DNA from: Tistrella mobilis | GTDB taxonomy: Bacteria; Pseudomonadota; Alphaproteobacteria; Tistrellales; Tistrellaceae | DNA length: 64,000 nucleotides | Assembly: GCF_041468085.1 (NCBI RefSeq) | Contig: NZ_CP121015.1 | Coordinates: 434,001-498,000 of the forward strand | Direction: 5' to 3' | Shown: positions 1 through 64,000 of the stretch, in pieces | Position numbering within the stretch: position 1 is the first letter of the stretch | Layout of the letters: each line of letters begins with the position of its first letter | Program-made: the position numbers and the translations under genes | The notes under the pieces: generated by a model | Seen by the model: only the letters and a program-made list of their open reading frames with translations | Databases searched by the model: none | What the model was told of the DNA's origin: nothing

Positions 1-226
1 AATTATGCCCCGCCACCCTGAGCACGAAGGGTTCGGGGTTGATCCCCTGGGCGCGCTTCGCCGCATGCTCCGCCAGCACCGCCGCCTTGGTGGGGGCCAG
101 CACGCAGTCCAGCCGGCGCAGTACCGTGAAGGGCAGGATCACCCGGCCATATTCCGACTGCTTGTAGTCACCGCGCAGAAGGTCGGCGACCGACCAGATG
201 AAGGCGGACAGGGACTGCTGATTCAT
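1..226 (-). CDS. hsdM: Type I restriction-modification methyltransferase subunit HsdM, N-terminal fragment
   Basis: Reading the minus strand from the ATG at 226 gives a 75-residue open frame that runs off the left edge. It begins MNQQSLSAFIWSVADLLRG and continues through YGRVILPFTVLRRLDCVL, the conserved helical N-terminal (HsdM_N) region of type I DNA methyltransferases. By family knowledge the full protein (usually about 500 aa) uses S-adenosylmethionine to make N6-methyladenine and partners with HsdS and HsdR. The catalytic NPPY motif lies outside the window, so activity cannot be judged, and hsdS/hsdR are also unseen. It is transcribed divergently from the giant-protein operon across an AT-rich gap. 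Confidence 0.85.
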   Translation of the reverse strand, partial: MNQQSLSAFIWSVADLLRGDYKQSEYGRVILPFTVLRRLDCVLAPTKAAVLAEHAAKRAQGINPEPFVLRVAGHN

Positions 227-644
227 GGACGCAAGAAACCTCGGACGGCATCACGACCGGCGTCACCGGCCCCCGGCACCACGGTGCCCGGCAACCACTT
301 CCGCCAGCAAAGGTACCGCAGTATCCCGTCAACCCGCACGAGAAGGCAAGCGGGGGGGCCCGGCTGCCGGGCGACCCATGCCGCCCCCCATCGATCAACA
401 CAATTTATAGTTGCATCGTCAACAGTCGATCATCATGTTCGATAATATGCACATGATTGATCCCCATCTTCTGCAAGTGCATATTTCACGCCAATTTTTC
501 GCCCTCCATTGAAATGATTCGACTCACTCTTCGCATATAGATTGCGCTACGGTCTGTGTGACGGGCCTCACATCCGCCCGCTTCGTACAGTCTTCCTGAC
601 AACATCATACAACTATTGATAGTGTATCGATCCGGGAGGGACGG
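227..644. promoter_or_regulatory. AT-rich divergent intergenic region between hsdM and the giant-protein operon
   Basis: This 418-base gap has no convincing gene. The half nearest hsdM is GC-rich, while about 395-625 is clearly AT-richer than the surroundings and must hold the promoters for both divergent units. I could not fix a convincing -35/-10 pair. A good Shine-Dalgarno (GGGAGGGA) lies just before the ATG at 645. Short frames reported here do not look like proteins. Confidence 0.5.
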
Positions 645-3600
645 ATGCCTCAGGATGACCCGATGGCGGGGATCGCCCGCCTTTTGCCCGGCCTGAAGGC
701 CGATCGGCGGACCCCGGCGGCAGATCTCGGCGTGCTGGCCGGAAAGATCGAGACCGGGGGCGCGAACATCCTGGCGGCGCGGCCGCAGGATGCGTTTTCG
801 GTGCTGGCCATGGCCGGGATCGGGCCGGCGGCGGATCTGCGCGGGCTGGCGCCGTCCAGGGTGGCCGGGCCGTTCGTCGATCTGGACGGGCGGCGGCTGT
901 TCGTCGATGTGTTCGAGGCGGGCAAGCTGACGCCGGTGATCCCGAAGGGTGAAACGACACCGCTGATGCTGGTCCCGGGCGGCTCGGCGCGGCGGATGCG
1001 CGATCAGATCGCGATCAACATCACCGCCGGCACGGTCTGGATCGCGGCGGGGCTGTTCTCCAGCAAGGCACCGGCGAAGGGCTGGGCCGGGCTGCCGGTT
1101 CGGGGCGGCACCGCCCGGTTCGCCGCGGCCACCACCACCGGCACCGCCATCGCCGCCCCGCCCAGGGGCGAAATCGTGCTGGAACTGGGCTATGAACCCG
1201 ACCCGGCCAATACCTGCCCGGATGCGGCGATCACGGCACCCGCCAAGCTCACCATCACCATCGACGGCGGCAAGGCGACGGTTGCACTGGACGGCGGCGA
1301 GGCGCGGTTCGGCGGCACCACCCATGTCGTGGAGCCGGCGGAAAAGGTGGTGTGGCATGCCGCCGAAAACGGCCTCTGGTTCCCGGCCGACATCGCCCCC
1401 ACGGCAATCGATGCCGCCGGGATCGACTGGCGGGTGGCCGGTTTCGATGCCGGTTTCCGCATCGCCCGCGGCGGCTGGCTGATCCCGGTGGTGGTGAACG
1501 CCGCCCCCGAAACCCTGCCCCAGGCCAGCACCAGCGGCCATTGGTGCCTGGCGCTGAAGGGCGATCCGCAGGTCGGCTGGGCGGGGCTGAATGGCCGGGT
1601 GCGGATCACCGATCCCACGCTGCTGATCGGCCAGGGCGTTTTCATGCTGATCGACCGCAGCGCCGCCGCCGATCCGGGGGCCGCGACCCGCTTCGATCTC
1701 TGGGCGCTGGGGGCCGACATCGCCGGCCGCCAGGGCATCACCGCCACACTCGCCACCGCCGGTGCGGTGGTGATCGGCTGCGCCGGCGCCGGTCGGCATT
1801 TCGCCATGGCCGAGGCCCGGCTGGCCGAACGGCTCGCCTGTCCGCGCGACCATGCCGGCCGGCCGGTCGCCACCCGCCCGGTCGCCGCCATGGTGATGAT
1901 TTCCGAAGAAGCGGGGCAGCTGCGGGCCGATCTGATGGCGACCGGTTTTGCCGGCGATGCCCCGGGCAGCCTGCGCCTGGTGGTGGAAAACGCCGTGCTG
2001 GCGACCGGTCTGCCGGCGATCTACCGGGTTTCCGGCACGGTCGATGCCGATGGCGTGATCCGGGCCGGCACGCTGGATCTGGTCTTCGGCCTGCTGAACT
2101 GGCTGCCCACCCTGCCCGACCCCTATGTTTCGTCCTGCGCGGGCGGGCTGCCACTGCCCCAGGCCGGGGCGGCCGCACCCGAAGGGGTGCTGCGTGCCGC
2201 CGTCAGCTGGTCGGGCGACGGCCCACCGGCCCTCGCCTTCGCCGGCGACCTGCCGCCGCCCCTGCTGGGCTGCGACCTGCCGTCCAAGCCCGATCAACGG
2301 CCGGCACGCCTGCCCGATCGCGAACTGGCCGGCCAGACCGCCCAGGGCACGGGGCTTCACGGCGAGGCCCAGCAGGCCATCCGCGACCGCGCCCGCCGTG
2401 CCGCCGAAAAGTTCAAGGGCAACGAGGTCTGGCCCAAGGCACAGGCGGGCTTCAACGACCGGGTGGGCACGCTGGGCCGGCGGCCGGGCGTGGCGCTGCT
2501 CGACGTCTCGACCCGGCGCCATCAGATCGGCGTGGCATTCGAGACGAGACGCGACCAGCCCCTGACCCATGCCGTGCCCCTGCCCGGCGGCACGGCGCAG
2601 ATCGAGGGGCTGCGGTTCAAGACCGGTCTCAGGGTCTTCGCCCTGCCCCAGATCCAGTGGGAACCGGTGCGCACGCTGGATGCGGATCAGGATCTGGCGA
2701 CGCTCGGCTGGTTCCCCACCCCGCTCGCCTCGGCGGGCGACGGCGGGCCGGCGATGATCCGGGGCGCCGCGAAACTGCGGCCGGCCATTCCCGATCTGGC
2801 CCTGGAAGAGATGGTCGCCGGCTTCGGCAGCGGCGACCCGCTGGAGGTGCTGACCACCCTGCCCTTCGGCATGATGGCGAAGATCGAGATGAAGGGCGCC
2901 GCCGATGCCGATGCCGCGGCCGATACCGCCACCATGCTGCGACCGCGGTTCCATCAGGGCGGGCCGCTTGAAGGCGGCCATCAGCTGAGCCTGCGCGCCG
3001 GCACGCCGACCGCGGCGCCGCCCCGGCAGAGCGCCAGCTTCCGCGGCCTCGCCACCCAGACGCCCAATGGTGTCGATCTTGCCTCGGGCGCGCCGCTCAA
3101 CATTTCGGTGCTGGGCGCCACCGCCGGTGCCGACGGCGCGGTGGAGGCGATGTTCAACAATGAATTCACCCTGTTCCGCCCCCGGGTGCCGGTCACCCGG
3201 CTCGATCTGTCGGGCTATGGCAGCAGCACCTTCAGCGACTGGGGCAACCCCTTTGCCGCCTTCGCCGAGGCGGCCAAGGTTCAGTTCCAGGTGATGGTCG
3301 GGCGCACGGCGCTGGAGGTGGTGAAATTCGTCAGCGTCATCTACCCCTGGGGGATCAGGGCGACGCGCACGGTCACCATCGAACGCCGCGGCGGAGGCGG
3401 GGTGCTGCGCCGCGACAGCGGCTGGCAGGCGGCATCCGCCGGGCTGTTCGATTTCCGCCATGTGCCCGAAGGCGGCGGCGCGCCGGTCGCCCCCGATTAC
3501 GAGGTCCATCCGGGGTTGATCCGCGGGATTTACGACGTCACCCGCATCCGGCCGTCCGACCGGCCGGCGATCGATCTGCCCGCGGGCGGGCGGGTGCTGC

Positions 3601-5315
3601 CGATGTATTTCGATGCGGTGGCCGAGATCGGCACCGATGCCGCCCATACCCGCACCCCCGTGCGCGGCATGCTGGGCTGGCTGCATCTGCTGCCGGTGGG
3701 CGACCCGATCACCCCCGGCGAACTCGACCAGTTGCTCCGCGTCTATGGTCCGGCGGGCGGGCCGGTAGAGGTGTCGTTGCCGTTGGATGCGTCCGGCTTC
3801 CGGATGCGGCTGAAGCGGATAGAGGCGGCCGCAGCCTGGAACGGTCCCAACCCGGCCATCGTCGGCGCACTCGGCGGCGCGCCGCAATTCGGCGCGGGCA
3901 ACGGTGCCTGGTCGGTGGCGGCCTTCCCCGGCCCGGCCCATCCCGACCAGCCGGGCGAGGCGGTGGCCGCCCCCGACGGCGTGGCGGTGCTGCGCGCGGG
4001 CGAGGCCGGCACGCCCTTGGGCGATCGCATCCACGTGCCCGCAGCCGCCCCCATCCTCACCTTCCAGGATCCGCAGGATCTGTTCGCAGGCGCCAACCCG
4101 CGCACCGATTACGCCTTCGTCCAGACCACGCCCACCCATGCTTTCGCCTTCCGGCGGCCCCGGATCCAGATCGGCAGTTCCGACATCACCGCCGGCCTGC
4201 CGGCGCTGTTCGCCGATGTCTTTGCCCGCACCACCGGTGCCGGGGTCTTCCCGCATCCCGATGCCGCCATCCCGCTCGGCGGCGTCGGCAGCCATCGCCT
4301 GAGGGTCAACCCGGCCAATGGCCGCTTCCGGCTGATGCCGCCGGTGGCCATGGCACCGGGGCCGATACAGATCGTGCTCTCGGACGATGCCGATGCCGGC
4401 AGCCGGATCGATTACGGCGCAAGCTCGATCACGCTCTCGATCGACGAGGACGGCTGGTCGCTGACCATGCCCAGGGTGAAAGTCTGGACCGATATTCTGG
4501 GGCTGACCGACGTCACCGGCCTGCAGACCGACATCGTGGGCGGCAGCACGCTCAGGCCCCGGCTCACGGCCATCCATTCGCTGATGCATCCGGTGCTGGA
4601 AAGCATCATGACCTTCCTGCCCGGCTTCTCGTCGCGTCCGGAAATCGCGCCGGTCGACCTGGCGGCCACCAATCTCAAATACAAGGTCAAGCTGAAGACC
4701 GTGGCCGAGAAGGAGGTCGAACTCGGCCCCCTGCATCTGAAGGTCGGCGGCGTGTTCGAGGCCGGCACCGACGAGGTCGACATTCCGCCCGACCTGCTGC
4801 CCGCCGGCAGCCCGCCCACCGAGGCGCCGGTCGAATTCGTCGGCGGCGGCATCTCGATCGGGCTGGAGGGCGAGATCCCGATGACGCCCTGGAAAGTGGT
4901 CTATGGCGCCGAATTCGGGCTCGGCGGCAAGACCTATATGCCGCAGCTGACCACCGACCCCTCGGGCGGTGGTGCAGTGGTCGGCAGTTTCTCCAAGGCG
5001 TCGTTCGAGCTGAAGGCCTATATCGGCATCGGCGTCGGCGGCAAGCTGGGGCCGTTCAAGGCCGAAGCCTCGGTCGGTATCGGCCCGGTGATCGTCTATG
5101 AGGGCGACTGGGGCTTCGGCGGCTTCGTGTTCTTCGATGCCAAGGTCGACCTGAAGGTCGTCACCGTCGGCGTCTATGGCGAATTCTCGCTGATGATCGT
5201 GAAGAAGGTCGACGGCGACTACGCCGCCTATGAAGGTGAGGTCGGCATCTACGTCAAGATCGTGTTCTTCTCGATCAAGGCCAGTATCGGTTTTTCCAAG
5301 GAAGACATGCTCTGA
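645..5315 (+). CDS. Giant uncharacterised protein (1556 aa), first gene of a two-gene operon
   Basis: I do not recognise a characterised family. The 1556-residue protein has no visible signal peptide, transmembrane helix, Walker motif or nuclease motif. It is rich in Gly, Ala, Pro and beta-strand-like stretches. A middle block near residues 830-960 (VPVTRLDLSGYG; later TVTIERRGGGG and RRDSGWQAAS) reads like a conserved structural core. The last ~140 residues are Gly/aromatic-rich with alternating hydrophobic residues (GIGVGGKLGPFKAEASVGIG), like beta-barrel or beta-solenoid strands. The ATG follows GGGAGGGA at good spacing. The next giant gene starts 13 bases after the stop, so the two are almost certainly co-transcribed. 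A structural or extracellular-assembly role is only a guess. Confidence 0.75.
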   Translation: MPQDDPMAGIARLLPGLKADRRTPAADLGVLAGKIETGGANILAARPQDAFSVLAMAGIGPAADLRGLAPSRVAGPFVDLDGRRLFVDVFEAGKLTPVIPKGETTPLMLVPGGSARRMRDQIAINITAGTVWIAAGLFSSKAPAKGWAGLPVRGGTARFAAATTTGTAIAAPPRGEIVLELGYEPDPANTCPDAAITAPAKLTITIDGGKATVALDGGEARFGGTTHVVEPAEKVVWHAAENGLWFPADIAPTAIDAAGIDWRVAGFDAGFRIARGGWLIPVVVNAAPETLPQASTSGHWCLALKGDPQVGWAGLNGRVRITDPTLLIGQGVFMLIDRSAAADPGAATRFDLWALGADIAGRQGITATLATAGAVVIGCAGAGRHFAMAEARLAERLACPRDHAGRPVATRPVAAMVMISEEAGQLRADLMATGFAGDAPGSLRLVVENAVLATGLPAIYRVSGTVDADGVIRAGTLDLVFGLLNWLPTLPDPYVSSCAGGLPLPQAGAAAPEGVLRAAVSWSGDGPPALAFAGDLPPPLLGCDLPSKPDQRPARLPDRELAGQTAQGTGLHGEAQQAIRDRARRAAEKFKGNEVWPKAQAGFNDRVGTLGRRPGVALLDVSTRRHQIGVAFETRRDQPLTHAVPLPGGTAQIEGLRFKTGLRVFALPQIQWEPVRTLDADQDLATLGWFPTPLASAGDGGPAMIRGAAKLRPAIPDLALEEMVAGFGSGDPLEVLTTLPFGMMAKIEMKGAADADAAADTATMLRPRFHQGGPLEGGHQLSLRAGTPTAAPPRQSASFRGLATQTPNGVDLASGAPLNISVLGATAGADGAVEAMFNNEFTLFRPRVPVTRLDLSGYGSSTFSDWGNPFAAFAEAAKVQFQVMVGRTALEVVKFVSVIYPWGIRATRTVTIERRGGGGVLRRDSGWQAASAGLFDFRHVPEGGGAPVAPDYEVHPGLIRGIYDVTRIRPSDRPAIDLPAGGRVLPMYFDAVAEIGTDAAHTRTPVRGMLGWLHLLPVGDPITPGELDQLLRVYGPAGGPVEVSLPLDASGFRMRLKRIEAAAAWNGPNPAIVGALGGAPQFGAGNGAWSVAAFPGPAHPDQPGEAVAAPDGVAVLRAGEAGTPLGDRIHVPAAAPILTFQDPQDLFAGANPRTDYAFVQTTPTHAFAFRRPRIQIGSSDITAGLPALFADVFARTTGAGVFPHPDAAIPLGGVGSHRLRVNPANGRFRLMPPVAMAPGPIQIVLSDDADAGSRIDYGASSITLSIDEDGWSLTMPRVKVWTDILGLTDVTGLQTDIVGGSTLRPRLTAIHSLMHPVLESIMTFLPGFSSRPEIAPVDLAATNLKYKVKLKTVAEKEVELGPLHLKVGGVFEAGTDEVDIPPDLLPAGSPPTEAPVEFVGGGISIGLEGEIPMTPWKVVYGAEFGLGGKTYMPQLTTDPSGGGAVVGSFSKASFELKAYIGIGVGGKLGPFKAEASVGIGPVIVYEGDWGFGGFVFFDAKVDLKVVTVGVYGEFSLMIVKKVDGDYAAYEGEVGIYVKIVFFSIKASIGFSKEDML

Positions 5316-5328
5316 GGAGGCTCCGGCC

Positions 5329-8300
5329 ATGGCCGCACCCCGCCTGTCGATTCTGCCTTTCCTTCAGTCCTGGGACGCACCCGCCGGCCGCCTGACGGTG
5401 AACCTGCTGCTGGTGCCGGTGGGCGACCCGGCCCAGCCGCTGGGGCCCCCCACCGCCCCGGCCTTCCAGGGCACGACGCTGCGTCTTGCCGCCCATATCT
5501 CGGATGATCCCGGGCGGGTGGCGACCCTGGCCGACGTGCCGGCCGGGGCGCAGGTCTTCGATCTGCCGCCGCCGCCGGACCAGGCGGCGCTGTTCGACTG
5601 GCTGCGCACGGAATTCAAGCTCACCCTGCCCGAGACGGTGCATGTCCGCAGCAACGACTTCCGGCTGCGCAAATACCTGCCGCTCAGCTATCGCCGCTCT
5701 CATGGTTTCGTGGCGCCGAAAACACCGCTCGCCTCGATCGACGACACCTATCACTGCCTGCTGAAATGCCCGCCGCCCCCGGCGCGCCCCACCCCGCCCG
5801 AAACCGACGAGATGAGCTGGGGCGAAGGCTTCGCGGTGCTGCTGCGCCAGCCGCCGATCGCCCGCGCCGCCGGGCTCATCCATACCGTCACGCTCGACCT
5901 GCCGGAACCGGCGCCGGGCCAGGCCCATCCGGGCGGCTGGCTGTTCTTCTCGCTGGCGGCCGGCCATCCCTTCGCGGCCGAGGCCGCCGCCGATCCGGGC
6001 TGGGCGAAGCTCTACGCCACCCGCCTGCCCCGGCTGGACCGGGCGGAGCCCCGGCCGGTTTTCACCGCCACCCTCTTCCCCGTGGCGGCGGATGCCGCGG
6101 CGGCGGCGGCGCTGGGGCCGCTCGACCAGGTCTTTCCGGAAGCGGCCGTCTTCGACGACGGCTTCGCCAAGATCGTTCATGCCCGCCAGCCGATCCATGC
6201 CGATGGCAGCGCCGAAGACGCGGCCGGCGGCCCGCCGCTCCGGCTCGACCCGGGCATTCAGCTGGCCTGGGACGACGAGGACACGCTGGTCGCCACCAAC
6301 CGTGCCATCGGCACCGAGATGGACGGCTCTCTTCCCCCTGAGGCGCCGAGTGCCGTCTTCGGCTACCGTGTCGATGTGCGGGCGGCCGGCGATGCCGGCT
6401 GGACCTCGCTGCAGGCGGTCACCTCGCCCGGCTTCACGGTCGGCGGTGCGGCGATCCCCGCATTCGATGCCGAGGGCATCGTCGAGGTTCACCCCATGAC
6501 CGTTGCCGGCCAGTTCTGGCTGCCGGTCTTTTTCGCCCGCTGGGCCGGCGGCTCGCTGGTCGCCCCCGGCGATGACGAAGTGCTGCTGCGCGGGCCGGCG
6601 CGAACCGCGGCGCTGCCCTATTCCGGCACCGGTGCCGATGCGGTGCCGCTGCGCTATGGCCGCGACTACGAATTCCGCGTGCGGCTGGCCGATACCACCG
6701 GTGGCGGCCCGGCGGCGGATACCGATCCGGTCAACCCGGCCGCGGCGCCGGTGGCACGCCAGGCCTTCCGCCGGATGATCCCCCCCGGCCCGGTGCGCAG
6801 CCGCGACCTGGACGGGGCCGGCGCCCACACGCCCCGGCATTTCCAGATCCAGCGGCCGCGGATCGGCTATCCACAGGCGGTGTTCACCGGCTTCCCCGGT
6901 GCCTTCGACCATCTGGCGGCGATCGGCCGCGCCAATCAGGGCCGGCCACCGGCCGCCTGGGTGGTGCCCGACATGCCCGATCCGGATGCCGAGCTGCTGG
7001 AGATCCGCGTCCTGGTCCAGGCGCCGCGCTTCGACCCGGCCGGCGGCGATGCCAGCTTCACCGAGCTTTACCGCACCACCCGCGCCTTCCCGGCGCTGGT
7101 CGATCCGGCCGCCCCGGCGGTGCTGGACCTCACCCTCGACTGGGTGGATTGCGCGCGCCTTTCCGACATCGCCTGGCCGATGGATGGCGGCCTGCCCGGC
7201 GCCGGGCCGGTGGTGGTGCCGCGCGGCCGCAATGTCCGGGTGCTGGTGCGGGCGCTGGGCCGTGCGGATCCGGGCTATTTCGGGTCTGAGGCCGCGCGTC
7301 TGGGCAGCCCGGGAGAGCTGTGGCCGGGCACGGTGACGGTGCCGCTCTCGCCCGAACCGCCACTGTTTGCGCCGACCACCGATCAGGAGCGTCTGGCCTC
7401 GGTCTTCCTGCAACCGGAAGTGCCGCGCGCGGCCGAAACCGCGGTGGCGGCCGCCCAGCCGGGGGCCACGAAGCTGATGGTCACACGGCTTGCCGCCGCA
7501 ACCGGGCTGGTGGCAGAGGACGGCACGCTCTACGGCGTCCCCGGCCGGCGCACGGTATTCGGCTGCGCCGGGCTGAAACATCACCTGGCGCCCGATGGCG
7601 GCGCGCTGACCCTGACCAGCCCGGTGGAGCTGGAACAGGTCTGGCTGAACCTGGTGCGCCTCAGGCTGGATCGCGACTGGAGCTGGACGGGGTTGTCCAG
7701 CCCCGCCGTCACCGTCTCGCGGCGGGTGGAGCTGCTGCCGATCGGCCAGATCTCGACCCGGTCGCTCGGAAGCATATCGGTCGATCATGCGATCAACGGC
7801 CAGGCGCTCAGGGCCGCCCCCGACCGCGAGAGCCTGGATCTGGTCTTCCTCGACGCGCTGGAACCGCCCACCGGCCCCGACGGCCACCCTTACGAGGTCC
7901 GTCTGACCTATAGGCTGACCGCGCGTTTCGACGATGGCGGCACGCAATCGGTGGAGGTGGAAACCCGGCTGCCGGTCGCAACCGCGCCCAAGGTGGCGCC
8001 GAAACTGGTCTCGGCCGGCCATGCCTTTTCCGACTACACCATCCTTGGCGATTACGAGGCGACCGGCCGGCGGCGGCGCATGCTCTGGCTGGAATTCGAA
8101 CCCGACCCCGCCCGCGACCCGCGCGACATCATCTATGCCCGGGTGCTGCACCATACCCCGGATCCGATGCTGATGCCGGGCTGGGAACCGGCGGCCGACC
8201 CCGCCCCCTATGCCGGGCTCGACCTCGACCCCGAGGCGGTGCGGGTGATCCGCCCCGGCCAGGGCGACGACCATGCCGGGCTGAACGCCATGCAGCCCCT

Positions 8301-8973
8301 GATCAAGGCGGTGGACAGCGACGTGCATTACGCCCTGCCGCTGCCGGCCAATCTCTCCAGCCAGTCGCCGGAACTCTTCGGCTTCTTCACCTATGAATTC
8401 CGGGTCGGCCATCCGCAGGGCACCGAGGCGGCGCCCTTCTGGTCCACCGCCCAGGGCCGCTTCGGCCCGGCGCTGGTGATCGAAGGCGTGCAGCACCCGG
8501 CGCCCGATCTCGCCTGCGCCATCCGCCGCACCCGCGCCGGCATCACCGCCAGCGCCGGCTATGCGGTGGCGGTGCAGGATGGCCGGGTGATGCGCATCCA
8601 GCCGCCCAATACCGAGATCTGGTTCGTGCTCTACGGCCGGGTCATGCAGGCCGACGGCCAGAGCTGGCGCAACATCCAGCTCGACCTCCGCCGTGCCCAC
8701 CCGGCCCCCCGCCGCCCGACCCATGGTCGCCCGGTCGCCCGCCACCTGCCGCCCACCGGCCATGCCGCCTGGACCACGGCCGACATCGAAGCCCGCCTCG
8801 CCGCCTTCGGCTTCGACGACGCCACGCCGCTCACCGCACTCGCCATCGAACTCCTCCCCGAACCCAACGGCGCCTTCGACGCGCCGCTGGCGGGCGATCT
8901 GGGCCAGGTGAGGATCCTGCGCACCTCGCCGCTGGTGTCGGTGGGTGGGGCGTGTTGTCCGCCGGAGGTTTGA
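5329..8973 (+). CDS. Giant uncharacterised protein (1214 aa), second gene of the operon
   Basis: No characterised family recognised. The start is the ATG at 5329, preceded by GAGGAGG at ideal spacing and 13 bases after the upstream stop; an in-frame upstream ATG at 5230 lies inside the first gene and is unlikely. The protein opens MAAPRLSILPFLQSWD. No signal peptide or membrane segment is seen. Several stretches look like fibronectin-III or beta-sandwich repeats, for example FGYRVDVRAAGDAGW, YGRDYEFRVRLADTTGGGP and GHPYEVRLTYRLTARFD, suggesting a modular multi-domain scaffold. It is followed by a perfect hairpin and a convergent nuclease-like gene. Co-transcription with the 1556-aa protein implies a shared complex, by inference only. 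Confidence 0.75.
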   Translation: MAAPRLSILPFLQSWDAPAGRLTVNLLLVPVGDPAQPLGPPTAPAFQGTTLRLAAHISDDPGRVATLADVPAGAQVFDLPPPPDQAALFDWLRTEFKLTLPETVHVRSNDFRLRKYLPLSYRRSHGFVAPKTPLASIDDTYHCLLKCPPPPARPTPPETDEMSWGEGFAVLLRQPPIARAAGLIHTVTLDLPEPAPGQAHPGGWLFFSLAAGHPFAAEAAADPGWAKLYATRLPRLDRAEPRPVFTATLFPVAADAAAAAALGPLDQVFPEAAVFDDGFAKIVHARQPIHADGSAEDAAGGPPLRLDPGIQLAWDDEDTLVATNRAIGTEMDGSLPPEAPSAVFGYRVDVRAAGDAGWTSLQAVTSPGFTVGGAAIPAFDAEGIVEVHPMTVAGQFWLPVFFARWAGGSLVAPGDDEVLLRGPARTAALPYSGTGADAVPLRYGRDYEFRVRLADTTGGGPAADTDPVNPAAAPVARQAFRRMIPPGPVRSRDLDGAGAHTPRHFQIQRPRIGYPQAVFTGFPGAFDHLAAIGRANQGRPPAAWVVPDMPDPDAELLEIRVLVQAPRFDPAGGDASFTELYRTTRAFPALVDPAAPAVLDLTLDWVDCARLSDIAWPMDGGLPGAGPVVVPRGRNVRVLVRALGRADPGYFGSEAARLGSPGELWPGTVTVPLSPEPPLFAPTTDQERLASVFLQPEVPRAAETAVAAAQPGATKLMVTRLAAATGLVAEDGTLYGVPGRRTVFGCAGLKHHLAPDGGALTLTSPVELEQVWLNLVRLRLDRDWSWTGLSSPAVTVSRRVELLPIGQISTRSLGSISVDHAINGQALRAAPDRESLDLVFLDALEPPTGPDGHPYEVRLTYRLTARFDDGGTQSVEVETRLPVATAPKVAPKLVSAGHAFSDYTILGDYEATGRRRRMLWLEFEPDPARDPRDIIYARVLHHTPDPMLMPGWEPAADPAPYAGLDLDPEAVRVIRPGQGDDHAGLNAMQPLIKAVDSDVHYALPLPANLSSQSPELFGFFTYEFRVGHPQGTEAAPFWSTAQGRFGPALVIEGVQHPAPDLACAIRRTRAGITASAGYAVAVQDGRVMRIQPPNTEIWFVLYGRVMQADGQSWRNIQLDLRRAHPAPRRPTHGRPVARHLPPTGHAAWTTADIEARLAAFGFDDATPLTALAIELLPEPNGAFDAPLAGDLGQVRILRTSPLVSVGGACCPPEV

Positions 8974-8981
8974 GGGGCAGA

Positions 8982-9011
8982 CCTGTGCGGCGCGTTGACG
9001 TGCCGCACAGG
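8982..9011. terminator. Perfect inverted repeat between convergent genes, probable terminator
   Basis: A perfect 10-bp stem (CCTGTGCGGC with GCCGCACAGG) around a 10-base loop lies 8 bases past the stop of the second giant gene and just before the stop of the convergent DUF6035 gene. There is no T tract on either side, so it may be a weak bidirectional terminator or an RNA-end-protecting stem. Confidence 0.55.
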
Positions 9012-9018
9012 CTGAGGC

Positions 9019-10380
9019 CTACGCGCCTTTTCGCGGGCCACCATCCAATGAAAACTGCAAGCGGCCAAAAGCACCTTCCGGAAAGAACACGTTGAACACC
9101 TGGCCGGCGGTCATGTCCGGAGGTGATACAGCACCATATTCGGCTTCATTGCGTTCGCATTTTCGGGCGATGGACTCCACCTTCAGAAGTCCCGGCCTGA
9201 CTACATCGGCAAGCAATCTGAAGGCATGCGACCAACGGCGCCGCTTCACCGGTTCGAGCAATAGAGAATTGATAAGGTTAGGCAGATCAGATAGATGTAT
9301 TCTCGTTTGAACAGTAATTTCGTTTCTACGAAGTGTTGCCAATGCACCGAATGCGGCCATTAGATCATAAGATGAACCCAACGCATCCCATTGCATGCCA
9401 CCGAATCTTGTAGCAACTTTATTCCATATTATTTCTGCCGTGGCATGATCATTGATCTTCAATGCTTTGTAAAAATTATCGCGGGCGCCGGCCAGTTCTT
9501 TATCCCTCTCGACGAGACGATTCAGATAAGCATCATAAGAAGCATGAATTGATCGAGGACGACTACCCGCTGTTCCCCAGTTCAAATCCTCTGGAGAAAC
9601 AATCTTTGTTTTCCACATTGGAGAAAACTGCTCTGATACCGCCCCTGGTAGAAGCCGGTGGAGCTTGAAACGCGGTGCACCGACCTTCCGTGCCTCCGCC
9701 ATAACCTCGTCATCCAGCCCAAGAATCTGGCCGTCATTCCGCAGATAGATATCCTTGAAAGCCCGCCGGTCAGATTGCCAGTTGGAGCTGTCGACAACCC
9801 AGACCAGCCGGATGCCGTTGGCTGCATAGAAATCTTCCCGACGGACGATGTTCGGGAGTTGGGTTGTCGCCAGCTGGATTTCGAAAGCTGCAGGATCACC
9901 GCGCCACGATTTCGCGAAAACATCCGGGAAGGCATATCCCGTCTCACCCGCTCCTTTTATATACTGTTCCTGACTGACACGGGCGCTGGCCGTGTCCGGA
10001 TCAAACTCCAGGTTCTCCTGGATCATCGCTTTCAGTTTTTTATGGCGATCGCTCTCTTGATTGCCGCCGAATTTCTCGGCGTCTATCGATCGGACATCTC
10101 GCGCATTCGCTGATGCCCACAGGCAATTTTTAACTTCCGTACCGAAATGATAACAATGGCGGCGGCCCCTGGTGGATTCCCGCGCATAGACGGGGTGTCG
10201 GCAACAACCACACCGCAGAAGGGGCTTATCGGTTTTACGGGATCGGGTTGCCTTGGCACGCAACTCGGTCCATTCGGTTTCTGACAGCGAATGCAGGTAT
10301 GAGTCAGCGCGGATTGGCTCATCCAAAGCCCTTCCATCATCTATGAATACTGCCTCGACTGTCAGTCCACCGATTCTCAT
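9019..10380 (-). CDS. CoiA-like / DUF6035-type predicted nuclease
   Basis: A 453-aa protein with features of competence-protein CoiA-like and DUF6035 proteins. An N-terminal zinc-finger-like patch has C57-x2-C60 with a downstream CYHF (H78). Next comes ESDRHKKLK and then a PD-(D/E)xK-type core: FPDV with D153, followed by FEIQ with E167 and Q169. Gln in place of the usual Lys matches the E-x-Q form of CoiA-like nucleases. The C-terminal ~250 residues are helical and unrecognised. The ATG at 10380 was chosen; a GTG two codons upstream is possible and neither has a clear ribosome site. Base composition is AT-richer than the flanks, suggesting transfer. DNA cleavage in phage or plasmid defence is plausible but inferred. 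Confidence 0.7.
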   Translation of the reverse strand: MRIGGLTVEAVFIDDGRALDEPIRADSYLHSLSETEWTELRAKATRSRKTDKPLLRCGCCRHPVYARESTRGRRHCYHFGTEVKNCLWASANARDVRSIDAEKFGGNQESDRHKKLKAMIQENLEFDPDTASARVSQEQYIKGAGETGYAFPDVFAKSWRGDPAAFEIQLATTQLPNIVRREDFYAANGIRLVWVVDSSNWQSDRRAFKDIYLRNDGQILGLDDEVMAEARKVGAPRFKLHRLLPGAVSEQFSPMWKTKIVSPEDLNWGTAGSRPRSIHASYDAYLNRLVERDKELAGARDNFYKALKINDHATAEIIWNKVATRFGGMQWDALGSSYDLMAAFGALATLRRNEITVQTRIHLSDLPNLINSLLLEPVKRRRWSHAFRLLADVVRPGLLKVESIARKCERNEAEYGAVSPPDMTAGQVFNVFFPEGAFGRLQFSLDGGPRKGA

Positions 10381-10565
10381 GGCCACATAATATAATGAAT
10401 GTGAGCGCTCGCTAAACGGAATAAGGCGAGCACGGTCAGCAGGTTCATAGTCAGGCCCACTACCCTTGAGTAGGTCGGCTCGATACGAGCTGACTTGCCA
10501 TTCAAGCCGTCTCTCAGATTCTGAAGTCGTGACGTACGGCGCGAACGGTCAGACAGGACGCGCTC

Positions 10566-10664
10566 ATGGCCAGACAGAAGCATGCAGCCACCGCCAAAGC
10601 CGTTCTGGATACGCTAGGGCGGGGCGATACCGGCACCATATCGCGGCTCAATGCCAGGACCTGA
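10566..10664 (+). CDS. Possible 32-aa microprotein or gene remnant
   Basis: A short frame beginning MARQKHAATAKAVLDTLGRG and ending NART, with AGGA seven bases before the ATG. It is basic and helix-prone like the start of a DNA-binding protein, but too short to assign. It may be a real microprotein, a decayed remnant, or chance. Confidence 0.2.
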   Translation: MARQKHAATAKAVLDTLGRGDTGTISRLNART

Positions 10665-11108
10665 TATGATGGTCATGCTCGATAACAAATTCTCTGGCAC
10701 CTACGCCAAATGAGGGGCCAGTCCCCGCTCATGATCATCCGTCACATCTGGCGTAGCGACTTTCCTTGAGCAAAGCAATTTGCAGATAGTTCTGACATAG
10801 AATGCTATGCGCCACGTTACATCCAACAGCGGATCCCCAGGTTTTCTGCGGCTCAGGTGCGTGGATTGAAACACTGCCCCGCATAGAAATGCTCGGACGC
10901 CAAGCGGCAAATGGCGCGGAAAATCTTCCGCGTTGCGGCACTGCGGAGTGACGCAAACATCTGTACACCTTCTGTGTACACCCGGCACGCCTAGGCAAAA
11001 TCTCTAGGAACGATTTCCGGAGCAACTGCAGAAGACGCACTTCTGCTCATGGATCGTGCTTCTATGCCTGGACTCACGAAGCCGAGTGGGTTTAGGATGC
11101 CGTCTGCT

Positions 11109-11164
11109 TCCCTTCGGAAAAGCGAAGGGCCCGGTGCTTCCAACACCGGGCCCTTCCGAAGGGA
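11109..11164. repeat. Strong bulged hairpin (two nested perfect stems)
   Basis: The inner stem is a perfect 12-bp inverted repeat (11125-11136 with 11144-11155, AAGGGCCCGGTG and complement) around a 7-base loop. An outer perfect 9-bp stem (11109-11117 with 11156-11164) encloses it, with a 7-base bulge (AAAAGCG) on the left side only. No T tract follows. It could be a terminator, an attenuator for the small HTH gene 130 bases downstream, or a structured RNA. Confidence 0.6.
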
Positions 11165-11296
11165 GCTATCGTTATAACCGCTCAAGCTACTTCGAATAGG
11201 GAGGTAAGTCCCCTAAAAGCTCCTTCATACACACTCAGGGTAACAGGGGACCTCTTCTCATTCAAGGTGCTTTCGCCTTGAAGAAAGGTTCCGCAC

Positions 11297-11476
11297 ATGC
11301 GGACATATCGCACACCTTCTCGGAAGATATCTCCCTCTGATGTTCCGTTCATCAAGCGGCGCATCCTTAACGGAGAGTTCCTGAACCGGATCGCTGCTGA
11401 CTATGACGTGAATCCAGGACGCATCTCCGAGATCAAGACTGGAAAATGCTTCGGCGATATTCCGCCGGCGCCATGA
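11297..11476 (+). CDS. Small helix-turn-helix protein (59 aa)
   Basis: A 59-residue protein starting at the ATG at 11297, with GAAAGG eight bases upstream. Its core reads FIKRRILNGEFLNRIAADYD then VNPGRISEIKTGKCF, a classic small helix-turn-helix in which the second part is the recognition helix. Similar mini-proteins ending in a SEIKTG-type motif are familiar in alphaproteobacteria, often near mobile or phage-related genes (from memory, not searched). A stem-loop terminator follows 22 bases after the stop, supporting a real, self-contained gene. It is too short for most gene callers. Its DNA target is unknown. Confidence 0.7.
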   Translation: MRTYRTPSRKISPSDVPFIKRRILNGEFLNRIAADYDVNPGRISEIKTGKCFGDIPPAP

Positions 11477-11498
11477 CGCCGGTGGAATGAGAGCAGAG

Positions 11499-11530
11499 AT
11501 CGGGGAGGCTTTGGCATCCCCGATTTCGTT
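11499..11530 (+). terminator. Terminator of the small HTH gene
   Basis: A perfect 8-bp stem (ATCGGGGA with TCCCCGAT) around a 10-base loop, followed by TTCGTTT. It sits 22 bases after the HTH stop codon and before the convergent isochorismatase-like gene. Confidence 0.65.
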
Positions 11531-11543
11531 TCTGAAAGGAGCA

Positions 11544-12209
11544 TCAGCCACAAGATGTTGTGGATTGAGGGGTGGTCCCCTCACCCCCCAACCGCGCAAT
11601 CACCTCCTCCACCCCCACCACATCGGCATATTTCGCCTGCAGATCGAACAGATTGGCCTCATGCGGCCCCGGCGCCCGGTCGCCCACCGCTTCGCGGACC
11701 ACGATGGGGATGAAGCCGTGCTGGAGGGCGTCGAGGGCGGTGGCGCGGACGCAGCCGCTGGTGCTCACACCGGTGATGATGGCGGTATCCACGCCGAGCG
11801 CCGTCAGCGTCGAGGCGAGCGAGGTGCCGAAGAAGGCGCTGGCATATTGTTTGGTCACCACGATTTCGCCGGGCGCGGGCTCCAGCCCGCGGGCGAAGCG
11901 GCCGAGCGGTGAGCCGCGGTCGAAGACCTTGAGCGCTGCGACCTTGCGATAGAACAGCCCGCCATCGGCGCCGCCCGCCTGGTATTCGACATTGGTGAAG
12001 ATCACCGGTATCCCGGCGGTGCGGGCCGCGGCCAGCAGACGGTGGATGGCCGCCAGCATGTCCTCCACCCCGGCATAGAGCGGCGAGCCGGGCTCGAAAT
12101 AGGCCTGGACCACATCGACGATCACCAGCGCCGGGCGCCGGCCGAAGCCGAGCGCGCCCATGAAGCCGGCGCCCTGATAGTCCGTGGTGAGATCGGTGTC
12201 GGCGGTCAT
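11544..12209 (-). CDS. Isochorismatase-family cysteine hydrolase
   Basis: A 221-aa cysteine hydrolase; the family cleaves amides or vinyl ethers (N-carbamoylsarcosine, maleamate, isochorismate). The catalytic triad is visible: Asp in ALVIVDVVQAYF, Lys in IVVTKQYASAFF and Cys in TGVSTSGCVRATA. The PGSPLYAG stretch is typical of the N-carbamoylsarcosine/maleamate amidase branch. The start at 12209 (MTADTD) has GAGGA at correct spacing; in-frame codons further upstream lack this. It is the last gene of the minus-strand catabolic operon, 45 bases after the NIPSNAP gene. With the maleate-isomerase-like protein upstream, a maleamate-type step is conceivable, but the substrate is not determined. Confidence 0.85.
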   Translation of the reverse strand: MTADTDLTTDYQGAGFMGALGFGRRPALVIVDVVQAYFEPGSPLYAGVEDMLAAIHRLLAAARTAGIPVIFTNVEYQAGGADGGLFYRKVAALKVFDRGSPLGRFARGLEPAPGEIVVTKQYASAFFGTSLASTLTALGVDTAIITGVSTSGCVRATALDALQHGFIPIVVREAVGDRAPGPHEANLFDLQAKYADVVGVEEVIARLGGEGTTPQSTTSCG

Positions 12210-12254
12210 GGGCGGATCCTCGATGGGAAGGGACGATGCCGGACGGGGGGGCAA

Positions 12255-12569
12255 TCAGCGCAGCGGCGAGAAGGCGGTGGGCACCAGGATGCGGTTTTCC
12301 ATCGCCTGGATGAACGGCGTCACCCTGGGCAGGAAGGCGCGCCAGTCGTCCGAGGCGGCGAGTGCGGCGCGGCGCCTCTCGCGATCGGCCATGTCCTCAT
12401 AGCCCCAGAGATGGACCACGCCGTTGATCATGCCGACCTCGGTGGTGAAATAGCCGATCAGATTGCCCAGGATCGGCCGGATGATGCCCAGCCCCTCGCG
12501 CTCGAACACGGTCAGGAAGTCGCGCAGATGGGCGGGGGCGATGGTGTAGCAGCGTTCCTCGACGATCAT
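12255..12569 (-). CDS. NIPSNAP family protein
   Basis: A 104-aa single-domain NIPSNAP protein (dimeric alpha/beta-barrel, ferredoxin-like fold). It begins MIVEERCYTIAPAHLRDFL and contains the family's GYFTTEVG, VVHLWGYEDMADRERRRAAL and WRAFLP segments. Its ATG overlaps the stop of the HMG-CoA-lyase-like gene as ATGA, implying translational coupling and expression in the same pathway. Such proteins often accompany catabolic enzymes, but the biochemical role is generally unknown. Confidence 0.85.
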   Translation of the reverse strand: MIVEERCYTIAPAHLRDFLTVFEREGLGIIRPILGNLIGYFTTEVGMINGVVHLWGYEDMADRERRRAALAASDDWRAFLPRVTPFIQAMENRILVPTAFSPLR

Positions 12570-13510
12570 GCCGGCATCTCCCGGCGGGCAGCTTCCTTCG
12601 CCTGCGCCTCCTTCGCCTGTGCCTGGCGCCACCAGGCCGCCATGCGCCCGCCCAATGGCCGGTCGAGCAGGGTTTCGGCCAGGGCGACCGCATCGAACAG
12701 CCGCCGCCAGTCGATACCGGTCTCGATGCCGGCCTCGCTCAGCATGAAGACCAGATCCTCGGTGGCGAGATTGCCGGCGGCGCCGGGCGCGAAGGGGCAG
12801 CCGCCCAGGCCGCCGAAGGCGGCGTCGAAGCGGCGGATGCCCGCCTCCAGCCCCGCCCAGGCCATGGCCAGCGCCAGGCCGCGGGTGTCGTGCAGATGCA
12901 GGGCCAGCCGGTCGGTGCCGACACCGCCGGCCAGTGCGGCGACGATGTCGCGGATCTGCGCCGGGTTGCCGGCCCCGATCGTGTCGGCGATCGCGACCTG
13001 ATCGGCGCCGGCCGCGAACATCTCTTCGGTCAGCGCCACCACCCGGGCCAGCGGGGTTTGCCCCTCGTAAGGGCAGGCGCAGGCGGCGGCGACATAGGCG
13101 CGCACGAAAACGCCCTCGGCCTTCGCCCGCCCGATCACCTCGCAGCAGACGGCGCGGGCCTGGTCCAGCGACATGTTGATGTTGCGCCGGTTCAGCGTCT
13201 CGGTGGCCGAAAGCACCAGCGCCACCGCCCGGGCGCCGGCGGCGGTGCCGCGCTCATAGCCGCGCATGTTCGGCACCAGCGCCATGTAGTCGACGCCCGC
13301 CCGTGCCGGCAGGCCGGCGAGCAGGGCCTCGGCATCGGCCAGCTGGGGCACCGCCTTCGGGCTTACGAAGCTGGTGACCTCCAGCGAGGTGAGGCCGGCC
13401 TCCAGCAGCAGCCCGGCCAGGCGCAGCTTGTCGGCGGTGGCGACATGGACCGGCTGGTTCTGCAGCCCGTCGCGCAGCCCGACCTCGGTGATGGTGACGC
13501 GATCGCTCAT
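12566..13510 (-). CDS. Hydroxymethylglutaryl-CoA lyase family protein
   Basis: A 314-aa TIM-barrel lyase of the DRE-metallolyase group. GLRDGLQNQ at the N-terminus carries the catalytic Arg-Asp pair, HLHDTRG supplies metal-binding His residues, and GLGGCPFAPGAAGNLATEDL holds the loop Cys typical of HMG-CoA lyase. The family cleaves 3-hydroxy-3-methylglutaryl-CoA or related 3-hydroxyacyl-CoA esters to acetyl-CoA plus a keto product. The C-terminus bears a short Ala/Lys/Gln repeat (AQAKEAQAKEA). Placed directly after a CoA-transferase (23-base gap), it probably cleaves the CoA ester made there, possibly not HMG-CoA itself. Confidence 0.88.
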   Translation of the reverse strand: MSDRVTITEVGLRDGLQNQPVHVATADKLRLAGLLLEAGLTSLEVTSFVSPKAVPQLADAEALLAGLPARAGVDYMALVPNMRGYERGTAAGARAVALVLSATETLNRRNINMSLDQARAVCCEVIGRAKAEGVFVRAYVAAACACPYEGQTPLARVVALTEEMFAAGADQVAIADTIGAGNPAQIRDIVAALAGGVGTDRLALHLHDTRGLALAMAWAGLEAGIRRFDAAFGGLGGCPFAPGAAGNLATEDLVFMLSEAGIETGIDWRRLFDAVALAETLLDRPLGGRMAAWWRQAQAKEAQAKEAARREMPA

Positions 13511-13533
13511 CCGCTCTACTCCCCTCCCGGTCC

Positions 13534-14730
13534 TCAGCCGATGATGCCGCGGGCGCGCAGCGCGCCGCGTGCCTCGGCGCCCAGCCCCAGCAGCTCGTCC
13601 AGCACCTCGTCGGTATGGGTGCCGAGCAGCGGCGGCGGGGTATAGACCTCTTCGGTCATGCCCGACATCTTCACCGGATTGCCCGGCATCTCGACCCGCC
13701 GTCCCGAGGGATGGGCCACCTCCACCACCATGCCGCGGCCGCGGATCTGCTCGTCGGCCATGGCATGGGCGATGTCGTTGACCGGTGCGCAGGGGATCTG
13801 GTTGCCGAACCGCGCCAGCCAGTGCTCGCAGCTCTCGGTCTCCAGGATCTCCTGCAGGCGGGCGTTGATGAAATCGCGGTCGGCCCAGCGGCCGGGCTGG
13901 GTGAGATAGACCTCCTTGCGCAGGTCCGGCGCATCCAGAATATCGACCAGCCGCTGCCAGAACTGGTCGGTGATCACCGCCAGGATCACATGGCGGGTTC
14001 TGGTGCGATAGGTGTTGTAGGGCACATGGACGAAATGGCCGTTGCCCGACCGGCCGGGCTCGCGGCCCGACAGCGACTGCATGGTCGCCATGTAGTTCAG
14101 CATCGACAGCTGGCAGTCGAGCATCGAGATGTCGATATGCTGGCCCTGGCCGGTGACGTTGCGCTGGTTGAGCGCCGCCAGAATGCCGATGGCGGCGAAC
14201 AGCCCGCCGCCCAGATCGCCGATCGGGATGCCCGCCCGCAGGGGCGTACCGCCCGCCTCGCCGGTCAGCGACATGCCGCCGCCGATGCCCTGGGCGACCA
14301 GATCGAAGGCCGGCCGGTCGGGATTGGGGCCGGTCTCGCCGAAGCCGGTGACCGAACAGGTGATGATCCGCGGGTTGATCGCCGACAGCGTCTCGTGGTC
14401 GATGCCCAGTCGGCCGGTGACGCCGCGGCTGTAATTGTCGACCACGACATCGGCCTTCCGCACCAGATCATAAACCAGCGCGCGGCCCTCTTCGGTCTTC
14501 AGGTCGACGGCGACCGACTGCTTGTTGCGGGCGAGGGTGAGGAAATAGGCGCCCATGCCCTCGATCGAATGATCGGGATCCTTCGCCAGCAGCTTGCGGG
14601 TGCCCTCGCCGGTCTTCACCGGCTCGATCTTGATGGTGCGCGCGCCCAGATCGGCCAGCAGCATCGTGCCATAGGGCCCCGAGAGCATATGGGTGAAGTC
14701 GAGGATGATGACATTGTCGAGCGGTCGCAT
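13534..14730 (-). CDS. CaiB/BaiF family (family III) CoA-transferase
   Basis: A 398-aa family III CoA-transferase, which moves CoA between carboxylic acids through an aspartyl-CoA thioester. It opens with PLDNVIILDFTHMLSGPYG; the catalytic Asp is most likely in GQHIDISMLDCQLS. Length matches the family (about 400 aa). The gene begins immediately after the GntR regulator's stop with no intervening base, and precedes the lyase. It likely activates the pathway acid as a CoA ester. The acid is not identifiable from sequence. Confidence 0.9.
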   Translation of the reverse strand: MRPLDNVIILDFTHMLSGPYGTMLLADLGARTIKIEPVKTGEGTRKLLAKDPDHSIEGMGAYFLTLARNKQSVAVDLKTEEGRALVYDLVRKADVVVDNYSRGVTGRLGIDHETLSAINPRIITCSVTGFGETGPNPDRPAFDLVAQGIGGGMSLTGEAGGTPLRAGIPIGDLGGGLFAAIGILAALNQRNVTGQGQHIDISMLDCQLSMLNYMATMQSLSGREPGRSGNGHFVHVPYNTYRTRTRHVILAVITDQFWQRLVDILDAPDLRKEVYLTQPGRWADRDFINARLQEILETESCEHWLARFGNQIPCAPVNDIAHAMADEQIRGRGMVVEVAHPSGRRVEMPGNPVKMSGMTEEVYTPPPLLGTHTDEVLDELLGLGAEARGALRARGIIG

Positions 14731-15435
14731 TCAGGGGGCTTTCGGTTCGGCCGGGGGGGAGAGGGAAAGATCGGCCACCAGCGCATGGCGGGCGGCATGG
14801 ACATGGGCGCGCATCACGGCACCCGCCCAATCGGCATCCCGCGCGCGGAAGGCATCCACCAGCTCGCGGTGATGGGCCATGCTGCGGGCAAGCTGGCGGT
14901 CGTGATACCGCCGGAAGGTGCGGTGGACCAGGATCAGATCGACGGTCTGGGTCAGCAGCCCGGCCAGGCGGTCATTGCCGCAGGCGGCGGCGATACGGGT
15001 ATGGAAATCGTGGTTGAGACCGGTGATCCGGTCGAGGAAGCCGGCCGGTCGGCTGACCGCCAGATCCTCCATGCGGGCCGCCAGCACCTCCAGCGCGTCG
15101 ATATCGGCGGCCGTCAGATGACGGGCGGCCTGCTCGGCCACGGCGGCCTCGACCAGCGCCCGCACCGCAAAGATCGCCTCCAGATCTCCGATGCTCCAGC
15201 TCGACACGAAGGCGCCGAGACCGGGGGTCAGCACCACCAGCCCTTCGGTGGCGAGCCGGCGGAGCGCTTCGCGAACCGGTGTGCGACTGACGCCCGCCGT
15301 CTCGGCCAGATGCTCTTCCCGCAAGCGGTCTCCGGGGCGGAAGCGGCCGTCCAGAATGCCGGTGCGGATGGTGGCATAGGCACGCGCCAGGGCGGTTTCG
15401 GGTGGGGCGGTCTCGATGTCGGTGAGGGACGTCAC
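14731..15435 (-). CDS. GntR family (FCD/FadR-type) transcriptional regulator
   Basis: A 234-aa regulator with an N-terminal winged helix (AYATIRTGILDGRFRPGDRL, then AETAGVSRTPVREALRRL) and a C-terminal all-helical FCD ligand-binding domain with metal-ligand-like residues (LNHDFHTRI, MAHHRELVDAF). The start is the GTG at 15435, which has GAAGAAGG eight bases upstream; the open frame further upstream is a shadow of the neighbouring gene. It lies inside the catabolic operon and probably autoregulates it through the twin palindromes at 17747-17809, with a pathway acid as inducer (inference). Confidence 0.9.
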   Translation of the reverse strand: MTSLTDIETAPPETALARAYATIRTGILDGRFRPGDRLREEHLAETAGVSRTPVREALRRLATEGLVVLTPGLGAFVSSWSIGDLEAIFAVRALVEAAVAEQAARHLTAADIDALEVLAARMEDLAVSRPAGFLDRITGLNHDFHTRIAAACGNDRLAGLLTQTVDLILVHRTFRRYHDRQLARSMAHHRELVDAFRARDADWAGAVMRAHVHAARHALVADLSLSPPAEPKAP

Positions 15436-15449
15436 GATGACAGCCTTCT

Positions 15450-16208
15450 TCAGTGCTTCAGCAGCAGCGATCCCCAGCCATCGATCCGGTCGTCGATCCC
15501 CTGGGCGCGCAGGGCATGCCAGAAGATGGCGGTGTTGATCGCGATCACCGGCTTGCCCAGCCAGGTTTCGGCGAAACCGGCCAGCCGTGCCATGGCGAGG
15601 TTGGTGCCCACCTGAACCACGGCGTCGACATCGGGCCCGTCGACCTCGCGGATCGCGGCGGCAAGCTCCGCCTCCCCGACATGGGCGATCTTCACCGGGC
15701 TTGCGCATTTCAGCCCCTTGATCCGGGGCACCTCGTAGCCGCATTCCTCGAAGAAGCGCACGACATTGCGGTCGCCGACCGGCTGATAGGGCGTGATCAC
15801 CGCGATGCGTTTCGCGCCGTAAAGGCCGAGCGCGGCCTGGCAGGCATCGGACCCCATCGAGACCTGAAGCCCGGTATGGGCCTCCAGCTCCGCCTTCAGC
15901 CGGCGGCTGGCGGCGAGCCCGTCCCAGAAGGTTTCGGCCGAGATGCCGAGCACCAGCCGGTCGGGCTCGCAGGACATCACGCTGTCCACCGCGGCCATCT
16001 GGGCCTCGGCGATCAGCCGGATCAGCTCGTTGAAGTCGTCGTCATTGTGGAGCGCGATGTTGGGGATCGCGATCCGGGCAATGTGGCTGGTGACGCCAGG
16101 GGGCGCCATCCGGTCGAATTCAGGCTGGACACTGGTATTGGTGCTGGGGACCAGCACGCCGAACTTGGCACGCCACCCGAGACTGTCGCCCATGTGAGTC
16201 TCTTTCAT
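15450..16208 (-). CDS. Maleate isomerase / arylmalonate decarboxylase-like protein of the Asp/Glu racemase superfamily
   Basis: A 252-aa protein (247 if it starts at the ATG at 16193). The conserved N-terminal FGVLVPSTNTSVQPEFD is the hallmark of maleate cis-trans isomerase and arylmalonate decarboxylase relatives. ATG 16208 is preferred because GAGGGG lies upstream; ATG 16193 is an alternative. Oddly, neither usual catalytic cysteine position seems to be Cys: the first reads LVLGISAETFWDG and the second VVQVGTNLAMA, where maleate isomerases have Cys. A Cys in VMSCEPDRL lies just before the first site. The chemistry may therefore differ from isomerisation. It is co-oriented with and 14 bases upstream of the GntR gene. 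Confidence 0.75.
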   Translation of the reverse strand: MKETHMGDSLGWRAKFGVLVPSTNTSVQPEFDRMAPPGVTSHIARIAIPNIALHNDDDFNELIRLIAEAQMAAVDSVMSCEPDRLVLGISAETFWDGLAASRRLKAELEAHTGLQVSMGSDACQAALGLYGAKRIAVITPYQPVGDRNVVRFFEECGYEVPRIKGLKCASPVKIAHVGEAELAAAIREVDGPDVDAVVQVGTNLAMARLAGFAETWLGKPVIAINTAIFWHALRAQGIDDRIDGWGSLLLKH

Positions 16209-16217
16209 ATTTGCGTT

Positions 16218-16430
16218 AGCCCCTCGGCCCAAGCGGGCACCGAGTCTTTTTAGCCCCTCGCCGGGCGGGTGCTCCGCACCCTTGGCCGCCGCCTCAATGG
16301 CGGCTGGGGGAGTCTTTTCCGTCCCTCGGCCCAAGCGGGTGCTGCCGCACCCTTGGCCGCCGCCGGGTCTTTTAGCCCCTCGCCGGGCGGGTGCTCCGCA
16401 CCCTTGGCCGCCGCCTCAATGGCGGCTGGG
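16218..16430. repeat. Cluster of GC-rich imperfect direct repeats with internal hairpins
   Basis: Within the gap between the oxygenase gene and the isomerase-like gene, a unit of about 62 bases occurs twice almost identically (16246-16308 and 16369-16430, starting near TTTTAGCCCCTCGCCGGGCG). Two partial or variant copies lie at 16218-16250 and 16321-16373. Each full unit contains small hairpins such as GGGTGC-TCC-GCACCC and GCCGCC...GGCGGC, and units are separated by short GTCTTTT-type tracts. They sit inside the presumed operon and could act as RNA processing or attenuation elements or as a dispersed genomic repeat. Confidence 0.8.
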
Positions 16431-16465
16431 AGCCAGGATTGGTTGAGGTTGGTGATTGTCATCCA

Positions 16466-17305
16466 TCACGACCACAGAACCAGGCGGCCCGAGGGCAGGC
16501 GGCCGATGAAGGAGCCGATGGAGATGCGGTCATGGCCCGGGGCGGCGCGGCCGCCGGCGATCTCGTGCGGGTTGCGGGTGTTGAAGATGACCACGTCGCC
16601 CGCAACCGCCCGGAAGGTGAAGCGCTCGGCGCCGGCCACGGTATCGGCCGGCAGGCCGTAGCTCTGCGGGATCTCGCCCGGCGCGTGGACGGGATCCCAG
16701 GGCGCGTGATGAACGGTGGTCTCGCCCCCATCCACCAGCTCCTGGGCATAGAAATTCCAGCCAAGCTGCGCATCGATCGCCGCGATGTCATAGGCGGGTG
16801 AGTTGACCGGCGCCCAGTCGGCATGCAGATCCACGCCCTCCGAGGCATGCCGGATGATGCCGGCGTAATAGCGCCCGCCGGCCTCTTCGGCGATGCCGAC
16901 CCCGGCGGGGCTCACCGCCGCCAGCCGGTCGATCAGCCGCCCGACCGCATCGAAGGCCCGGGCCTGCACCGCATCGCGCCGCGCCTCGACCGCCGTGGCA
17001 TCGCGGAAATAGTCGGATTTGGGCCGGTCCCAGCGATATTCGTACTGGGCGAGGCCGATATAGCCGATCCGCCGCTTGACGCTGTAATAGGAAAGCTCCG
17101 CTTCCGAGACCGCCTGCGCAAAGGCCGCGCATTCGGCAGGGCTCGCGAAGCCGGGGATGCGGATCGCCGGGATCTCGTCATCCAGCAGCGCGCGCAGGCT
17201 GTCCGCGGTCAACGGCGCTTCGGCGGCCGATCGCCAGCGCGGCCGGGTGGGAAGGCCGGCGCCTGTATACAGCGGCGCCGGGTGATGGGTTGCAAGCGTC
17301 GCCAC
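16466..17305 (-). CDS. 2-oxoglutarate/Fe(II)-dependent oxygenase-like protein
   Basis: A 279-aa double-stranded beta-helix protein. A probable metal triad is visible: VDLHADWAPVN (H-x-D) and the distal His in NTRNPHEIAGG, followed by the Arg of DRISIGSFIG that could bind 2-oxoglutarate. The family hydroxylates or otherwise oxidises small substrates with O2 and 2-oxoglutarate. I chose the GTG at 17305, with GGGAG eight bases upstream; a GTG at 17314 overlaps the cupin stop as GTGA and is an alternative. It is the second gene of the operon after the cupin. The substrate is unknown. Confidence 0.75.
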   Translation of the reverse strand: MATLATHHPAPLYTGAGLPTRPRWRSAAEAPLTADSLRALLDDEIPAIRIPGFASPAECAAFAQAVSEAELSYYSVKRRIGYIGLAQYEYRWDRPKSDYFRDATAVEARRDAVQARAFDAVGRLIDRLAAVSPAGVGIAEEAGGRYYAGIIRHASEGVDLHADWAPVNSPAYDIAAIDAQLGWNFYAQELVDGGETTVHHAPWDPVHAPGEIPQSYGLPADTVAGAERFTFRAVAGDVVIFNTRNPHEIAGGRAAPGHDRISIGSFIGRLPSGRLVLWS

Positions 17306-17310
17306 GGCCC

Positions 17311-17694
17311 TCACTCCCAGGTCTTGCGCGGCGGCGACTTCACCTCGACCTGAAGGCAATCCTCCAGCGCCTCGCTGTAATGCTCGACACCCACCGGATG
17401 GACCCAGGAACTGCCGGGGGTGGCAATAAATTCCTCACCGCCAATCACCAGCCGCATCTTGCCGCTGATCAGATAGGCAACGGTCTCGTGATCCATGTGC
17501 TTGTGCACCGGATCGATCAGGCCTTTCTTGCGGAACACTTCCAGAAACAGGATATGCTCCCCCACGGCCATTTTCCTGACCGTGACATGCCCCTGTTCCT
17601 CGACCCCCTCTACCCGGTTGATCACTTCCGGCACCACATCGGCCGAATTGACGTGCAGATGGCTGGTCCGCTGCATGATGCGCTGATCGTCCAC
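17311..17694 (-). CDS. Small cupin-domain protein
   Basis: A 127-aa single-domain cupin. The first cupin motif shows PVHKHMDHETVAYLISGKMR (His ligands and Glu), and the second is degenerate near SSWVHPVGVEHYSEA. Small cupins bind a divalent metal and act as isomerases, dioxygenases or sugar/organic-acid binding proteins. The start is the GTG at 17694, with AGGGAGA six bases upstream; an internal ATG at 17676 is the alternative. It is the first gene of the catabolic operon, downstream of a promoter flanked by two palindromes. Confidence 0.8.
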   Translation of the reverse strand: MDDQRIMQRTSHLHVNSADVVPEVINRVEGVEEQGHVTVRKMAVGEHILFLEVFRKKGLIDPVHKHMDHETVAYLISGKMRLVIGGEEFIATPGSSWVHPVGVEHYSEALEDCLQVEVKSPPRKTWE

Positions 17695-17746
17695 GACTCG
17701 TCTCCCTGATTGTTGCTTGTGCCCGGCCGGCTGGGGCGCGGCCGTT

Positions 17747-17809
17747 TTGTCTGGACAATTTACTGTATGCAGAGGGCGGGGGTGGGCGCAAGGGGATTTG
17801 TCCGGACAA
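17747..17809 (-). promoter_or_regulatory. Promoter with twin palindromic operators for the catabolic operon
   Basis: Two 12-bp sites, TTGTCTGGACAA (17747-17758) and the perfect palindrome TTGTCCGGACAA (17798-17809), are 51 bases apart centre to centre, about five helical turns. Between them on the minus strand lie a plausible -35 (TTGCGC, 17786-17791) and -10 (TACAGT, 17762-17767) with an 18-base spacer, so one site covers the start point and the other sits just upstream of -35. The GT...AC architecture matches FCD-type GntR operators, and the operon encodes such a regulator. Confidence 0.75.
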
Positions 17810-18202
17810 TATGAATCCTGCCAGACTCCCGACTCAGTGACACCTGGAACGCAATGATGGCCGCCGGCACGACGGCCGAAACATCGTGCTCCTCGCGGCA
17901 ATCGGCGTTACATAATATTATATATCAATAGCTTAATGAGATTCATCCGGCGAATTCATCAACCTTGATTGTCCTTGAACATCAACATTTATGACATTAT
18001 GATTGAGTTATGACAATACATTAATGTCCTATGCCATTATGGACGGCCGTGCGCCACCGCTGCCCTCCGGCATCTGACAGTCGCGGATCCTGGTGCCTTC
18101 AAACCGGTGCGCCTGACGGCGGGCTTCACGGTCCACCACGACGACATCGTCCGAAGACCCGCAGAGCAGATCCGACCCGTTCGTTGTGCAAGGAGAAGAC
18201 CT
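17810..18202 (+). promoter_or_regulatory. Long AT-rich leader/promoter region upstream of the ImmA-like/folE cassette
   Basis: This gap has no gene. About 17900-18040 is sharply AT-rich. It contains two TTATGACA direct repeats (17989-17996 and 18008-18015, 19 bases apart) and a perfect palindrome ACATTAATGT (18018-18027), suggesting a regulator-binding site. A GC-rich leader of roughly 170 bases follows before the ATG at 18203. Confidence 0.5.
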
Positions 18203-18943
18203 ATGTCGCTGGTCTCCGAGAACTTACGCCCCGCCGCCGCCCCCACCGCCGCGACCGACGATGACATCCGCGACGTCCTGGCGCTCGTCACGCCAGAGGA
18301 CTATCAGGCCGCCTGCGATCAGCTGGCCCGCATGTACGGGCTGCGATACAGCGAGGCGGCCGGGCATCCGCTCAACATCAAGACCATCATCAAGGGGCGC
18401 GATATCACCTTCGCGCAGGGCGTGTCGCTGTCGTCGCGGATGTTCATGCTTCTGCACAGCCTGGGGCACTATTTCTTCATCTGCGCGGCGAAGGACAAGA
18501 AGATCGAGCGCTATGCCTACATATACGATCTGCGCGGCGTGCAATCCGCGCTGCACTATTATGAAACCGAAGGCCAGGCCAACGGGCTCGATGCGCCGCC
18601 GGAGATGACCGACCAGAAGCGCAAGGATCGGGTGTCGTTCGAAGTCGGCGCCAATAATTTCGCGACCGACCTGCTCCGCCATATCGGCTTTGCCAAGGGC
18701 GAGAAAGTGGTGCGGACCTATGAGGCCGGGGATATCAACTACATTGTCGACGTCTCGGGCTATGGCAAGAACGCCATCGTGCCGACCGACGGCGATTATC
18801 TGCGCAAATATGTCTGCGCCGGCCTGACGATCGATCCCGACGACACCTATGACGACGGCGTCTACGATGCAACCAGCTTCCGCGTCGACGGCATCGACTG
18901 GGACTATATCGAAGACATCAAGCTGGAAATTCATTTCTTCTAG
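18203..18943 (+). CDS. ImmA/IrrE (DUF955)-like protein with degenerate zinc motif
   Basis: A 246-aa protein starting at the ATG at 18203 (AAGGAGA at good spacing; upstream in-frame starts lack it). The core resembles ImmA/IrrE metallopeptidases: H85-S-L-G-H89 where these have HExxH, followed by E147-x-x-A-N-x-F-A ([13 protein letters not shown]), the usual third-ligand helix. Ser replaces the catalytic Glu, so peptide cleavage is doubtful although metal binding could persist. The C-terminal ~90 residues (from [16 protein letters not shown]) are Tyr/Asp-rich and unassigned. It is the first gene of a three-gene cassette with folE and an MFS exporter; a role in sensing or making a pterin-derived product is speculative. 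Confidence 0.6.
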
Positions 18944-18966
18944 GATTGTGCGACGGGGGATCGACC

Positions 18967-19593
18967 ATGTTGGACGCCGTATCGGTCGCGGCCGACCTGC
19001 GACCAACCGCCGCCGAGGCGGAAGAAGCCGTGCGGACGCTGCTCCGCTGGGCAGGTGATGATCCGGACCGCGAAGGATTGCTGGGGACGCCGGACCGGGT
19101 CGTGCGCTCCTATGGCGAATTCTTCGCCGGCTATGCGATGGAGCCGCAAGACGTTCTCAGGCGAACATTCGAAGAGATTGAAGGCTACGACGAAATCGTG
19201 GCGCTGCGCGACATCCGGTTCGAAAGCCATTGCGAGCACCATATGGTGCCTGTGATGGGAACCGCCCATGTCGCGTATCTGCCCCGGACCCGGGTCGTGG
19301 GCATCTCGAAACTGGCGCGTGTCGTCGAAGGCTATGCGAAACGATTCACCATCCAGGAGAAAATGACGGCGCAGATCGCCAATGCCATCACCACGGTTCT
19401 TGAACCGCGCGGCGTTGCAGTGATCGTCGAGGGATCGCACCAGTGCATGACCACGCGCGGCGTGCACAAGCCGGGCGTCGCGATGATCACCAGCCGGATG
19501 ACCGGCGTTTTCCGGGAAGATCCCGGGGCGAGGCTGGAGCTTTTTTCGCTCCTCGGCATGCGGCCCGGTGCCGGTCCGGAGGGGGGCTGTTGA
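18967..19593 (+). CDS. folE: GTP cyclohydrolase I
   Basis: A 208-aa GTP cyclohydrolase I, which converts GTP to 7,8-dihydroneopterin triphosphate, the first step of folate and other pterin synthesis. Zinc ligands and active-site motifs are intact: [36 protein letters not shown], and [19 protein letters not shown] 18967 follows GGGGGA at good spacing; the frame upstream is not needed. It lies 23 bases after the ImmA-like gene and overlaps the likely TTG start of the transporter. The usual fol partners are absent here, so this may be a dedicated extra copy for a special metabolite. Confidence 0.92.
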
Positions 19594-20822
19594 CGTCGAC
19601 CAGTGCCTTGAAAGGCGCCCATCAAAACCGGGACCGGCGAAGCGGGGGCCACGAAAGCGGGGAGATGGGCGCCTGGTTCGCAGTGCTGTGGGTCTGCCTG
19701 TTCATCATCGGTTCGGCGGAAGTCGTCGCCGGGCCGATGATGACCGTGATGGGCGCCCATTTCGGCGTGCCGTCCAGCCGCATCGCTCTGCTTCCCGCCG
19801 CCTATGGTCTGGTTTACGCGGCGGTCGCACTTGCCGCAGGCCCGCTCGCCGACCGCCTGGGGCGGAAACGGATGCTGACGGCCGGCCTTCTCGGTCAGGC
19901 CGTCACGCTCTCGATCCTGCCGCATTGCGGCAGCCTCACCATCGCGGTCTGGCTGTCGGGCCTGGCGGGGTGCAGCGCCGCGATCATCCAGCCCAACGCC
20001 TTGACCATCGTCGCCGACCAGGCACCGCCCGACGATATCGGCCGGTGGATCGCACGGGTCTTCGTCGGGCTGATGGCGTCTTTCGTGATCACACCGGTCG
20101 TGGCCGGCTGGATGGCGAGCGGCACAGGCTGGCAACATGCCTATCATGCCCTTGGCGCGACGGCGTTTCTCTGCGCCATCGGGGTGGTCGCCCTGTGCCC
20201 GCCGGGCAAGCGGGGGCGTCCGGCATCCTTCTTCGCCACGCATGGCGCCGCCCTGCGAACGCCAGGCGTGCGGTCCGGCCTTGCGACCAGCTTTCTGTGG
20301 CTGGGATGTGCCGCCGGCTTCGGCGCCATCGTGGCCAATGTCGCGGCCCGCAGCCTGCCGATCACGACCGCGGGGGCGGGGCTCATCGCGGCATGGTTCG
20401 GGTTTGTCGTCATCCTCGGCAATCTCAGCGGCCATGCCCTTGAACGGCGCTGGCCGGGCCGGGCGCTGCCGGCCCTTGCTGCCGCCTCGGCCATCGGCAT
20501 CGCCCTCTTCGCCCTGCCCGCGGGCTCACCCTATCTTCTGGCAGTTGCGGGAACACCCTGGGCCTTCGGCTACGGGGCCGCGGGGCCGCTTCACCACGCA
20601 CGGCTGAACCATCTCTCCGAACGGTGGCGCAGCACGATCAATTCCTATCACGCCAGCCTGCTCAATCTTGGAATCTTCGCGGTGTCGGGCCTGTATGCCG
20701 TCATGACACCGTACCTGTCGCCAGGCTGGTTCTGCGTGGTCATCGCCGGTCTCTGTTTCTCGGGAACGGTCTTCATGCCCGGCACGGGGCGCAGCCTCTC
20801 TGCCGCAAGGGCCGGGAGGTGA
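19590..20822 (+). CDS. MFS transporter, probable efflux pump
   Basis: A Major Facilitator Superfamily protein with about 12 hydrophobic segments. The loop [13 protein letters not shown] after TM2 is the canonical motif A. I prefer the TTG at 19590 (410 aa): GGAGG sits seven bases upstream and the codon overlaps the folE stop, implying coupling. The ATG at 19665 (385 aa) begins just before TM1 but its purine tract is too close. As third gene of the cassette it probably exports a product made from the folE pathway (inference). Confidence 0.85.
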
Positions 20823-20959
20823 CAACCGCATTACCCCTTCCCCCTCCCCTGATGCATACTGCCCGCCGCCACGCACAGCATCGTGAAGGGGTCCATGGTG
20901 ACGGGGTGGAAGAAGGCCGGCGCGGTCTGCGTCGGGACGGTCGGGTTCGGGCTGGCCTG
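20823..20959 (+). repeat. Direct repeat, left copy, flanking the toxin-antitoxin module
   Basis: These 137 bases match 21690-21827 with only a few mismatches and one one-base gap. The repeat covers the leader, ribosome site and first ~22 codons of an lrgA-like gene. The two copies bracket the ParDE-type module, so the arrangement arose by duplication associated with insertion, or by unequal exchange. Confidence 0.9.
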
Positions 20960-20990
20960 GCGGCCCGCACCGTCTCATCCCAGTTTATGA
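20895..20990 (+). pseudogene. Truncated duplicate of the lrgA-like gene start
   Basis: The frame begins MVTGWKKAGAVCVGTVGF, nearly identical to the intact gene at 21763, then leaves the homologous sequence after about 22 codons and stops at 31 codons inside the end of the toxin gene. It lacks all transmembrane segments but the first part of one, so it is a non-functional remnant. Confidence 0.8.
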
Positions 20991-21265
20991 CCGCCAATAC
21001 CGCGCCGCCCATGAAGCACACGCAAAATTTCCACGACGCCCGGCCTGACCCGATAGAGCACCAGATAGGATCCCGCCACCACATGGCGCACGCCAGGGCC
21101 CAGATCATCGCGGCGGCGGCCGGACAGGGGATAGATCAGGATCTGACGGAAACGGCTCTCGATCGCCTCGACGAGTGCAAAGGCGGCGCGCGGGTTATGA
21201 TCGGCGACATAGAGCGCAATGCCTTCCAGATCCGCCGCCGCCTGCGGAAGAAGCCGAAGCTTCAT
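20975..21265 (-). CDS. parE: RelE/ParE family toxin
   Basis: A 96-aa type II toxin of the RelE/ParE superfamily: MKLRLLPQAAADLEGIALYV at the N-terminus, then FRQILIYPLSGRRRDDLGPGVRHVVAGSYLVLYRV and an EILRVLHGRR end, all typical of ParE. ParE toxins inhibit gyrase; RelE relatives cleave mRNA, and sequence alone cannot separate them fully, although the ending favours ParE. The start at 21265 overlaps the antitoxin stop as ATGA. The gene ends 15 bases past the left direct repeat. Confidence 0.88.
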   Translation of the reverse strand: MKLRLLPQAAADLEGIALYVADHNPRAAFALVEAIESRFRQILIYPLSGRRRDDLGPGVRHVVAGSYLVLYRVRPGVVEILRVLHGRRGIGGHKLG

Positions 21266-21558
21266 ATGTCGTCGGGACGTCGGGATCTGTCGTCGGAAAG
21301 GCGCACGCGCAACCTCTCGCGAAGCCCCGCGAAGACCTCTTCGGCGTCGATCGACGGGCCGCTGTCGATACCGGCCTGAACCAGATCGCGCAATTCGTCG
21401 ACCGTGTAGCCCAGCAGATCGCGACGATCGTGCCATTCGCGCACGGCCTCGCCGATCACCTCGCTGGTCGAGGCGTATTGGCCCGTCTGCACTGCATCAC
21501 GGACGGCCCCTGCCATGTCTGGCGGCAGGACAACCGTCATCTTCTCGACGTCCGCCAT
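21262..21558 (-). CDS. parD: ParD/CopG-type antitoxin
   Basis: A 98-aa antitoxin with an N-terminal ribbon-helix-helix (KMTVVLPPDMAGAVRDAVQTG, then YASTSEVIGEAVREW) that should bind its own promoter, and a flexible C-terminal region (IDAEEVFAGLRERL) that would wrap the toxin. GAGG lies six bases before the ATG at 21558. It precedes and is coupled to the toxin gene, the usual order. Confidence 0.9.
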   Translation of the reverse strand: MADVEKMTVVLPPDMAGAVRDAVQTGQYASTSEVIGEAVREWHDRRDLLGYTVDELRDLVQAGIDSGPSIDAEEVFAGLRERLRVRLSDDRSRRPDDI

Positions 21559-21689
21559 AGCGCACCTCGTTCACCAATCGTTCTAAAGACTAAGCGATCC
21601 ACGCCATAGCGGCAAGGCCCCGGCCGCTTTCCAGGACAACCGGCCGATACCACCCCCGCCCCAACCGCCCCGCCCCAAGCGCCCCGCCC

Positions 21690-21827
21690 CAACCGCATTA
21701 CCCCTTCCCCCCTCCGCTGATGCATACTGCCCGCCGCCACGCACAGCATCGCGAAGGGGTCCATGGTGACGGGGTGGAAGAAGGCCGGCGCGGTCTGCGT
21801 CGGGGTGGTCGGGTTCGTTCTGGCCTG
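21690..21827 (+). repeat. Direct repeat, right copy (leader and start of the intact lrgA-like gene)
   Basis: The second copy of the duplicated segment described at 20823-20959. Here it reads into the full-length lrgA-like gene, so this is the original functional context or the restored copy. Confidence 0.9.
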
Positions 21828-22170
21828 CATGGCCGGCAGCTGGCTGTCGGCGGTGACCGGGATCGGGCTGCCGGGGCAGATTCTGGCGGTGCCGATCGTA
21901 CTGGCGGTGCTGGCCTGGCTGCCCGCGGCGCGGCGGCCGGTAGAGGCGGCGGGGGATGTTCTGCTGCCGCTGCTGGGGCTGTTCCTCATCCCGCCCGCCA
22001 CCCGGGCCCTGCAGGCGATGGTGGAAGATCCCGGGCGGCTGCCGGGGCTGCTGCTCGCCATCGGCCTGACCCTGCCGGTGACGGTGGCGGTGACGGTGGG
22101 CGTGTTCACCCGCCTGAGGCGGCAGCCGCCGATGCCGGCGGCGGAGCGCGGGGATCGGGGACATGGCTGA
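21763..22170 (+). CDS. lrgA: CidA/LrgA family membrane protein
   Basis: A 135-aa hydrophobic protein with four predicted transmembrane segments (GAVCVGVVGFVLACMAGSW; LAVPIVLAVLAWL; VLLPLLGLFLIPPA; LLLAIGLTLPVTVAVTVGVF). The LLPLLGLFLIPPA segment is characteristic of CidA/LrgA holin-like proteins, which affect murein hydrolase activity or export of small acids. It overlaps the LrgB gene by eight bases. The leader is duplicated upstream. Confidence 0.85.
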   Translation: MVTGWKKAGAVCVGVVGFVLACMAGSWLSAVTGIGLPGQILAVPIVLAVLAWLPAARRPVEAAGDVLLPLLGLFLIPPATRALQAMVEDPGRLPGLLLAIGLTLPVTVAVTVGVFTRLRRQPPMPAAERGDRGHG

Positions 22171-22897
22171 TCCGGTCACCGAGCTTCTGGCCTGGGCCGG
22201 GGCGCTGTCCTGGCAGACGCTGGCCCTGCTGGCGCTCACCTTCGCGGCCTGGGCCGCGGCGCGGCGCTTGTGGGCGGCGGCGCGAGGCTCCGCCTTTCTG
22301 ACCCCGGTGCTGACCGCGGCGGTGCTGATCACCGGCGTACTGACGGCGATCGATCTTCCGGTCGGTGACTACGGCCGCGCGACCACGCCCCTGTCGGCCG
22401 CGCTGTTGCCGGCGACCGCCGCCATGGCCGTGCCGCTCTGGCGGATGCGGGTCTATCTGCGCGCGGTCTGGCGGCCGCTGGTGGCCGGCACGATCGCCGG
22501 CGGCGCCACCTCGTTCCTCGGCATCTTCCTGATCGGCCCGCTGCTGAGCCTGCCCCTGCCCGATCAGCTGGGGCTGGGCCTGCGCGCGGTCACGGCGCCG
22601 GTCGCGATCCCGCTGGCACAAAGCCTGGGCAGCACCATGGACGTCACCATGCTCGGCATTCTGGGCAACGGGCTGTTCGGGGCGATGGCGACGCCGCTGC
22701 TGGCCCGCCTGGCGCTGACCCGTCTGGCGGGCCTGCGCGACGACGACCGCGTCACCGGCTTCACCCTTGGCCTCACCAGCCATGCGATCGGCGTGGCCCA
22801 TGCCGCCCCCCGCGGCGGCGACATGGCGGCGATGGCGGCGGCCGGCATGCTGGCGAATGCGGTCTGCACGACCCTGATGGTGATCCCGCTGCTCTGA
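22163..22897 (+). CDS. lrgB: LrgB/CidB family membrane protein
   Basis: A 244-aa polytopic protein of the LrgB/YohK family. Visible motifs include LGLRAVTAPVAIPLAQSLG and the C-terminal FTLGLTSHAIGVAHA, strongly conserved in the family. It is the partner of the upstream CidA/LrgA protein and translationally coupled to it. Roles proposed for the family are control of autolysis and transport of glycolate or pyruvate-like acids. Confidence 0.9.
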   Translation: MADPVTELLAWAGALSWQTLALLALTFAAWAAARRLWAAARGSAFLTPVLTAAVLITGVLTAIDLPVGDYGRATTPLSAALLPATAAMAVPLWRMRVYLRAVWRPLVAGTIAGGATSFLGIFLIGPLLSLPLPDQLGLGLRAVTAPVAIPLAQSLGSTMDVTMLGILGNGLFGAMATPLLARLALTRLAGLRDDDRVTGFTLGLTSHAIGVAHAAPRGGDMAAMAAAGMLANAVCTTLMVIPLL

Positions 22898-22910
22898 CGG
22901 CGGCGCGGTC

Positions 22911-23387
22911 TCAGCCCTCGACCGGAGAGGCTTCCACCGGGCAGGCCGGCCCCTCAAGGCCGATATCGGCCAGCCGCCGCTCGAAATCCTCCGCCAGATC
23001 CTGCAGCGTCACCGCAGCCAGACGGGCGCGCAAAACCGCCTCGGCCTCGGCGAGCGCACCGGCCAGCGCCGCATCCACCGCCTGTTCCACCAGGCAGTCC
23101 GGATTGTCGCGGGCAAGACCGATCGCAAAGATCTGAGGGTCGCCCACCGCCCGGTGCACATCCAGCAGGGTGATGCCGGCCAGCGGCCGCGCCAGCCGCC
23201 AGCCGCCGCCATGGCCTTTTTCCGAGCGCACATGCCCCGCCTCGCGCAGGCCCGCCATGGTGCGGCGCACCACCACCGGGTTGGTGCACAGCATGGCCGC
23301 GATGGCATCCGAGGTCATCGGGCCGTCATGGCGGTTCATGTGGATCAGCACATGCAGCATGCGTGACAGACGGCTGTCGGATCTCAT
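22911..23387 (-). CDS. Rrf2 family transcriptional regulator
   Basis: A 158-aa winged-helix regulator (MLHVLIHMNRHDGPMTSDAI, then VVVRRTMAGLREAGHVRSEK and GGGWRLARPL). Only one Cys (NPDCLVEQA) is in the region where iron-sulfur Rrf2 proteins carry three, so it resembles the cluster-free YwnA-type branch. The start is the ATG at 23387; the longer upstream frame is in the intergenic region. It is divergent from the flavoprotein at 23557 and probably controls it through the palindrome at 23518-23527. Confidence 0.85.
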   Translation of the reverse strand: MRSDSRLSRMLHVLIHMNRHDGPMTSDAIAAMLCTNPVVVRRTMAGLREAGHVRSEKGHGGGWRLARPLAGITLLDVHRAVGDPQIFAIGLARDNPDCLVEQAVDAALAGALAEAEAVLRARLAAVTLQDLAEDFERRLADIGLEGPACPVEASPVEG

Positions 23388-23490
23388 CGCTTCTGTCCGG
23401 CGTGGTGGCGGATGACGGGTGGCGGCCCCCTTTCCTACCACAGATCCCGCCGCGATACGCGTTCACGCAACGGCAGAAGCGACGTGAGCC

Positions 23491-23527
23491 TTGACGCCGG
23501 CTCATGCCACTTCTAACGTTACGTAAC
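23491..23527 (+). promoter_or_regulatory. Promoter with overlapping palindrome for the flavoprotein gene
   Basis: A -35 box TTGACG (23491-23496), a 17-base spacer and a -10 box TAACGT (23514-23519) fit a housekeeping promoter well. A perfect palindrome GTTACGTAAC (23518-23527) overlaps the -10 and start point, ideally placed for repression by the divergent Rrf2 regulator. Confidence 0.7.
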
Positions 23528-23556
23528 TTTCGGCGACAGGTGATCAGGAGAGAGTC

Positions 23557-24483
23557 ATGCGCTTCGATGCGATCGTGGCAGGCGGCGGCTTTGCCGGGCT
23601 GGCGGCGGCCATGCAGCTGGCCCGGGCACGGCGGCAGGTGGCGGTGGTGGATGCCGGCCAGCCGCGCAACCGGTTCTCCGCCGCGCTGCACGGCATGCCG
23701 GGGCAGGATGGCCGCACGCCCGCCGCCATTCTGGGCGAGGCCCGCGCCCAGCTTGCCGCCTATCCGGCCGCAACGCTGATCGGCGGGCAGGTGGCGACCG
23801 CGGCTGCCACCGGCGACGGCTTTCTGGTGCAGCTGGCCGACGGCCGCGAGATGACCGCCGCCCGGCTGATTCTGGCCCATGGCCTGACCGACCGCATGCC
23901 CGGCGCCGAGGCCGGCCGGCCACTGGCCGCAGCGCTGGCCGAACGCTGGGGCCATGGCGTGCTGCACTGCCCCTATTGCCATGGCTATGAGACGGCCGGC
24001 GGGCCGATCGGCGTGCTCGCCACCCGCCCCGACATGGTGGCCCATGCCCTGCTCTTCACCGATTGGGGGCCGACGACACTGCTGCTGGACGGCATCCCCG
24101 CCCCCGATGCCGAAACCGCCGCCCGGCTGGCCGCGGCCGGGATCACCATCGAGACGGTGCCGGTGGCCGAGCTGCTGGGCCCCGCCCCCGGCCTTGCCGG
24201 CCTGCGCCTGGCCGACGGCCGCACGCTGCCGATGACCGGCCTGTTCGTCGCCCCCGAGCCGCGGTTCACCACCCCCCTGCCCGGCATGCTGGGCTGCCGC
24301 ACCGAAACCGGCCCCACCGGCCCCTGGATCGTGACCGACGACTGGGGTCTGACCTCGGTTCCTGGCGTCTATGCCGCAGGCGACATCGCCTTTCCGATGC
24401 ACAATGCCAGCCTGGCCCTGGCCTCGGGCGTGCGGGCGGGGGTGGGCGCGCATCGGTCGCTGGTCTTCGGGGGCGGCGGGTGA
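23557..24483 (+). CDS. Thioredoxin-reductase-like NAD(P)/FAD-dependent oxidoreductase
   Basis: A 308-aa flavoprotein. The N-terminal FAD dinucleotide motif is AIVAGGGFAGLAAAMQLARA, a redox-active CxxC sits in HCPYCHGYE, and the C-terminal FAD motif reads VPGVYAAGDIAFPM. Length and order match thioredoxin-reductase-like proteins, which transfer electrons from NAD(P)H through FAD to a disulfide. No thioredoxin gene is adjacent, so the partner is unknown. Divergence from an Rrf2 regulator suggests a stress-induced role. Confidence 0.9.
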   Translation: MRFDAIVAGGGFAGLAAAMQLARARRQVAVVDAGQPRNRFSAALHGMPGQDGRTPAAILGEARAQLAAYPAATLIGGQVATAAATGDGFLVQLADGREMTAARLILAHGLTDRMPGAEAGRPLAAALAERWGHGVLHCPYCHGYETAGGPIGVLATRPDMVAHALLFTDWGPTTLLLDGIPAPDAETAARLAAAGITIETVPVAELLGPAPGLAGLRLADGRTLPMTGLFVAPEPRFTTPLPGMLGCRTETGPTGPWIVTDDWGLTSVPGVYAAGDIAFPMHNASLALASGVRAGVGAHRSLVFGGGG

Positions 24484-24498
24484 TCCACCTGCCGGGCG

Positions 24499-24705
24499 TC
24501 AATGGCAATGATAATCGCCGGTCTTCCGGTTGTGATGACAACCATTGCGATCCAGCCCGCCACCATGGGCCGGCGGGGGCGCCGTCAGCTCCGACGGCAG
24601 CGCAGGCATGGCGGATGCCGCCGCGGAGGCCACCGATGCCGCAGGCAACGCCAAAGCGAGCAGTGCCAGGGCGAGAGACGCAGCAATAAGCTGTAAATTT
24701 CTCAT
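24499..24705 (-). CDS. Small secreted YHYH-domain protein
   Basis: A 68-aa protein with a signal peptide (MRNLQLIAASLALALLALAL, cleavage near the Ala-rich stretch) and a C-terminal GLDRNGCHHNRKTGDYHCH motif, the YHYH domain of small exported proteins. The repeated His/Cys pattern suggests metal binding in the periplasm. ATG 24705 was chosen over one four codons upstream because GGTGA lies at good spacing. Its function is unknown. It is convergent with the flavoprotein gene. Confidence 0.8.
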   Translation of the reverse strand: MRNLQLIAASLALALLALALPAASVASAAASAMPALPSELTAPPPAHGGGLDRNGCHHNRKTGDYHCH

Positions 24706-24876
24706 GATGATCACCAAAAGGTTGCATTACATGCCTCATGACTCCACGCATAGGCGTCAGGTGTCAAGACGGTCACCCCGAATGCAACCTGCGGTCAGCG
24801 CACCCCCTGCGCCGTCAGATCCAGCCCGGTCAGGTCCTCCCGAAGGTCGCCCGCGGCGCCGGCATCATGGGCGCGG

Positions 24877-26070
24877 TCATGCTGCGACCGTTTGGTGACG
24901 CCGCCGCCGCCGGAGCAGCAGCGCAATCAGAACCCCCACCCCCGCCGCACAGCCGCCGATCAGGAAGACCGGGCCATAGCCGGCACGGTCGGCGACCAGC
25001 CCGGCCAGCGGGCCGGTGAGGCCATAGGCCAGATCCTGAAAGGCGGAAAAGCCGCCCAGCGCCGTGCCGCGCAGATGCGCCGGCACCAGATGCACCACCT
25101 CGCGCCCCATGGCCGGAAACACCATCGAACAGCCGAGCCCGGTGAGGAAGGCACCCGCCAGCGCCAGCCCCGGCGTCGGCGCCGCCCAGATCAGGATCTG
25201 GCCCACCGCCTCTACCGCCAGCGAGGCGGTGGCGACCGGCAGCCCGCCCAGCCGGTCGGGCAGATGACCGAACAGGATGCGCACCAGCACGAAACCGGCG
25301 CCGAAGGCGGTCAGCCCCAGCCCGGCATGGGCCCAGCCCCGGTTCAGGAACAGCAGCACGAAGAAGGCGCCGATCGCGGCGAAGCCGATGCCCTGCAGGC
25401 AGACGATCAGCCCGTGCCGCCAGATCCGCCCCATCACCGACAGGAAAGAGGGCCGTGCGGCATCGGGATGGGGGGCCACCCCCGGCATGGCCGCGACGGC
25501 GATCAGGCCCAGGCAGGGCAGCAGGGCCGCCACCGCCATGGCCCCCATGAAGCCGGCATGGTCCATCAGCAGCAGGCCCAGCGGCCCGCCCAGGCCCAGC
25601 GCGCCATAGATCGCAGCCCCCACCAGCGCCAGCACCCGGCCGGCCCGCGCCGGCCCGGCGATGCCGATGCCCCAGGCGATCACGCCGACGCCGGCCAGGC
25701 TCTCGCCCAGGCCCACCAGCAACCTTCCGGCGAGCAAAACGACAAAAGCCGTCACCGGTGCGAGTGAGGCCAGCCCGGCGAGCAGCGAGACCAGGGCGCC
25801 TGCGGCATAGAGCGCAAGCCCGCGCTGCACCGCGATCTTCGCCCCAGACCGGTCCGACACCCGCCCGGCCAGGCCGCGGGTGAGGATGGTGGCGAGGAAG
25901 GCGATGCCCACCGCCAGCCCGGCCTGAAGATTGCCGAGGCCGAGCCCGTCGGTGACCTGCACCGGCACCACCGGCAGCGGGATCGCAACGCAGAGATAAG
26001 AGAGGAAAAGCACCGCAACCAGCAGCAGAAGGCGTGCCTGTGCCGGCGCACCGCTCGACGAGGTCGTCAT
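24877..26070 (-). CDS. MFS transporter
   Basis: A 397-aa Major Facilitator Superfamily permease with about 12 hydrophobic segments (first LLLLVAVLFLSYLCVAIPLP). The TM2-TM3 loop GLAGRVSDRSGAKI is motif A-like, and FGHLPDRLGG is its second-half counterpart. The start ATG 26070 agrees with the first transmembrane helix; the longer frame is the upstream methyltransferase shadow. It follows the O-methyltransferase gene by 37 bases and is opposite the TetR gene, consistent with an induced efflux pump. Confidence 0.88.
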   Translation of the reverse strand: MTTSSSGAPAQARLLLLVAVLFLSYLCVAIPLPVVPVQVTDGLGLGNLQAGLAVGIAFLATILTRGLAGRVSDRSGAKIAVQRGLALYAAGALVSLLAGLASLAPVTAFVVLLAGRLLVGLGESLAGVGVIAWGIGIAGPARAGRVLALVGAAIYGALGLGGPLGLLLMDHAGFMGAMAVAALLPCLGLIAVAAMPGVAPHPDAARPSFLSVMGRIWRHGLIVCLQGIGFAAIGAFFVLLFLNRGWAHAGLGLTAFGAGFVLVRILFGHLPDRLGGLPVATASLAVEAVGQILIWAAPTPGLALAGAFLTGLGCSMVFPAMGREVVHLVPAHLRGTALGGFSAFQDLAYGLTGPLAGLVADRAGYGPVFLIGGCAAGVGVLIALLLRRRRRHQTVAA

Positions 26071-26107
26071 GGGGAGGCTCCAGATAACGGAGAGGGGTGG
26101 CCCGAGG

Positions 26108-26779
26108 TCAGCCGAGCCGCAGCGACAGCTCGACATCGCCGGCAAAGGGCACCGACAGCCAGCCATGGGCGGGGTCGCGGACCCGGGCCAGATAGTCGGG
26201 GGCATGGTCGGCATTGTCGGCCACCACCAGGGCGCCGGGGCGGAGATGCGGCTCGATCAGCGCCAGGATCTCGGCATAGAGCACCTTGGCGCCGTCCAGC
26301 AGCACCAGATCGATCGCCGGCGGCAGGTCGCGGGCCAGCGTTTCCAGCGCATCGCCCTCGCGCAGCTCGACCAGATCGGCAAGGCCGGCGGCGCGCAGGT
26401 TGTCGCGCGCACGGGCGGCCTTGGCGGGCTCGAATTCGGTGGTGATGATCCGCCCCGCGCCATCCGTGCCGGCGGTATCGCGCAGCGCCGCCGCCAGATG
26501 CAGGGTCGAGATGCCGAAGGAGGTGCCGAATTCGACGATCGACCGCGCCTTCAGGCTGTATGCAAGCATATAAATCAGACGTCCGGTTGCAGGTGACACC
26601 GGCAGCGCCAGCCCGGCCAGACCGTGATAGAGGTGGCGATAGAGGCTGCGGCTGCGCATCAGCCGGTCGCGCTCTTCGGCGGAGAGCGCGGCGAGGGCCG
26701 GGGGAATTTCTGCCGCCGCGGCTTCGGCGAACAGGCGGTCCAGCAGGGTGGCGACCGGCTGTGCGGTGAGTGTGGACAT
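26108..26779 (-). CDS. Class I SAM-dependent O-methyltransferase (catechol O-methyltransferase-like)
   Basis: A 223-aa methyltransferase of the O-methyltransferase family 3 type. The SAM-binding motif I is IVEFGTSFGISTLHLAAAL, motif II ITTEFEPAKAARAR, and the acidic metal-binding pair appears in VLLDGAKVLY and VVADNADHAPDY. The family methylates catechols, caffeoyl-CoA or related hydroxyl groups. It heads a two-gene operon with the MFS exporter, suggesting modification plus export of an aromatic compound, under the divergent TetR regulator. Confidence 0.88.
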   Translation of the reverse strand: MSTLTAQPVATLLDRLFAEAAAAEIPPALAALSAEERDRLMRSRSLYRHLYHGLAGLALPVSPATGRLIYMLAYSLKARSIVEFGTSFGISTLHLAAALRDTAGTDGAGRIITTEFEPAKAARARDNLRAAGLADLVELREGDALETLARDLPPAIDLVLLDGAKVLYAEILALIEPHLRPGALVVADNADHAPDYLARVRDPAHGWLSVPFAGDVELSLRLG

Positions 26780-26861
26780 GGGACGACATCCCTCTCGACA
26801 GGCAGGGTTCAGAGATCGACCGTTTCGGATTGAGAGGGGCGCCGCCTCGCCCTAAAAATAT

Positions 26862-26873
26862 GACGAGATCGTC
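26862..26873. promoter_or_regulatory. Probable TetR operator
   Basis: A perfect inverted repeat GACGA-GA-TCGTC lies in the divergent gap 34 bases before the TetR start, in a locally AT-rich tract. Its position suits control of both the TetR gene and the divergent methyltransferase/MFS operon. Confidence 0.5.
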
Positions 26874-26906
26874 GCATTCGCGCTAATCGCATTGGCGGAG
26901 CCCAAG

Positions 26907-27527
26907 ATGCCCCCTGCCCCAACCCCGCGGATTTCCTTGCGAAAACGCCCGCAACAATCCCGGTCCGAGGGGCTGGTGGCGGCGATCCTGGAAGCGGCGG
27001 TTCAGGTTCTGACGACCGAGGGCGCGCAGCGTTTCACCACCGCGCGGGTGGCGGAACGGGCGGGCGTGGCCGTGGGCTCGCTCTACCAGTATTTCCCCAA
27101 CAAGGCGGCGATCCTGTTCCGCCTGCAAAGCGACGAATGGCAGCGGACCGGCCGCCAGATGCATGCGATCCTGGCCGACACCAGCCGCACGCCCGCCGAC
27201 CGGCTGCGCGATCTGGCAATCACCTTCCTCCGCTCGGAATGCGAAGAGGCCGCCATCCGCCGCGCCCTCGACGACGCCGCCCCGCTCTACCGCGACGCGC
27301 CGGAGGCCCGCGCCGCCCGCGCCTGGATCCACGACACCCTCGCCGCCTTCATGCGCGAAGCCCTCCCCGACGCCGACGACGCCCGCCGCGCGCTGATCGG
27401 CGAGTTGATCCTGCGCACGCTGAAATCAGTGGGGCAGGACTATTCGGAAACGCCGCGATCGGCCGCGGAAATCGCGGCGTTCGGGGCGGCGTTGGGGGAG
27501 ATGCTGGTGGGGGGGTTGGGGGGGTAG
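26907..27527 (+). CDS. TetR/AcrR family transcriptional regulator
   Basis: A 206-aa regulator. The N-terminal helix-turn-helix is unmistakable: LVAAILEAAVQVLTTEGAQ, TARVAERAGVAVGSLYQYF and PNKAAILFRL. The C-terminal helical domain should bind a small ligand. ATG 26907 with GGAG upstream was chosen; a TTG five codons earlier is possible. Divergent from the O-methyltransferase/MFS pair, it is the likely local repressor. Confidence 0.92.
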   Translation: MPPAPTPRISLRKRPQQSRSEGLVAAILEAAVQVLTTEGAQRFTTARVAERAGVAVGSLYQYFPNKAAILFRLQSDEWQRTGRQMHAILADTSRTPADRLRDLAITFLRSECEEAAIRRALDDAAPLYRDAPEARAARAWIHDTLAAFMREALPDADDARRALIGELILRTLKSVGQDYSETPRSAAEIAAFGAALGEMLVGGLGG

Positions 27528-27715
27528 ACCGGTTGGCACGACTAATGGGTGACAATTTAAAAACTATTAGGTTAAAATCTACCCACACGGGTGCTCTTCA
27601 CGGATAACGTGGCCCGCATTCGGCTGTTCGGCATGACATTCGCCTCTTTGGCGGGTCAGAGGCTGCCTCTATTTCGGCTAATGATCATGGGGACCTGTCG
27701 TCGGGAGAACTGCCC

Positions 27716-29308
27716 GTGCCCTCGTTTAGGGAAACGCTTGCACCACTGTCAGCCCAAATGGTGCGCGAGCATCAGATCCTCCACATCGCCGCTGATCTGC
27801 CGAGCGATGATGGCGCAATTGAGCGTGCACGCGCTGAAATTCTGAGATGGGCGCAGAAGCGTAGCGGCGGCAAGCTTCCGCGTCATGCCATGGAGGGGCG
27901 GGGTTTCGAATTGCTGGCAGCCGGCCGCAACAGCAGCGCGGTGGAAGTCCATCTTCCCGAAATCCATGCTTGGGCTTTGCGTCAGGAAGATCCCGATAAA
28001 GAGGTTCCAGGGCGCATCTGGACCTCGGAAGCGATCCTGTGGCGCACGCCGGACAGGCCACCAAGGTTTGCTGCCAGATTGATCGTCGGCAGCGGGGAGG
28101 CGGAGCTTGATATTGCTCCTGCGGTTCCTGGATATATTCGACAACTGATCGATAGGGTTGGCCTGAAAAGCGGCGGTCGGACGTTGTCGTCGCTGCCACG
28201 CCATGTCGAAGGTAGGGACGCCGAGGACGCGCTTCTTGATTTGCTGGCAGATCCGGCACGCCGACTGCCGGTCGTCGCCGTCTCCGTGGACCCGAACAAC
28301 CCAAAGTCGCCGATTGATCTTGACGGGCTCGCTGCTGCTCTTTGTGGGCTCTGTGATGTCGTCAAGGTTCCGCCAGAGGCATCGTGGGCACTTACCGAGC
28401 GGTTCGGCAAGCGGCTGTCAGTGTTCGACCGCGCCGTTCGGATCTATATGCCGGGGTTCGATGATTACGCCGATCCGTTCGCCCACCCGCTTTGGCTAGG
28501 TGCACGGCTGGCAACCGAGGGTGATGCCGCGGTTGTCGAACGCCAGATCAGGGCGCAGGTGGCACAGTTCAGCACGCGCGCCGTACGCCTGGGCGTGACT
28601 ATCCTGCCATTTGCGCAACTGCGCAGCTACGCTCGAAAAGCGGAACAGGAGCGGCTGGCGAGAACTGGAGCGTCCGATAGCGAGAAACTATCGGCGGCGG
28701 AACGTCGCATCATGGCGTTGGAGAAGGAACTGGCCGAAGCCAAAGACATGGAACAATATGCGCTGGAGGAAGAGGGCAAGACAAGGCTGCGTGCCGAAGA
28801 AGCCGAGAGCCGAGAGCGGAATACGACGGCTCAAATCCAGGTGCTCCTGCAAAGACTGTCGAATGCCGGATTGGGCAGCGACGACGTCCAAGTGCTTCCA
28901 ACAACGTGGGCAGATTTTGAAGATTGGTGTGACGAAACGTTGGTAGGGCAGGTTGCGCTCACGGGAGCGGCACGACGCGGCTGCAAAAAAGCGCTCTATA
29001 CCGACGTGAAGCAGGCCGCTCGTTGCCTGCTGTGGTTGGCCCGGGAATGTCGCAGTCGCTTTCTGGATGGTGGCGGCTCACTCCGCGACGAACCAATCGA
29101 AGATGGAATTCGCAACGCTCCTTGCGGCAGCGACGGATTCGCATTCAATTGGCAAGGTCAACATCTGAACGCAGCTTGGCACGTGAAGACGGGGGGAAAC
29201 ACGCGTGCCCCTGAATACTGCCTACGCATCTACTACGGCTGGGATGAACAGACACAGCAGATCGTCGTCGCCGACATGCCGGCCCATCGGCGAACTGGCG
29301 CCAGTTAG
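27716..29308 (+). CDS. Uncharacterised coiled-coil protein (530 aa), possible defence or conflict protein
   Basis: Not recognised as a named family. The start is a GTG at 27716 with GGAGA seven bases upstream. Residues ~1-270 are alpha/beta with a strand-rich core (RLPVVAVSVDPNNPKSPIDL and RIYMPGFDDYADPFAHPLWL). Residues ~305-380 form a clear charged coiled coil (KLSAAERRIMALEKELAEAK). The C-terminal ~130 residues, ending in CLRIYYGWDEQTQQIVVADMP, recall a RelE-like or toxin-like endpiece seen in some accessory proteins; that is pattern resemblance only. Composition is less GC-rich than neighbours, and it is convergent with hipBA, so it may be accessory DNA. A role in defence or conflict is speculative. 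Confidence 0.7.
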   Translation: MPSFRETLAPLSAQMVREHQILHIAADLPSDDGAIERARAEILRWAQKRSGGKLPRHAMEGRGFELLAAGRNSSAVEVHLPEIHAWALRQEDPDKEVPGRIWTSEAILWRTPDRPPRFAARLIVGSGEAELDIAPAVPGYIRQLIDRVGLKSGGRTLSSLPRHVEGRDAEDALLDLLADPARRLPVVAVSVDPNNPKSPIDLDGLAAALCGLCDVVKVPPEASWALTERFGKRLSVFDRAVRIYMPGFDDYADPFAHPLWLGARLATEGDAAVVERQIRAQVAQFSTRAVRLGVTILPFAQLRSYARKAEQERLARTGASDSEKLSAAERRIMALEKELAEAKDMEQYALEEEGKTRLRAEEAESRERNTTAQIQVLLQRLSNAGLGSDDVQVLPTTWADFEDWCDETLVGQVALTGAARRGCKKALYTDVKQAARCLLWLARECRSRFLDGGGSLRDEPIEDGIRNAPCGSDGFAFNWQGQHLNAAWHVKTGGNTRAPEYCLRIYYGWDEQTQQIVVADMPAHRRTGAS

Positions 29309-29325
29309 GGACGAACGTCCGAATT

Positions 29326-30594
29326 TCATCGCACCCTCCCCGCGACCGTCAAGGCGCACCGCTCGGCGCGGTCGCGGATCATGTCGGCAAACTGCTCACT
29401 GGCCCATTGGTCCAAGCCGGAAGGCGAAAGCTCCTCTGCGACGGTGGTCGCCTTCTCAAGCACGCCCCTGCTGATCTCCGCAACCCGTCGTCGGATCAGC
29501 GGCAGGCCGAGACCCGTGTCGGCTGCGAAGCTTGCCCAGCCCTTGGCGTCCAGCTCGGCGAGCGTCGCCCGTTTCCCGATCTTCATGGCGAAATTCGGCG
29601 AGAGATCGGGATAGGCGACAGTCGCCAGAAGGTCGTAGAGCGGGGCGAGGCGCGGGCCTCCGGTGTCATAGAGGATCGAGAAGTTCTTGCCGTGCGCATC
29701 GGCATTCCCGGCGATCACATTGAAGATCACCGCGTCGAGAAGCTTCAGCACATCGACGGCGGGCCTGGCGGCGACACGGCGGAGCAGCGCGAAGCAATCC
29801 TTGAAGGTCGGGCCACCTTCGCTGGCATATTTGATCTCCGGTGGCACACCGAGTGCCTGGCAGAAATCTTCCTGATGGATCCGGCGCACAGCTCCATCAC
29901 CGCCGATGGCGCGGTCGTAGCGCTGGATCAGCAGAAATGGGCGCCCCTGCACGATACGCGCCTCTACCGGCGCGACATCGAGACCGATTTCAGCGGCAAG
30001 TCGCATCACAAAGGCCTCGTTCTCGGTCGTGGCTGCGAAGCGCGAGATCGGCGGTTTGAGAATATGTGTCGTCGGCTGGCCCGGCGCAGGCAACGCCACC
30101 GCACCATCCACCAGAACGACCGGCACCTTCGATTGCGCGCCGGCCAGCGAGAGGCGCAGTCCGCGCTCGCCCGCCAGCAGCGGGCGAAGGGGCAGCGCCT
30201 CCAGCATCCGGATCAGGGCCGCATCATCAAGCGGGCTCGTCCGCCGCTCGTCGGCAAAACCCGTCGGTGGTTCGCCGGGCGGCAAAAGCTGGAGCGCGCC
30301 CGCGACATCGCCCCCGAGACGATCGAGAAGGGCGAAATCATTGGCGCGTGAAACGCCCAGCGCCTGAGCCACACCGTCGCGCTGGCCTTCTTCCGGCAAG
30401 AGGCCACCGAAAAACGGACGACATTCGCGACGGCTGAACGGCTCCACCCGCTTTGGCAGCGAGGCGGACAAGGGCGGCACCTCTGCATCGCCCAGCCACT
30501 CCGGCGCATAGGCGAAGCCGAGTTCACCGTGCGGGTTCTGTGTCAGCTGGCCAACCAGGCGCCCGTCCCACCAGATATCGAGGGCGCGCGTCAT
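29326..30594 (-). CDS. hipA: HipA family serine/threonine kinase toxin
   Basis: A 422-aa HipA-family kinase. It has the HipA N-terminal domain (LDIWWDGRLVGQLTQNPHGE), the SLAGAQSKVPVVLVDG segment and THILKPP ATP-contacting region, QRYDRA, and the catalytic/Mg loop IAGNADAHGKNFSIL followed by APLYDLLATVAYPDLS. HipA toxins phosphorylate targets such as glutamyl-tRNA synthetase and induce dormancy. All key residues look intact. The start at 30594 overlaps the HipB stop as ATGA. Confidence 0.93.
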   Translation of the reverse strand: MTRALDIWWDGRLVGQLTQNPHGELGFAYAPEWLGDAEVPPLSASLPKRVEPFSRRECRPFFGGLLPEEGQRDGVAQALGVSRANDFALLDRLGGDVAGALQLLPPGEPPTGFADERRTSPLDDAALIRMLEALPLRPLLAGERGLRLSLAGAQSKVPVVLVDGAVALPAPGQPTTHILKPPISRFAATTENEAFVMRLAAEIGLDVAPVEARIVQGRPFLLIQRYDRAIGGDGAVRRIHQEDFCQALGVPPEIKYASEGGPTFKDCFALLRRVAARPAVDVLKLLDAVIFNVIAGNADAHGKNFSILYDTGGPRLAPLYDLLATVAYPDLSPNFAMKIGKRATLAELDAKGWASFAADTGLGLPLIRRRVAEISRGVLEKATTVAEELSPSGLDQWASEQFADMIRDRAERCALTVAGRVR

Positions 30595-30833
30595 GCCTTC
30601 GGCCGTCCGTTGATATCGGGCGGCGGTGCGATATCGAAGGAGCATCCGAGGGCCGCCAGGACCTGAAGCGTCTTGCCGATCTGCGCGGTCGGCTTGCCCG
30701 CTTCGAGATCGACGATGAAGCGCAAGCCGACTCCGGCTGCGCCCGCAAGCTCGTCCTGCCGCAGGCCTGCGGCCTTGCGGGTGGCGCGGACGATATCGCC
30801 GATCTCGGCAGGGGTGAGGGTGCGTCTGGCCAT
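30591..30833 (-). CDS. hipB: HipB-like XRE-family antitoxin
   Basis: An 80-aa helix-turn-helix protein: IGDIVRATRKAAGLRQDELA, AGAAGVGLRFIVDLEAGKP and TLQVLAALGCSFDI. This is the HipB pattern that binds the operon operators and neutralises HipA. ATG 30833 begins just downstream of operator O1, and the gene is coupled to hipA by a 4-base overlap. Confidence 0.92.
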   Translation of the reverse strand: MARRTLTPAEIGDIVRATRKAAGLRQDELAGAAGVGLRFIVDLEAGKPTAQIGKTLQVLAALGCSFDIAPPPDINGRPKA

Positions 30834-30837
30834 GATC

Positions 30838-30902
30838 TTTCCCGATCGGGAAATTATGATCGAACCCCGAAGATTGTCCATCAGAATTTCCCGCTCGGGA
30901 AA
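30838..30902 (-). promoter_or_regulatory. hipBA promoter with twin HipB operators
   Basis: O1 (30838-30853) is a perfect 16-bp palindrome TTTCCCGATCGGGAAA. O2 (30887-30902) is the same with one central change, TTTCCCGCTCGGGAAA. Centres are 49 bases apart. Between them on the minus strand lie a -35 TGGACA (30875-30880) and -10 CATAAT (30853-30858), spacer 16. Binding both sites would bury the promoter, the classic autoregulation of hipBA. Confidence 0.85.
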
Positions 30903-30968
30903 ACGCTTCGCGAGCATAATGACGGCGGATCGTCTTAAAGAGACATAAAAACTAGCCTTGGTCTCGGC

Positions 30969-31002
30969 AAAAAAGCCCCGACAGGCCCAACCCCGCCGGG
31001 GC
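30969..31002 (-). terminator. Rho-independent terminator of the catalase gene
   Basis: On the minus strand GCCCCG and CGGGGC form a stem around a GC-rich loop, followed directly by six T residues (30969-30974 on the plus strand are A). It lies 27 bases past the catalase stop. Confidence 0.8.
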
Positions 31003-31028
31003 AATCCTCCCTCAGAGACGGCCGCCCC

Positions 31029-33149
31029 TCACACCGCCGCCATCACCTTCTCCCGCGCCCAAAACCGCAGGTCGCGGCAGGTTTTCAGGAAGGCGGGGGC
31101 GTCCGACGGGGCGGTCAGTTTCACGAAGCCGGCGTCGCGCTTGGGCGGGGCGGCGCCGGCTTCGGTCATCAGCGCGTCGGCGTCGGGGGCCCAGGCGATG
31201 AATTTGCGGTGGGCCCAGGCGTCGCCGATGAAATCGAGCGCGGCCGGGTGGGCCTTCAGCCGGTCTGCGCCCTCGGCCGAGATCAGAATGGCGACGGCGT
31301 CGTAGAGCACCGAGGGGCCGCCGTCGATCTTCTGCGCCGCCGGCACCAGCATGCCGTCGCTGAGGGTGACGCCGGCGATTTCGGGGGCGATCACCTCGAT
31401 CATCGCGCCTTCGGCCGAGACCGCCTTTTCAAGCGCGGCATAAAGATCCGCATCGGCGCCGTCGGTCAGCAGCACGCCCAGCTTGCGGCCGCGGAAGCTG
31501 TTCGGGCCGTTGAGCAGGATCGACAGGGCCGGCGAGGGCGGCAGGTCGGTGCGGGTCGGCTTCGCCGCCGGGGCCGGATCGGGCATGTCGCGCACGCCCA
31601 GCCCCACCGCCACCGCATCGGCCAGATCCTGATGCACGTTCAGAAGATGCGACAGCATGCGCAGGCGGATGTCCGGGCGTTCCACCTTGCTCAGCTCGAA
31701 CACCAGCGCATTTGCCATATGGGTGCGTTCCGCGGGCGTCTGGCTGATATAGAACTGCCGCGCCTGGCTGTAATGATCCGCGAAGCTTTCCGGCCGCATG
31801 CGCAGCTTGTCGGGCTCGTGCTCGGTGACCCGCAGGCTGGAGAAGCCGGTCTTCGGGTCTTCGCGCGGCCCTTCCTTCCAGGAATTGGGTTCGTAATTGG
31901 CGCGGCCCTTGCGCACCTCCATGCGCATATGCCCGTCCTGCTGGAAATGATGCATCGGGCAGCGCGGCCGGTTGACCGGGATCTCGTTGAAATTAGGGCT
32001 GCCCAGCCGTTTCAGCTGGGTGTCGAGATACGAGAAATTGCGCCCCTGAAGCAGCGGGTCGTTGCTGAAATCGACCCCGGGGATGATGTTCTGGGTACAG
32101 AAGGCGACCTGTTCGGTCTCGGCAAAAAAATTGTCGACCACGCGATCGAGCACCAGCCGGCCCACACGGCGCACCGGCACGATCTCTTCGGGGATGATCT
32201 TGGTCGAATCCAGAATGTCGAAATCGAAAGCCTGGGCGAAGCTTTCATCGAACAGCTGAAGCCCCAGCTCCCATTCCGGTGCGTCGCCCTTCGTGATCGC
32301 ATCCCAGAGGTCGCGGCGGTGGAAATCCGGATCGGCGCCGTTGATCTTCACCGCCTCGTTCCACACCACCGACTGCATGCCGAGCTTCGGCTTCCAGTGG
32401 AACTTCACGAAGGTCGATTTGCCGTCGGCATTGACCAGACGGAAACTGTGCACGCCGAAGCCTTCCATGAAGCGGAAGGCGCGCGGGATCGCCCGGTCCG
32501 ACATGATCCACATGACCATGTGCATGCTCTCGGGCGTCAGCGAGATGAAGTCCCAGAAATTGTCATGCGCCGTCTGCGCCTGGGGGAAGCCGCGATCGGG
32601 TTCCTGCTTGGCGGCATGGATCAGGTCGGGAAACTTGATCGCGTCCTGAATGAAGAAGACCGGGATGTTGTTGCCGACGATGTCCCAGTTGCCCGCCCCG
32701 GTATAGAGCTTCACCGCGAAGCCGCGCACGTCGCGCGCCAGATCGAACGAGCCCTTGTTGCCGGCGACCGTCGAAAAGCGCACGAAGGCCTCGGTGCGCC
32801 GTCCCGCTTCCTGAAACGGATCGGCGGTGGTGATGTCGGCAAGGGATTCATAGGCCTCGAAAAAGCCGTGCGCCCCCATGCCCCGGGCATGCACCACCCG
32901 TTCGGGGATCCGCTCGTGATCGAAATGGAAGATCTTGTCGCGGAAATGCACATCCTCCATCAGCACCGGCCCGCGCGGGCCGATCTTCAGCGAGGACTGA
33001 TCATCGGCGACCGGCATGCCGTGCGAGGTGGTGAGCACCGGCGTATCGCCGCCGGCGGTCTGGTGCAATTCCCCGCCAGGGCCGCGCAGCGCCTCCTGGT
33101 CGTGGATCTTCACGGGCGTGCGGGCATCGGGATCGGTGGTATTGGCCAT
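31029..33149 (-). CDS. katE: Large-subunit (HPII-type) monofunctional catalase
   Basis: A 706-aa catalase converting H2O2 to water and O2, with heme. The catalytic His is in [12 protein letters not shown], the Asn in [17 protein letters not shown], and the proximal heme Tyr in [15 protein letters not shown]. Residues up to ~550 form the catalase core; the C-terminal ~150 residues ([19 protein letters not shown] onward) are the DJ-1/PfpI-like domain that marks clade 2 enzymes. The N-terminal extension is also normal for this clade. Probably a stationary-phase or oxidative-stress enzyme. Confidence 0.96.
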
Positions 33150-33222
33150 CTGGTCGGGGCTCCGCTGGCGGGATCAGGCGATCCGGGGCTGGCTGAGTGA
33201 AGGGAGAGAGGGAGAGAGGGAG

Positions 33223-33272
33223 GGCGGGCGGCCCGGCCGGGGAGGCGGGGCGGAGCGGCCGGGCCGCCCGCC
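33223..33272 (-). terminator. Perfect 16-bp hairpin downstream of the CBS-domain gene
   Basis: A perfect 16-bp GC-only inverted repeat (33223-33238 with 33257-33272) with an 18-base loop lies just past the CBS gene stop. On the minus strand it is followed by a long CT-rich tract (33198-33222), consistent with a strong terminator that separates the CBS gene from katE. Confidence 0.65.
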
Positions 33273-33285
33273 GACGGGGCAGGGC

Positions 33286-33759
33286 TCAGCGCCCGCCGCC
33301 GCCATTTCCGGCCGCACCATGCCCGGCGCGGCTCTGGTTGTGCGCACCGCCCGGCACGACCACGCCGGTCATCGCGGTGCCGGTGGAGTCCGGCGAATAG
33401 CCGAGGGCGCTGTCGGCCAGCGACAGCACGCCCACCAGCCGCTCCTGCCGGTTCATCACCGGAATGCGGCGGAGCTGGATGTCGCCCATGTTCTGGACGA
33501 CATGCTCCACATCCTCGTCCTCGTAGCAGTATTTCACGTCGCGGGTCATGACCTCGGCGACCTTGGCGGACCCGTCGCGGCCGGCGCCGACGCCGCGGAT
33601 GGCGATGTCGCGATCGGTCACCGCACCGATCAGGCGGTCGTTCTCGCCCACCGGCATATAGCCGATATCGCAATCCGCCATCCGCTCCGCCACCGCGCGC
33701 AGGCTTTCATCCGGCGTGGCAAGCTGGACATTGCGGCTCATGAGTTCCTGAACCTGCAT
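33286..33759 (-). CDS. CBS-domain-pair protein
   Basis: A 157-aa protein made of two CBS domains: ELMSRNVQLATPDESLRAVA with MADCDIGYMPVGENDRLIGA and TDRDIAIRGV, then VMTRDVKYCYEDEDVEHVVQ with QLRRIPVMNRQERLVGVLSL. CBS pairs bind adenine nucleotides and regulate partner proteins or act as stress proteins. The C-terminal tail (VVVPGGAHNQSRAGHGAAG) is Gly-rich and probably disordered. Transcribed toward katE, from which it is separated by a hairpin. Confidence 0.9.
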   Translation of the reverse strand: MQVQELMSRNVQLATPDESLRAVAERMADCDIGYMPVGENDRLIGAVTDRDIAIRGVGAGRDGSAKVAEVMTRDVKYCYEDEDVEHVVQNMGDIQLRRIPVMNRQERLVGVLSLADSALGYSPDSTGTAMTGVVVPGGAHNQSRAGHGAAGNGGGGR

Positions 33760-33958
33760 GTTCTCGATCCTCCGTCACGGTGCCCGGCCGGCGGGTGCCG
33801 ACGGCCGGCGCCAGGTTCCCGGTGTGTCGATCGTTCGGGCGCTCAACACCCGTCGGCGCCGATGGTTCCGGAGCCGATGGTTGCGGAACGGATCGCGCGG
33901 ACAGGCGATTGAGGGGCCGTCCCGCCTGCCCATCCACGACGCCAGGAAGGATCTCCCA

Positions 33959-34588
33959 GTGACAGCCCAGACGACGGATCGCAAGGCGCAGGCCTCCGGC
34001 TCGGGCGAGCCCGGCAATCTCGACGACCTGCTCGACCGGCTGGCAGAGGCCGGCCGGAACGAGACCGACGGCAAGGTGTCGGTCGACGACATCTGGCACA
34101 CCATCGGCCAGCGGTCTTTCGGGCCGCTGCTGCTGGTGGCGGGGCTGGTGGTGATGACGCCGCTGGGCGGCATTCCGTCGGTGCCCACCATCTTCGGGGT
34201 GATCGTGATCCTGATCGCAGGCCAGCTGCTGCTGGGCCGCAAAAGCTTCTGGCTGCCGGGCTTTCTGCGCCGGCTGCGCGCCGATCAGGACAAGCTGGAC
34301 AAATCCATCCGGGTGTCGCGGCCGGTTGCGCGGGTCATCGACCGGCTGATCAAGCCGCGGCTGACCTGGTTGACCCGCCCGCCCTGGAACCGGGTGATTG
34401 CCGGCGTCTCGGTCGCGCTGGCGGCCATCATGCCGCCGCTGGAACTGGTGCCGATGGGGGCGGCCGTGCCGTCGGCGGCGATCACCGCCTTCGGCCTGGC
34501 CCTGGTCGCCCATGACGGGCTGCTGGCACTGATCGCCTTCGCAATCAGCCTCGGCGGCTTCGTGCTGGTGGGCACGCAGCTGCTGTAG
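33959..34588 (+). CDS. exoD: ExoD family exopolysaccharide synthesis protein
   Basis: A 209-aa membrane protein of the ExoD family, named for Rhizobium exopolysaccharide and alkali-tolerance genes. The conserved FGPLLLVAGLVVMTPLGGIP and SVPTIFGVIVILIAGQLLLG segments are present, with four or so membrane helices. The GTG at 33959 follows AGGAAGG at good spacing; the long in-frame extension upstream lies in the intergenic region. It stands alone on the plus strand. Confidence 0.88.
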   Translation: MTAQTTDRKAQASGSGEPGNLDDLLDRLAEAGRNETDGKVSVDDIWHTIGQRSFGPLLLVAGLVVMTPLGGIPSVPTIFGVIVILIAGQLLLGRKSFWLPGFLRRLRADQDKLDKSIRVSRPVARVIDRLIKPRLTWLTRPPWNRVIAGVSVALAAIMPPLELVPMGAAVPSAAITAFGLALVAHDGLLALIAFAISLGGFVLVGTQLL

Positions 34589-34651
34589 CCCCCCGCCCGA
34601 AGGCTCGCGCCCTGTGCCGCAAGCCGGCCCCGGGTGCCGGCGCGGCGATGG

Positions 34652-36619
34652 TCAGTCGTTCCGCTTTTCCAGACGGTAGAGAAACTGCCCGACGCGCAGC
34701 CCGTGCCCCAGCGCATGGCGCATCAGATGCACACGGGGCGGCTTCGCGGCCTCTTCTGCCGAGGCCGGCCAGTCGTCGAAAACCTTGCGCATCAGGGCCA
34801 CATCCAGCACCTCGCGCGCCAGGGGCGATCTTTCGATCCGCTCCAGTTCCGCGCGGATCCAGTCCCGGCGCTGATCGGCCCAGGCGAACCATTCCGGCTG
34901 CCCCGGCGCGATCCTGGTTTCCGCGGCGATCGGGGCCGGAACACGGCCGGCCAGCATGCGTCTGGCCAGGTAGCGGTCGATGCCGTTGCGGTGATACTGA
35001 TCCCGCGGAATGGCGAGACAGAATTCGACCAGATCCAGATCCGCGGTCGGATCGCGGATCTCGATCCCGTCCGCGGTGGTGAGGAAACCGAACCCGGCGC
35101 GGCGGACCCGCATCGCCTCGATGCCGGCGATCTGGCGATCCAGATCGGGCGAGCCGGTGCGCGACGGGGGGGCGGGATCAACCGCGCTCAGGCCCAGCCG
35201 GTCGGCCAGATCCATCCGCACGCCCACGAAATCCGCCCAAGGATTGGCCGGCAGCCCGGCCCAGGCCCGGCGGGTAAGCCGGTGACCGAAGGGCAGCAGC
35301 GGCCGGATTCCGTTATGCCACAGGGTCCGGGCCAGGCCGGTCCCCCGCCGCGCCCGCCGCTTCAGGAACCCCATGGCCTGGAGCATCCGCCCGCGGCGGA
35401 GGGCATCGGCCAGTCCCAGCCTGCCGTCATGGCTGATCGTGGCGTTTCCATAGCCGCCGCTCAGAACAACGGAGACCCCCAGGCGGCGGGCCAGATCCCG
35501 GACCGGCGGATACAGCCAGCCCGCGCTGTGCAGCGACGGCAGCGGCAGGTCGCGCGACCAGAAAAACCCGCCCATCTCTTCCTCTGCAAGCGAGGGCAGG
35601 CCGGCATCGACCCCATGGCCGGTGATCTGGGGATACATCGCGAGCAGGGGCTGAACCCGCGGCCATTCATCGATGAAATGCCGGGCCGGATCATGGATCG
35701 CGGCAACCGTCGGGTCCGGCCGGACGGTGACGGTGTGAAACATACGGTCCCGCTGCTGCGCCGCCGCGGTCACCACCGCCGATGAATCGAGCCCGGCGCT
35801 CAGATGGCACAGGAAGGGGCCGGTTTCCGGCATCCGGTCGGCAACCGCACGATCCAGAAGTTCCCGCGCGGCGGCGACATAGTCGTCATCCCGCCGGTAG
35901 CGGACGGAGCGGCGGGGGATCGGCGACCAGAAGGACCGCAGGGTCAGGGCACCATCCCGCCAGAGCAGGGCATGGCCGGGCGGCAGCAGATTGATATGCC
36001 GGTAGGGCGTCCGTTCCGGCGCCAGATGCTGAAGATCATACAGCCGGTAGGCCAGCGCCTCGGGGTCCGGCGTGTCCGGCAGCTCGGGAAAGCCCAGCAG
36101 CAGGCCGGGGCGCGAGGCGGCATAGAGGCAGCCGTCGACCACGGCGTAATACAGCGCGCGGTGGCCCATGGCATCCACGGCCAGAAGGCATGATCCGTCG
36201 CGCCCGTCATGGCGCGCCAGGGCGAAATCGCCGCGCAGCCCGCCCAGGGCATCGATGCCCAGCCGGGCGAGGGCCACATCCAGGATCTGTTCCGCGGTTC
36301 GGGCCTGTTCCGCGGTTCGGGCCTGTTCCGTCGTCCGGGCGGGGCTGCCGCCGTCAGGCAGTCCCAGCCGGTCGGCCAGACCGGCCGCCTTCAGGATATG
36401 GCCATCGAGAACCAGCCCCGACCCGTCCGGGGCCGGCAGGATCGTGCGGGGCCGGCCGGGGGCACGGCCGGGCCGCAGCCGGGCCGCCGTCGGCGCCCCG
36501 GGGTCGAGCACCGCCAGCCTGGCATTCACCGCAGTGAAAACGGCCGATGGCCGCAGGTGACCGGGCAGCTCCGGCCGGATCCCGACGGACGGCCGTACTG
36601 AGACGGCAAGAATGGGCAC
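34652..36619 (-). CDS. Asparagine-synthetase-like protein, probable lasso-peptide macrolactam synthetase (C protein)
   Basis: A 655-aa homologue of class B asparagine synthetase. The N-terminal glutaminase-like domain lacks the nucleophilic Cys2 (it begins with the GTG-initiated MPILAVSV), as in lasso C proteins, which do not use glutamine. The ATP-pyrophosphatase domain carries CHLSAGLDSSAVVTAAA, the adenylation loop. Lasso C proteins adenylate a side-chain Asp or Glu carboxylate of the core peptide and close a macrolactam with its N-terminal amine. It starts 54 bases after the precursor gene. Residues ~94-111 hold an Arg-Thr-Ala-Glu-Gln repeat encoded by 18-bp tandem repeats. Processing (B1/B2) and export (D) genes are absent nearby. 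Confidence 0.75.
   Translation of the reverse strand: MPILAVSVRPSVGIRPELPGHLRPSAVFTAVNARLAVLDPGAPTAARLRPGRAPGRPRTILPAPDGSGLVLDGHILKAAGLADRLGLPDGGSPARTTEQARTAEQARTAEQILDVALARLGIDALGGLRGDFALARHDGRDGSCLLAVDAMGHRALYYAVVDGCLYAASRPGLLLGFPELPDTPDPEALAYRLYDLQHLAPERTPYRHINLLPPGHALLWRDGALTLRSFWSPIPRRSVRYRRDDDYVAAARELLDRAVADRMPETGPFLCHLSAGLDSSAVVTAAAQQRDRMFHTVTVRPDPTVAAIHDPARHFIDEWPRVQPLLAMYPQITGHGVDAGLPSLAEEEMGGFFWSRDLPLPSLHSAGWLYPPVRDLARRLGVSVVLSGGYGNATISHDGRLGLADALRRGRMLQAMGFLKRRARRGTGLARTLWHNGIRPLLPFGHRLTRRAWAGLPANPWADFVGVRMDLADRLGLSAVDPAPPSRTGSPDLDRQIAGIEAMRVRRAGFGFLTTADGIEIRDPTADLDLVEFCLAIPRDQYHRNGIDRYLARRMLAGRVPAPIAAETRIAPGQPEWFAWADQRRDWIRAELERIERSPLAREVLDVALMRKVFDDWPASAEEAAKPPRVHLMRHALGHGLRVGQFLYRLEKRND
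36287..36340 (-). repeat. Three 18-bp tandem repeats inside the macrolactam-synthetase gene
   Basis: Three adjacent 18-bp units (36287-36304, 36305-36322 identical; 36323-36340 diverged) encode repeated Arg-Thr-Ala/Thr-Glu-Gln-Ala. Being in frame (18 bases, 6 codons), copy number could vary without breaking the protein. Confidence 0.85.
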
Positions 36620-36673
36620 GGACAGGTCCGCCGTTGATCGGAACCGGATGCTCAGCCGGTCAGGGCGGCCAGC

Positions 36674-36823
36674 TCAGGACTGGGGCGAAAAGTCGCCATC
36701 GTAATTGGGGCCGCTCACCCCCTGGGTCTGCTCGGAAACATATCCGATCTCCAGGCGCGGGGCCGACCAGACAGGCCGTGAGAACTCTTCCACCCCGGCG
36801 AAATGTTCAACATCGCGCTTCAT
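36674..36823 (-). CDS. Lasso-peptide precursor (49 aa)
   Basis: A 49-residue precursor starting at ATG 36823 with GGAG seven bases upstream. The leader (1-34) contains W19-S-A-P22-R-L24-E-I-G27-Y-V-S-E-Q-T33-Q34, matching the YxxPxLxxxGxxxxxTxG leader rule with Trp for Tyr; Thr at -2 is essentially diagnostic. The core (35-49) is GVSGPNYDGDFSPQS: Gly1 and Asp8 would form an 8-residue macrolactam ring, leaving a 7-residue tail in which Phe11 could be a plug. It is followed by its likely cyclase. Not found by size-limited gene callers. Product structure and activity are predictions. Confidence 0.8.
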   Translation of the reverse strand: MKRDVEHFAGVEEFSRPVWSAPRLEIGYVSEQTQGVSGPNYDGDFSPQS

Positions 36824-37125
36824 ATCTCTACTCCAGTTCGACAATTGGCTTACGGTTCGGATCATAGCATAGCAAGGCGCGGCGCCAAAGTATCCATCAC
36901 TCTTTTTACATGCAGGGAGCATCAGATACTCCAGAAGATCACGCCATACGCGAATCCTTCTCAAGGGCAGAGGCTTCCTTAAGGGCAAAGGCCTCCTCCA
37001 GGGCAAGGGGCCTCTCCGGGGCAGAAGCATGGGATCGATCCGGCCGGTGCCGGGTTGCCCCCGTAACCGGTCCCCCCGCCCGGGCGCCCCCCGCCCGGGC
37101 GATCGATCCCGCCAGGAGGCCCGCC
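36824..37125. other. Divergent intergenic region between lasso precursor and sorbosone-type dehydrogenase
   Basis: The left ~80 bases are AT-richer and carry the lasso promoter. The middle (36963-37030) has three imperfect repeats of about 19 bases around AGGGCAGAGGCTTCCTT. The remainder is GC-rich leader to the dehydrogenase, ending in CAGGAGG before the ATG at 37126. No other gene seen. Confidence 0.5.
36861..36888 (-). promoter_or_regulatory. Probable promoter of the lasso operon
   Basis: On the minus strand a -35 TTGGCG (36883-36888) and -10 TATGAT (36861-36866) are separated by 16 bases, 38 bases upstream of the precursor ATG. Good match to a sigma-70-type promoter. Confidence 0.6.
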
Positions 37126-38943
37126 ATGCCCCGCCCCACTCTGCACACCCACCTCACCCTGCGCACCCTTCCCGCCCTGCTCACCACCCTGCCCCTGGTC
37201 TTCATGGTGGCGCCCGCCCGCGCCCAGGACCCGCCGATGGCGGTGCAGGCGACCGTGGCGGTGGTGAAGCCGGCGAAGCTCGATCTGCCCGAACGCGACC
37301 AGGATCTGATCCGCCGCCTGACGGTGCCGGAAGGCTACGAGGTCGAGGTCTATGCCCGCGATCTGGGGGCGCCGCGCATGCTGGCGGTTTCCCCCGCCGG
37401 CACGCTTTATGCCACCCGCCGCGACACCGGCGATGTGGTGATGCTGCCGGCGGCCGATGGCGGCGGCGCGCGCACGCCGCGCACCGTGGCGAGCCGCGCC
37501 GGGCTCCATGGCATCGCCTTCGACGGCGACCGGGTCTTTCTTGCCACCGATACCGACGTCTATGTGGCCGAGGTGCTGGCCGATGGCGGTTTCACGCGGC
37601 TGGAGCGGATCATCGACGATCTGCCCGATGGCGGCCAGCACCCCAACCGGACGCTGGCCGTCGGCCCCGACGGGCAGCTCTACATCTCGGTCGGCTCCAG
37701 CTGCAATGCCTGCGCCGAAACCAACCCCGAACACGCCACCATCCTCCGCGCCAGCCCCGACGGGCAAAGCCGCCGGATCTTCGCCGGCGGCCTGCGCAAC
37801 ACCATCGGCTTCGACTGGCAGCCGGAAACCGGCGCGCTCTACGGCTTCGATCACGGCATCGACTGGCTGGGCGACGACGGCCAGCTGGAAGAGCTGAACC
37901 GGATCGAGCAGGGCGGCCGCTATGGCTGGCCGCATCTGGTGGATTTCTCGCGCCCCCATATCCGCAGCGCCCCGCCCGACGGCATGTCGCTGGCCGACTG
38001 GAAAGCGATGTCGACTGAGCCCGCGCTTGGCTATACCGCCCATGCCGCACCGATGCAGATGGCGTTCCACGACGGCACCGGCATGCCCGAAGACGTGGCG
38101 GGCGATGCCTTCGTCGCCATGCGCGGATCATGGAACCGGGCCACGCCCAGCGGCTACGAGGTGGTACGGGTGCGGTTCGAAGACGGCCAGCCGGTCGAGG
38201 CCCGCCCCTTCTTGACCGGCTTCCTGACCGGCGCCCCGACCCGGGGCCGGGGGGATGACCCGATGCCCGGCATGCTTGGCCGGCCGGTCGGCCTCGCGAT
38301 CATGCCGGACGGCGCGATCATGGTCGGCGACGACACCAACGGGGTGATCTACCGCATCACCCACCCCGAGACGAAGACGGCGGGCGCCCGCCTCACGCCG
38401 GCAGAGCCGCCGGCGCAGAAGCCTGCGGGCCGGCCGCTGGCGCTGGAACGGCTGGCGCCGGACCATGCCGCGGAGATGGAGGTGACCGCCGGGTTCGAAG
38501 ACGGCGGCAGCCTGCCGGTATCGATGCTCGCCCGCGGCCATGACGCCTCGCCCGCGCTGACATGGTCGGGCGCGCCCCAGGGCACCCGTTCCTTCGCGGT
38601 GGTGATGGAGGATGCCGATGCGGCGGGGCCGACCCCCTTCGTCCATTGGATGATCTATGACCTGCCGGTGGGCCATCAGGCGCTGCGCACCGGCCTGCCG
38701 GCGGCGCCGGTGTTGCGCGACCCCGAAGGCGCCCGCCAGGCGACCAACAGCCATGGCGGCATCGGCTATACCGGCCCCAAGCCACCACCGGGGGACAAGC
38801 CCCATGCCTGTCACCTGGTCGTGCTGGCGCTGGATATCCCGCGGCTGGAGGTCGGCCCCGCCGCCGATCCCGCGGCCGTGCTGAAAGCCATGGACGGCCA
38901 TGTGATCGGTGCCGGCCGGCTGGTGGGCCATGCCGGTGGCTGA
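37126..38943 (+). CDS. Exported sorbosone-dehydrogenase-like beta-propeller fused to a YbhB/PEBP domain
   Basis: A 605-aa protein. The start ATG 37126 (CAGGAGG upstream) opens a signal peptide ending near MVAPARAQ, so it is periplasmic. Residues ~40-430 are a PQQ-dependent sugar dehydrogenase/L-sorbosone dehydrogenase propeller (LYATRRDTGDVVML, HPNRTLAVGPDGQLYISVGS, GFDWQPETGALYGFDHG, MGRPVGLAIMPDGAI-like repeats). Residues ~450-605 are a Raf-kinase-inhibitor-like YbhB/PEBP domain (HDASPALTWSGAPQGTRSFA, FVHWMIYDLP, GYTGPKPPPGDKPHACHLVV). The two domains are normally separate proteins; no stop or frameshift is seen between them. The lipid-kinase gene overlaps its end by 14 bases. Confidence 0.88.
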   Translation: MPRPTLHTHLTLRTLPALLTTLPLVFMVAPARAQDPPMAVQATVAVVKPAKLDLPERDQDLIRRLTVPEGYEVEVYARDLGAPRMLAVSPAGTLYATRRDTGDVVMLPAADGGGARTPRTVASRAGLHGIAFDGDRVFLATDTDVYVAEVLADGGFTRLERIIDDLPDGGQHPNRTLAVGPDGQLYISVGSSCNACAETNPEHATILRASPDGQSRRIFAGGLRNTIGFDWQPETGALYGFDHGIDWLGDDGQLEELNRIEQGGRYGWPHLVDFSRPHIRSAPPDGMSLADWKAMSTEPALGYTAHAAPMQMAFHDGTGMPEDVAGDAFVAMRGSWNRATPSGYEVVRVRFEDGQPVEARPFLTGFLTGAPTRGRGDDPMPGMLGRPVGLAIMPDGAIMVGDDTNGVIYRITHPETKTAGARLTPAEPPAQKPAGRPLALERLAPDHAAEMEVTAGFEDGGSLPVSMLARGHDASPALTWSGAPQGTRSFAVVMEDADAAGPTPFVHWMIYDLPVGHQALRTGLPAAPVLRDPEGARQATNSHGGIGYTGPKPPPGDKPHACHLVVLALDIPRLEVGPAADPAAVLKAMDGHVIGAGRLVGHAGG

Positions 38944-39871
38944 CGCATCCTTCGCGCTGCCCGTCATCCACAACCCCGCGGCCGGCGGCGGCCGGTGGCC
39001 GGTGGCGCGGCTCGGCGCGCAGCTTGAGGCGCAGGGGCTGGCGGCGGCCCCCCTGATCCATGCCAAGGATCCCGATCTCGGCCCCCGCCTTGCCGCCGCC
39101 GCCGCGGGGCGCCGGCCGGAAGCGGTGCCGGTGCTGGTGGCCGGCGGCGACGGCACCGTCGCCCGGCTGCTCCGCGCCCTGCCCGACCGGCGGATGCCGG
39201 TCGCGATCCTGGCCACCGGCAGCGCCAACAACATCGCCCGCAGCTTCGGCCTGCATCTGCCCGATCCGGACGACCAGAGCGGCGACAGGGTCGATCTGGC
39301 CACCCGGGTGCTGGCCGGCATCGCCTGTCCCTGGCATGCAGGCCGGGTGCAGATGGACACGACAGCCCCGCGTCTCTTTTTCGAAAGCGTCGGCTTCGGC
39401 GCGATCGCGGCCGCAATGGATGGCGGCGGCAAGGACCTGCACGGCCTGCCCAAGATCCTGGCCGGCCGCGCGGCCCTGGCCGAGGCGCTGGCCGCCGGCC
39501 GGCCGCAGCGCTGCCGGCTGACGCTGGGCGACCGGGTCGTGGCCCTCCGCAGCCTGCTGGTCGAGATACCCTGCCTGCCCTGGACGGGACCGCGGCTGCT
39601 GATCGCGCCCGGCCTGTCGCCCGGCGGCCGCCAGGTCTGTGCGGTCACCCTGCCCGCCCGGCATCTGGCGGCGGCGCGGGCCTGGCTGGCCGATCCGGAA
39701 ATGCCGGTCCATGCCTTGTCGCCGCTGACCGCACCCCATATCGTTCTCGACGGCCTGAGCGGCCCGGTCAGGATCGACGATGCCCGGCTGACCGAAGATG
39801 CCGCCGGCCGCCCCTTCGCCTTCGACCGAGACCCCGATCCCTTCCGCATCCTCACCGATCCCGACATCTGA
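38930..39871 (+). CDS. Diacylglycerol/lipid kinase family protein
   Basis: A 313-aa member of the DAGK catalytic family (sphingosine-kinase/diacylglycerol-kinase fold). The nucleotide loop is VAGGDGTVARLL and the conserved ILATGSANNIARSFGL follows; INPAAGGG-type motif appears as HNPAAGGGRW at the N-terminus. The family phosphorylates lipid hydroxyls with ATP. The ATG at 38930 lies inside the end of the previous gene, suggesting coupling. Bacterial substrate is uncertain. Confidence 0.85.
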   Translation: MPVADASFALPVIHNPAAGGGRWPVARLGAQLEAQGLAAAPLIHAKDPDLGPRLAAAAAGRRPEAVPVLVAGGDGTVARLLRALPDRRMPVAILATGSANNIARSFGLHLPDPDDQSGDRVDLATRVLAGIACPWHAGRVQMDTTAPRLFFESVGFGAIAAAMDGGGKDLHGLPKILAGRAALAEALAAGRPQRCRLTLGDRVVALRSLLVEIPCLPWTGPRLLIAPGLSPGGRQVCAVTLPARHLAAARAWLADPEMPVHALSPLTAPHIVLDGLSGPVRIDDARLTEDAAGRPFAFDRDPDPFRILTDPDI

Positions 39872-39896
39872 TCGACCCGCCAGACGGAGACCTGCC

Positions 39897-40754
39897 GTGA
39901 CCACGCTCAGCCCGAACGAGCTGCACGAGATCGAGATGCTGGCGGTGGAGCTGGCCGAACGGGCGGGGGCGGACATCGTCTCGCGGCTGGGCTCTCTGCT
40001 CTCGGTGCGCTACAAGACCGGCGCCGAGACCGACCGCACGCTGCGCAACCCCGTATCGGATGTCGACGAGGCGGTGGAGCGGGCGATCCGCGAGCGTCTG
40101 GCCGGACGCTTCCCCGAACACGACGTGATCGGCGAGGAATTCGACCACCGCCCCGGCCGCGACCACAGCATCGTCTGGGCGATCGATCCGATCGACGGCA
40201 CGTCGAATTTCGTCAACGGCTTCCCGCTCTTCGCCTGCTCGATCGGCGTGCTGGACCGGGGCCGGCCGGTGGCGGCGGCGGTCTGGTGTGCCACCAGCCA
40301 TGCGCTGCGCCCCGGCGTCTATCACGCCCGCGCGGGCGGCGGGCTGCAATTCGACCGCCAGCCGCTTGCGCCCGCGCGCAACCCCATGGTGCATCGCAGG
40401 CTGGCCGGCGTGCCGCAATTCCGCCGCGGCCGCCACCCCTGGGATCTGCGCAAGACCGGCTCGGCGGCGATCGAATGCGCCTTCGTGGCGGCCGGCCTGC
40501 TGGAAGCGGCCGCCTTCAACACCCCCAATCTCTGGGATGTCGCCGGCGGCGTGCTGCTGGTGATGGAGGCCGGTGGCACGGTGCTGGAAGGGCGGCCGGG
40601 CGCCTGGCACGATTTCGTCCGCTTCGACCCCCGCCACGGCCGCGGCACCGGCGACGCCCCTGCCGATCTGGCACGCTGGAACGCCGGCCTGATCCTGGGC
40701 ACCAGCGCCGAAGCCGCCCGCATCATGGCCGAAGAGGCCATCGACGCCCGCTGA
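39897..40754 (+). CDS. Inositol monophosphatase family protein
   Basis: A 285-aa Mg-dependent phosphatase of the IMPase/FBPase-like fold. Metal-binding motifs: NPVSDVDEAVE, VIGEEFDHR, WAIDPIDGTSNFVNGFPLF and the C-terminal NLWDVAGGVLLVMEAGG. Substrates in the family include inositol phosphates, histidinol phosphate and nucleotide phosphates. The start is the GTG at 39897 with CGGAGA upstream. It ends the three-gene plus-strand run before a strong terminator. Confidence 0.9.
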   Translation: MTTLSPNELHEIEMLAVELAERAGADIVSRLGSLLSVRYKTGAETDRTLRNPVSDVDEAVERAIRERLAGRFPEHDVIGEEFDHRPGRDHSIVWAIDPIDGTSNFVNGFPLFACSIGVLDRGRPVAAAVWCATSHALRPGVYHARAGGGLQFDRQPLAPARNPMVHRRLAGVPQFRRGRHPWDLRKTGSAAIECAFVAAGLLEAAAFNTPNLWDVAGGVLLVMEAGGTVLEGRPGAWHDFVRFDPRHGRGTGDAPADLARWNAGLILGTSAEAARIMAEEAIDAR

Positions 40755-40785
40755 CGCGGGCGCGGCGGGGCGGCGTGCGTCGACC

Positions 40786-40833
40786 CCCAACCAGAAACGC
40801 CCCGGCATCTTTGCCGGGGCGTTTTTGGTTGGG
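40786..40833. terminator. Strong bidirectional terminator
   Basis: A 21-bp stem (40786-40806 with 40813-40833) with a single mismatch and a 6-base loop; the core is AACGCCCCGGC/GCCGGGGCGTT followed by further T residues. It lies 32 bases past the phosphatase stop and is suited to stop transcription from both the plus-strand genes and the convergent SYLF gene. Confidence 0.88.
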
Positions 40834-40909
40834 CCGTCGCGGCCGGCCCGCGGGGGGAATGGTCCCGGGGGGGAGGGGGCCGGCCGGTCGGCAGGGGTGG
40901 CCGGATGCC

Positions 40910-41737
40910 TTACCCGCGCGTGCCGAGGGCGGCGCGCAGCTCGCCGCCATGCTCGTTGTTGGCAGGGCCGTCCAGCACCTGATCGGGGCGGCTGGCGGCG
41001 CCGTAATAGGCCGCCGTGCGATCCTCGTCATACGAGATGTCGCCGACCGAGACCGTCGCACCGGCGAAGGCGCCTTCGGTGCCCGACCACACGACCACAT
41101 CCTTCGCCGTGTTGTCGGTGGTGGCGGCGGCACCGTCCTTGGCATCGCCGAAGGTATAGCCGGCCTCGGCGCTGAGCGTGAAATCTTCGTCGTTGCGGAA
41201 GCCCTGTACCGCCTTGTCGGTCATCAGCATGAAGGCCATCGGGCCGGACTCGCCGCCCGCCTGGGCGCCGAAGCTCAGCCCGCCCATTTCATAGAAGGCC
41301 GGATTGCCCCAGCCGTCGTCGGTGCGGGCCAGGAACACGCCGGCACCGCCGCCGGCACCGATGATCAGGGCGCCCTGGGCGAAATCGGGCACGATGAACA
41401 CGCCACGGGCCTTGTCCAGGGCGGCGCGCGCCTGGCCGTCGGAGGCCAGCTGGTTCGCAACCCTGGTGGCCTCGGCGACGATCTCCTGCGCCTCCTGGCG
41501 ATCCTCGGCGATGTCTTCCGCATCCTCGCGCGCGTCGTCGCGATCGGCGTCGCGCGGCGCCGGAACCGCGCCCGGCTGCGACCGCTCGGCCGGAACCTGC
41601 GTCGCGGGGGCCTGCGTCGCGGGGGCCTGGGCCACATGACGCGTGTCGTCGGAGGTGGGCACCGCGGCAGAGAAGGCGGGGGCGGCAAGGCCGCCGGTCA
41701 CGAGCATTGTGGCCGTCAGCAGGGCGAACTTACGCAT
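40910..41737 (-). CDS. Exported SYLF (YSC84) lipid-binding domain protein
   Basis: A 275-aa protein with a signal peptide (MRKFALLTATMLVTGGLAAP, cleavage near AFSAA), a Pro/Ala/Gln-rich then acidic/Arg-rich linker (DADRDDAREDAEDIAEDRQE), and a C-terminal SYLF domain (ARGVFIVPDFAQGALIIGAG, then GGGAGVFLAR and a WGNPAFYEMGGLSFGAQAGG block). SYLF domains bind anionic lipids. ATG 41737 follows AAGGAGA; the longer upstream frame is not coding. Role in envelope unclear. Confidence 0.9.
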   Translation of the reverse strand: MRKFALLTATMLVTGGLAAPAFSAAVPTSDDTRHVAQAPATQAPATQVPAERSQPGAVPAPRDADRDDAREDAEDIAEDRQEAQEIVAEATRVANQLASDGQARAALDKARGVFIVPDFAQGALIIGAGGGAGVFLARTDDGWGNPAFYEMGGLSFGAQAGGESGPMAFMLMTDKAVQGFRNDEDFTLSAEAGYTFGDAKDGAAATTDNTAKDVVVWSGTEGAFAGATVSVGDISYDEDRTAAYYGAASRPDQVLDGPANNEHGGELRAALGTRG

Positions 41738-41819
41738 GGAGTGGTCTCCTTGGGGGGAAATGGACATATCCGGAGAAACGGAAAAGGTTTGGAACGGGGA
41801 AGGGCGGCATCGCCGCCGA

Positions 41820-42125
41820 TCAGTACCAGTGGCGCCGGCCGTCGCCCGGGTCGGACCGGTCATGGCCGTTGCGGCAGGCCAGGTACCAGGCGGCGAGCCC
41901 GACCACCCCGGCCACGATCAGCCCGGTGGTCATCGGATGCTCGCGCGTCGCCCGCCGGGCATCGGCGCCGAGCGCCGCGGCGCGGTGACGTGCGGCGCGG
42001 AGCGTTTCGGGCGCCGCGGTCTCGTGGGCGGCATGGCTCAGGCGGTCAGCCAGCTGGTGGACCTGGCGCTTCAGGGCGGCCAGATCCTCCTGAAGACGGC
42101 TGTTGGCCGTGCGGTCGTCGGTCAT
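41820..42125 (-). CDS. YqjD/ElaB (DUF883)-like membrane-anchored protein
   Basis: A 101-aa protein: an N-terminal amphipathic helix (SRLQEDLAALKRQVHQLADR), a charged middle, then REHPMTTGLIVAGVVGLAAWYLA, a single C-terminal membrane helix, as in YqjD/ElaB proteins that tether ribosomes to the membrane in stationary phase. The C-terminal tail is His/Arg/Asp-rich. Start ATG 42125 was preferred to an upstream one. It lies upstream of the SYLF gene with the same orientation, and both look like stress/envelope genes. Confidence 0.75.
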   Translation of the reverse strand: MTDDRTANSRLQEDLAALKRQVHQLADRLSHAAHETAAPETLRAARHRAAALGADARRATREHPMTTGLIVAGVVGLAAWYLACRNGHDRSDPGDGRRHWY

Positions 42126-42216
42126 GAAGGCCTCCGGTCGATAGGGTCTTGAGCGCACCCCGCAAGGTGCGGTTCACCCTCTCAACGGCGACCATGCGGT
42201 TTGGGTTCCACGAAGG

Positions 42217-42267
42217 CCTGGTTCCGGTACGGGCCTGGTCCCGGTACAGGCCTGGTCCCGGTACAGG
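42217..42267 (+). repeat. Three 17-bp tandem repeats upstream of egtB
   Basis: Three adjacent 17-bp units of CCTGGTCCCGGTACAGG (first copy with two changes) occupy 42217-42267, about 80 bases upstream of the egtB start. Each contains the near-palindrome CCGGTAC. They could be a regulator array, or simple slippage repeats. Confidence 0.85.
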
Positions 42268-42346
42268 CCGGCCCACCTTCTTCCGGAACCGCAGCAGGCC
42301 GCGCGCGGTTGACACCCCGGACCATAAGACCGGGAGACCGCGCCCC

Positions 42347-43672
42347 ATGTATGACGGCACCATTCCGCCGACCGATCGCAAGCCCACCGCCGATCCCGAC
42401 CGGCTTGCCGCCCGCTTCGCCACCATCCGGCATCAGACCGAAGCCCTGGCGGCGCCGCTCGACCCCGAGGATCAGGTCGTGCAGTCGATGCCCGATTGCA
42501 GCCCGACCAAATGGCATCTGGGCCACACCACCTGGTTCTTCGAACGCCTGGTGCTGCTGCCCTGGCTGCCGGGCTGGACACCGGTCGACCCGGTCTATGA
42601 CCATCTGTTCAATTCCTATTATGTCGGCCTGGGCAGCCGCCATCCCCGCGCCGCCCGCGGGCTGCTGACCCGCCCGCCGCTGGCGCGCGTGCTGGACTGG
42701 CGGGCCGGCGTCACGCAGGGCGTGCTCGACCTCATGGCCTCCGCCGGGCCGGATACCCTCGCCCGGGTGATGCCGCTGGTCGAACTCGGCATCCATCACG
42801 AGCAGCAGCACCAGGAATTGCTACTTATGGATGTGCTGCACCTGTTCGCGCAGAACCCGTTGCAGCCGGCCTATCTGCCGGGCGACGGCGGCACGGCGCC
42901 GGTCACCCCCGCCACCGACACCCCCCGCCCGCTCACCTGGACCGATCATCCGGGCGGCATCCACCAGATCGGCCACGACCCGGCCGCCGGTTTCGGTTTC
43001 GACAATGAAGGCCCGCGCCATCCGGTGCTGTTGCAGCCCTATCGCCTGGCCGACCGGCCGGTCACCAATGCCGAGTGGCTGGAGTTCATGGCCGAGGACG
43101 GCTATGCCCGCGCGGAATTCTGGCTGTCCGACGGCATCGCGCGCGCCGGGGCCGAAGCCTGGCAGGCACCGCTGCACTGGTTCCGCCCTGAACCCGACGG
43201 CCCCTGGTGGCAGATGACCCTGCGCGGGCCGATGCCGGTCGATCCGGCGGCGCCGGTGGTCCATGTCAGCCATTACGAGGCGGATGCCTTCGCCCGCTTC
43301 CAGGGCGCGCGCCTGCCCACCGAGGCCGAGTGGGAAGTGGCGGCCGCCGGGCACCGGGTCGACGGCAATCTGCTGCCGCGCGGCGTGCTGCACCCGCAGC
43401 CGGCCGGGCAGACGGGAGGGGGCGGCGGGCCGGTTCAGCTCTATGGCGACGTCTGGGAATGGACCGCCAGCGCCTATGGCCCCTATCCGGGCTTCCGCCC
43501 CGCGGCCGGGGCGATCGGTGAATACAACGGCAAGTTCATGGCCAATCAGATGGTGCTGCGTGGCGGAAGCTGCGTCACCCCCGGCGGCCATGTCCGGCCC
43601 GGCTATCGCAACTTCTTCTACCCGCATCAGCGCTGGGCCTTTGCCGGCCTGCGGCTTGCCGCCGACGCCTGA
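42347..43672 (+). CDS. egtB: Ergothioneine biosynthesis sulfoxide synthase EgtB
   Basis: A 441-aa non-heme iron enzyme joining hercynine to a thiol (gamma-glutamylcysteine or cysteine) in ergothioneine synthesis. The N-terminal DinB-type domain holds iron ligands in KWHLGHTTWFFERL and LGIHHEQQHQELLLMDVLH. The C-terminal FGE-sulfatase domain shows RLPTEAEWEVAAAG, LYGDVWEWTASAYGPYPGF and VLRGGSCVTPGGHVRPGYRN. Start ATG 42347 with GGGAGA; the in-frame upstream region is intergenic. It forms an operon with egtD 27 bases downstream. Confidence 0.94.
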   Translation: MYDGTIPPTDRKPTADPDRLAARFATIRHQTEALAAPLDPEDQVVQSMPDCSPTKWHLGHTTWFFERLVLLPWLPGWTPVDPVYDHLFNSYYVGLGSRHPRAARGLLTRPPLARVLDWRAGVTQGVLDLMASAGPDTLARVMPLVELGIHHEQQHQELLLMDVLHLFAQNPLQPAYLPGDGGTAPVTPATDTPRPLTWTDHPGGIHQIGHDPAAGFGFDNEGPRHPVLLQPYRLADRPVTNAEWLEFMAEDGYARAEFWLSDGIARAGAEAWQAPLHWFRPEPDGPWWQMTLRGPMPVDPAAPVVHVSHYEADAFARFQGARLPTEAEWEVAAAGHRVDGNLLPRGVLHPQPAGQTGGGGGPVQLYGDVWEWTASAYGPYPGFRPAAGAIGEYNGKFMANQMVLRGGSCVTPGGHVRPGYRNFFYPHQRWAFAGLRLAADA

Positions 43673-43699
43673 TCTCCCCCTTAAAGGAGGCCTCTTCCC

Positions 43700-44701
43700 A
43701 TGTCAGCCAGCCCCACCGGCGGCATCACCGCCGCCGGCCCGCGCGCCCGGGCCGCGGCCGCGGCCACCGACCCGTCGGATCTGGAAACCCGGGCGCTGCG
43801 CGGCCTGACCCGAACCCCCAAATGCCTGCCGCCGGCGCTGTTCTACGATGATCGGGGCTCGGCCCTGTTCGACCGGATCACCCGGCTCGACGCCTATTAC
43901 CCCACCCGGGCCGAGACGGCGATCCTGCGCCGCCAGGCACGCGAGATCGCCGCCCATGCCGGATCGGGGGCGGTGCTGGTCGATTACGGCGCCGGATCCT
44001 CGGTCAAGACCCGGCTGGTGCTGGATGCGCTGGACCGGCCGGCGGCCTGGGTGCCGATCGATGTCTCGGCCGGCCATCTGGAGCGGGCGGCCGCCGCGAT
44101 CGCCCGCGACCATCCGGGCCTTGTGGTCGCCCCCTTGGTCGCCGATTTCACCGCCGCCCTGGATCTGCCCGATGCCGTCAGGGCCCTGCCCGGCCTGCGG
44201 CTCGGCTTCTTCCCCGGCTCGACCATCGGCAATCTGGCACCGGACGAGGCGGTGGCCTTTCTGCGCCGCGCCGCCAGCCTGCTGGGGCGCGAAGGCCGGC
44301 TGATCGTCGGCGTGGACCTGGTCAAGGATGAAGACCGCCTGCTCGCCGCCTATGACGACCCCGAGGGCGTGACCGCCGCCTTCAACCTGAACCTGCTGGC
44401 CCGGCTCAACCGCGAGGCCCGGGCCGATTTCGACCCCACCGCCTTCGCCCACCGGGTGCGCTGGAATGCCGGCCTCTGCCGGATCGAGATGCATCTGGAA
44501 AGCCTGACCGACCAGGTGGTCAGCATCGCCGGCCGGCCGATCCGCTTCCGGGCGGGCGAGACCATCCACACCGAAAACAGCCACAAATTTACGCCCGAAA
44601 GCTTCGCCCGCCTCGCCAGCCGCGCCGGCTGGCGCAGCCGGGCGTGCTGGACCGATGCGGCACGCGATTTCAGCGTGCATGAACTGGTGCAAAGCCATTG
44701 A
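43700..44701 (+). CDS. egtD: L-histidine N-alpha-methyltransferase EgtD
   Basis: A 333-aa SAM-dependent enzyme that trimethylates histidine to hercynine, the first ergothioneine step. Key segments: PPALFYDDRGSALFDRIT, the SAM loop VLVDYGAGSSVKTRLVLDAL, GLRLGFFPGSTIGNLAP, and the C-terminal IHTENSHKFTPESFARL. The start ATG 43700 follows AAAGGAGG. Thiol antioxidant production fits the nearby catalase and stress genes. Confidence 0.94.
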   Translation: MSASPTGGITAAGPRARAAAAATDPSDLETRALRGLTRTPKCLPPALFYDDRGSALFDRITRLDAYYPTRAETAILRRQAREIAAHAGSGAVLVDYGAGSSVKTRLVLDALDRPAAWVPIDVSAGHLERAAAAIARDHPGLVVAPLVADFTAALDLPDAVRALPGLRLGFFPGSTIGNLAPDEAVAFLRRAASLLGREGRLIVGVDLVKDEDRLLAAYDDPEGVTAAFNLNLLARLNREARADFDPTAFAHRVRWNAGLCRIEMHLESLTDQVVSIAGRPIRFRAGETIHTENSHKFTPESFARLASRAGWRSRACWTDAARDFSVHELVQSH

Positions 44702-44833
44702 CAAACCGGCATCCGAGGCCCGTCGCCTGGCCGTGGAGACTGAGAAAGCGACGGAGGCGGGGCCCGCACCGTTGACGGAGGGCGACGATTGCGCCGACGG
44801 CATTATCGCCCATGAAGGCAGACGGCCGGGCGG

Positions 44834-45478
44834 CTACTGATCGCGGAACTTCGCCGGCTGGCCGTCGGGCGGATACTGGTTCTCGGCCAGCAGCCGGGCC
44901 AGATGCAGCACGTTGCGCGCCGCAAGATCGATGGTGGTGCCGATCTTGTCGGGCATGGCCGGCAGGTCCTTGTAATCGGTCTTGCCCATGGCCTCGCCCA
45001 CCCAGTAGACGACGGCATTGGGCGGGATGGTGAAGCCGACATCGGCCAGGCCCTGATAGACCTCGGCCGCGACGTGATGGGCGCCGTCTTCATTGCCCAC
45101 CACCACCAGCGCCACCGCGCGGCCGTAAGAGCGCAGCCGCCCCGCCTCGTCGGTCTCGGTCAGGAAGGCGTTCAGCCGCTCCAGCACCCGCTTGCAGACG
45201 CTGGAGGGCTGGCCAAGCCAGATGGGGGTGCCGATCACCAGGATCTGCGCATCCAACACCTGCCGGCGGATCTCCGGCCAGGCATCGCCCGGCCCCTCAT
45301 CGGCGGTGATGCCGGGTTTGATGTCGTGATCGACCGCACGGATGCTGACCGTCTCCACCCCGTCGCGGCCCAGCCGGTTCAGGAATTGCGACAGCAGCAG
45401 ATCGGTGGAGCTTTCGGCATCGCCGCCCTTCAGCGTGCAGTTGATGCCGAAGGCCCGGATCGGTTTCGGGTCCGCCAT
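44834..45478 (-). CDS. Flavodoxin-fold NAD(P)H-dependent FMN reductase-like protein
   Basis: A 214-aa flavodoxin-like protein. FGINCTLKGGDAESSTDLLL near the N-terminus is the FMN phosphate loop, and ILVIGTPIWLGQPSSVCKRVLERL is the second FMN segment. Family members reduce quinones, azo dyes or FMN using NAD(P)H, or carry electrons. It is downstream of the small protein at 45482-45766 by three bases, so the two are co-transcribed. Confidence 0.87.
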   Translation of the reverse strand: MADPKPIRAFGINCTLKGGDAESSTDLLLSQFLNRLGRDGVETVSIRAVDHDIKPGITADEGPGDAWPEIRRQVLDAQILVIGTPIWLGQPSSVCKRVLERLNAFLTETDEAGRLRSYGRAVALVVVGNEDGAHHVAAEVYQGLADVGFTIPPNAVVYWVGEAMGKTDYKDLPAMPDKIGTTIDLAARNVLHLARLLAENQYPPDGQPAKFRDQ

Positions 45479-45481
45479 GGC

Positions 45482-45766
45482 TCACCCCTCCTCGCGCCGC
45501 ACGAATTTGAAGAAGCGGCTGGTCCTGCCGTCGGCGGTCTTGTCCTGATGCAGGAAGGCGATGCCGGTCTCGTCGAATTTGCGGAAGAACGCCTCCCAGC
45601 TGATCCGCTCCAGCCCGGGATCGGGCTCGCCGTCGTCGAAATCAATCCGCAGGATGCCGGCATCATCGCCCTTGTGGGTGGCCTTCACCGCAGCGGGGTG
45701 GCCCCCGCGCGCCTCCGCCCAGCGGCGGATCTCGTCGTGATCGGTGGTGGTGCGTGCGTCGGACAT
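45482..45766 (-). CDS. Small uncharacterised protein upstream of the flavodoxin-like gene
   Basis: A 94-aa protein starting MSDARTTTDHDEIRRWAEAR. Its core (GGHPAAVKATHKGDDAGILR, then ISWEAFFRKFDETGIAFLHQ and DGRTSRFFKFVRREE) is a compact alpha/beta domain widespread in alphaproteobacteria near Ku/LigD or stress genes (from memory). It is often labelled a branching-enzyme fragment, which I do not support. It is divergent from ku. Confidence 0.7.
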   Translation of the reverse strand: MSDARTTTDHDEIRRWAEARGGHPAAVKATHKGDDAGILRIDFDDGEPDPGLERISWEAFFRKFDETGIAFLHQDKTADGRTSRFFKFVRREEG

Positions 45767-45894
45767 GGGAACAGGCTCCTCAACTGATATCGCCTCGCGA
45801 CAGCGAACCATCCGACCCCGGCAATGGTTCCGGGAACCGCGGCCCCGGCGGCCGGGTTGACGGGATCAGGCCCGGACACGAAGAGAGGCGATCC

Positions 45895-46782
45895 ATGGCG
45901 CGCAAACCGGCAGAACCGAAGGATGACGGCGACGAAGCGGCGGCCGATCGCCCCGCCGCGCGCCCTGTCTGGACCGGCAATATGCGGCTCGCCCTGGTGT
46001 CGGTGCCGGTGAAGCTCTACGCGGCGGTAAAGAGCGGGGCGCGGATCCGGTTCCACCAGGTCCACGAGCCCTCGCACCGGCGCATCCGCTATCAGAAGAT
46101 CGTGCCCGGGGTCGGTCCGGTGGATACCGACGAGATCGTGAAGGGCTTCGAGCTGGACCAGGGCCGCTGGGTGCTGATCGATCAGGACGAGATCGACGCG
46201 CTGAAGGTGGAAACCCGCCACACGCTCGATCTGGTGCAGTTCGTGGGCCCCGACGAGATCGCGCCGATCTGGTTCGAGCGGCCCTATTACGTGGTCCCCG
46301 ACGGCGATCTGGCGGTCGAGGCCTATGCCGTGCTCCGCGATGCGCTGAAACGTGCCGGGCGGATCGGCCTCGGCCAGTTCGTGATGCGCGGGCGGGAATA
46401 TGTCGCTGCCCTCAAGCCCTGCGGCCAGGGGCTGATGCTGGAAACCCTGCGCTTCGCCGACGAGGTCCAGCGCGCCGCCCCCTTCTTCACCTCGATCGAC
46501 GAAGAGGCGAGTGATCCGGAACTGCTCGACCTCGCGGCCGAGCTGATCGAGCGCAAGACCTCGGCCTTCGAGCCCGGTCGGTTCAAGGACAATTACACCC
46601 GGGCCCTGCGCCAGCTGATCGACGCCAAGGCGGCGGAGAAATCGGTCGAGGTGGGCGAAGAAGCGGCCGGGGAGACGGGCGGCGGCGGCAAGGTCGTCGA
46701 TCTGGTCGAGGCGTTGCGCCGCTCGGTCAAGGACGGGGGCAAGGCGAAGCCGGCACGGAGCGGCCGGCGCAAGGCGGGCTGA
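45895..46782 (+). CDS. ku: Ku protein (bacterial NHEJ)
   Basis: A 295-aa bacterial Ku. The beta-barrel core reads PVWTGNMRLALVSVPVKLYA, IRFHQVHEPSHRRIRYQKIV, YYVVPDGDLAVEAYAVLRDA, and the helical arm continues to KDNYTRALRQLIDAK. A basic C-terminal tail (KAKPARSGRRKAG) fits DNA binding and LigD recruitment. It forms a ring on broken DNA ends. GAGAGG precedes ATG 45895. The ligD gene begins five bases after its stop. Confidence 0.96.
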   Translation: MARKPAEPKDDGDEAAADRPAARPVWTGNMRLALVSVPVKLYAAVKSGARIRFHQVHEPSHRRIRYQKIVPGVGPVDTDEIVKGFELDQGRWVLIDQDEIDALKVETRHTLDLVQFVGPDEIAPIWFERPYYVVPDGDLAVEAYAVLRDALKRAGRIGLGQFVMRGREYVAALKPCGQGLMLETLRFADEVQRAAPFFTSIDEEASDPELLDLAAELIERKTSAFEPGRFKDNYTRALRQLIDAKAAEKSVEVGEEAAGETGGGGKVVDLVEALRRSVKDGGKAKPARSGRRKAG

Positions 46783-46787
46783 AGCCG

Positions 46788-49226
46788 ATGACGGCCGACA
46801 CCCTCGACGCCTATCGCCGCAAACGGCGCTTCGACCGCACGCCCGAGCCGGATGCGGAAGACGGGGGCGCCGCGAAAGGCGGCAGGCTGACCTATGCCAT
46901 CCAGAAGCATGATGCCCGGCGGCTGCATTACGATCTCCGGCTGGAATGGGCGGGGGTGCTGAAAAGCTGGGCGATCACCCGCGGTCCCAGCCTGGATCCG
47001 AAGCAGAAGCGGCTGGCGGTGCGCACCGAAGACCACCCCCTCGCCTATGCTGGCTTCGAAGGGCGGATCCCGGAAGGCCAGTACGGCGCGGGCGAGGTGG
47101 TGCTGTGGGATCGCGGCCATTGGGAGCCGATCGGCGACCCCGACGCGGGCCTCGCCGCCGGGCGGCTGGATTTCATCATCCAGGGTGAGCGGCTGCATGG
47201 CCGCTTCGTGCTGGTGCGCATGAAGCCGGCGCGGAAGGCGGGGCGGGCCAGGGAAAAGGCGGAAAACTGGCTGCTGATCAAGCGCGACGATGCCGATGCC
47301 GACCCGACGAGCGAGGTGACCCGCCGCCACCCCGGCAGCGTGGCGGTTCAGCCGAAAAGCGCGGCCGCACCCCTGCCCGGCTTCGTAGCGCCGATGCTCG
47401 CGACCCTGACCGATCGGCCGCCGCGCGGGCCCGGCTGGGCGTTCGAAATCAAGCTCGACGGCTATCGCGCGCTCGCCGCGGTTTCAGGCGGGCGGGTGGT
47501 GATCCGCACCCGGTCGGGCCTCGACTGGACCGGCCGCTTCCCCGGCATCGTCAGGGCGCTGGCGGCGCGCGCCGACCTGGACGGCGTGCTGCTGGATGGC
47601 GAGGTGACGGCGATGAACGCCGATGGTCGCAGTGATTTTTCCGCCCTGCAGGCGGCGCTCTCCGCCGGGGGCGAGGGGCTGCATTACGGCGTCTTCGACC
47701 TGCTGGCCGAGGGCGGCGAAAGCCTGCGCCATCTGCCCTGGACAGCCCGCAAGGCCCGGCTGCGCGCCCTGATCGGCGAGACCGCGGGCGGGACCGTCCA
47801 TGTCGTCGACCACAGCCCCGGGCCGGCCGCCGCCCTGCTCGACCAGGTGTGCAGGGCGGGGTATGAGGGGCTGATCGCCAAACGGACCGGGGCGCCCTAT
47901 CGCTCGGGGCGCGGCCATGCCTGGCTCAAGGTCAAATGCGGCCATGCGGGGGAGTATGTGGTGGTCGGCACCTCGCCGTCTGCCGCCGGGCGACCCTTCG
48001 CCTCTCTGCTGCTGGCGGTCGTGGAGCGCGGCCGCTGCCGCTATGCCGGCCGGGTGGGCGCCGGGTTCGGCGACAGGGATTTCGCCTGGCTGGCACCCCG
48101 GCTGAAGGCGCTGAGCCGGCCGACACCCGCCGTCGATCGCGACACCATACCGCCCGCCATCGCCCGCGAGGCCCGCTGGGTGGAGCCGCGGATCGTGGTC
48201 CAGATCGTCCATGGCGGCCTGACCGGCGACGGGCTGATCCGCCAGGGCCGCTATCTGGGCCCGCGCGAGGACAAGCCGGCGGCCGAAGTTGAGGCGGACC
48301 GGATGATGGCCGTCGAGGAGGCAGAAGCGATGGACGAGACCGGAGACAGCCTGCGCGGCGTGCGCCTGACCCATCCCGACCGGGTGCTCTTCCCGGAACA
48401 GGGTGTCACCAAGCGCGATCTCGCCCGCTGGTTCGATGCCGTGGCGGAGCTGATGATGCCGCATCTGGACAACCGGCTGGTCAGCCTGGTGCGCTGCCCC
48501 GAGGGCCGGCGCAAGGCCTGCTTCTTTCAGCGCCATGCCGGCCGTGGCCTGCCGGACGGTTTCGCCGGCCGCAAACTGACCGGGAAGGACGGCCGTACCG
48601 AAGAGTATGTTATGGTCCGCAATCCCGAAGGCCTGATCGGGGCGGCGCAGATCGGGGTTCTTGAGCTGCATCTCTGGGGGTCGCGCATCGATCGCCCGGA
48701 ACGCCCGGACCGGCTGGTCTTCGATCTGGACCCCGATCCGGCGGTGGGGTTCGATGCCGTGCGGCAGGCAGCCTTCGACATGCGCGACGCGCTCGCCGCG
48801 CTCGACCTCGCCTCGGTGCCGCTGCTGACCGGCGGCAAGGGGGTGCATGTGGTGGCCCCGATCGCCCGCCGGCACGACTGGCCGGTGGTCAAGGCGGCGG
48901 CGAAGGCCCTGGCCACGCGCTTCGCCGACCATGATCCCGCCCGCTTCGTGGCGACGATGAGCAAGGCGAAGCGCAGGGGCCGGATCTTCATCGACCATTT
49001 CCGCAACGACCGCACCGCCACCGCGATCTGCCCCTGGTCACCCCGCGCCCGGGCCGGGGCGCCGGTGGCCTGGCCGGTCGACTGGAAGATGCTGGCGGAG
49101 ATCGACCGGGCCGATGCCTTCCGCCTGGGCGACCCCCTGCCCGCGGCCGACCCCTGGGCCGGGCTGGTGCCGCCCCGGCAGGGGCTGACGGTGGCGGCGT
49201 TGAGCGCGCTCGGCGTTACGGAATAG
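46788..49226 (+). CDS. ligD: DNA ligase D (phosphoesterase-ligase-polymerase)
   Basis: An 812-aa multifunctional NHEJ enzyme, in the Pseudomonas-type order. Residues ~10-150 are the 3'-phosphoesterase (IQKHDARRLHYDLRLEWAGV, WAITRGPSLDP). Residues ~200-500 are the ATP-dependent ligase, with the adenylated Lys in FEIKLDGYRALAAV. Residues ~520-812 are the primase-polymerase (LTHPDRVLFPEQGVTKRDLA, DLDPDPAVGFDAV, FIDHFRNDRTATAICPWSPR). All three catalytic signatures appear intact, so Ku-dependent end joining should be functional. Confidence 0.96.
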   Translation: MTADTLDAYRRKRRFDRTPEPDAEDGGAAKGGRLTYAIQKHDARRLHYDLRLEWAGVLKSWAITRGPSLDPKQKRLAVRTEDHPLAYAGFEGRIPEGQYGAGEVVLWDRGHWEPIGDPDAGLAAGRLDFIIQGERLHGRFVLVRMKPARKAGRAREKAENWLLIKRDDADADPTSEVTRRHPGSVAVQPKSAAAPLPGFVAPMLATLTDRPPRGPGWAFEIKLDGYRALAAVSGGRVVIRTRSGLDWTGRFPGIVRALAARADLDGVLLDGEVTAMNADGRSDFSALQAALSAGGEGLHYGVFDLLAEGGESLRHLPWTARKARLRALIGETAGGTVHVVDHSPGPAAALLDQVCRAGYEGLIAKRTGAPYRSGRGHAWLKVKCGHAGEYVVVGTSPSAAGRPFASLLLAVVERGRCRYAGRVGAGFGDRDFAWLAPRLKALSRPTPAVDRDTIPPAIAREARWVEPRIVVQIVHGGLTGDGLIRQGRYLGPREDKPAAEVEADRMMAVEEAEAMDETGDSLRGVRLTHPDRVLFPEQGVTKRDLARWFDAVAELMMPHLDNRLVSLVRCPEGRRKACFFQRHAGRGLPDGFAGRKLTGKDGRTEEYVMVRNPEGLIGAAQIGVLELHLWGSRIDRPERPDRLVFDLDPDPAVGFDAVRQAAFDMRDALAALDLASVPLLTGGKGVHVVAPIARRHDWPVVKAAAKALATRFADHDPARFVATMSKAKRRGRIFIDHFRNDRTATAICPWSPRARAGAPVAWPVDWKMLAEIDRADAFRLGDPLPAADPWAGLVPPRQGLTVAALSALGVTE

Positions 49227-49518
49227 GGGCATGCGGGAATGCGACACCCGGCAATGACCGCAGGCCGCGTTTTCCCCTCGCCATCCACCGCGATGAGAGG
49301 ATTATTTTGGGCCTGCCCCCCAAAAAAATGAAATACCGGCTTGCCAGAAGGACGAAAAGGCCCCACCTTCGGCAGCGTCGAGTACGAGCCTACCAGGTTC
49401 CCAGACCTCTAGCCGATGAACTTCGTATACCCATTCGAATTTGTCTTGTTTGAGATCTGATTTCGACCATCCGCACGCGATGCGGGTGCCCTTATGACGA
49501 CGACGAAAGGTTATTCCC
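49227..49518 (+). promoter_or_regulatory. Long leader region of the first cold-shock gene
   Basis: A 292-base gap without a gene. The part from ~49290 is AT-richer than the flanks and probably includes the promoter and a long 5' untranslated leader, a usual feature of cspA-type mRNAs. The end, ACGACGACGAAAGG before the ATG, is nearly repeated before the second csp gene. Confidence 0.5.
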
Positions 49519-49728
49519 ATGGCTACGGGAACCGTGAAGTGGTTCAACACCACCAAGGGCTTCGGCTTCATCCAGCCTGACGAGGGCGGAAACGACGCCT
49601 TCGTGCACATCAGCGCCGTGCAGCGCTCGGGCCTGACCGAACTGGTCGAAGGCCAGAAGGTTGCCTACGAGCTGATCGCTGACCGCCGCAGCGGTAAGCT
49701 GGCAGCTGCCAATCTGGAGCTTCTCTGA
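49519..49728 (+). CDS. cspA: CspA-family cold-shock protein (first of two)
   Basis: A 69-aa single cold-shock domain: [20 protein letters not shown] with RNP1 (KGFGFI) and RNP2 (AFVHI), the RNA-chaperone surface. It shares nearly the whole sequence with the second copy at 49999. A terminator follows at 49787. Cold-shock proteins melt RNA structure and act as antiterminators. Confidence 0.96.
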
Positions 49729-49786
49729 TCCGGTTACGGCGCGCCCCTTCGGGTGGCGCGCTCCGGTGACGATGTCTCCTGGAAAG

Positions 49787-49822
49787 ACCCCGCCCTGGTT
49801 TCGACCGGGGCGGGGTTTTTCT
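49787..49822 (+). terminator. Terminator after the first cold-shock gene
   Basis: ACCCCGCCC and GGGCGGGGT form a 9-bp GC stem with a 12-base loop followed by TTTTT, 58 bases past the stop. Confidence 0.85.
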
Positions 49823-49998
49823 CGTCTGCGGATCATGCCGAAACGCGCGCGGACGAAAGGCCGCACTTGAAACCATCCCGGAAAAGCCGCACCCTTTTCC
49901 ACGTCGGCAGGGACCAGGGATGACGGGGTCCCCGGCTGGCCGTCCGCCAGGGTTGCGGATGACACTGCAAAACGACGATGACGAAAGGGTGTCCCCTC

Positions 49999-50211
49999 AT
50001 GGCGACGGGAACCGTGAAGTGGTTCAACGCCACCAAAGGCTTCGGCTTCATTCAGCCCGACGAGGGCGGAGCCGATGCCTTCGTGCACATCAGCGCCGTT
50101 CAGCGCTCGGGTCTGACCGAGCTGCGTGAGGGCCAGAAGGTCTCTTACGAGCTGGTCGCAGACCGCCGCAGCGGCAAGCTGGCGGCCGCCAACCTGTCAC
50201 TGATCGGCTGA
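49999..50211 (+). CDS. cspA: CspA-family cold-shock protein (second of two)
   Basis: A 70-aa cold-shock domain protein; start chosen at ATG 49999 to match the first copy (an in-frame ATG at 49978 would add seven residues). RNP1 KGFGFI and RNP2 AFVHI are intact. It differs from the first copy at about nine positions, so this is a recent-looking tandem duplication. Its own terminator follows, implying separate control. Confidence 0.95.
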
Positions 50212-50322
50212 GCCCGGCCTGTCCCACAGGCCGGCCTGACCGACAGGCCGGGAGCGCGTTCGCAGGCGTAGGATCGACCACGGACTTTCACGACGCCTGA
50301 CGATACCCGAGGCACTTTCGGA

Positions 50323-50358
50323 AACCCCGCATCCTCTGACCGAGGGTGCGGGGTTTTC
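50323..50358 (+). terminator. Terminator after the second cold-shock gene
   Basis: AACCCCGCA and TGCGGGGTT pair in a stem extended by CCTC/GAGG across a one-base bulge, then TTTT. It lies 112 bases past the csp stop and also faces the convergent DUF2934 gene. Confidence 0.8.
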
Positions 50359-50421
50359 TCGTCTCCGGCGCCATCATCCCGCGCCATGATCATCCCGGGC
50401 CATGATCACCCCGGGCCATGG

Positions 50422-50748
50422 TCACCCCGGACCGTCATCGTCCCGGGGCGGCACCGGCCGGGGTGCGGTACGTTCCTCGCCCTGATCGGTCAGGGTCGGA
50501 AATTCGCCCTGGTTCTCCACCGCCTCCGGCGGTTCCGCCGGGTTGTTGCGGATGCGGTCGCGGGGGGAGCCGGGGCGGAAGGTGGTCAGGTCCTGATTGT
50601 CCTCGATCGCCACCAGTTCCTCGGCGCGGCCGCGGTAATCCTCTTCCAGCCCGGGAATGGCGCCCTCTTCCTTCCACAACCGATGCATGTGCTCTTTGAT
50701 CCGGTCGTCTCTATTGGTTGTTCTCTGCTCCGGGCTCTGCCTGGTCAT
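50422..50748 (-). CDS. DUF2934-domain protein
   Basis: A 108-aa protein. Residues ~15-55 (DDRIKEHMHRLWKEEGAIPG then GRAEELVAIEDN) match the DUF2934 pattern of a short helical domain with Arg and Trp-Glu residues. The remainder is Pro/Arg/Asp-rich and probably disordered. ATG 50748 follows AAGGAGG at good spacing. DUF2934 proteins are common in soil alphaproteobacteria; function unknown. It is divergent from the acidic protein at 50893. Confidence 0.8.
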   Translation of the reverse strand: MTRQSPEQRTTNRDDRIKEHMHRLWKEEGAIPGLEEDYRGRAEELVAIEDNQDLTTFRPGSPRDRIRNNPAEPPEAVENQGEFPTLTDQGEERTAPRPVPPRDDDGPG

Positions 50749-50892
50749 CACCGGCCTCCTTGCTGGGGATGCCGGTCAACCGGCGGGGCGGAGCGCGGGT
50801 TCCGGGGCGGAGGTCCCGATGGCGGGGAACCTGTCGCGCGATCCGGGGTTCACCCCTGGTAACCGCCCGCCTGAGCAGGAGATACCGCCGCC

Positions 50893-51252
50893 ATGGCGAC
50901 AGCCGATCGGAACCGCCGGCAGCCGGACCAGACCGATGCCGGGATCCTGGGCAGCGCCGAAGGGCGCGAGGCCGATGCCCGCGACACGCGCAGCCCCGAT
51001 GGCCGGCGCTTCCGCAATGTCCCGCGCGACGAAGCGCCCGCCCGGCCGGACGACGTGATCACCGACCCCGTCACCGGCGAGGCCGAGGGTCTGGACCCCA
51101 CCGAAGAGGCCACCCGCCGTGCGGCCGAAGACGTGTTCGACGACGACGAGGCCCTCGACGACGAAGACGATGGGGAGACCGAGGATGAAGACCGCTTCCC
51201 GGAGGGCTGGCCACCCGACCGCCGCGACACGGACGACGACGATGCCGGGTGA
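50893..51252 (+). CDS. Small acidic, probably disordered protein
   Basis: A 119-aa hydrophilic protein with no recognised family. The first half is mixed Arg/Asp-rich; the C-terminal third is almost all Asp/Glu (FDDDEALDDEDDGETEDEDR) and ends in DDDDAG. No membrane segment. It starts with GAGCAGGAGA-type purines upstream and overlaps the next gene's start, so co-expression with the oxidoreductase is possible but may be accidental. Confidence 0.6.
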   Translation: MATADRNRRQPDQTDAGILGSAEGREADARDTRSPDGRRFRNVPRDEAPARPDDVITDPVTGEAEGLDPTEEATRRAAEDVFDDDEALDDEDDGETEDEDRFPEGWPPDRRDTDDDDAG

Positions 51253-51778
51253 GCGTGTGGCGGGTGAGCGCGTGGCGGGTGACCGTCTGGCCGAAGGCCG
51301 GTCGGTGGGGCTGGAGGTGAACGGCCGGCGCCATCGCCTGACCATCGACCCCAGGCTCAGCCTGCTGGACCTGCTGCGCGACCGGCTGGGGCTGACCGGC
51401 GCCAAAAAGGGCTGTGACCATGGCCAGTGCGGCGCCTGCACCCTGATGGTCGACGACCGGGCCGTGCTCGGTTGCCTGACCCTGGCCGCCCGGCTGGACG
51501 GCGCCCGGGTCACCAGCATCGAGGGGCTGGCGCCGGATGCGGCGGACGGGGGCGCGCTCCACCCCCTTCAGCAGGCCTTCATCGACCACGACGCCTTCCA
51601 ATGCGGCTATTGCACCCCCGGCCAGATCCTGTCGGCGGCAGCGCTGCTTGCCGCCGACCCCGTCCCCGATGACGACCGGATCCGCGAGCATATGTCGGGC
51701 AATCTCTGCCGCTGCGCCGCCTATCCCAACATCGTGGCGGCGGTGCGCGCGGCGGCCGGCCGGATGGGGGGCATGTGA
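51242..51778 (+). CDS. Molybdenum aldehyde oxidoreductase, 2Fe-2S subunit (PaoA-like)
   Basis: A 178-aa subunit with two [2Fe-2S] clusters: plant-ferredoxin-type CDHGQCGACTLMVD and the second CGYCTPGQILSA with GNLCRCAAYPNI. It transfers electrons from the Mo centre to FAD. The proposed ATG 51242 overlaps the preceding acidic-protein gene; several near-repeated Val-Ala-Gly-Glu/Asp codons follow, so the true start could be later. No Tat signal is visible, unlike E. coli PaoA, suggesting a cytoplasmic enzyme. Confidence 0.92.
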   Translation: MPGERVAGERVAGDRLAEGRSVGLEVNGRRHRLTIDPRLSLLDLLRDRLGLTGAKKGCDHGQCGACTLMVDDRAVLGCLTLAARLDGARVTSIEGLAPDAADGGALHPLQQAFIDHDAFQCGYCTPGQILSAAALLAADPVPDDDRIREHMSGNLCRCAAYPNIVAAVRAAAGRMGGM

Positions 51779-52776
51779 TGCAGCCCTTCCGGATCACCCC
51801 CGCGACATCGGCCCATGGCCCGGCTTCCAGCGGCGCCCGGCAGATCGCGGGCGGCACCAATCTGGTCGATCTGATGCGGCTGGGGGTGGAACGCCCGGCG
51901 GCGCTGGTCGATCTGGACAAGCTTCCGGCGCCGTCGCTCCGCGGCATCACCCGCCTGCCCGACGGCACCTTCCGGATCGGGGCCCTGACCCGCATGGCCG
52001 AGGCCCTCGCCGATCCCGCCCTCTGCGCCGCCCTGCCGATGGTGGCCCAGAGCCTGGCGCTGGCGGCAAGCCCGCAGATCCGCAACATGGCGAGCCTGGG
52101 CGGCAATCTGCTGCAGCGTACCCGCTGCCCCTATTTCCGCGACGTCAGCTGGCCCTGCAACAAGCGCGAGCGCGGCAGCGGCTGCGCTGCGATGGAGGGC
52201 ATCACCCGCCATCACGCCATCCTCGGCACCAGCGGCAGCTGCATCGCCGCCTATCCGGGCGATTTCGCCCAGGCAGCCCTGGCGCTGGATGCGCGGATCG
52301 AGATCACCGGCAAGGGCGGCCTGAGGCGCATGAATCTGGCCCGGCTGCACCGCCTGCCCGGCGGGACGCCCGATGCGGAAACCGCGCTGGACGCGGATGA
52401 AACCATCACCGCCATCTACCTGCCGGCCCCGGGCTGGGCGCGGCGCTCCCTGTTTCTGAAGCGCCGGGAACGCGCCGCCTATTCCTTCGCCCTGGTCTCG
52501 GTCGCCTGTGCGCTCGACATGGCCGGCGACCGGGTGCGCGAGGTGCGGCTGGCGCTGGGCGGCGTCGCCACCATCCCCTGGCGCGCCGTTCCGGCCGAAC
52601 GGCTGCTGGCCGGCGAACGCCTGACCGAGGAATGTGCCCATGCCGCCGGCGTCGCCGCCTTCGCCGATGCGGTGCTGCGGCCCGACAACGCCTTCAAGCG
52701 CGATCTGGGCGTCGCCATGATCGTCCGCGCCCTGATCGCCGCCCGCGATCTCGACATCACGGAGGCACGGCCATGA
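51778..52776 (+). CDS. Molybdenum aldehyde oxidoreductase, FAD (and 4Fe-4S) subunit (PaoB-like)
   Basis: A 332-aa FAD-binding subunit. The FAD loop is IAGGTNLVDLMRLGVERPAA and NMASLGGNLLQRTRCPYFRD follows. The Cys residues in RTRCPYF, WPCNKRERGSGCAA match the extra [4Fe-4S]-binding insertion of PaoB-type subunits. ATG 51778 overlaps the previous stop (TGATG). Start and stop overlaps throughout the trio indicate one operon. Confidence 0.9.
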   Translation: MQPFRITPATSAHGPASSGARQIAGGTNLVDLMRLGVERPAALVDLDKLPAPSLRGITRLPDGTFRIGALTRMAEALADPALCAALPMVAQSLALAASPQIRNMASLGGNLLQRTRCPYFRDVSWPCNKRERGSGCAAMEGITRHHAILGTSGSCIAAYPGDFAQAALALDARIEITGKGGLRRMNLARLHRLPGGTPDAETALDADETITAIYLPAPGWARRSLFLKRRERAAYSFALVSVACALDMAGDRVREVRLALGGVATIPWRAVPAERLLAGERLTEECAHAAGVAAFADAVLRPDNAFKRDLGVAMIVRALIAARDLDITEARP

Positions 52777-55067
52777 CGCTGCCCGCCGGCACCCCGCGGA
52801 TCGACGGGCGCGCCAAGGTCACCGGCCAGGCGGTCTATCCCGCCGACACCGCCATTGCCGGTCTTGCCCATGCGGCACTGGTCGTCTCGCCCGTGGCCCG
52901 CGGCCGGCTGATCGCGATCGAAACCGCGAAGGCCGCCGGCCTGCCGGGCGTGCTGGGCGTGCTGACCGTCCACGACGTCGCCGGTCGCATCGGCCTGCCC
53001 CGCTTCGGCGTCGCCGCCGCGTCGATCGCGCCGCTCCAGAACCGGCTGATCCGCCATGACGGCGAGATCCTGGCGGTGGTGGCGGCAGAGACCGCCGAGA
53101 TCGCGGCAGAGGCCGCCGCCCGGGTGAGCTTCCGGATCGAGACCGAGATCCCCGTCACCGGCTTCGACGATGCCGGCGCCGAAACCGTCGCCGCCGCCGA
53201 AGCGGCCGGCCGCAAGGATCCCGGCCAGGGCGATATCGCGGCCGGTTTCGCCGCCGCCGAGGTCTGTATCGACGCCGATTACGAGACGCCGGTGCAGCAT
53301 CACAATGCGCTGGAGCTTTATTCCACCACCGCGGTCTGGGAGGGGACGGGCGACGACGCCCGGCTGACGGTCTACGAGCCCTCGCAGAACGTCAATGGCT
53401 GGCGCCATGAACTGGCCCGCCAGCTGGGCATCGATGCCGGCCGGGTGCGGGTGGTGGCGGAATTCGTCGGCGGCGCCTTCGGCGGCAAGGGGCCGATGAC
53501 CGCCCGCACGGCGCTGATCGCCTTCGCCGCCCGGCATTTCGGCCGGCCGCTCCGCTGCGTGGTCAGCCGCGCCCAGGGTTTCACCGCCGGCACCCACCGC
53601 GCCGAAACCCGCCAGCACATCCGGATGGGGGCCACGCGCGACGGCCGGATCACCGCCTTCGTGCATGAAGGCGCCGAGGTCACCTCGCGCGCCGACCCCT
53701 ATCTGGTCGGCGGCAATTCGGTCACCGCCCGGCTCTACGGCTATGGTGCGGTTCAGACGAAGCTGGAGCTGGTCCGTGCCGACCGGCCCACCCCCGGCTA
53801 TATGCGCTCGCCCCCGGAAGTGCCCTATGTCTATGCGCTGGAACAGGCGATGGACGAGATGGCCACCGCACTCGACATGGATCCGATCGCCTTCCGACGG
53901 CGGAACGACACCGATACCGACCCGCTGACCGGCAGGCGCTACAGCAGCCGGATGCTGATGCCCTGTTTCGATGCCGCCGCAAAGGCTTTCGGCTGGGACC
54001 GGCGCGACCCGGTGCCGGGGTCGATGCGCGATGGCGACTGGGTGATCGGCATGGGCTGTGCCGCCACCGTCTACCCCGCCAACATCGCCGCCGCCACCGC
54101 CCGGGTGCAGCTTGCGGCCGATGGCCGGGTGACGGTCGAAACCGCCAGCCACGAGCTTGGCACCGGCATCCGCACGGCCGCCGCCCGCATGGCCGCCGAG
54201 GTTCTGGGCGTGGCGCCCGAACGGGTGACGGTCAGAACCGGCGACAGCGACCTGCCGCCGGCCCCCGTCTCGGGCGGATCCAATTCCACCGCCAGCGTCT
54301 GTTCGGCGGTGGCGCGGGCCGCAGAAGCGGTGAAGGCCGATCTCTTCACCCGGCTGACCGCCCCCGGGGCCGGCCCCTTCGTCGGGCTCGCCCCCGCCGC
54401 GCTCCGCCTCCGGGACGGGCGGGTGGAGGCCGGCGGCCCCTATATGGCGCTGGGTGCCGCGATGGACGCCGCCGGGCTTACCGCGATCACGCAGACGGGC
54501 GCATTCATTCCCGAGGGCCTGAAGCCCGATGCGCTGGAGAAGCTGCGTGCCGGCGGCACGCCGATGCGCGGCGGCGGATCGGGCGATCTGCTGCGCTATG
54601 CCATGGGCGCCGAATTCGCCGAAATCCGCATCAACCGCCGCACGCTCGAAATCCAGGTGCCGCGCATGACCGGCGCTTTCGCGGCGGGCCGGATCATGAA
54701 CCCGCCGACCGCGCGCAGCCAGCTGGCGGGCGGCATGATCTGGGGGCTGTCCACCGCGCTGATGGAAGAGACCGAGCTGGACCGCCGGGCGGCGCGCGTG
54801 CTCAACCACGACCTTGAAAACTATCTGATGCCGGTCAACGCCGATATCGGGCAGGTGGATGTGATCCTGCTCGACGAGGACGACCGCGCCGGCAATCCCT
54901 CGGGCATCAAGGGGCTGGGAGAGCTTGGCAATGTCGGCATGGCCGCCGCCATCGCCAATGCCGTTCATCACGCGACCGGCCGCCGCTTCCGGCGCCTGCC
55001 GATCCGCATCGACCGGCTGTTCCTGCCCGCCTCTTACGATGTGGTGCCCTCTCCCGACCCCTCCTGA
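52773..55067 (+). CDS. Molybdenum aldehyde oxidoreductase, molybdopterin-binding subunit (PaoC/XdhA-like)
   Basis: A 764-aa catalytic subunit of the xanthine-oxidase family, oxidising aldehydes or N-heterocycles with water as the oxygen source. FVGGAFGGKGPMTARTALI, PTPGYMRSPPEVPYVYALE, SGGSNSTASVC and the C-terminal catalytic Glu in GIKGLGELGNVG are all present. The ATG overlaps the upstream stop (ATGA) and GGAGG is close. The XdhC-type maturation chaperone is not adjacent. Likely aromatic-aldehyde substrates by PaoABC analogy; not certain. Confidence 0.93.
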   Translation: MTLPAGTPRIDGRAKVTGQAVYPADTAIAGLAHAALVVSPVARGRLIAIETAKAAGLPGVLGVLTVHDVAGRIGLPRFGVAAASIAPLQNRLIRHDGEILAVVAAETAEIAAEAAARVSFRIETEIPVTGFDDAGAETVAAAEAAGRKDPGQGDIAAGFAAAEVCIDADYETPVQHHNALELYSTTAVWEGTGDDARLTVYEPSQNVNGWRHELARQLGIDAGRVRVVAEFVGGAFGGKGPMTARTALIAFAARHFGRPLRCVVSRAQGFTAGTHRAETRQHIRMGATRDGRITAFVHEGAEVTSRADPYLVGGNSVTARLYGYGAVQTKLELVRADRPTPGYMRSPPEVPYVYALEQAMDEMATALDMDPIAFRRRNDTDTDPLTGRRYSSRMLMPCFDAAAKAFGWDRRDPVPGSMRDGDWVIGMGCAATVYPANIAAATARVQLAADGRVTVETASHELGTGIRTAAARMAAEVLGVAPERVTVRTGDSDLPPAPVSGGSNSTASVCSAVARAAEAVKADLFTRLTAPGAGPFVGLAPAALRLRDGRVEAGGPYMALGAAMDAAGLTAITQTGAFIPEGLKPDALEKLRAGGTPMRGGGSGDLLRYAMGAEFAEIRINRRTLEIQVPRMTGAFAAGRIMNPPTARSQLAGGMIWGLSTALMEETELDRRAARVLNHDLENYLMPVNADIGQVDVILLDEDDRAGNPSGIKGLGELGNVGMAAAIANAVHHATGRRFRRLPIRIDRLFLPASYDVVPSPDPS

Positions 55068-55108
55068 CGCGGCGGCCCCGGCCGCCGCCCGACCGGAAGG
55101 ACCCTGAC

Positions 55109-56230
55109 ATGAAAGCCGTCGTTTTCCACGACGTGGGCGATATCCGTCTCGACAGCGTCGCCGATCCCGAGCTTCAGGCCCCGACCGACGCCATCATCCG
55201 CATCACCGCCAGCGCCATCTGCGGCACCGATCTGCACATGGTCCGCGGCACCATGCCGGGCATGAAGCCGGGCACGATCCTGGGCCATGAAGCCATCGGC
55301 ATCGTCGAGGAACCGGGGTCGCAGGTGCGCAATCTGAAACCCGGCGACCGGGTGGTGGTGCCGTCGACGATCAGCTGCGGCTGGTGCGCCTATTGCCGGT
55401 CCGGCTATACCGCGCAATGTGACATCGCCAACCCCAACGGCCCCCAGGCCGGGACCGCCTTTTTCGGCGGCCCGGCCCAGACCGGCCCCTTCGACGGGCT
55501 GCAGGCCGACTATGCCCGCATTCCCCATGCCAATGCCGGCCTGGTGAAGCTGCCCGACGGCATCACCGACGATCAGGCGATCATGCTCTCCGACATCTTC
55601 CCCACCGGCTATTTCGGCGCCGACATCGCCGAAATCACCGAGGGCGACACGGTGGCCGTGTTCGGCTGCGGCCCGGTCGGCCAGTTCGCGATCATCTCGG
55701 CCCGGCTGATGGGGGCCGAACGGGTGATTGCGGTCGACCGCCTGCCCGACCGGCTGGAAGCCGCCCGCGCCAAGGGCGCCGAGATCGTGAATTTCGAGGA
55801 AGAGGACCCGGTGGAGACGATCCGCGCGCTGACCGGCGGCATCGGCGTCGACCGGGTGATCGATGCGGTGGGCGTGGATGCCGCCGCCCCGGGCGAAAAG
55901 CCGGGCGAGACCGCAACCCGGGTGCTCGATCAGGCCATTCCCGCCATGGCCAAGGCCGGCACGCTCGCCGTCATCGGCGTCTATCCGCCCGATGTGCACA
56001 GCTTCCCGATCGGCCAGGCGATGATGCGCAACGTCACGATCAACATGGGCAACTGCAACCATCGCCGCTATCTGCCCCGGCTGGTGGATCTGGTGGCGTC
56101 CGGCACCGTCGACCCTGCCACCGTGCTCACCCGCAACGCGCCGCTGATGTCGGCGATCGACGCCTACCGGCAGTTCGACCGTCAGGCCGATGGCTGGCTG
56201 AAGGTGTCGCTGACCCCGGGGGCTCGCTGA
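55109..56230 (+). CDS. Zinc-dependent alcohol dehydrogenase family protein
   Basis: A 373-aa medium-chain dehydrogenase. Catalytic zinc ligands lie in AICGTDLHMVRG and ILGHEAIGIVEE; four structural-zinc cysteines in CGWCAYCRSGYTAQC. The NAD-binding loop is VAVFGCGPVGQFAIISARL. The overall shape resembles glutathione-independent formaldehyde dehydrogenase/alcohol dehydrogenase types. It lies 41 bases after the Mo subunit gene, so an alcohol-aldehyde-acid route is attractive (inference). Confidence 0.93.
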   Translation: MKAVVFHDVGDIRLDSVADPELQAPTDAIIRITASAICGTDLHMVRGTMPGMKPGTILGHEAIGIVEEPGSQVRNLKPGDRVVVPSTISCGWCAYCRSGYTAQCDIANPNGPQAGTAFFGGPAQTGPFDGLQADYARIPHANAGLVKLPDGITDDQAIMLSDIFPTGYFGADIAEITEGDTVAVFGCGPVGQFAIISARLMGAERVIAVDRLPDRLEAARAKGAEIVNFEEEDPVETIRALTGGIGVDRVIDAVGVDAAAPGEKPGETATRVLDQAIPAMAKAGTLAVIGVYPPDVHSFPIGQAMMRNVTINMGNCNHRRYLPRLVDLVASGTVDPATVLTRNAPLMSAIDAYRQFDRQADGWLKVSLTPGAR

Positions 56231-56269
56231 CCCCGGGCGCCGGATCCTGAGATTCCCGGAGGCCCGGAT

Positions 56270-57439
56270 ATGGCTGACCTGCTCAGAACCCCGCGCTGGC
56301 TGGCGGAGCTTGCCGCCGCCATGCCGGCCGGGACCGGCTATCTGCTGCTGCTGATCGTGGCGGTGGGGGTGGCGCTGATCGCCCACCGCCTGTTCTTCCG
56401 CCTGCTCACCATCGTGGTGCCGCGCAGCGGCAAGGGCTTCCGCACCGAAGTCTTCCGCCGGGTGCGCGGCCCCTTGCGCCTGGCCTTCATCCTGATCGCG
56501 CTTCGCGCCGTCGCCCCCGAACTCGCCGTGGACGAGGGCGCCAGTGCGATCATCGGCCGGGTCCTGCAGCTGGGGGTGATCGGGCTGATCGGCTGGATCG
56601 CGGTCACGGTGCTGCGCAGCCTGGCCGATGTCAGCCGGCGGCGCTATCGGATCGATGTCGACGACAATCTGGTGGCGCGCAAACATCGCACCCAGCTGAT
56701 GCTGCTGCAACGGGTCGGCATCGGGCTGGTGGTGGTGGTGACGGTGGCGGCCATGCTGATGACCTTCCCGTCGGTGCGCCAGTACGGCGTCAGCCTGTTC
56801 GCCTCGGCCGGTGTCGCCGGCGTCGTGATCGGCTTCGCCGCCCAGTCGATCCTGGCCAATCTGATCGCCGGCATCCAGATCGCCCTCACCCAGCCGATCC
56901 GCATCGAGGATGCGGTGGTGGTGGAAAACGAATGGGGCTGGGTGGAGGAAATCTCCGCCACCTATGTCGTCATCCGGCTGTGGGACTGGCGCCGCCTGGT
57001 GCTGCCGATCTCGTATTTCATCGAAAAACCCTTCCAGAACTGGACCCGCGAGACCGCCGGCATCATCGGCACGGTGATCTGGCAGGTGGATTACGCCATG
57101 TCTTTCGCCCGCATGCGCGAAAAGCTCGACGAGTTCCTGAAGCAGAGCCGGCTCTGGGACGGCAAGGTCGGCGTGCTGCAGGTGATCGAGACCACCGAGC
57201 GCACGGTCACTATCCGCGCGCTGATGAGCGCCCCCAACTCCCCCACCGCCTGGGATCTGCGCTGCGAAATCCGCGAGAAGATGCTGGTCTGGATGCAGGA
57301 GGAATGCCCCGAGGGGCTGCCGCGGCTGCGCAACGACGTCACCGCAACCGTCCGCGCGCCCGATGGGCCGGCAACCGGCGTCGACGGGCAGGAACCGCTG
57401 ATCCCCAAGGCACCGGACCGGATGGGCGTGCGGCAGTGA
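56270..57439 (+). CDS. MscS-family mechanosensitive ion channel
   Basis: A 389-aa membrane protein with several N-terminal helices (GYLLLLIVAVGVALIAHRLF onward), the pore helix region VSLFASAGVAGVVIGFAAQS and the MscS beta domain AQSILANLIAGIQIALTQPI with IEDAVVVENEWGWVEEISAT, and VLPISYFIEKPFQNWT. These identify the MscS channel family, which relieves osmotic downshock. The C-terminus is hydrophilic. It is the last plus-strand gene before the divergent-by-orientation catabolic cluster. Confidence 0.93.
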   Translation: MADLLRTPRWLAELAAAMPAGTGYLLLLIVAVGVALIAHRLFFRLLTIVVPRSGKGFRTEVFRRVRGPLRLAFILIALRAVAPELAVDEGASAIIGRVLQLGVIGLIGWIAVTVLRSLADVSRRRYRIDVDDNLVARKHRTQLMLLQRVGIGLVVVVTVAAMLMTFPSVRQYGVSLFASAGVAGVVIGFAAQSILANLIAGIQIALTQPIRIEDAVVVENEWGWVEEISATYVVIRLWDWRRLVLPISYFIEKPFQNWTRETAGIIGTVIWQVDYAMSFARMREKLDEFLKQSRLWDGKVGVLQVIETTERTVTIRALMSAPNSPTAWDLRCEIREKMLVWMQEECPEGLPRLRNDVTATVRAPDGPATGVDGQEPLIPKAPDRMGVRQ

Positions 57440-57452
57440 TCCGGCGGCCGGG

Positions 57453-58637
57453 TCACCCGGGCGCCATCGCCCCGCCATCCGGCCACATCAGGCTCTCGCC
57501 ATTGTCGCGCAATGCCTGGCCCCATTTCGCCAGCCACCAGCCATACTGCTCGGGCCAGTCCTCGAAATCGCCGGTCAGGCCCAGAGCCTCGGCGGCGTGA
57601 TGGGCCCAGAACGGATCGACCAGCATCTGCCGGCCCAGGAAGATCAGATCGGCACGATCCTCGCGCAGGATGCGTTCGGCCAGCTCAGCCGTGCGGATCA
57701 TGCCGACGGCGCCGGTGGCGATGCCGGCCTCGCGGCGGATTCGGTCGGCGAAAGGTACCTGATAGCCGGGGCCGCGCTTCAGATTGGCATTGGTCGAACC
57801 GACCCGCAGATTGCCGCCGGTCGAACAATCGACCAGATCCACGCCTGCCGCCTTCAGCGCGCGCGCGAAGATCACGCTGTCCTCTAGCGTCCAGCCGCCC
57901 TCGATCCAGTCGGTGGCCGAAATGCGCACGAAAAGCGGCGTCGCCGGCGGCAGGGCCGCGCGCACCGCCCGGGTCACCTCCAGCGGGAAGCGCATCCGGT
58001 TCTCCAGCGTCCCGCCGTAGTCATCCATGCGCTGATTGGCGAGCGGCGACAGGAAGCTTTGCAGCAGATAGCCATGGGCCATGTGCAGTTCGATCACGTC
58101 GAAGCCGGCCAGCACGGCGCGCCGCGCCGTGGCGACAAAGGCATCGCAGATCCCGGCGATCTCGTCGCGGCTCATCTCCCGCGGCATCAGCCAACCATCG
58201 GCCAGCGGCAGGGCGGAGGGGCCGGCCGGCTGCCACAGCTCTTCCCCGGCGGCGATGTCGCGCCCGGTCAGCGGCCCGTTGCCGCGGAATGCCCGCTGCT
58301 GGCTGGATTTGCGGCCGCCGTGATTGATCTGGATGGCGGCCTTGGCACCAAGGGCCCGGATCTGGCCGGCAATCTCGCGCAGGCCGGCGATCTGGCCATC
58401 CTCCCACAGCCCTGGATCGCCATTGGTGATCCGCCCGGCGCGGGTAACCGAGGTCTGCTCCACGAAGACCAGACCGGCACCGCCCATGGCGAACTTGCCG
58501 TAATGGATCAGGTGAAACGGTTTCACATAGCCGTTCTCCGCCGAATACATGCCCATCGGCGAGACCACGATCCGGTTCTTCAGCTCCACCCCGCGGAAGG
58601 TCGCGGGGCTGAACAGCCTGACATCCTGTCGCGTCAC
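57453..58637 (-). CDS. NADH:flavin oxidoreductase of the Old Yellow Enzyme family
   Basis: A 394-aa FMN TIM-barrel ene-reductase. Typical motifs: RLFSPATFRGVELKNRIVVS, QINHGGRKS, DVIELHMAHGYLLQSFLSPL, NQRMDDYGGTLENRMRFPLE, and the phosphate-binding GAVGMIRTAELAERIL. The start GTG (58637) overlaps the CoA-transferase stop as GTGA. The family reduces activated C=C bonds, including enones and dienoyl-CoA-like substrates, consistent with a catabolic operon. Confidence 0.93.
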   Translation of the reverse strand: MTRQDVRLFSPATFRGVELKNRIVVSPMGMYSAENGYVKPFHLIHYGKFAMGGAGLVFVEQTSVTRAGRITNGDPGLWEDGQIAGLREIAGQIRALGAKAAIQINHGGRKSSQQRAFRGNGPLTGRDIAAGEELWQPAGPSALPLADGWLMPREMSRDEIAGICDAFVATARRAVLAGFDVIELHMAHGYLLQSFLSPLANQRMDDYGGTLENRMRFPLEVTRAVRAALPPATPLFVRISATDWIEGGWTLEDSVIFARALKAAGVDLVDCSTGGNLRVGSTNANLKRGPGYQVPFADRIRREAGIATGAVGMIRTAELAERILREDRADLIFLGRQMLVDPFWAHHAAEALGLTGDFEDWPEQYGWWLAKWGQALRDNGESLMWPDGGAMAPG

Positions 58638-59878
58638 GTCTCTTTTCTCCCTCGGTCGCGCGTGATCACACCCCGGGCGCGCAGCGCCTCGATCTGCGCA
58701 TTGTCATAGCCCAGCATCCCGGCCAGAATGTCGGCATCATCTTCCCCAAGCCGCGGCGATGGCCGGCGCGACACCGGCACGGCGCCATGGAAGCGCAGCG
58801 GGCTTGACGGCAGCACCACCCGGCCGAATTCGGGATGATCGACATGTTGCAGCATGCCGCGTTCATGCATATGCGGGTCGTTCACCACCTCCACCAGGTC
58901 ACGCACCGGAGCGGCCGGCACCTTGTGGCGACGCAGGATCAGGGCCAGCTCCGCCTTGCTGTGACGCGCGGTCCACTCGCCGACCAGGCGGTCGGTCTCA
59001 TCCATGTTGCGCACCCGGTCGGCAGCGGTGTCGAACCGCGGATCGCGGATCAGGTCCTCGCGCCCCATCGCCTTCAGCAGCGCCGTCCAATGATGCTCGT
59101 TGACGCCGATGATGGCGACATGGCCATCGGCCGCCGGATAGACGTTGTAGGGGGCCTCGGCCATGGCGCCGTGACGGTTGCCGGTACGCGGCGGTGCGCG
59201 GCCGGTGTCGAAGACGAAGGCCAGGTTCGATGCCAGGCTCGGATAGACCGTCTCCAGCATCGCCACCTCGACCAGCCGGCCCTCACCGGTGCGGGCACGC
59301 TGGCAGAGTGCGGTCACGATACCGGCATAGAGATGCACGCCGCTCAGGAAATCGACCACCGCCGGCCCGGCCTTGACGGGGGGGCCGTCGGGAAAGCCTG
59401 TGACGCTCATCATGCCCGACGCTGCCTGGACGGTGATGTCCATCGCCAGATTGTCGCGATCGGGACCGGACAGGCCGAAACCCGTGCCCGAGGCATAGAC
59501 CAGCCGCGGGTTGATCCGGCGCAGCTCTTCCCAGCCCACCCCCAGCCGGTCCATCACCCCGGGGGCATAGTTTTCCAGCAGCACATCGGCCCGGGCGGCC
59601 AGATCCTTCAGGATCTGCACACCTTCCGGCGCCTTCAGGTCCAGCGCCATCGCCCGCTTGTTGGCATTCAGCATGGCGAAGGGCACCGCCGCACCCGGGC
59701 TGACCCGGGCACGATGGCGGATCGGCTCGCCCGCCGGCGGCTCGATCTTGATCACCTCGGCCCCGGCCTGAGCCAGCAGGAACCCCGCATAGGGGCCCTG
59801 ATAGACCTGGCCCAGATCCAGAACCGTGATCCCGGCGAGCGGCAGCTCGGCGGCCGCAGTCGGACTGGTTGGCGTCAT
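58634..59878 (-). CDS. CaiB/BaiF family (family III) CoA-transferase
   Basis: A 414-aa family III CoA-transferase. It opens LAGITVLDLGQVYQGPYAGF and PPAGEPIRHRARVSPG, with ASGTGFGLSGPDRDN and the likely catalytic Asp/Glu region GRLVEVAMLETVYPSLA; note Glu rather than Asp in VAMLE, so the nucleophile should be checked by alignment. The start at 59878 was chosen over an upstream in-frame ATG. It lies after a 151-base gap with a hairpin and before the OYE gene. Confidence 0.88.
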   Translation of the reverse strand: MTPTSPTAAAELPLAGITVLDLGQVYQGPYAGFLLAQAGAEVIKIEPPAGEPIRHRARVSPGAAVPFAMLNANKRAMALDLKAPEGVQILKDLAARADVLLENYAPGVMDRLGVGWEELRRINPRLVYASGTGFGLSGPDRDNLAMDITVQAASGMMSVTGFPDGPPVKAGPAVVDFLSGVHLYAGIVTALCQRARTGEGRLVEVAMLETVYPSLASNLAFVFDTGRAPPRTGNRHGAMAEAPYNVYPAADGHVAIIGVNEHHWTALLKAMGREDLIRDPRFDTAADRVRNMDETDRLVGEWTARHSKAELALILRRHKVPAAPVRDLVEVVNDPHMHERGMLQHVDHPEFGRVVLPSSPLRFHGAVPVSRRPSPRLGEDDADILAGMLGYDNAQIEALRARGVITRDRGRKET

Positions 59879-59965
59879 CACTCGATCTCTGGGCGCCGGC
59901 CGGCGCAGGCGCGCCGGTGCCGGACGGCTTTTCTCCCCCGGGGGGAGACGGAAGAAAGAGGTCGA

Positions 59966-59995
59966 AGCAGGTGCCAAGGGGGAGAGGCACCTGCT
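59966..59995 (-). terminator. Hairpin within the amidohydrolase/CoA-transferase gap
   Basis: A perfect 10-bp inverted repeat (AGCAGGTGCC with GGCACCTGCT) with a 10-base loop lies in the 151-base gap. On the minus strand a CT-rich tract follows (TTCGACCTCTTTCTTCC), so it may be a partial terminator that lowers expression of the two downstream genes, or an RNA processing site. Confidence 0.5.
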
Positions 59996-60029
59996 CCGAC
60001 AAGTCCTGGCCAGGGAGGCCGGCGGCGGC

Positions 60030-60902
60030 TCAGAAGCCGTAAAGGACCGCCGGATTGTCGACCAGGATTCTGCGGCGCACCGTCTCGTCCGGCGCGCATT
60101 CGAAAAGAAGGCGGATCAGATCGTCCATCCGCGGGGTGGTTTCGTCGCTGTGGCCGACATGCGGCCAGTCCGACCCCCAGACCAGACGGTCGGGATTGGC
60201 GGCGATGATCGCCCGCATATGGCCTGCGGTATCGGCATAGGGCGCCCCGACCCGGGTGTTGCGATCGGCGCCCGACAGCTTTGTCCAGTAGCGGCCGGTC
60301 TTCAGCTTGTCGCAGAAGCCGCGGAAACCGGGGCTGTCGGGGGGAATGTCGGCCATGGTCCGCGACATGTGGTCGATGACATAATCGAGCGGCAGCTTTT
60401 CCAGGTCGGGGGCCGCCTCCATCAGATCGGAACTGTTGATCCAGAGCTGGGCATGCCAGCCGCGCTCGGCGATCCTGGGCGCCAGCGCCACCAGCTCGTC
60501 ATAGCTGGTGCCAAGCGTCGAGACCGGCTTGCCGTCCTGGCGCAGCATGGTGATCCGCACCGCCTTGAAGCCGGCATCGGTCAGCTCGTCCAGCACCCTG
60601 TCCGAGACGTCGCCCTTCAGGATCGCAGTGGCGCGCAGCCGGTCGGGATAGCGGCGTAGCGCGTCCAGGGTCACTGCATTGTCGGCGCCGGAGCCCACCG
60701 CATGGACGATCACGCCGCGCGAGACCCCGATCGCATCCCAATGGGCGAAGAGGTCTTCCACCGTTCGCGGAAAGCGCGGCGTGAAGCGGCCCTCGTCGCC
60801 ATGGGGGAAGCGGTCATACGGGCCGTAGAGATGCACATGGCAGTCGGCGCTGCCTTCGGGCAGACGCAGGCCTTCAGAGAGGGGATGGGGGGCGGTGGTC
60901 AT
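60030..60902 (-). CDS. Amidohydrolase family protein (LigI/PDC-lactonase-like)
   Basis: A 290-aa TIM-barrel hydrolase. SADCHVHLYGP holds the HxH motif, and VWGSDWPHVGHSDET with the catalytic Asp is the strand-8 motif; YVIDHMSRTMADIPPDSPGF is typical of the 2-pyrone-4,6-dicarboxylate lactonase branch. Such enzymes hydrolyse lactones or amides in aromatic degradation. It sits 18 bases after the LivF gene, so the transported compound is probably its substrate's precursor. Confidence 0.87.
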   Translation of the reverse strand: MTTAPHPLSEGLRLPEGSADCHVHLYGPYDRFPHGDEGRFTPRFPRTVEDLFAHWDAIGVSRGVIVHAVGSGADNAVTLDALRRYPDRLRATAILKGDVSDRVLDELTDAGFKAVRITMLRQDGKPVSTLGTSYDELVALAPRIAERGWHAQLWINSSDLMEAAPDLEKLPLDYVIDHMSRTMADIPPDSPGFRGFCDKLKTGRYWTKLSGADRNTRVGAPYADTAGHMRAIIAANPDRLVWGSDWPHVGHSDETTPRMDDLIRLLFECAPDETVRRRILVDNPAVLYGF

Positions 60903-60920
60903 CGGATATCCTCCGGACTG

Positions 60921-61628
60921 TCAGAGGCCCAGATAGGCCTGTTTGATGTCGTCGGCGTCGCGGAGCGCCGCCGCCGGCCCCTCGCGGGTGACCCGGCCGA
61001 CGCGCAGAACATAGGCGCGGTCGGCAACCTTCAGCGCCGCGCGCATGTTCTGTTCGACCAGCAGCGAGGCAATGCCGCTCCGGCGCAGCTCGGCGATCGC
61101 GCCCAGGACGCTGCGCGCCAGAAGCGGCGACAGCCCCATCGACGGCTCGTCGAACAGCAGCAGCCGCGGCCGGGCCATCAGCCCGCGGCCGATCGCCAGC
61201 ATCTGCTGCTCGCCGCCGCTCAACCCGCCGGCCAGCTGGCCGAACCGCTCCTTCAGCCGCGGGAACAGCTCCAGCACCCGGTCGACGCCGAATTCGGGCC
61301 CGCCGCCATTCACGTCGACGACGCGGAGATTGGCCTCCACCGTCATGCCCGGAAAGATCTCGCGCCCTTCGGGCACATGGGCAAGGCCAAGGCGCGCGGT
61401 CTGCCAGGGCTTCAGCCCGTCGATCCGCCGGCCGTCGAAGGTGACCGAGCCGCCGGACAGTGGCAGCACCCCCGAAATCGCGTTGAGCAGGGTGGTCTTG
61501 CCGGCGCCATTGGCGCCCAGCATGGCGACGATTTCGCCCGGGCGTACCGAGAGCGACACCTCGCGCAGCGCAGTCACCCGGCCATAGGCGGCCGACAGCC
61601 CGTCCACGGTCAGCAATGCGTCAGTCAT
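60921..61628 (-). CDS. livF: Branched-chain-type ABC transporter ATP-binding protein LivF
   Basis: A 235-aa ATPase: Walker A GANGAGKTTLLNAI, signature LSGGEQQMLAIGRGLM, Walker B RLLLFDEPSMGLSP. The LivF type ends with DIKQAYLGL. It overlaps the LivG gene by eight bases. Together with LivG, LivM and LivH it imports a small organic substrate. Confidence 0.95.
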   Translation of the reverse strand: MTDALLTVDGLSAAYGRVTALREVSLSVRPGEIVAMLGANGAGKTTLLNAISGVLPLSGGSVTFDGRRIDGLKPWQTARLGLAHVPEGREIFPGMTVEANLRVVDVNGGGPEFGVDRVLELFPRLKERFGQLAGGLSGGEQQMLAIGRGLMARPRLLLFDEPSMGLSPLLARSVLGAIAELRRSGIASLLVEQNMRAALKVADRAYVLRVGRVTREGPAAALRDADDIKQAYLGL

Positions 61629-62412
61629 CCTCGGCCCCCAGATAGGCGGAGATCACCTCCGGATGTCGGAACACCGCGGCGGGCGTGTCGGCCACCACCG
61701 GCCGGCCGTCCACCACCACCAGCGCCGCCTCGCACAGTTCGCCGATCGCGGCCATGTCGTGCTCGACCAGCACGATGGTCCGGCCGACCGCGACCTTGCG
61801 CACCAGGGCGACGAATTCGGCGGTCTCGACGTCGTTCATGCCGGCGACCGGCTCGTCCAGGAAGATGATCCTGGGGTCGGTCATCAGCATGATCGCCACG
61901 GCCAGACGGCGCTGAATGCCGTAGGCGAGGGACGCGGCCGGCTGCCCGGCGATCCGGTCGAGCCCGCAGAGCGCCAGCACGCCTGCGGCCTTGTCCTCGA
62001 AGGCGGCCATCTCGTCGCGCCAGCGCCGGCCGTGCAGGATCCGTTCGATCACCGAATGGCCCATGGCCGAATAGCGGCCGTAGAGCAGGTTCTCGCGCAC
62101 CGTCGCCTGGCCGAATACGGCCGTGCGCTGGAAAGTGCGGCCGACGCCCCGGCGGGCGACCTCGTGATGGCGCATCGCCGCCACGTCCATACCCAGCACC
62201 TCGACCGTGCCGGCGCTGGGCCGGGTGATGCCGCAGAGGATGTCGAACAGGGTCGACTTGCCGGCCCCGTTGGGACCGATGATCCCGTAGATCGCCCCTT
62301 CCGGGATCGACACATCGACCCCTTTCAGCGCCGCGACGCCGCCATAGCGCTTTTCGATGCCCCGGGCGCGGACCGCAAGGGGCCGGTCGACAAAGCTCGT
62401 GCCAGCCGTCAT
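61621..62412 (-). CDS. livG: Branched-chain-type ABC transporter ATP-binding protein LivG
   Basis: A 263-aa ATPase: Walker A GPNGAGKSTLFDIL, Walker B RIIFLDEPVAGMND, and a slightly unusual signature SLAYGIQRRLAVAIML in place of LSGG(Q/E). GVGRTFQRTAVFGQATVREN is typical of LivG. The start is the ATG at 62412 (overlapping the LivM stop as ATGA); the longer frame reading through LivM is a shadow. Confidence 0.93.
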   Translation of the reverse strand: MTAGTSFVDRPLAVRARGIEKRYGGVAALKGVDVSIPEGAIYGIIGPNGAGKSTLFDILCGITRPSAGTVEVLGMDVAAMRHHEVARRGVGRTFQRTAVFGQATVRENLLYGRYSAMGHSVIERILHGRRWRDEMAAFEDKAAGVLALCGLDRIAGQPAASLAYGIQRRLAVAIMLMTDPRIIFLDEPVAGMNDVETAEFVALVRKVAVGRTIVLVEHDMAAIGELCEAALVVVDGRPVVADTPAAVFRHPEVISAYLGAEDD

Positions 62413-63416
62413 CGCCCGCCCTCCCCGCGCGTCAGCCGCGCCATCACTGCCCGGCCGATCTGGTGCAATCCGCCTGGCGCCAGCATCATCACCAGGATGA
62501 TCGCCAGCGAGAAGACCAGCACCTTGACGTTGGGGTCGAGCTTCAGGAACTGCGGCAGGATGGTGAAGATGGCGGTGCCGATCACCGGGCCGAACAGCAG
62601 GCCGGTACCGCCGATCAGCACGGCGAGCAGGGCATCGACCGTCAGCACCACCGAAAAGACCTCGGGCGTCACGATCTGGGTGTAGGGCAGACAGAGCGCG
62701 CCGGCCAGTGCCGCGACCGGCGCGCTCAGCACCAGCATCTTCAGCCGCTCGCGGAACACGTCGACACCCACCGACTGCGCCAGATGGCGGCTCTGGCGGA
62801 TGCTTTCGATCGCATGACCGAAGCGGGAACTGCGCACCCGGGCGAGAAAGGCCAGCACCAGCAGCAGGATCACGGCCGTGAAGAAGAAATAGCTCTGCGG
62901 GTCGGTGAGATCGACCGGTCCGACGGTGAGGCTCGGGAAGCCGAACAGGCCGAGCGGGCCGCCGGTCACTTCCAGATTCATCGCCGCCACCATCATCACC
63001 CCGGCGAGCCCCCACGAGACAATGGAGAAATAGGCCCCGGTCAGGCGCAGCGTCAGCCAGCCGATGCCGATCGCCAGCACGGCGGAGGCGGCCATCGCCA
63101 CCGGCACGGCCGCCACGAAGGGCACACCCGCTTCGATGGTCAGCATCGCCGTGCCATAGGCCCCGACACCGAAGAAGATGCACTGGCCGAGCGGCACTTC
63201 GCCGAGGCCGCCCAGCATCAGATTGATGCTGAGCGCGAAGAGCGCGAACGCGCAGGTATAGCCGGCAAGGCTGAGGATGAAGGTGCTCCGGACCCCGAAG
63301 CCGATCATCAGGATCAGCAGGATCGCGCCGAGCGTGAGCATGATGCCGGCCGGGGCGCCGCTGCCGGGAGCGGCAGCCGGCCGCCCGCCGGACGAGGTGG
63401 AAGACGTGTCGGTCAT
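62409..63416 (-). CDS. livM: Branched-chain-type ABC transporter permease LivM
   Basis: A 335-aa permease with about nine hydrophobic helices (LGAILLILMIGFGVRSTFIL; FFGVGAYGTAMLTIEAGVPF). The conserved FGHAIESIRQSRHLAQSVGV loop and LIGGTGLLFGPVIGTAIFTI are typical of LivM. Hydrophilic Ser/Gly-rich N-terminus precedes the first helix. Coupled to LivG by a 4-base overlap; 18 bases after LivH. Confidence 0.93.
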   Translation of the reverse strand: MTDTSSTSSGGRPAAAPGSGAPAGIMLTLGAILLILMIGFGVRSTFILSLAGYTCAFALFALSINLMLGGLGEVPLGQCIFFGVGAYGTAMLTIEAGVPFVAAVPVAMAASAVLAIGIGWLTLRLTGAYFSIVSWGLAGVMMVAAMNLEVTGGPLGLFGFPSLTVGPVDLTDPQSYFFFTAVILLLVLAFLARVRSSRFGHAIESIRQSRHLAQSVGVDVFRERLKMLVLSAPVAALAGALCLPYTQIVTPEVFSVVLTVDALLAVLIGGTGLLFGPVIGTAIFTILPQFLKLDPNVKVLVFSLAIILVMMLAPGGLHQIGRAVMARLTRGEGGR

Positions 63417-63434
63417 GTCGGTGCCTCTCTCCCG

Positions 63435-64000
63435 TCAGTGCCGGTGCAGCTGTGCGCGCCCCATCAGCCCCTGGGGCCAGAGGAGCAGAACCACGATCAC
63501 GAGCACCCAGCCCAGGGCGGGCGTCCACGACACGGAGACGTAGGTTTCGAAGAAGGCATTGCCGAGGCCGATGGCCATGGCCCCCAGCAGGGCACCCGGA
63601 ATGCTGCCCAGCCCGCCCAGGATCACCACCGTGAAGGCGGTGATCATGTTGGCGTCGCCCATGGTCGGGAAGGCGCTGATGATCGAGGCGAGCAGCGCGC
63701 CCGACAGGCCCGCCGCCGAGACGCCGAGCACGAAGGCGAGCGCACGGATCGTCGGCACATCGATGCCGGAATAGAGCGCGCCGCGGGCGTTCTGGGCGAC
63801 GGCGAGCAATTGCTGGCCCCGCACGCTGCGCTTCAGCCAGGCCGCAAAGCCGATCAGCACCACCAGCGACACGACGGCGATGAACAGCCGCTGCCCCGAC
63901 AGGAACAGGCCGAAGACCGTCGTGGTCGCCTGTGCGAACGGCGAGGCCACCGGCATCGGATCGGGGCCGGCCACCAGGATGATCGCGGCCACGATCGCCT
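63435..64000 (-). CDS. livH: Branched-chain-type ABC transporter permease LivH, C-terminal part
   Basis: The open frame enters from the right edge and covers about 188 residues of the usual ~290, including LAVAQNARGALYSGIDVPTI, GVSAAGLSGALLASI, and AFTVVILGGLGSIPGALLGA, the LivH permease signature. The start lies beyond the window (the GTG at 63992 is internal). The periplasmic binding protein that sets substrate choice would be expected upstream, outside the window. Confidence 0.92.
   Translation of the reverse strand, partial: AIVAAIILVAGPDPMPVASPFAQATTTVFGLFLSGQRLFIAVVSLVVLIGFAAWLKRSVRGQQLLAVAQNARGALYSGIDVPTIRALAFVLGVSAAGLSGALLASIISAFPTMGDANMITAFTVVILGGLGSIPGALLGAMAIGLGNAFFETYVSVSWTPALGWVLVIVVLLLWPQGLMGRAQLHRH

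Follow-up and report, generated by a model that had tools for sequence, protein, structure and literature searches.

The DNA analysed here is a stretch of 64,000 nucleotides from Tistrella (hereafter the window). On its minus strand it contains a small gene (A) for a peptide with the leader and core of a lasso-peptide precursor, followed by a gene (C) for a lasso-type macrolactam synthetase (cyclase). The features of the locus, in the order of the minus strand, are:

36831-36834, minus strand: GGAG, a probable ribosome-binding site seven bases upstream of the ATG of A (read from the sequence)
36674-36823, minus strand: precursor gene A, 49 amino acids, assigned from the open reading frame, leader and core motifs, and homologues in Tistrella and other genera
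36722-36823, minus strand: leader part of A, encoding MKRDVEHFAGVEEFSRPVWSAPRLEIGYVSEQTQ
36677-36721, minus strand: core part of A, encoding GVSGPNYDGDFSPQS, followed by the stop codon at 36674-36676
36620-36673, minus strand: gap of 54 bases between A and C (from the coordinates)
34652-36619, minus strand: lasso-type macrolactam synthetase gene C, 655 amino acids, with GTG start and ATP motif SAGLDSS, and without Cys2

The pair is confirmed as a precursor and a cyclase without Cys2, in a window in which neither B1 nor B2 was found. Judging from the coordinates, A and C are probably co-transcribed.

Precursor and cyclase of the window

The precursor reads MKRDVEHFAGVEEFSRPVWSAPRLEIGYVSEQTQ-GVSGPNYDGDFSPQS, with RPVWSAPRLEIGYVSEQTQ as the leader end, and the open reading frame at 36674-36823 (minus) agrees with its description in an earlier note on this DNA, i.e. 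a Trp-type leader with Pro22, Leu24 and Thr at position -2, and a core with Gly1 and Asp8. The core comprises 15 amino acids (Asp8 is Asp42 of the precursor), Thr33 is the residue at leader position -2, and W19, P22 and L24 form the RRE motif WxxPxL; among the lasso criteria, an RRE motif, a penultimate Thr in the leader and an acid at core position 7 to 9 were all found in this peptide. Gly27, which the same note had fitted to a leader rule, has to be withdrawn from the description, since the quoted rule places the residue at Leu+4 and it is found here at Leu+3, and since Gly27 is not conserved in the family. The Pfam family Subterisin (PF24178), which represents lasso peptides of sphingomonads, gave a match to residues 25-45 (14.9 bits, E 0.027) that stays below the cut-off of 27 bits, and an NCBIfam search of the precursor gave no match, including the paeninodin family NF033524. 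The lasso-type RRE consensus is given as [Y/W]xxPx[L/V/I/A/F/Y] in PMC13381572.

A strict precursor pattern, which was devised after the window peptide was known and which misses cores without Gly1, had no match in 1.6 Mb of Markov sequence or in the 129 kb that surround eight B2 loci, and five matches in 199 kb of the window's genome (the window, L020, L021, L023 and L027), all of them no more than a few kb from a cyclase or PqqD gene; because the pattern was devised from the window peptide, only the four other matches are independent.

The predicted N-terminus of C is MPILAV, i.e. position 2 is not Cys; the start is uncertain, the reading frame being open as far as 36673. Pfam gave matches to Asn_synthase (4e-23) and, in part, to GATase_7 (1.9e-7). 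The top NCBIfam model was the lasso cyclase NF033535 (122.3 bits; cut-off 525), followed by asn_synth TIGR01536 (101.8 bits; cut-off 267.1), both below cut-off; a control protein from the same genome (L022) scored 362.1 bits with TIGR01536. The NF033535 cut-off is non-discriminating in this cyclase clade, because none of six B2-linked cyclases tested reached it (141 to 372 bits). Counter-evidence comes from a sister cyclase (L023), which scored 103.6 bits with the asn_synth model versus 93.3 bits with the lasso model. When the PDB was searched with an AlphaFold model of C (mean pLDDT 78), TsnB9, beta-lactam synthetase and AsnB were matched, the folds being of the amidotransferase, beta-lactam synthetase and AsnB types; no solved lasso enzyme was found as a structural template among the PDB matches to the cyclase or to B2.

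A cyclase tree of 64 rows (midpoint root; duplicates L088, L089, L098, L100 and L105 and fragments L111 and L123 omitted) was prepared with proteins from the window's own genome, from 59 relatives, and from a scan of 84,980 species, each represented by one genome. C is placed in a nine-member clade (100/99) of seven Tistrella proteins, Ferrovibrio and UBA7691; none of these has B2 nearby, and all nine have an adjacent WxxPxL-type precursor. This clade is nested in a larger one with 26 members (100/99), six of them from loci with adjacent B2, and the true amidotransferases of the genome (L022 and L024) branch elsewhere, together with two others. The earlier note had proposed a cyclase-like protein without the glutaminase Cys2 next to the precursor, which the MPILAV start and the 54-base gap bear out. 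It had also named, as fatal to the lasso assignment, a grouping of C with ordinary asparagine synthetases and a precursor lacking homologues with conserved leader positions; C was found apart from the two true amidotransferases, and homologues that share the leader positions of the precursor are numerous. An ordinary asparagine synthetase is ruled out by the tree position, the absent Cys2 and the TIGR01536 score.

Lasso peptide genes are usually clustered as A, B and C. Own-built HMMs for B2 and PqqD detected neither in the 64-kb window (the B2 HMM was partly trained on the same loci that it later scanned), in line with the absence of B1 and B2 reported before. The ABC genes of the window are, by eye, an importer-like set at 60921-63992; an exporter may be absent from the window, judging from a motif scan of the called open reading frames.

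Other parts of the window comprise two large open reading frames at 645-8973 (1556 and 1214 amino acids) without a Pfam match at E 0.01, and a region at 9001-11000 in which the GC content drops from about 70% to 52-54%. The open reading frame at 9019-10386 (minus) has a match to DUF6035 and a weak match to a CoiA nuclease. At 45895-49226, a LigD with all three domains comes after a Ku-like gene (by eye), and the two represent an ordinary bacterial end-joining pair.

Precursor family and unlinked putative pathway genes in Tistrella

Alignment of 14 precursors showed W19, P22 and G35 in every sequence and L24 in nearly every one. Leaders of this family come in two spacing classes, with Thr either 13 or 14 residues after Trp. 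A search of three Tistrella genomes with these precursors gave additional weak matches, partly clustered, and some of them WxxPxL peptides without a nearby cyclase. A leader-only model (19 positions; built on 24 seeds, of which Tistrella supplied 22; core excluded) gave 78 places in the three genomes, of which the 70 best-scoring were read. A total of 53 precursors with E below 0.19 were obtained (16, 18 and 19 per genome); Asp or Glu is found at core position 8 in 44 of these and at position 8 or 9 in 52, a C-terminal Ser in 52, and a core length of 13 to 17 amino acids in 52, the exception looking degenerate. The seeds had been chosen by eye along with their cores, and the figures for the 27 precursors with non-seed leaders, some of them orthologues of seeds, are therefore fairer: 26 of 27 have Asp or Glu at position 8 or 9, and 26 of 27 the terminal Ser. 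When residues were shuffled in 52 cores (5,000 trials), an acid was found at position 8 in a mean of 5.6 and a maximum of 14 cores, compared with the 44 observed. Only three of the 17 read places with E 0.19 or more obey the acid rule.

When 144 genomes of the class were searched with the leader model, a threshold of E 0.01 left 14, 15 and 13 matches in the three Tistrella genomes and one match each in two of the other 141, the model being mostly Tistrella-derived and so biased toward Tistrella. Among 27 genomes (of 39 with related cyclases), 15 gave at least one match with E no higher than 0.2, in most cases one to three, and none had precursor numbers on the Tistrella scale; an array of four matches with the same acid rule is present in Oleisolibacter (G089).

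The window's genome contains 18 precursor sites (16 with E below 0.19, one at 0.204, and one of Y-type at L019), of which five are no further than 2.5 kb from a lasso-type cyclase and the other 13 at a distance of 51 kb or more. The term orphan locus, as used in the earlier note, is too narrow, the pair being one of many such dispersed loci in the genome.

Several of these sites have features of their own. With NF033524, the sister precursor at L195:5248-5385 reaches 24.9 bits (E 1.2e-5), against a cut-off of 27. Three WxxPxL precursors form an array at L195 (G000:C2:285-287 kb) and seven at L200 (T. mobilis pTM1, about 467-476 kb). Between the precursors of these arrays lie MBOAT-like and SGNH-like genes (by eye), and the stretches read at L195 and L200 showed no cyclase, PqqD or B2. 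At L233 (G000:C4:942487-942540), an intact leader precedes a 25-aa core that breaks the rule and may be frameshifted. The Y-type precursor (L019:15551-15697; G000:C4, about 3371 kb) lies beside a different cyclase and PqqD; its core contains GPTWDGDFS, which resembles GPNYDGDFS in the window core, and its acid is not at position 8 after Thr(-2). Tail-collar-like genes recur by precursors or cyclases at L027, L050, L055 and L197, and acetyltransferase-like genes at three of these loci (by eye).

A single protein of the window's genome exceeds the Pfam cut-off for PF13471 (B2), encoded at C1:736888-737229, on a contig other than that of the window, and the two other Tistrella genomes encode exactly one each. 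No cyclase, PqqD or precursor was predicted by the models in the stretch around the lone B2, which covers 10.9 kb in one direction and, in the other, the 3.3 kb up to the end of the contig. Its neighbourhood is common to the three genomes (leuA-like, sensor kinase and replication-protein-like genes, by eye). Over 155 codons, the B2 genes differ by 31 synonymous and 8 non-synonymous codons (G000 versus G001), 35 and 6 (G000 versus G002), and 16 and 4 (G001 versus G002), and the Cys and His are invariant across 16 rows of lone and clustered B2. In the PDB, the B2 model had no match at E 0.001 or better and the B2 sequence had no hit. A single B2 gene on another contig is consistent with the earlier statement that processing must come from elsewhere; the new protease offered there as an alternative is not needed, the genome having a lasso-type B2, and no novel protease is evident among the genes next to the precursor.

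The window's genome also encodes seven PqqD proteins over cut-off, one of which adjoins genes that resemble, by eye, those of a PQQ precursor peptide and a radical-SAM protein, and probably serves PQQ. Eight cyclase-like proteins comprise the two amidotransferases and six of lasso type, two of the latter (L020 and L019_15709) being long-branched and weakly placed in the tree. The closest paralogous locus (L023) contains a PqqD gene (C1:274360-274560), and also gave matches to a 2OG-Fe(II) oxygenase and, below threshold, to a sulfotransferase; kinase genes and sulfotransferase-like genes are carried by sister loci.

Linkage of B2 to cyclases in other genomes

The scan of 84,980 species (one genome each) gave 41 cyclase loci in 39 genomes, with B2 inside the fetched stretch at 20 of the 41. 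For the 27 loci with at least 6 kb on both sides, B2 was linked at 14 and unlinked at 13 (in 11 genomes), and for 12 of these 13 the genome has a PF13471 protein over cut-off elsewhere; the thirteenth, of Dyella, has a weak PF13471 match only, and the cyclase-like protein of this locus groups with amidotransferases. PF13471 over cut-off was found in 35 of the 39 genomes reached via the cyclase scan versus 11 of the 59 relatives. Within the relatives, B2 is present in 5 of 6 genomes with a cyclase versus 6 of 53 without (one-sided Fisher p 0.0005), three of the five genomes with both being of one genus. B2 genes without cyclase or PqqD in the stretch read were found, e.g., in UR115, Ferrovibrio, UBA7691 and Sphingomonas caeni; Ferrovibrio additionally has a complete cluster, and in UR115 (two contigs) B2 and cyclase are on separate contigs.

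Proposed pathway and comparison with known systems

We consider it likely that A and C of the window are members of a dispersed lasso-type pathway, the remaining parts of which are encoded elsewhere in the same genome. For such a pathway, a stand-alone RRE (PqqD/B1) would bind the leader at W19xxP22xL24; our best guess for this protein is the one encoded at C1:274360-274560, from the closest paralogous locus. The B2 cysteine protease (C1:736888-737229) would cut after Gln34, one residue beyond Thr(-2), and C would activate the side chain of Asp8 with ATP and join it to the amine of Gly1, to generate a ring of eight residues with the tail GDFSPQS, which may be threaded. For this product the calculated [M+H]+ is 1508.629 ([M+2H]2+ 754.818), or 1588.595 with a phosphate and 1588.586 with a sulfate group. 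The C-terminal Ser would probably be phosphorylated or sulfated in trans by enzymes of the sister loci, because a terminal Ser is near-universal and kinase and sulfotransferase-like genes are found at these loci. Thr at -2 is reported as a recognition residue for processing in PMC10368454.

The genes on either side of the pair, ExoD and one of dehydrogenase type, share 94% and 90% DNA identity with T. mobilis pTM1, and a 729-aa gene is found there between the matching flanks, in place of A and C; the pair was therefore either gained here or lost there. No orthologue of the pair was found in the two other Tistrella genomes searched, and no near match to the locus in plasmid records. The missing orthologues, together with another precursor of the genome that looks degenerate (C4:942487), would fit a remnant, i.e. 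A and C left over from a cluster that lost B1 and B2 and without a product. This is unlikely, however, as the frames of A and C are both intact with their motifs kept, B2 is conserved, and the C genes of related B2-less Tistrella pairs differ by 34/22, 90/46, 88/51 and 19/10 synonymous/non-synonymous codons.

An unthreaded ring, or another amide formed by C on the same peptide, would give a lasso-like macrolactam only. Threading is invisible in sequence, position 1 of the Tistrella cores is varied (Gly in 14 of 50 distinct cores), and the tails beyond the ring are short (5 to 9 residues); yet the usual lasso set is present in those clusters of the cyclase clade that have a linked B2, and the acid is fixed at position 8 or 9 in 52 of 53 precursors, so that we hold such a product to be improbable. 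Removal of the leader by another protease, or its retention, at the window locus is very improbable: B2 is unlinked to any precursor and the title of the pseudomycoidin paper (Zyubko 2019) suggests the possibility, but Thr at -2 is kept (although partly built into the leader model) and PF13471 co-occurs with the cyclase (5/6 versus 6/53 genomes).

Extending the dispersed pathway from the window pair to the genus, we lean slightly towards a combinatorial lasso system in Tistrella, in which 16 to 19 or more precursors per genome, single or arrayed on several contigs and most of them far from any cyclase, would depend on one B2, about six RREs and about six cyclases acting in trans, with a C-terminal Ser, present in nearly every precursor, as a site of phosphorylation or sulfation. 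The lone B2 and B2-less loci of Ferrovibrio, Sphingomonas and Hyphomicrobiales UR115 would then represent smaller versions. If scattered genes work in trans, many precursors escape cluster-based mining, and clusters taken as incomplete may be complete; furthermore, the use of one protease and few cyclases for many cores would represent a natural substrate tolerance that is useful for lasso libraries. As B2 is a lone gene, three or four genes would suffice for a test of the trans hypothesis.

In the literature, with subscription journals thinly covered, we came across neither a lasso B2 that acts from an unlinked gene nor a description of dispersed lasso precursors in Tistrella. Incomplete lasso clusters have been described for rumen genomes, most of them complete after manual curation, according to PMC7533575.

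A close likeness of the parts is to paeninodin-like lasso peptides (split B1/B2, HPrK-like kinase), which share the RRE motif, Thr at -2, the acid at position 8 and the C-terminal Ser, and to which the sister precursor near the NF033524 cut-off and the kinase and sulfotransferase-like genes at sister loci also point. PMC8498205 and PMC10368454 report phosphorylation of the C-terminal Ser of paeninodin-type precursors by HPrK-like kinases, and note a putative sulfotransferase gene in paeninodin-type clusters. In contrast, the window pair has no NF033524 match and no adjacent kinase, B1 or B2, and in Tistrella the precursors are dispersed and B2 stands alone. To the Subterisin family (PF24178), the likeness is the weak sub-cut-off match of the precursor, and the difference is a window locus without B proteins.

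Lanthipeptides with unclustered proteases (PMC8960859) are alike in that the leader protease is encoded away from the precursor, but belong to another RiPP class with different chemistry and a different protease. Linear polyphosphorylated peptides (PMC13381572) share a lasso-like RRE motif and kinases, but have a SipW-like signal peptidase and a 45-aa core, whereas the Tistrella cores have 13 to 17 amino acids and a fixed acid; the window locus, with its cyclase and its 15-aa core, was rejected as a member of this class. By analogy, the logic of these linear peptides could apply to dispersed precursors that lie by kinase genes and far from cyclases. Set against these systems, the parts and the chemistry are known ones, and it may be the dispersed layout, and its scale in Tistrella, that is new.
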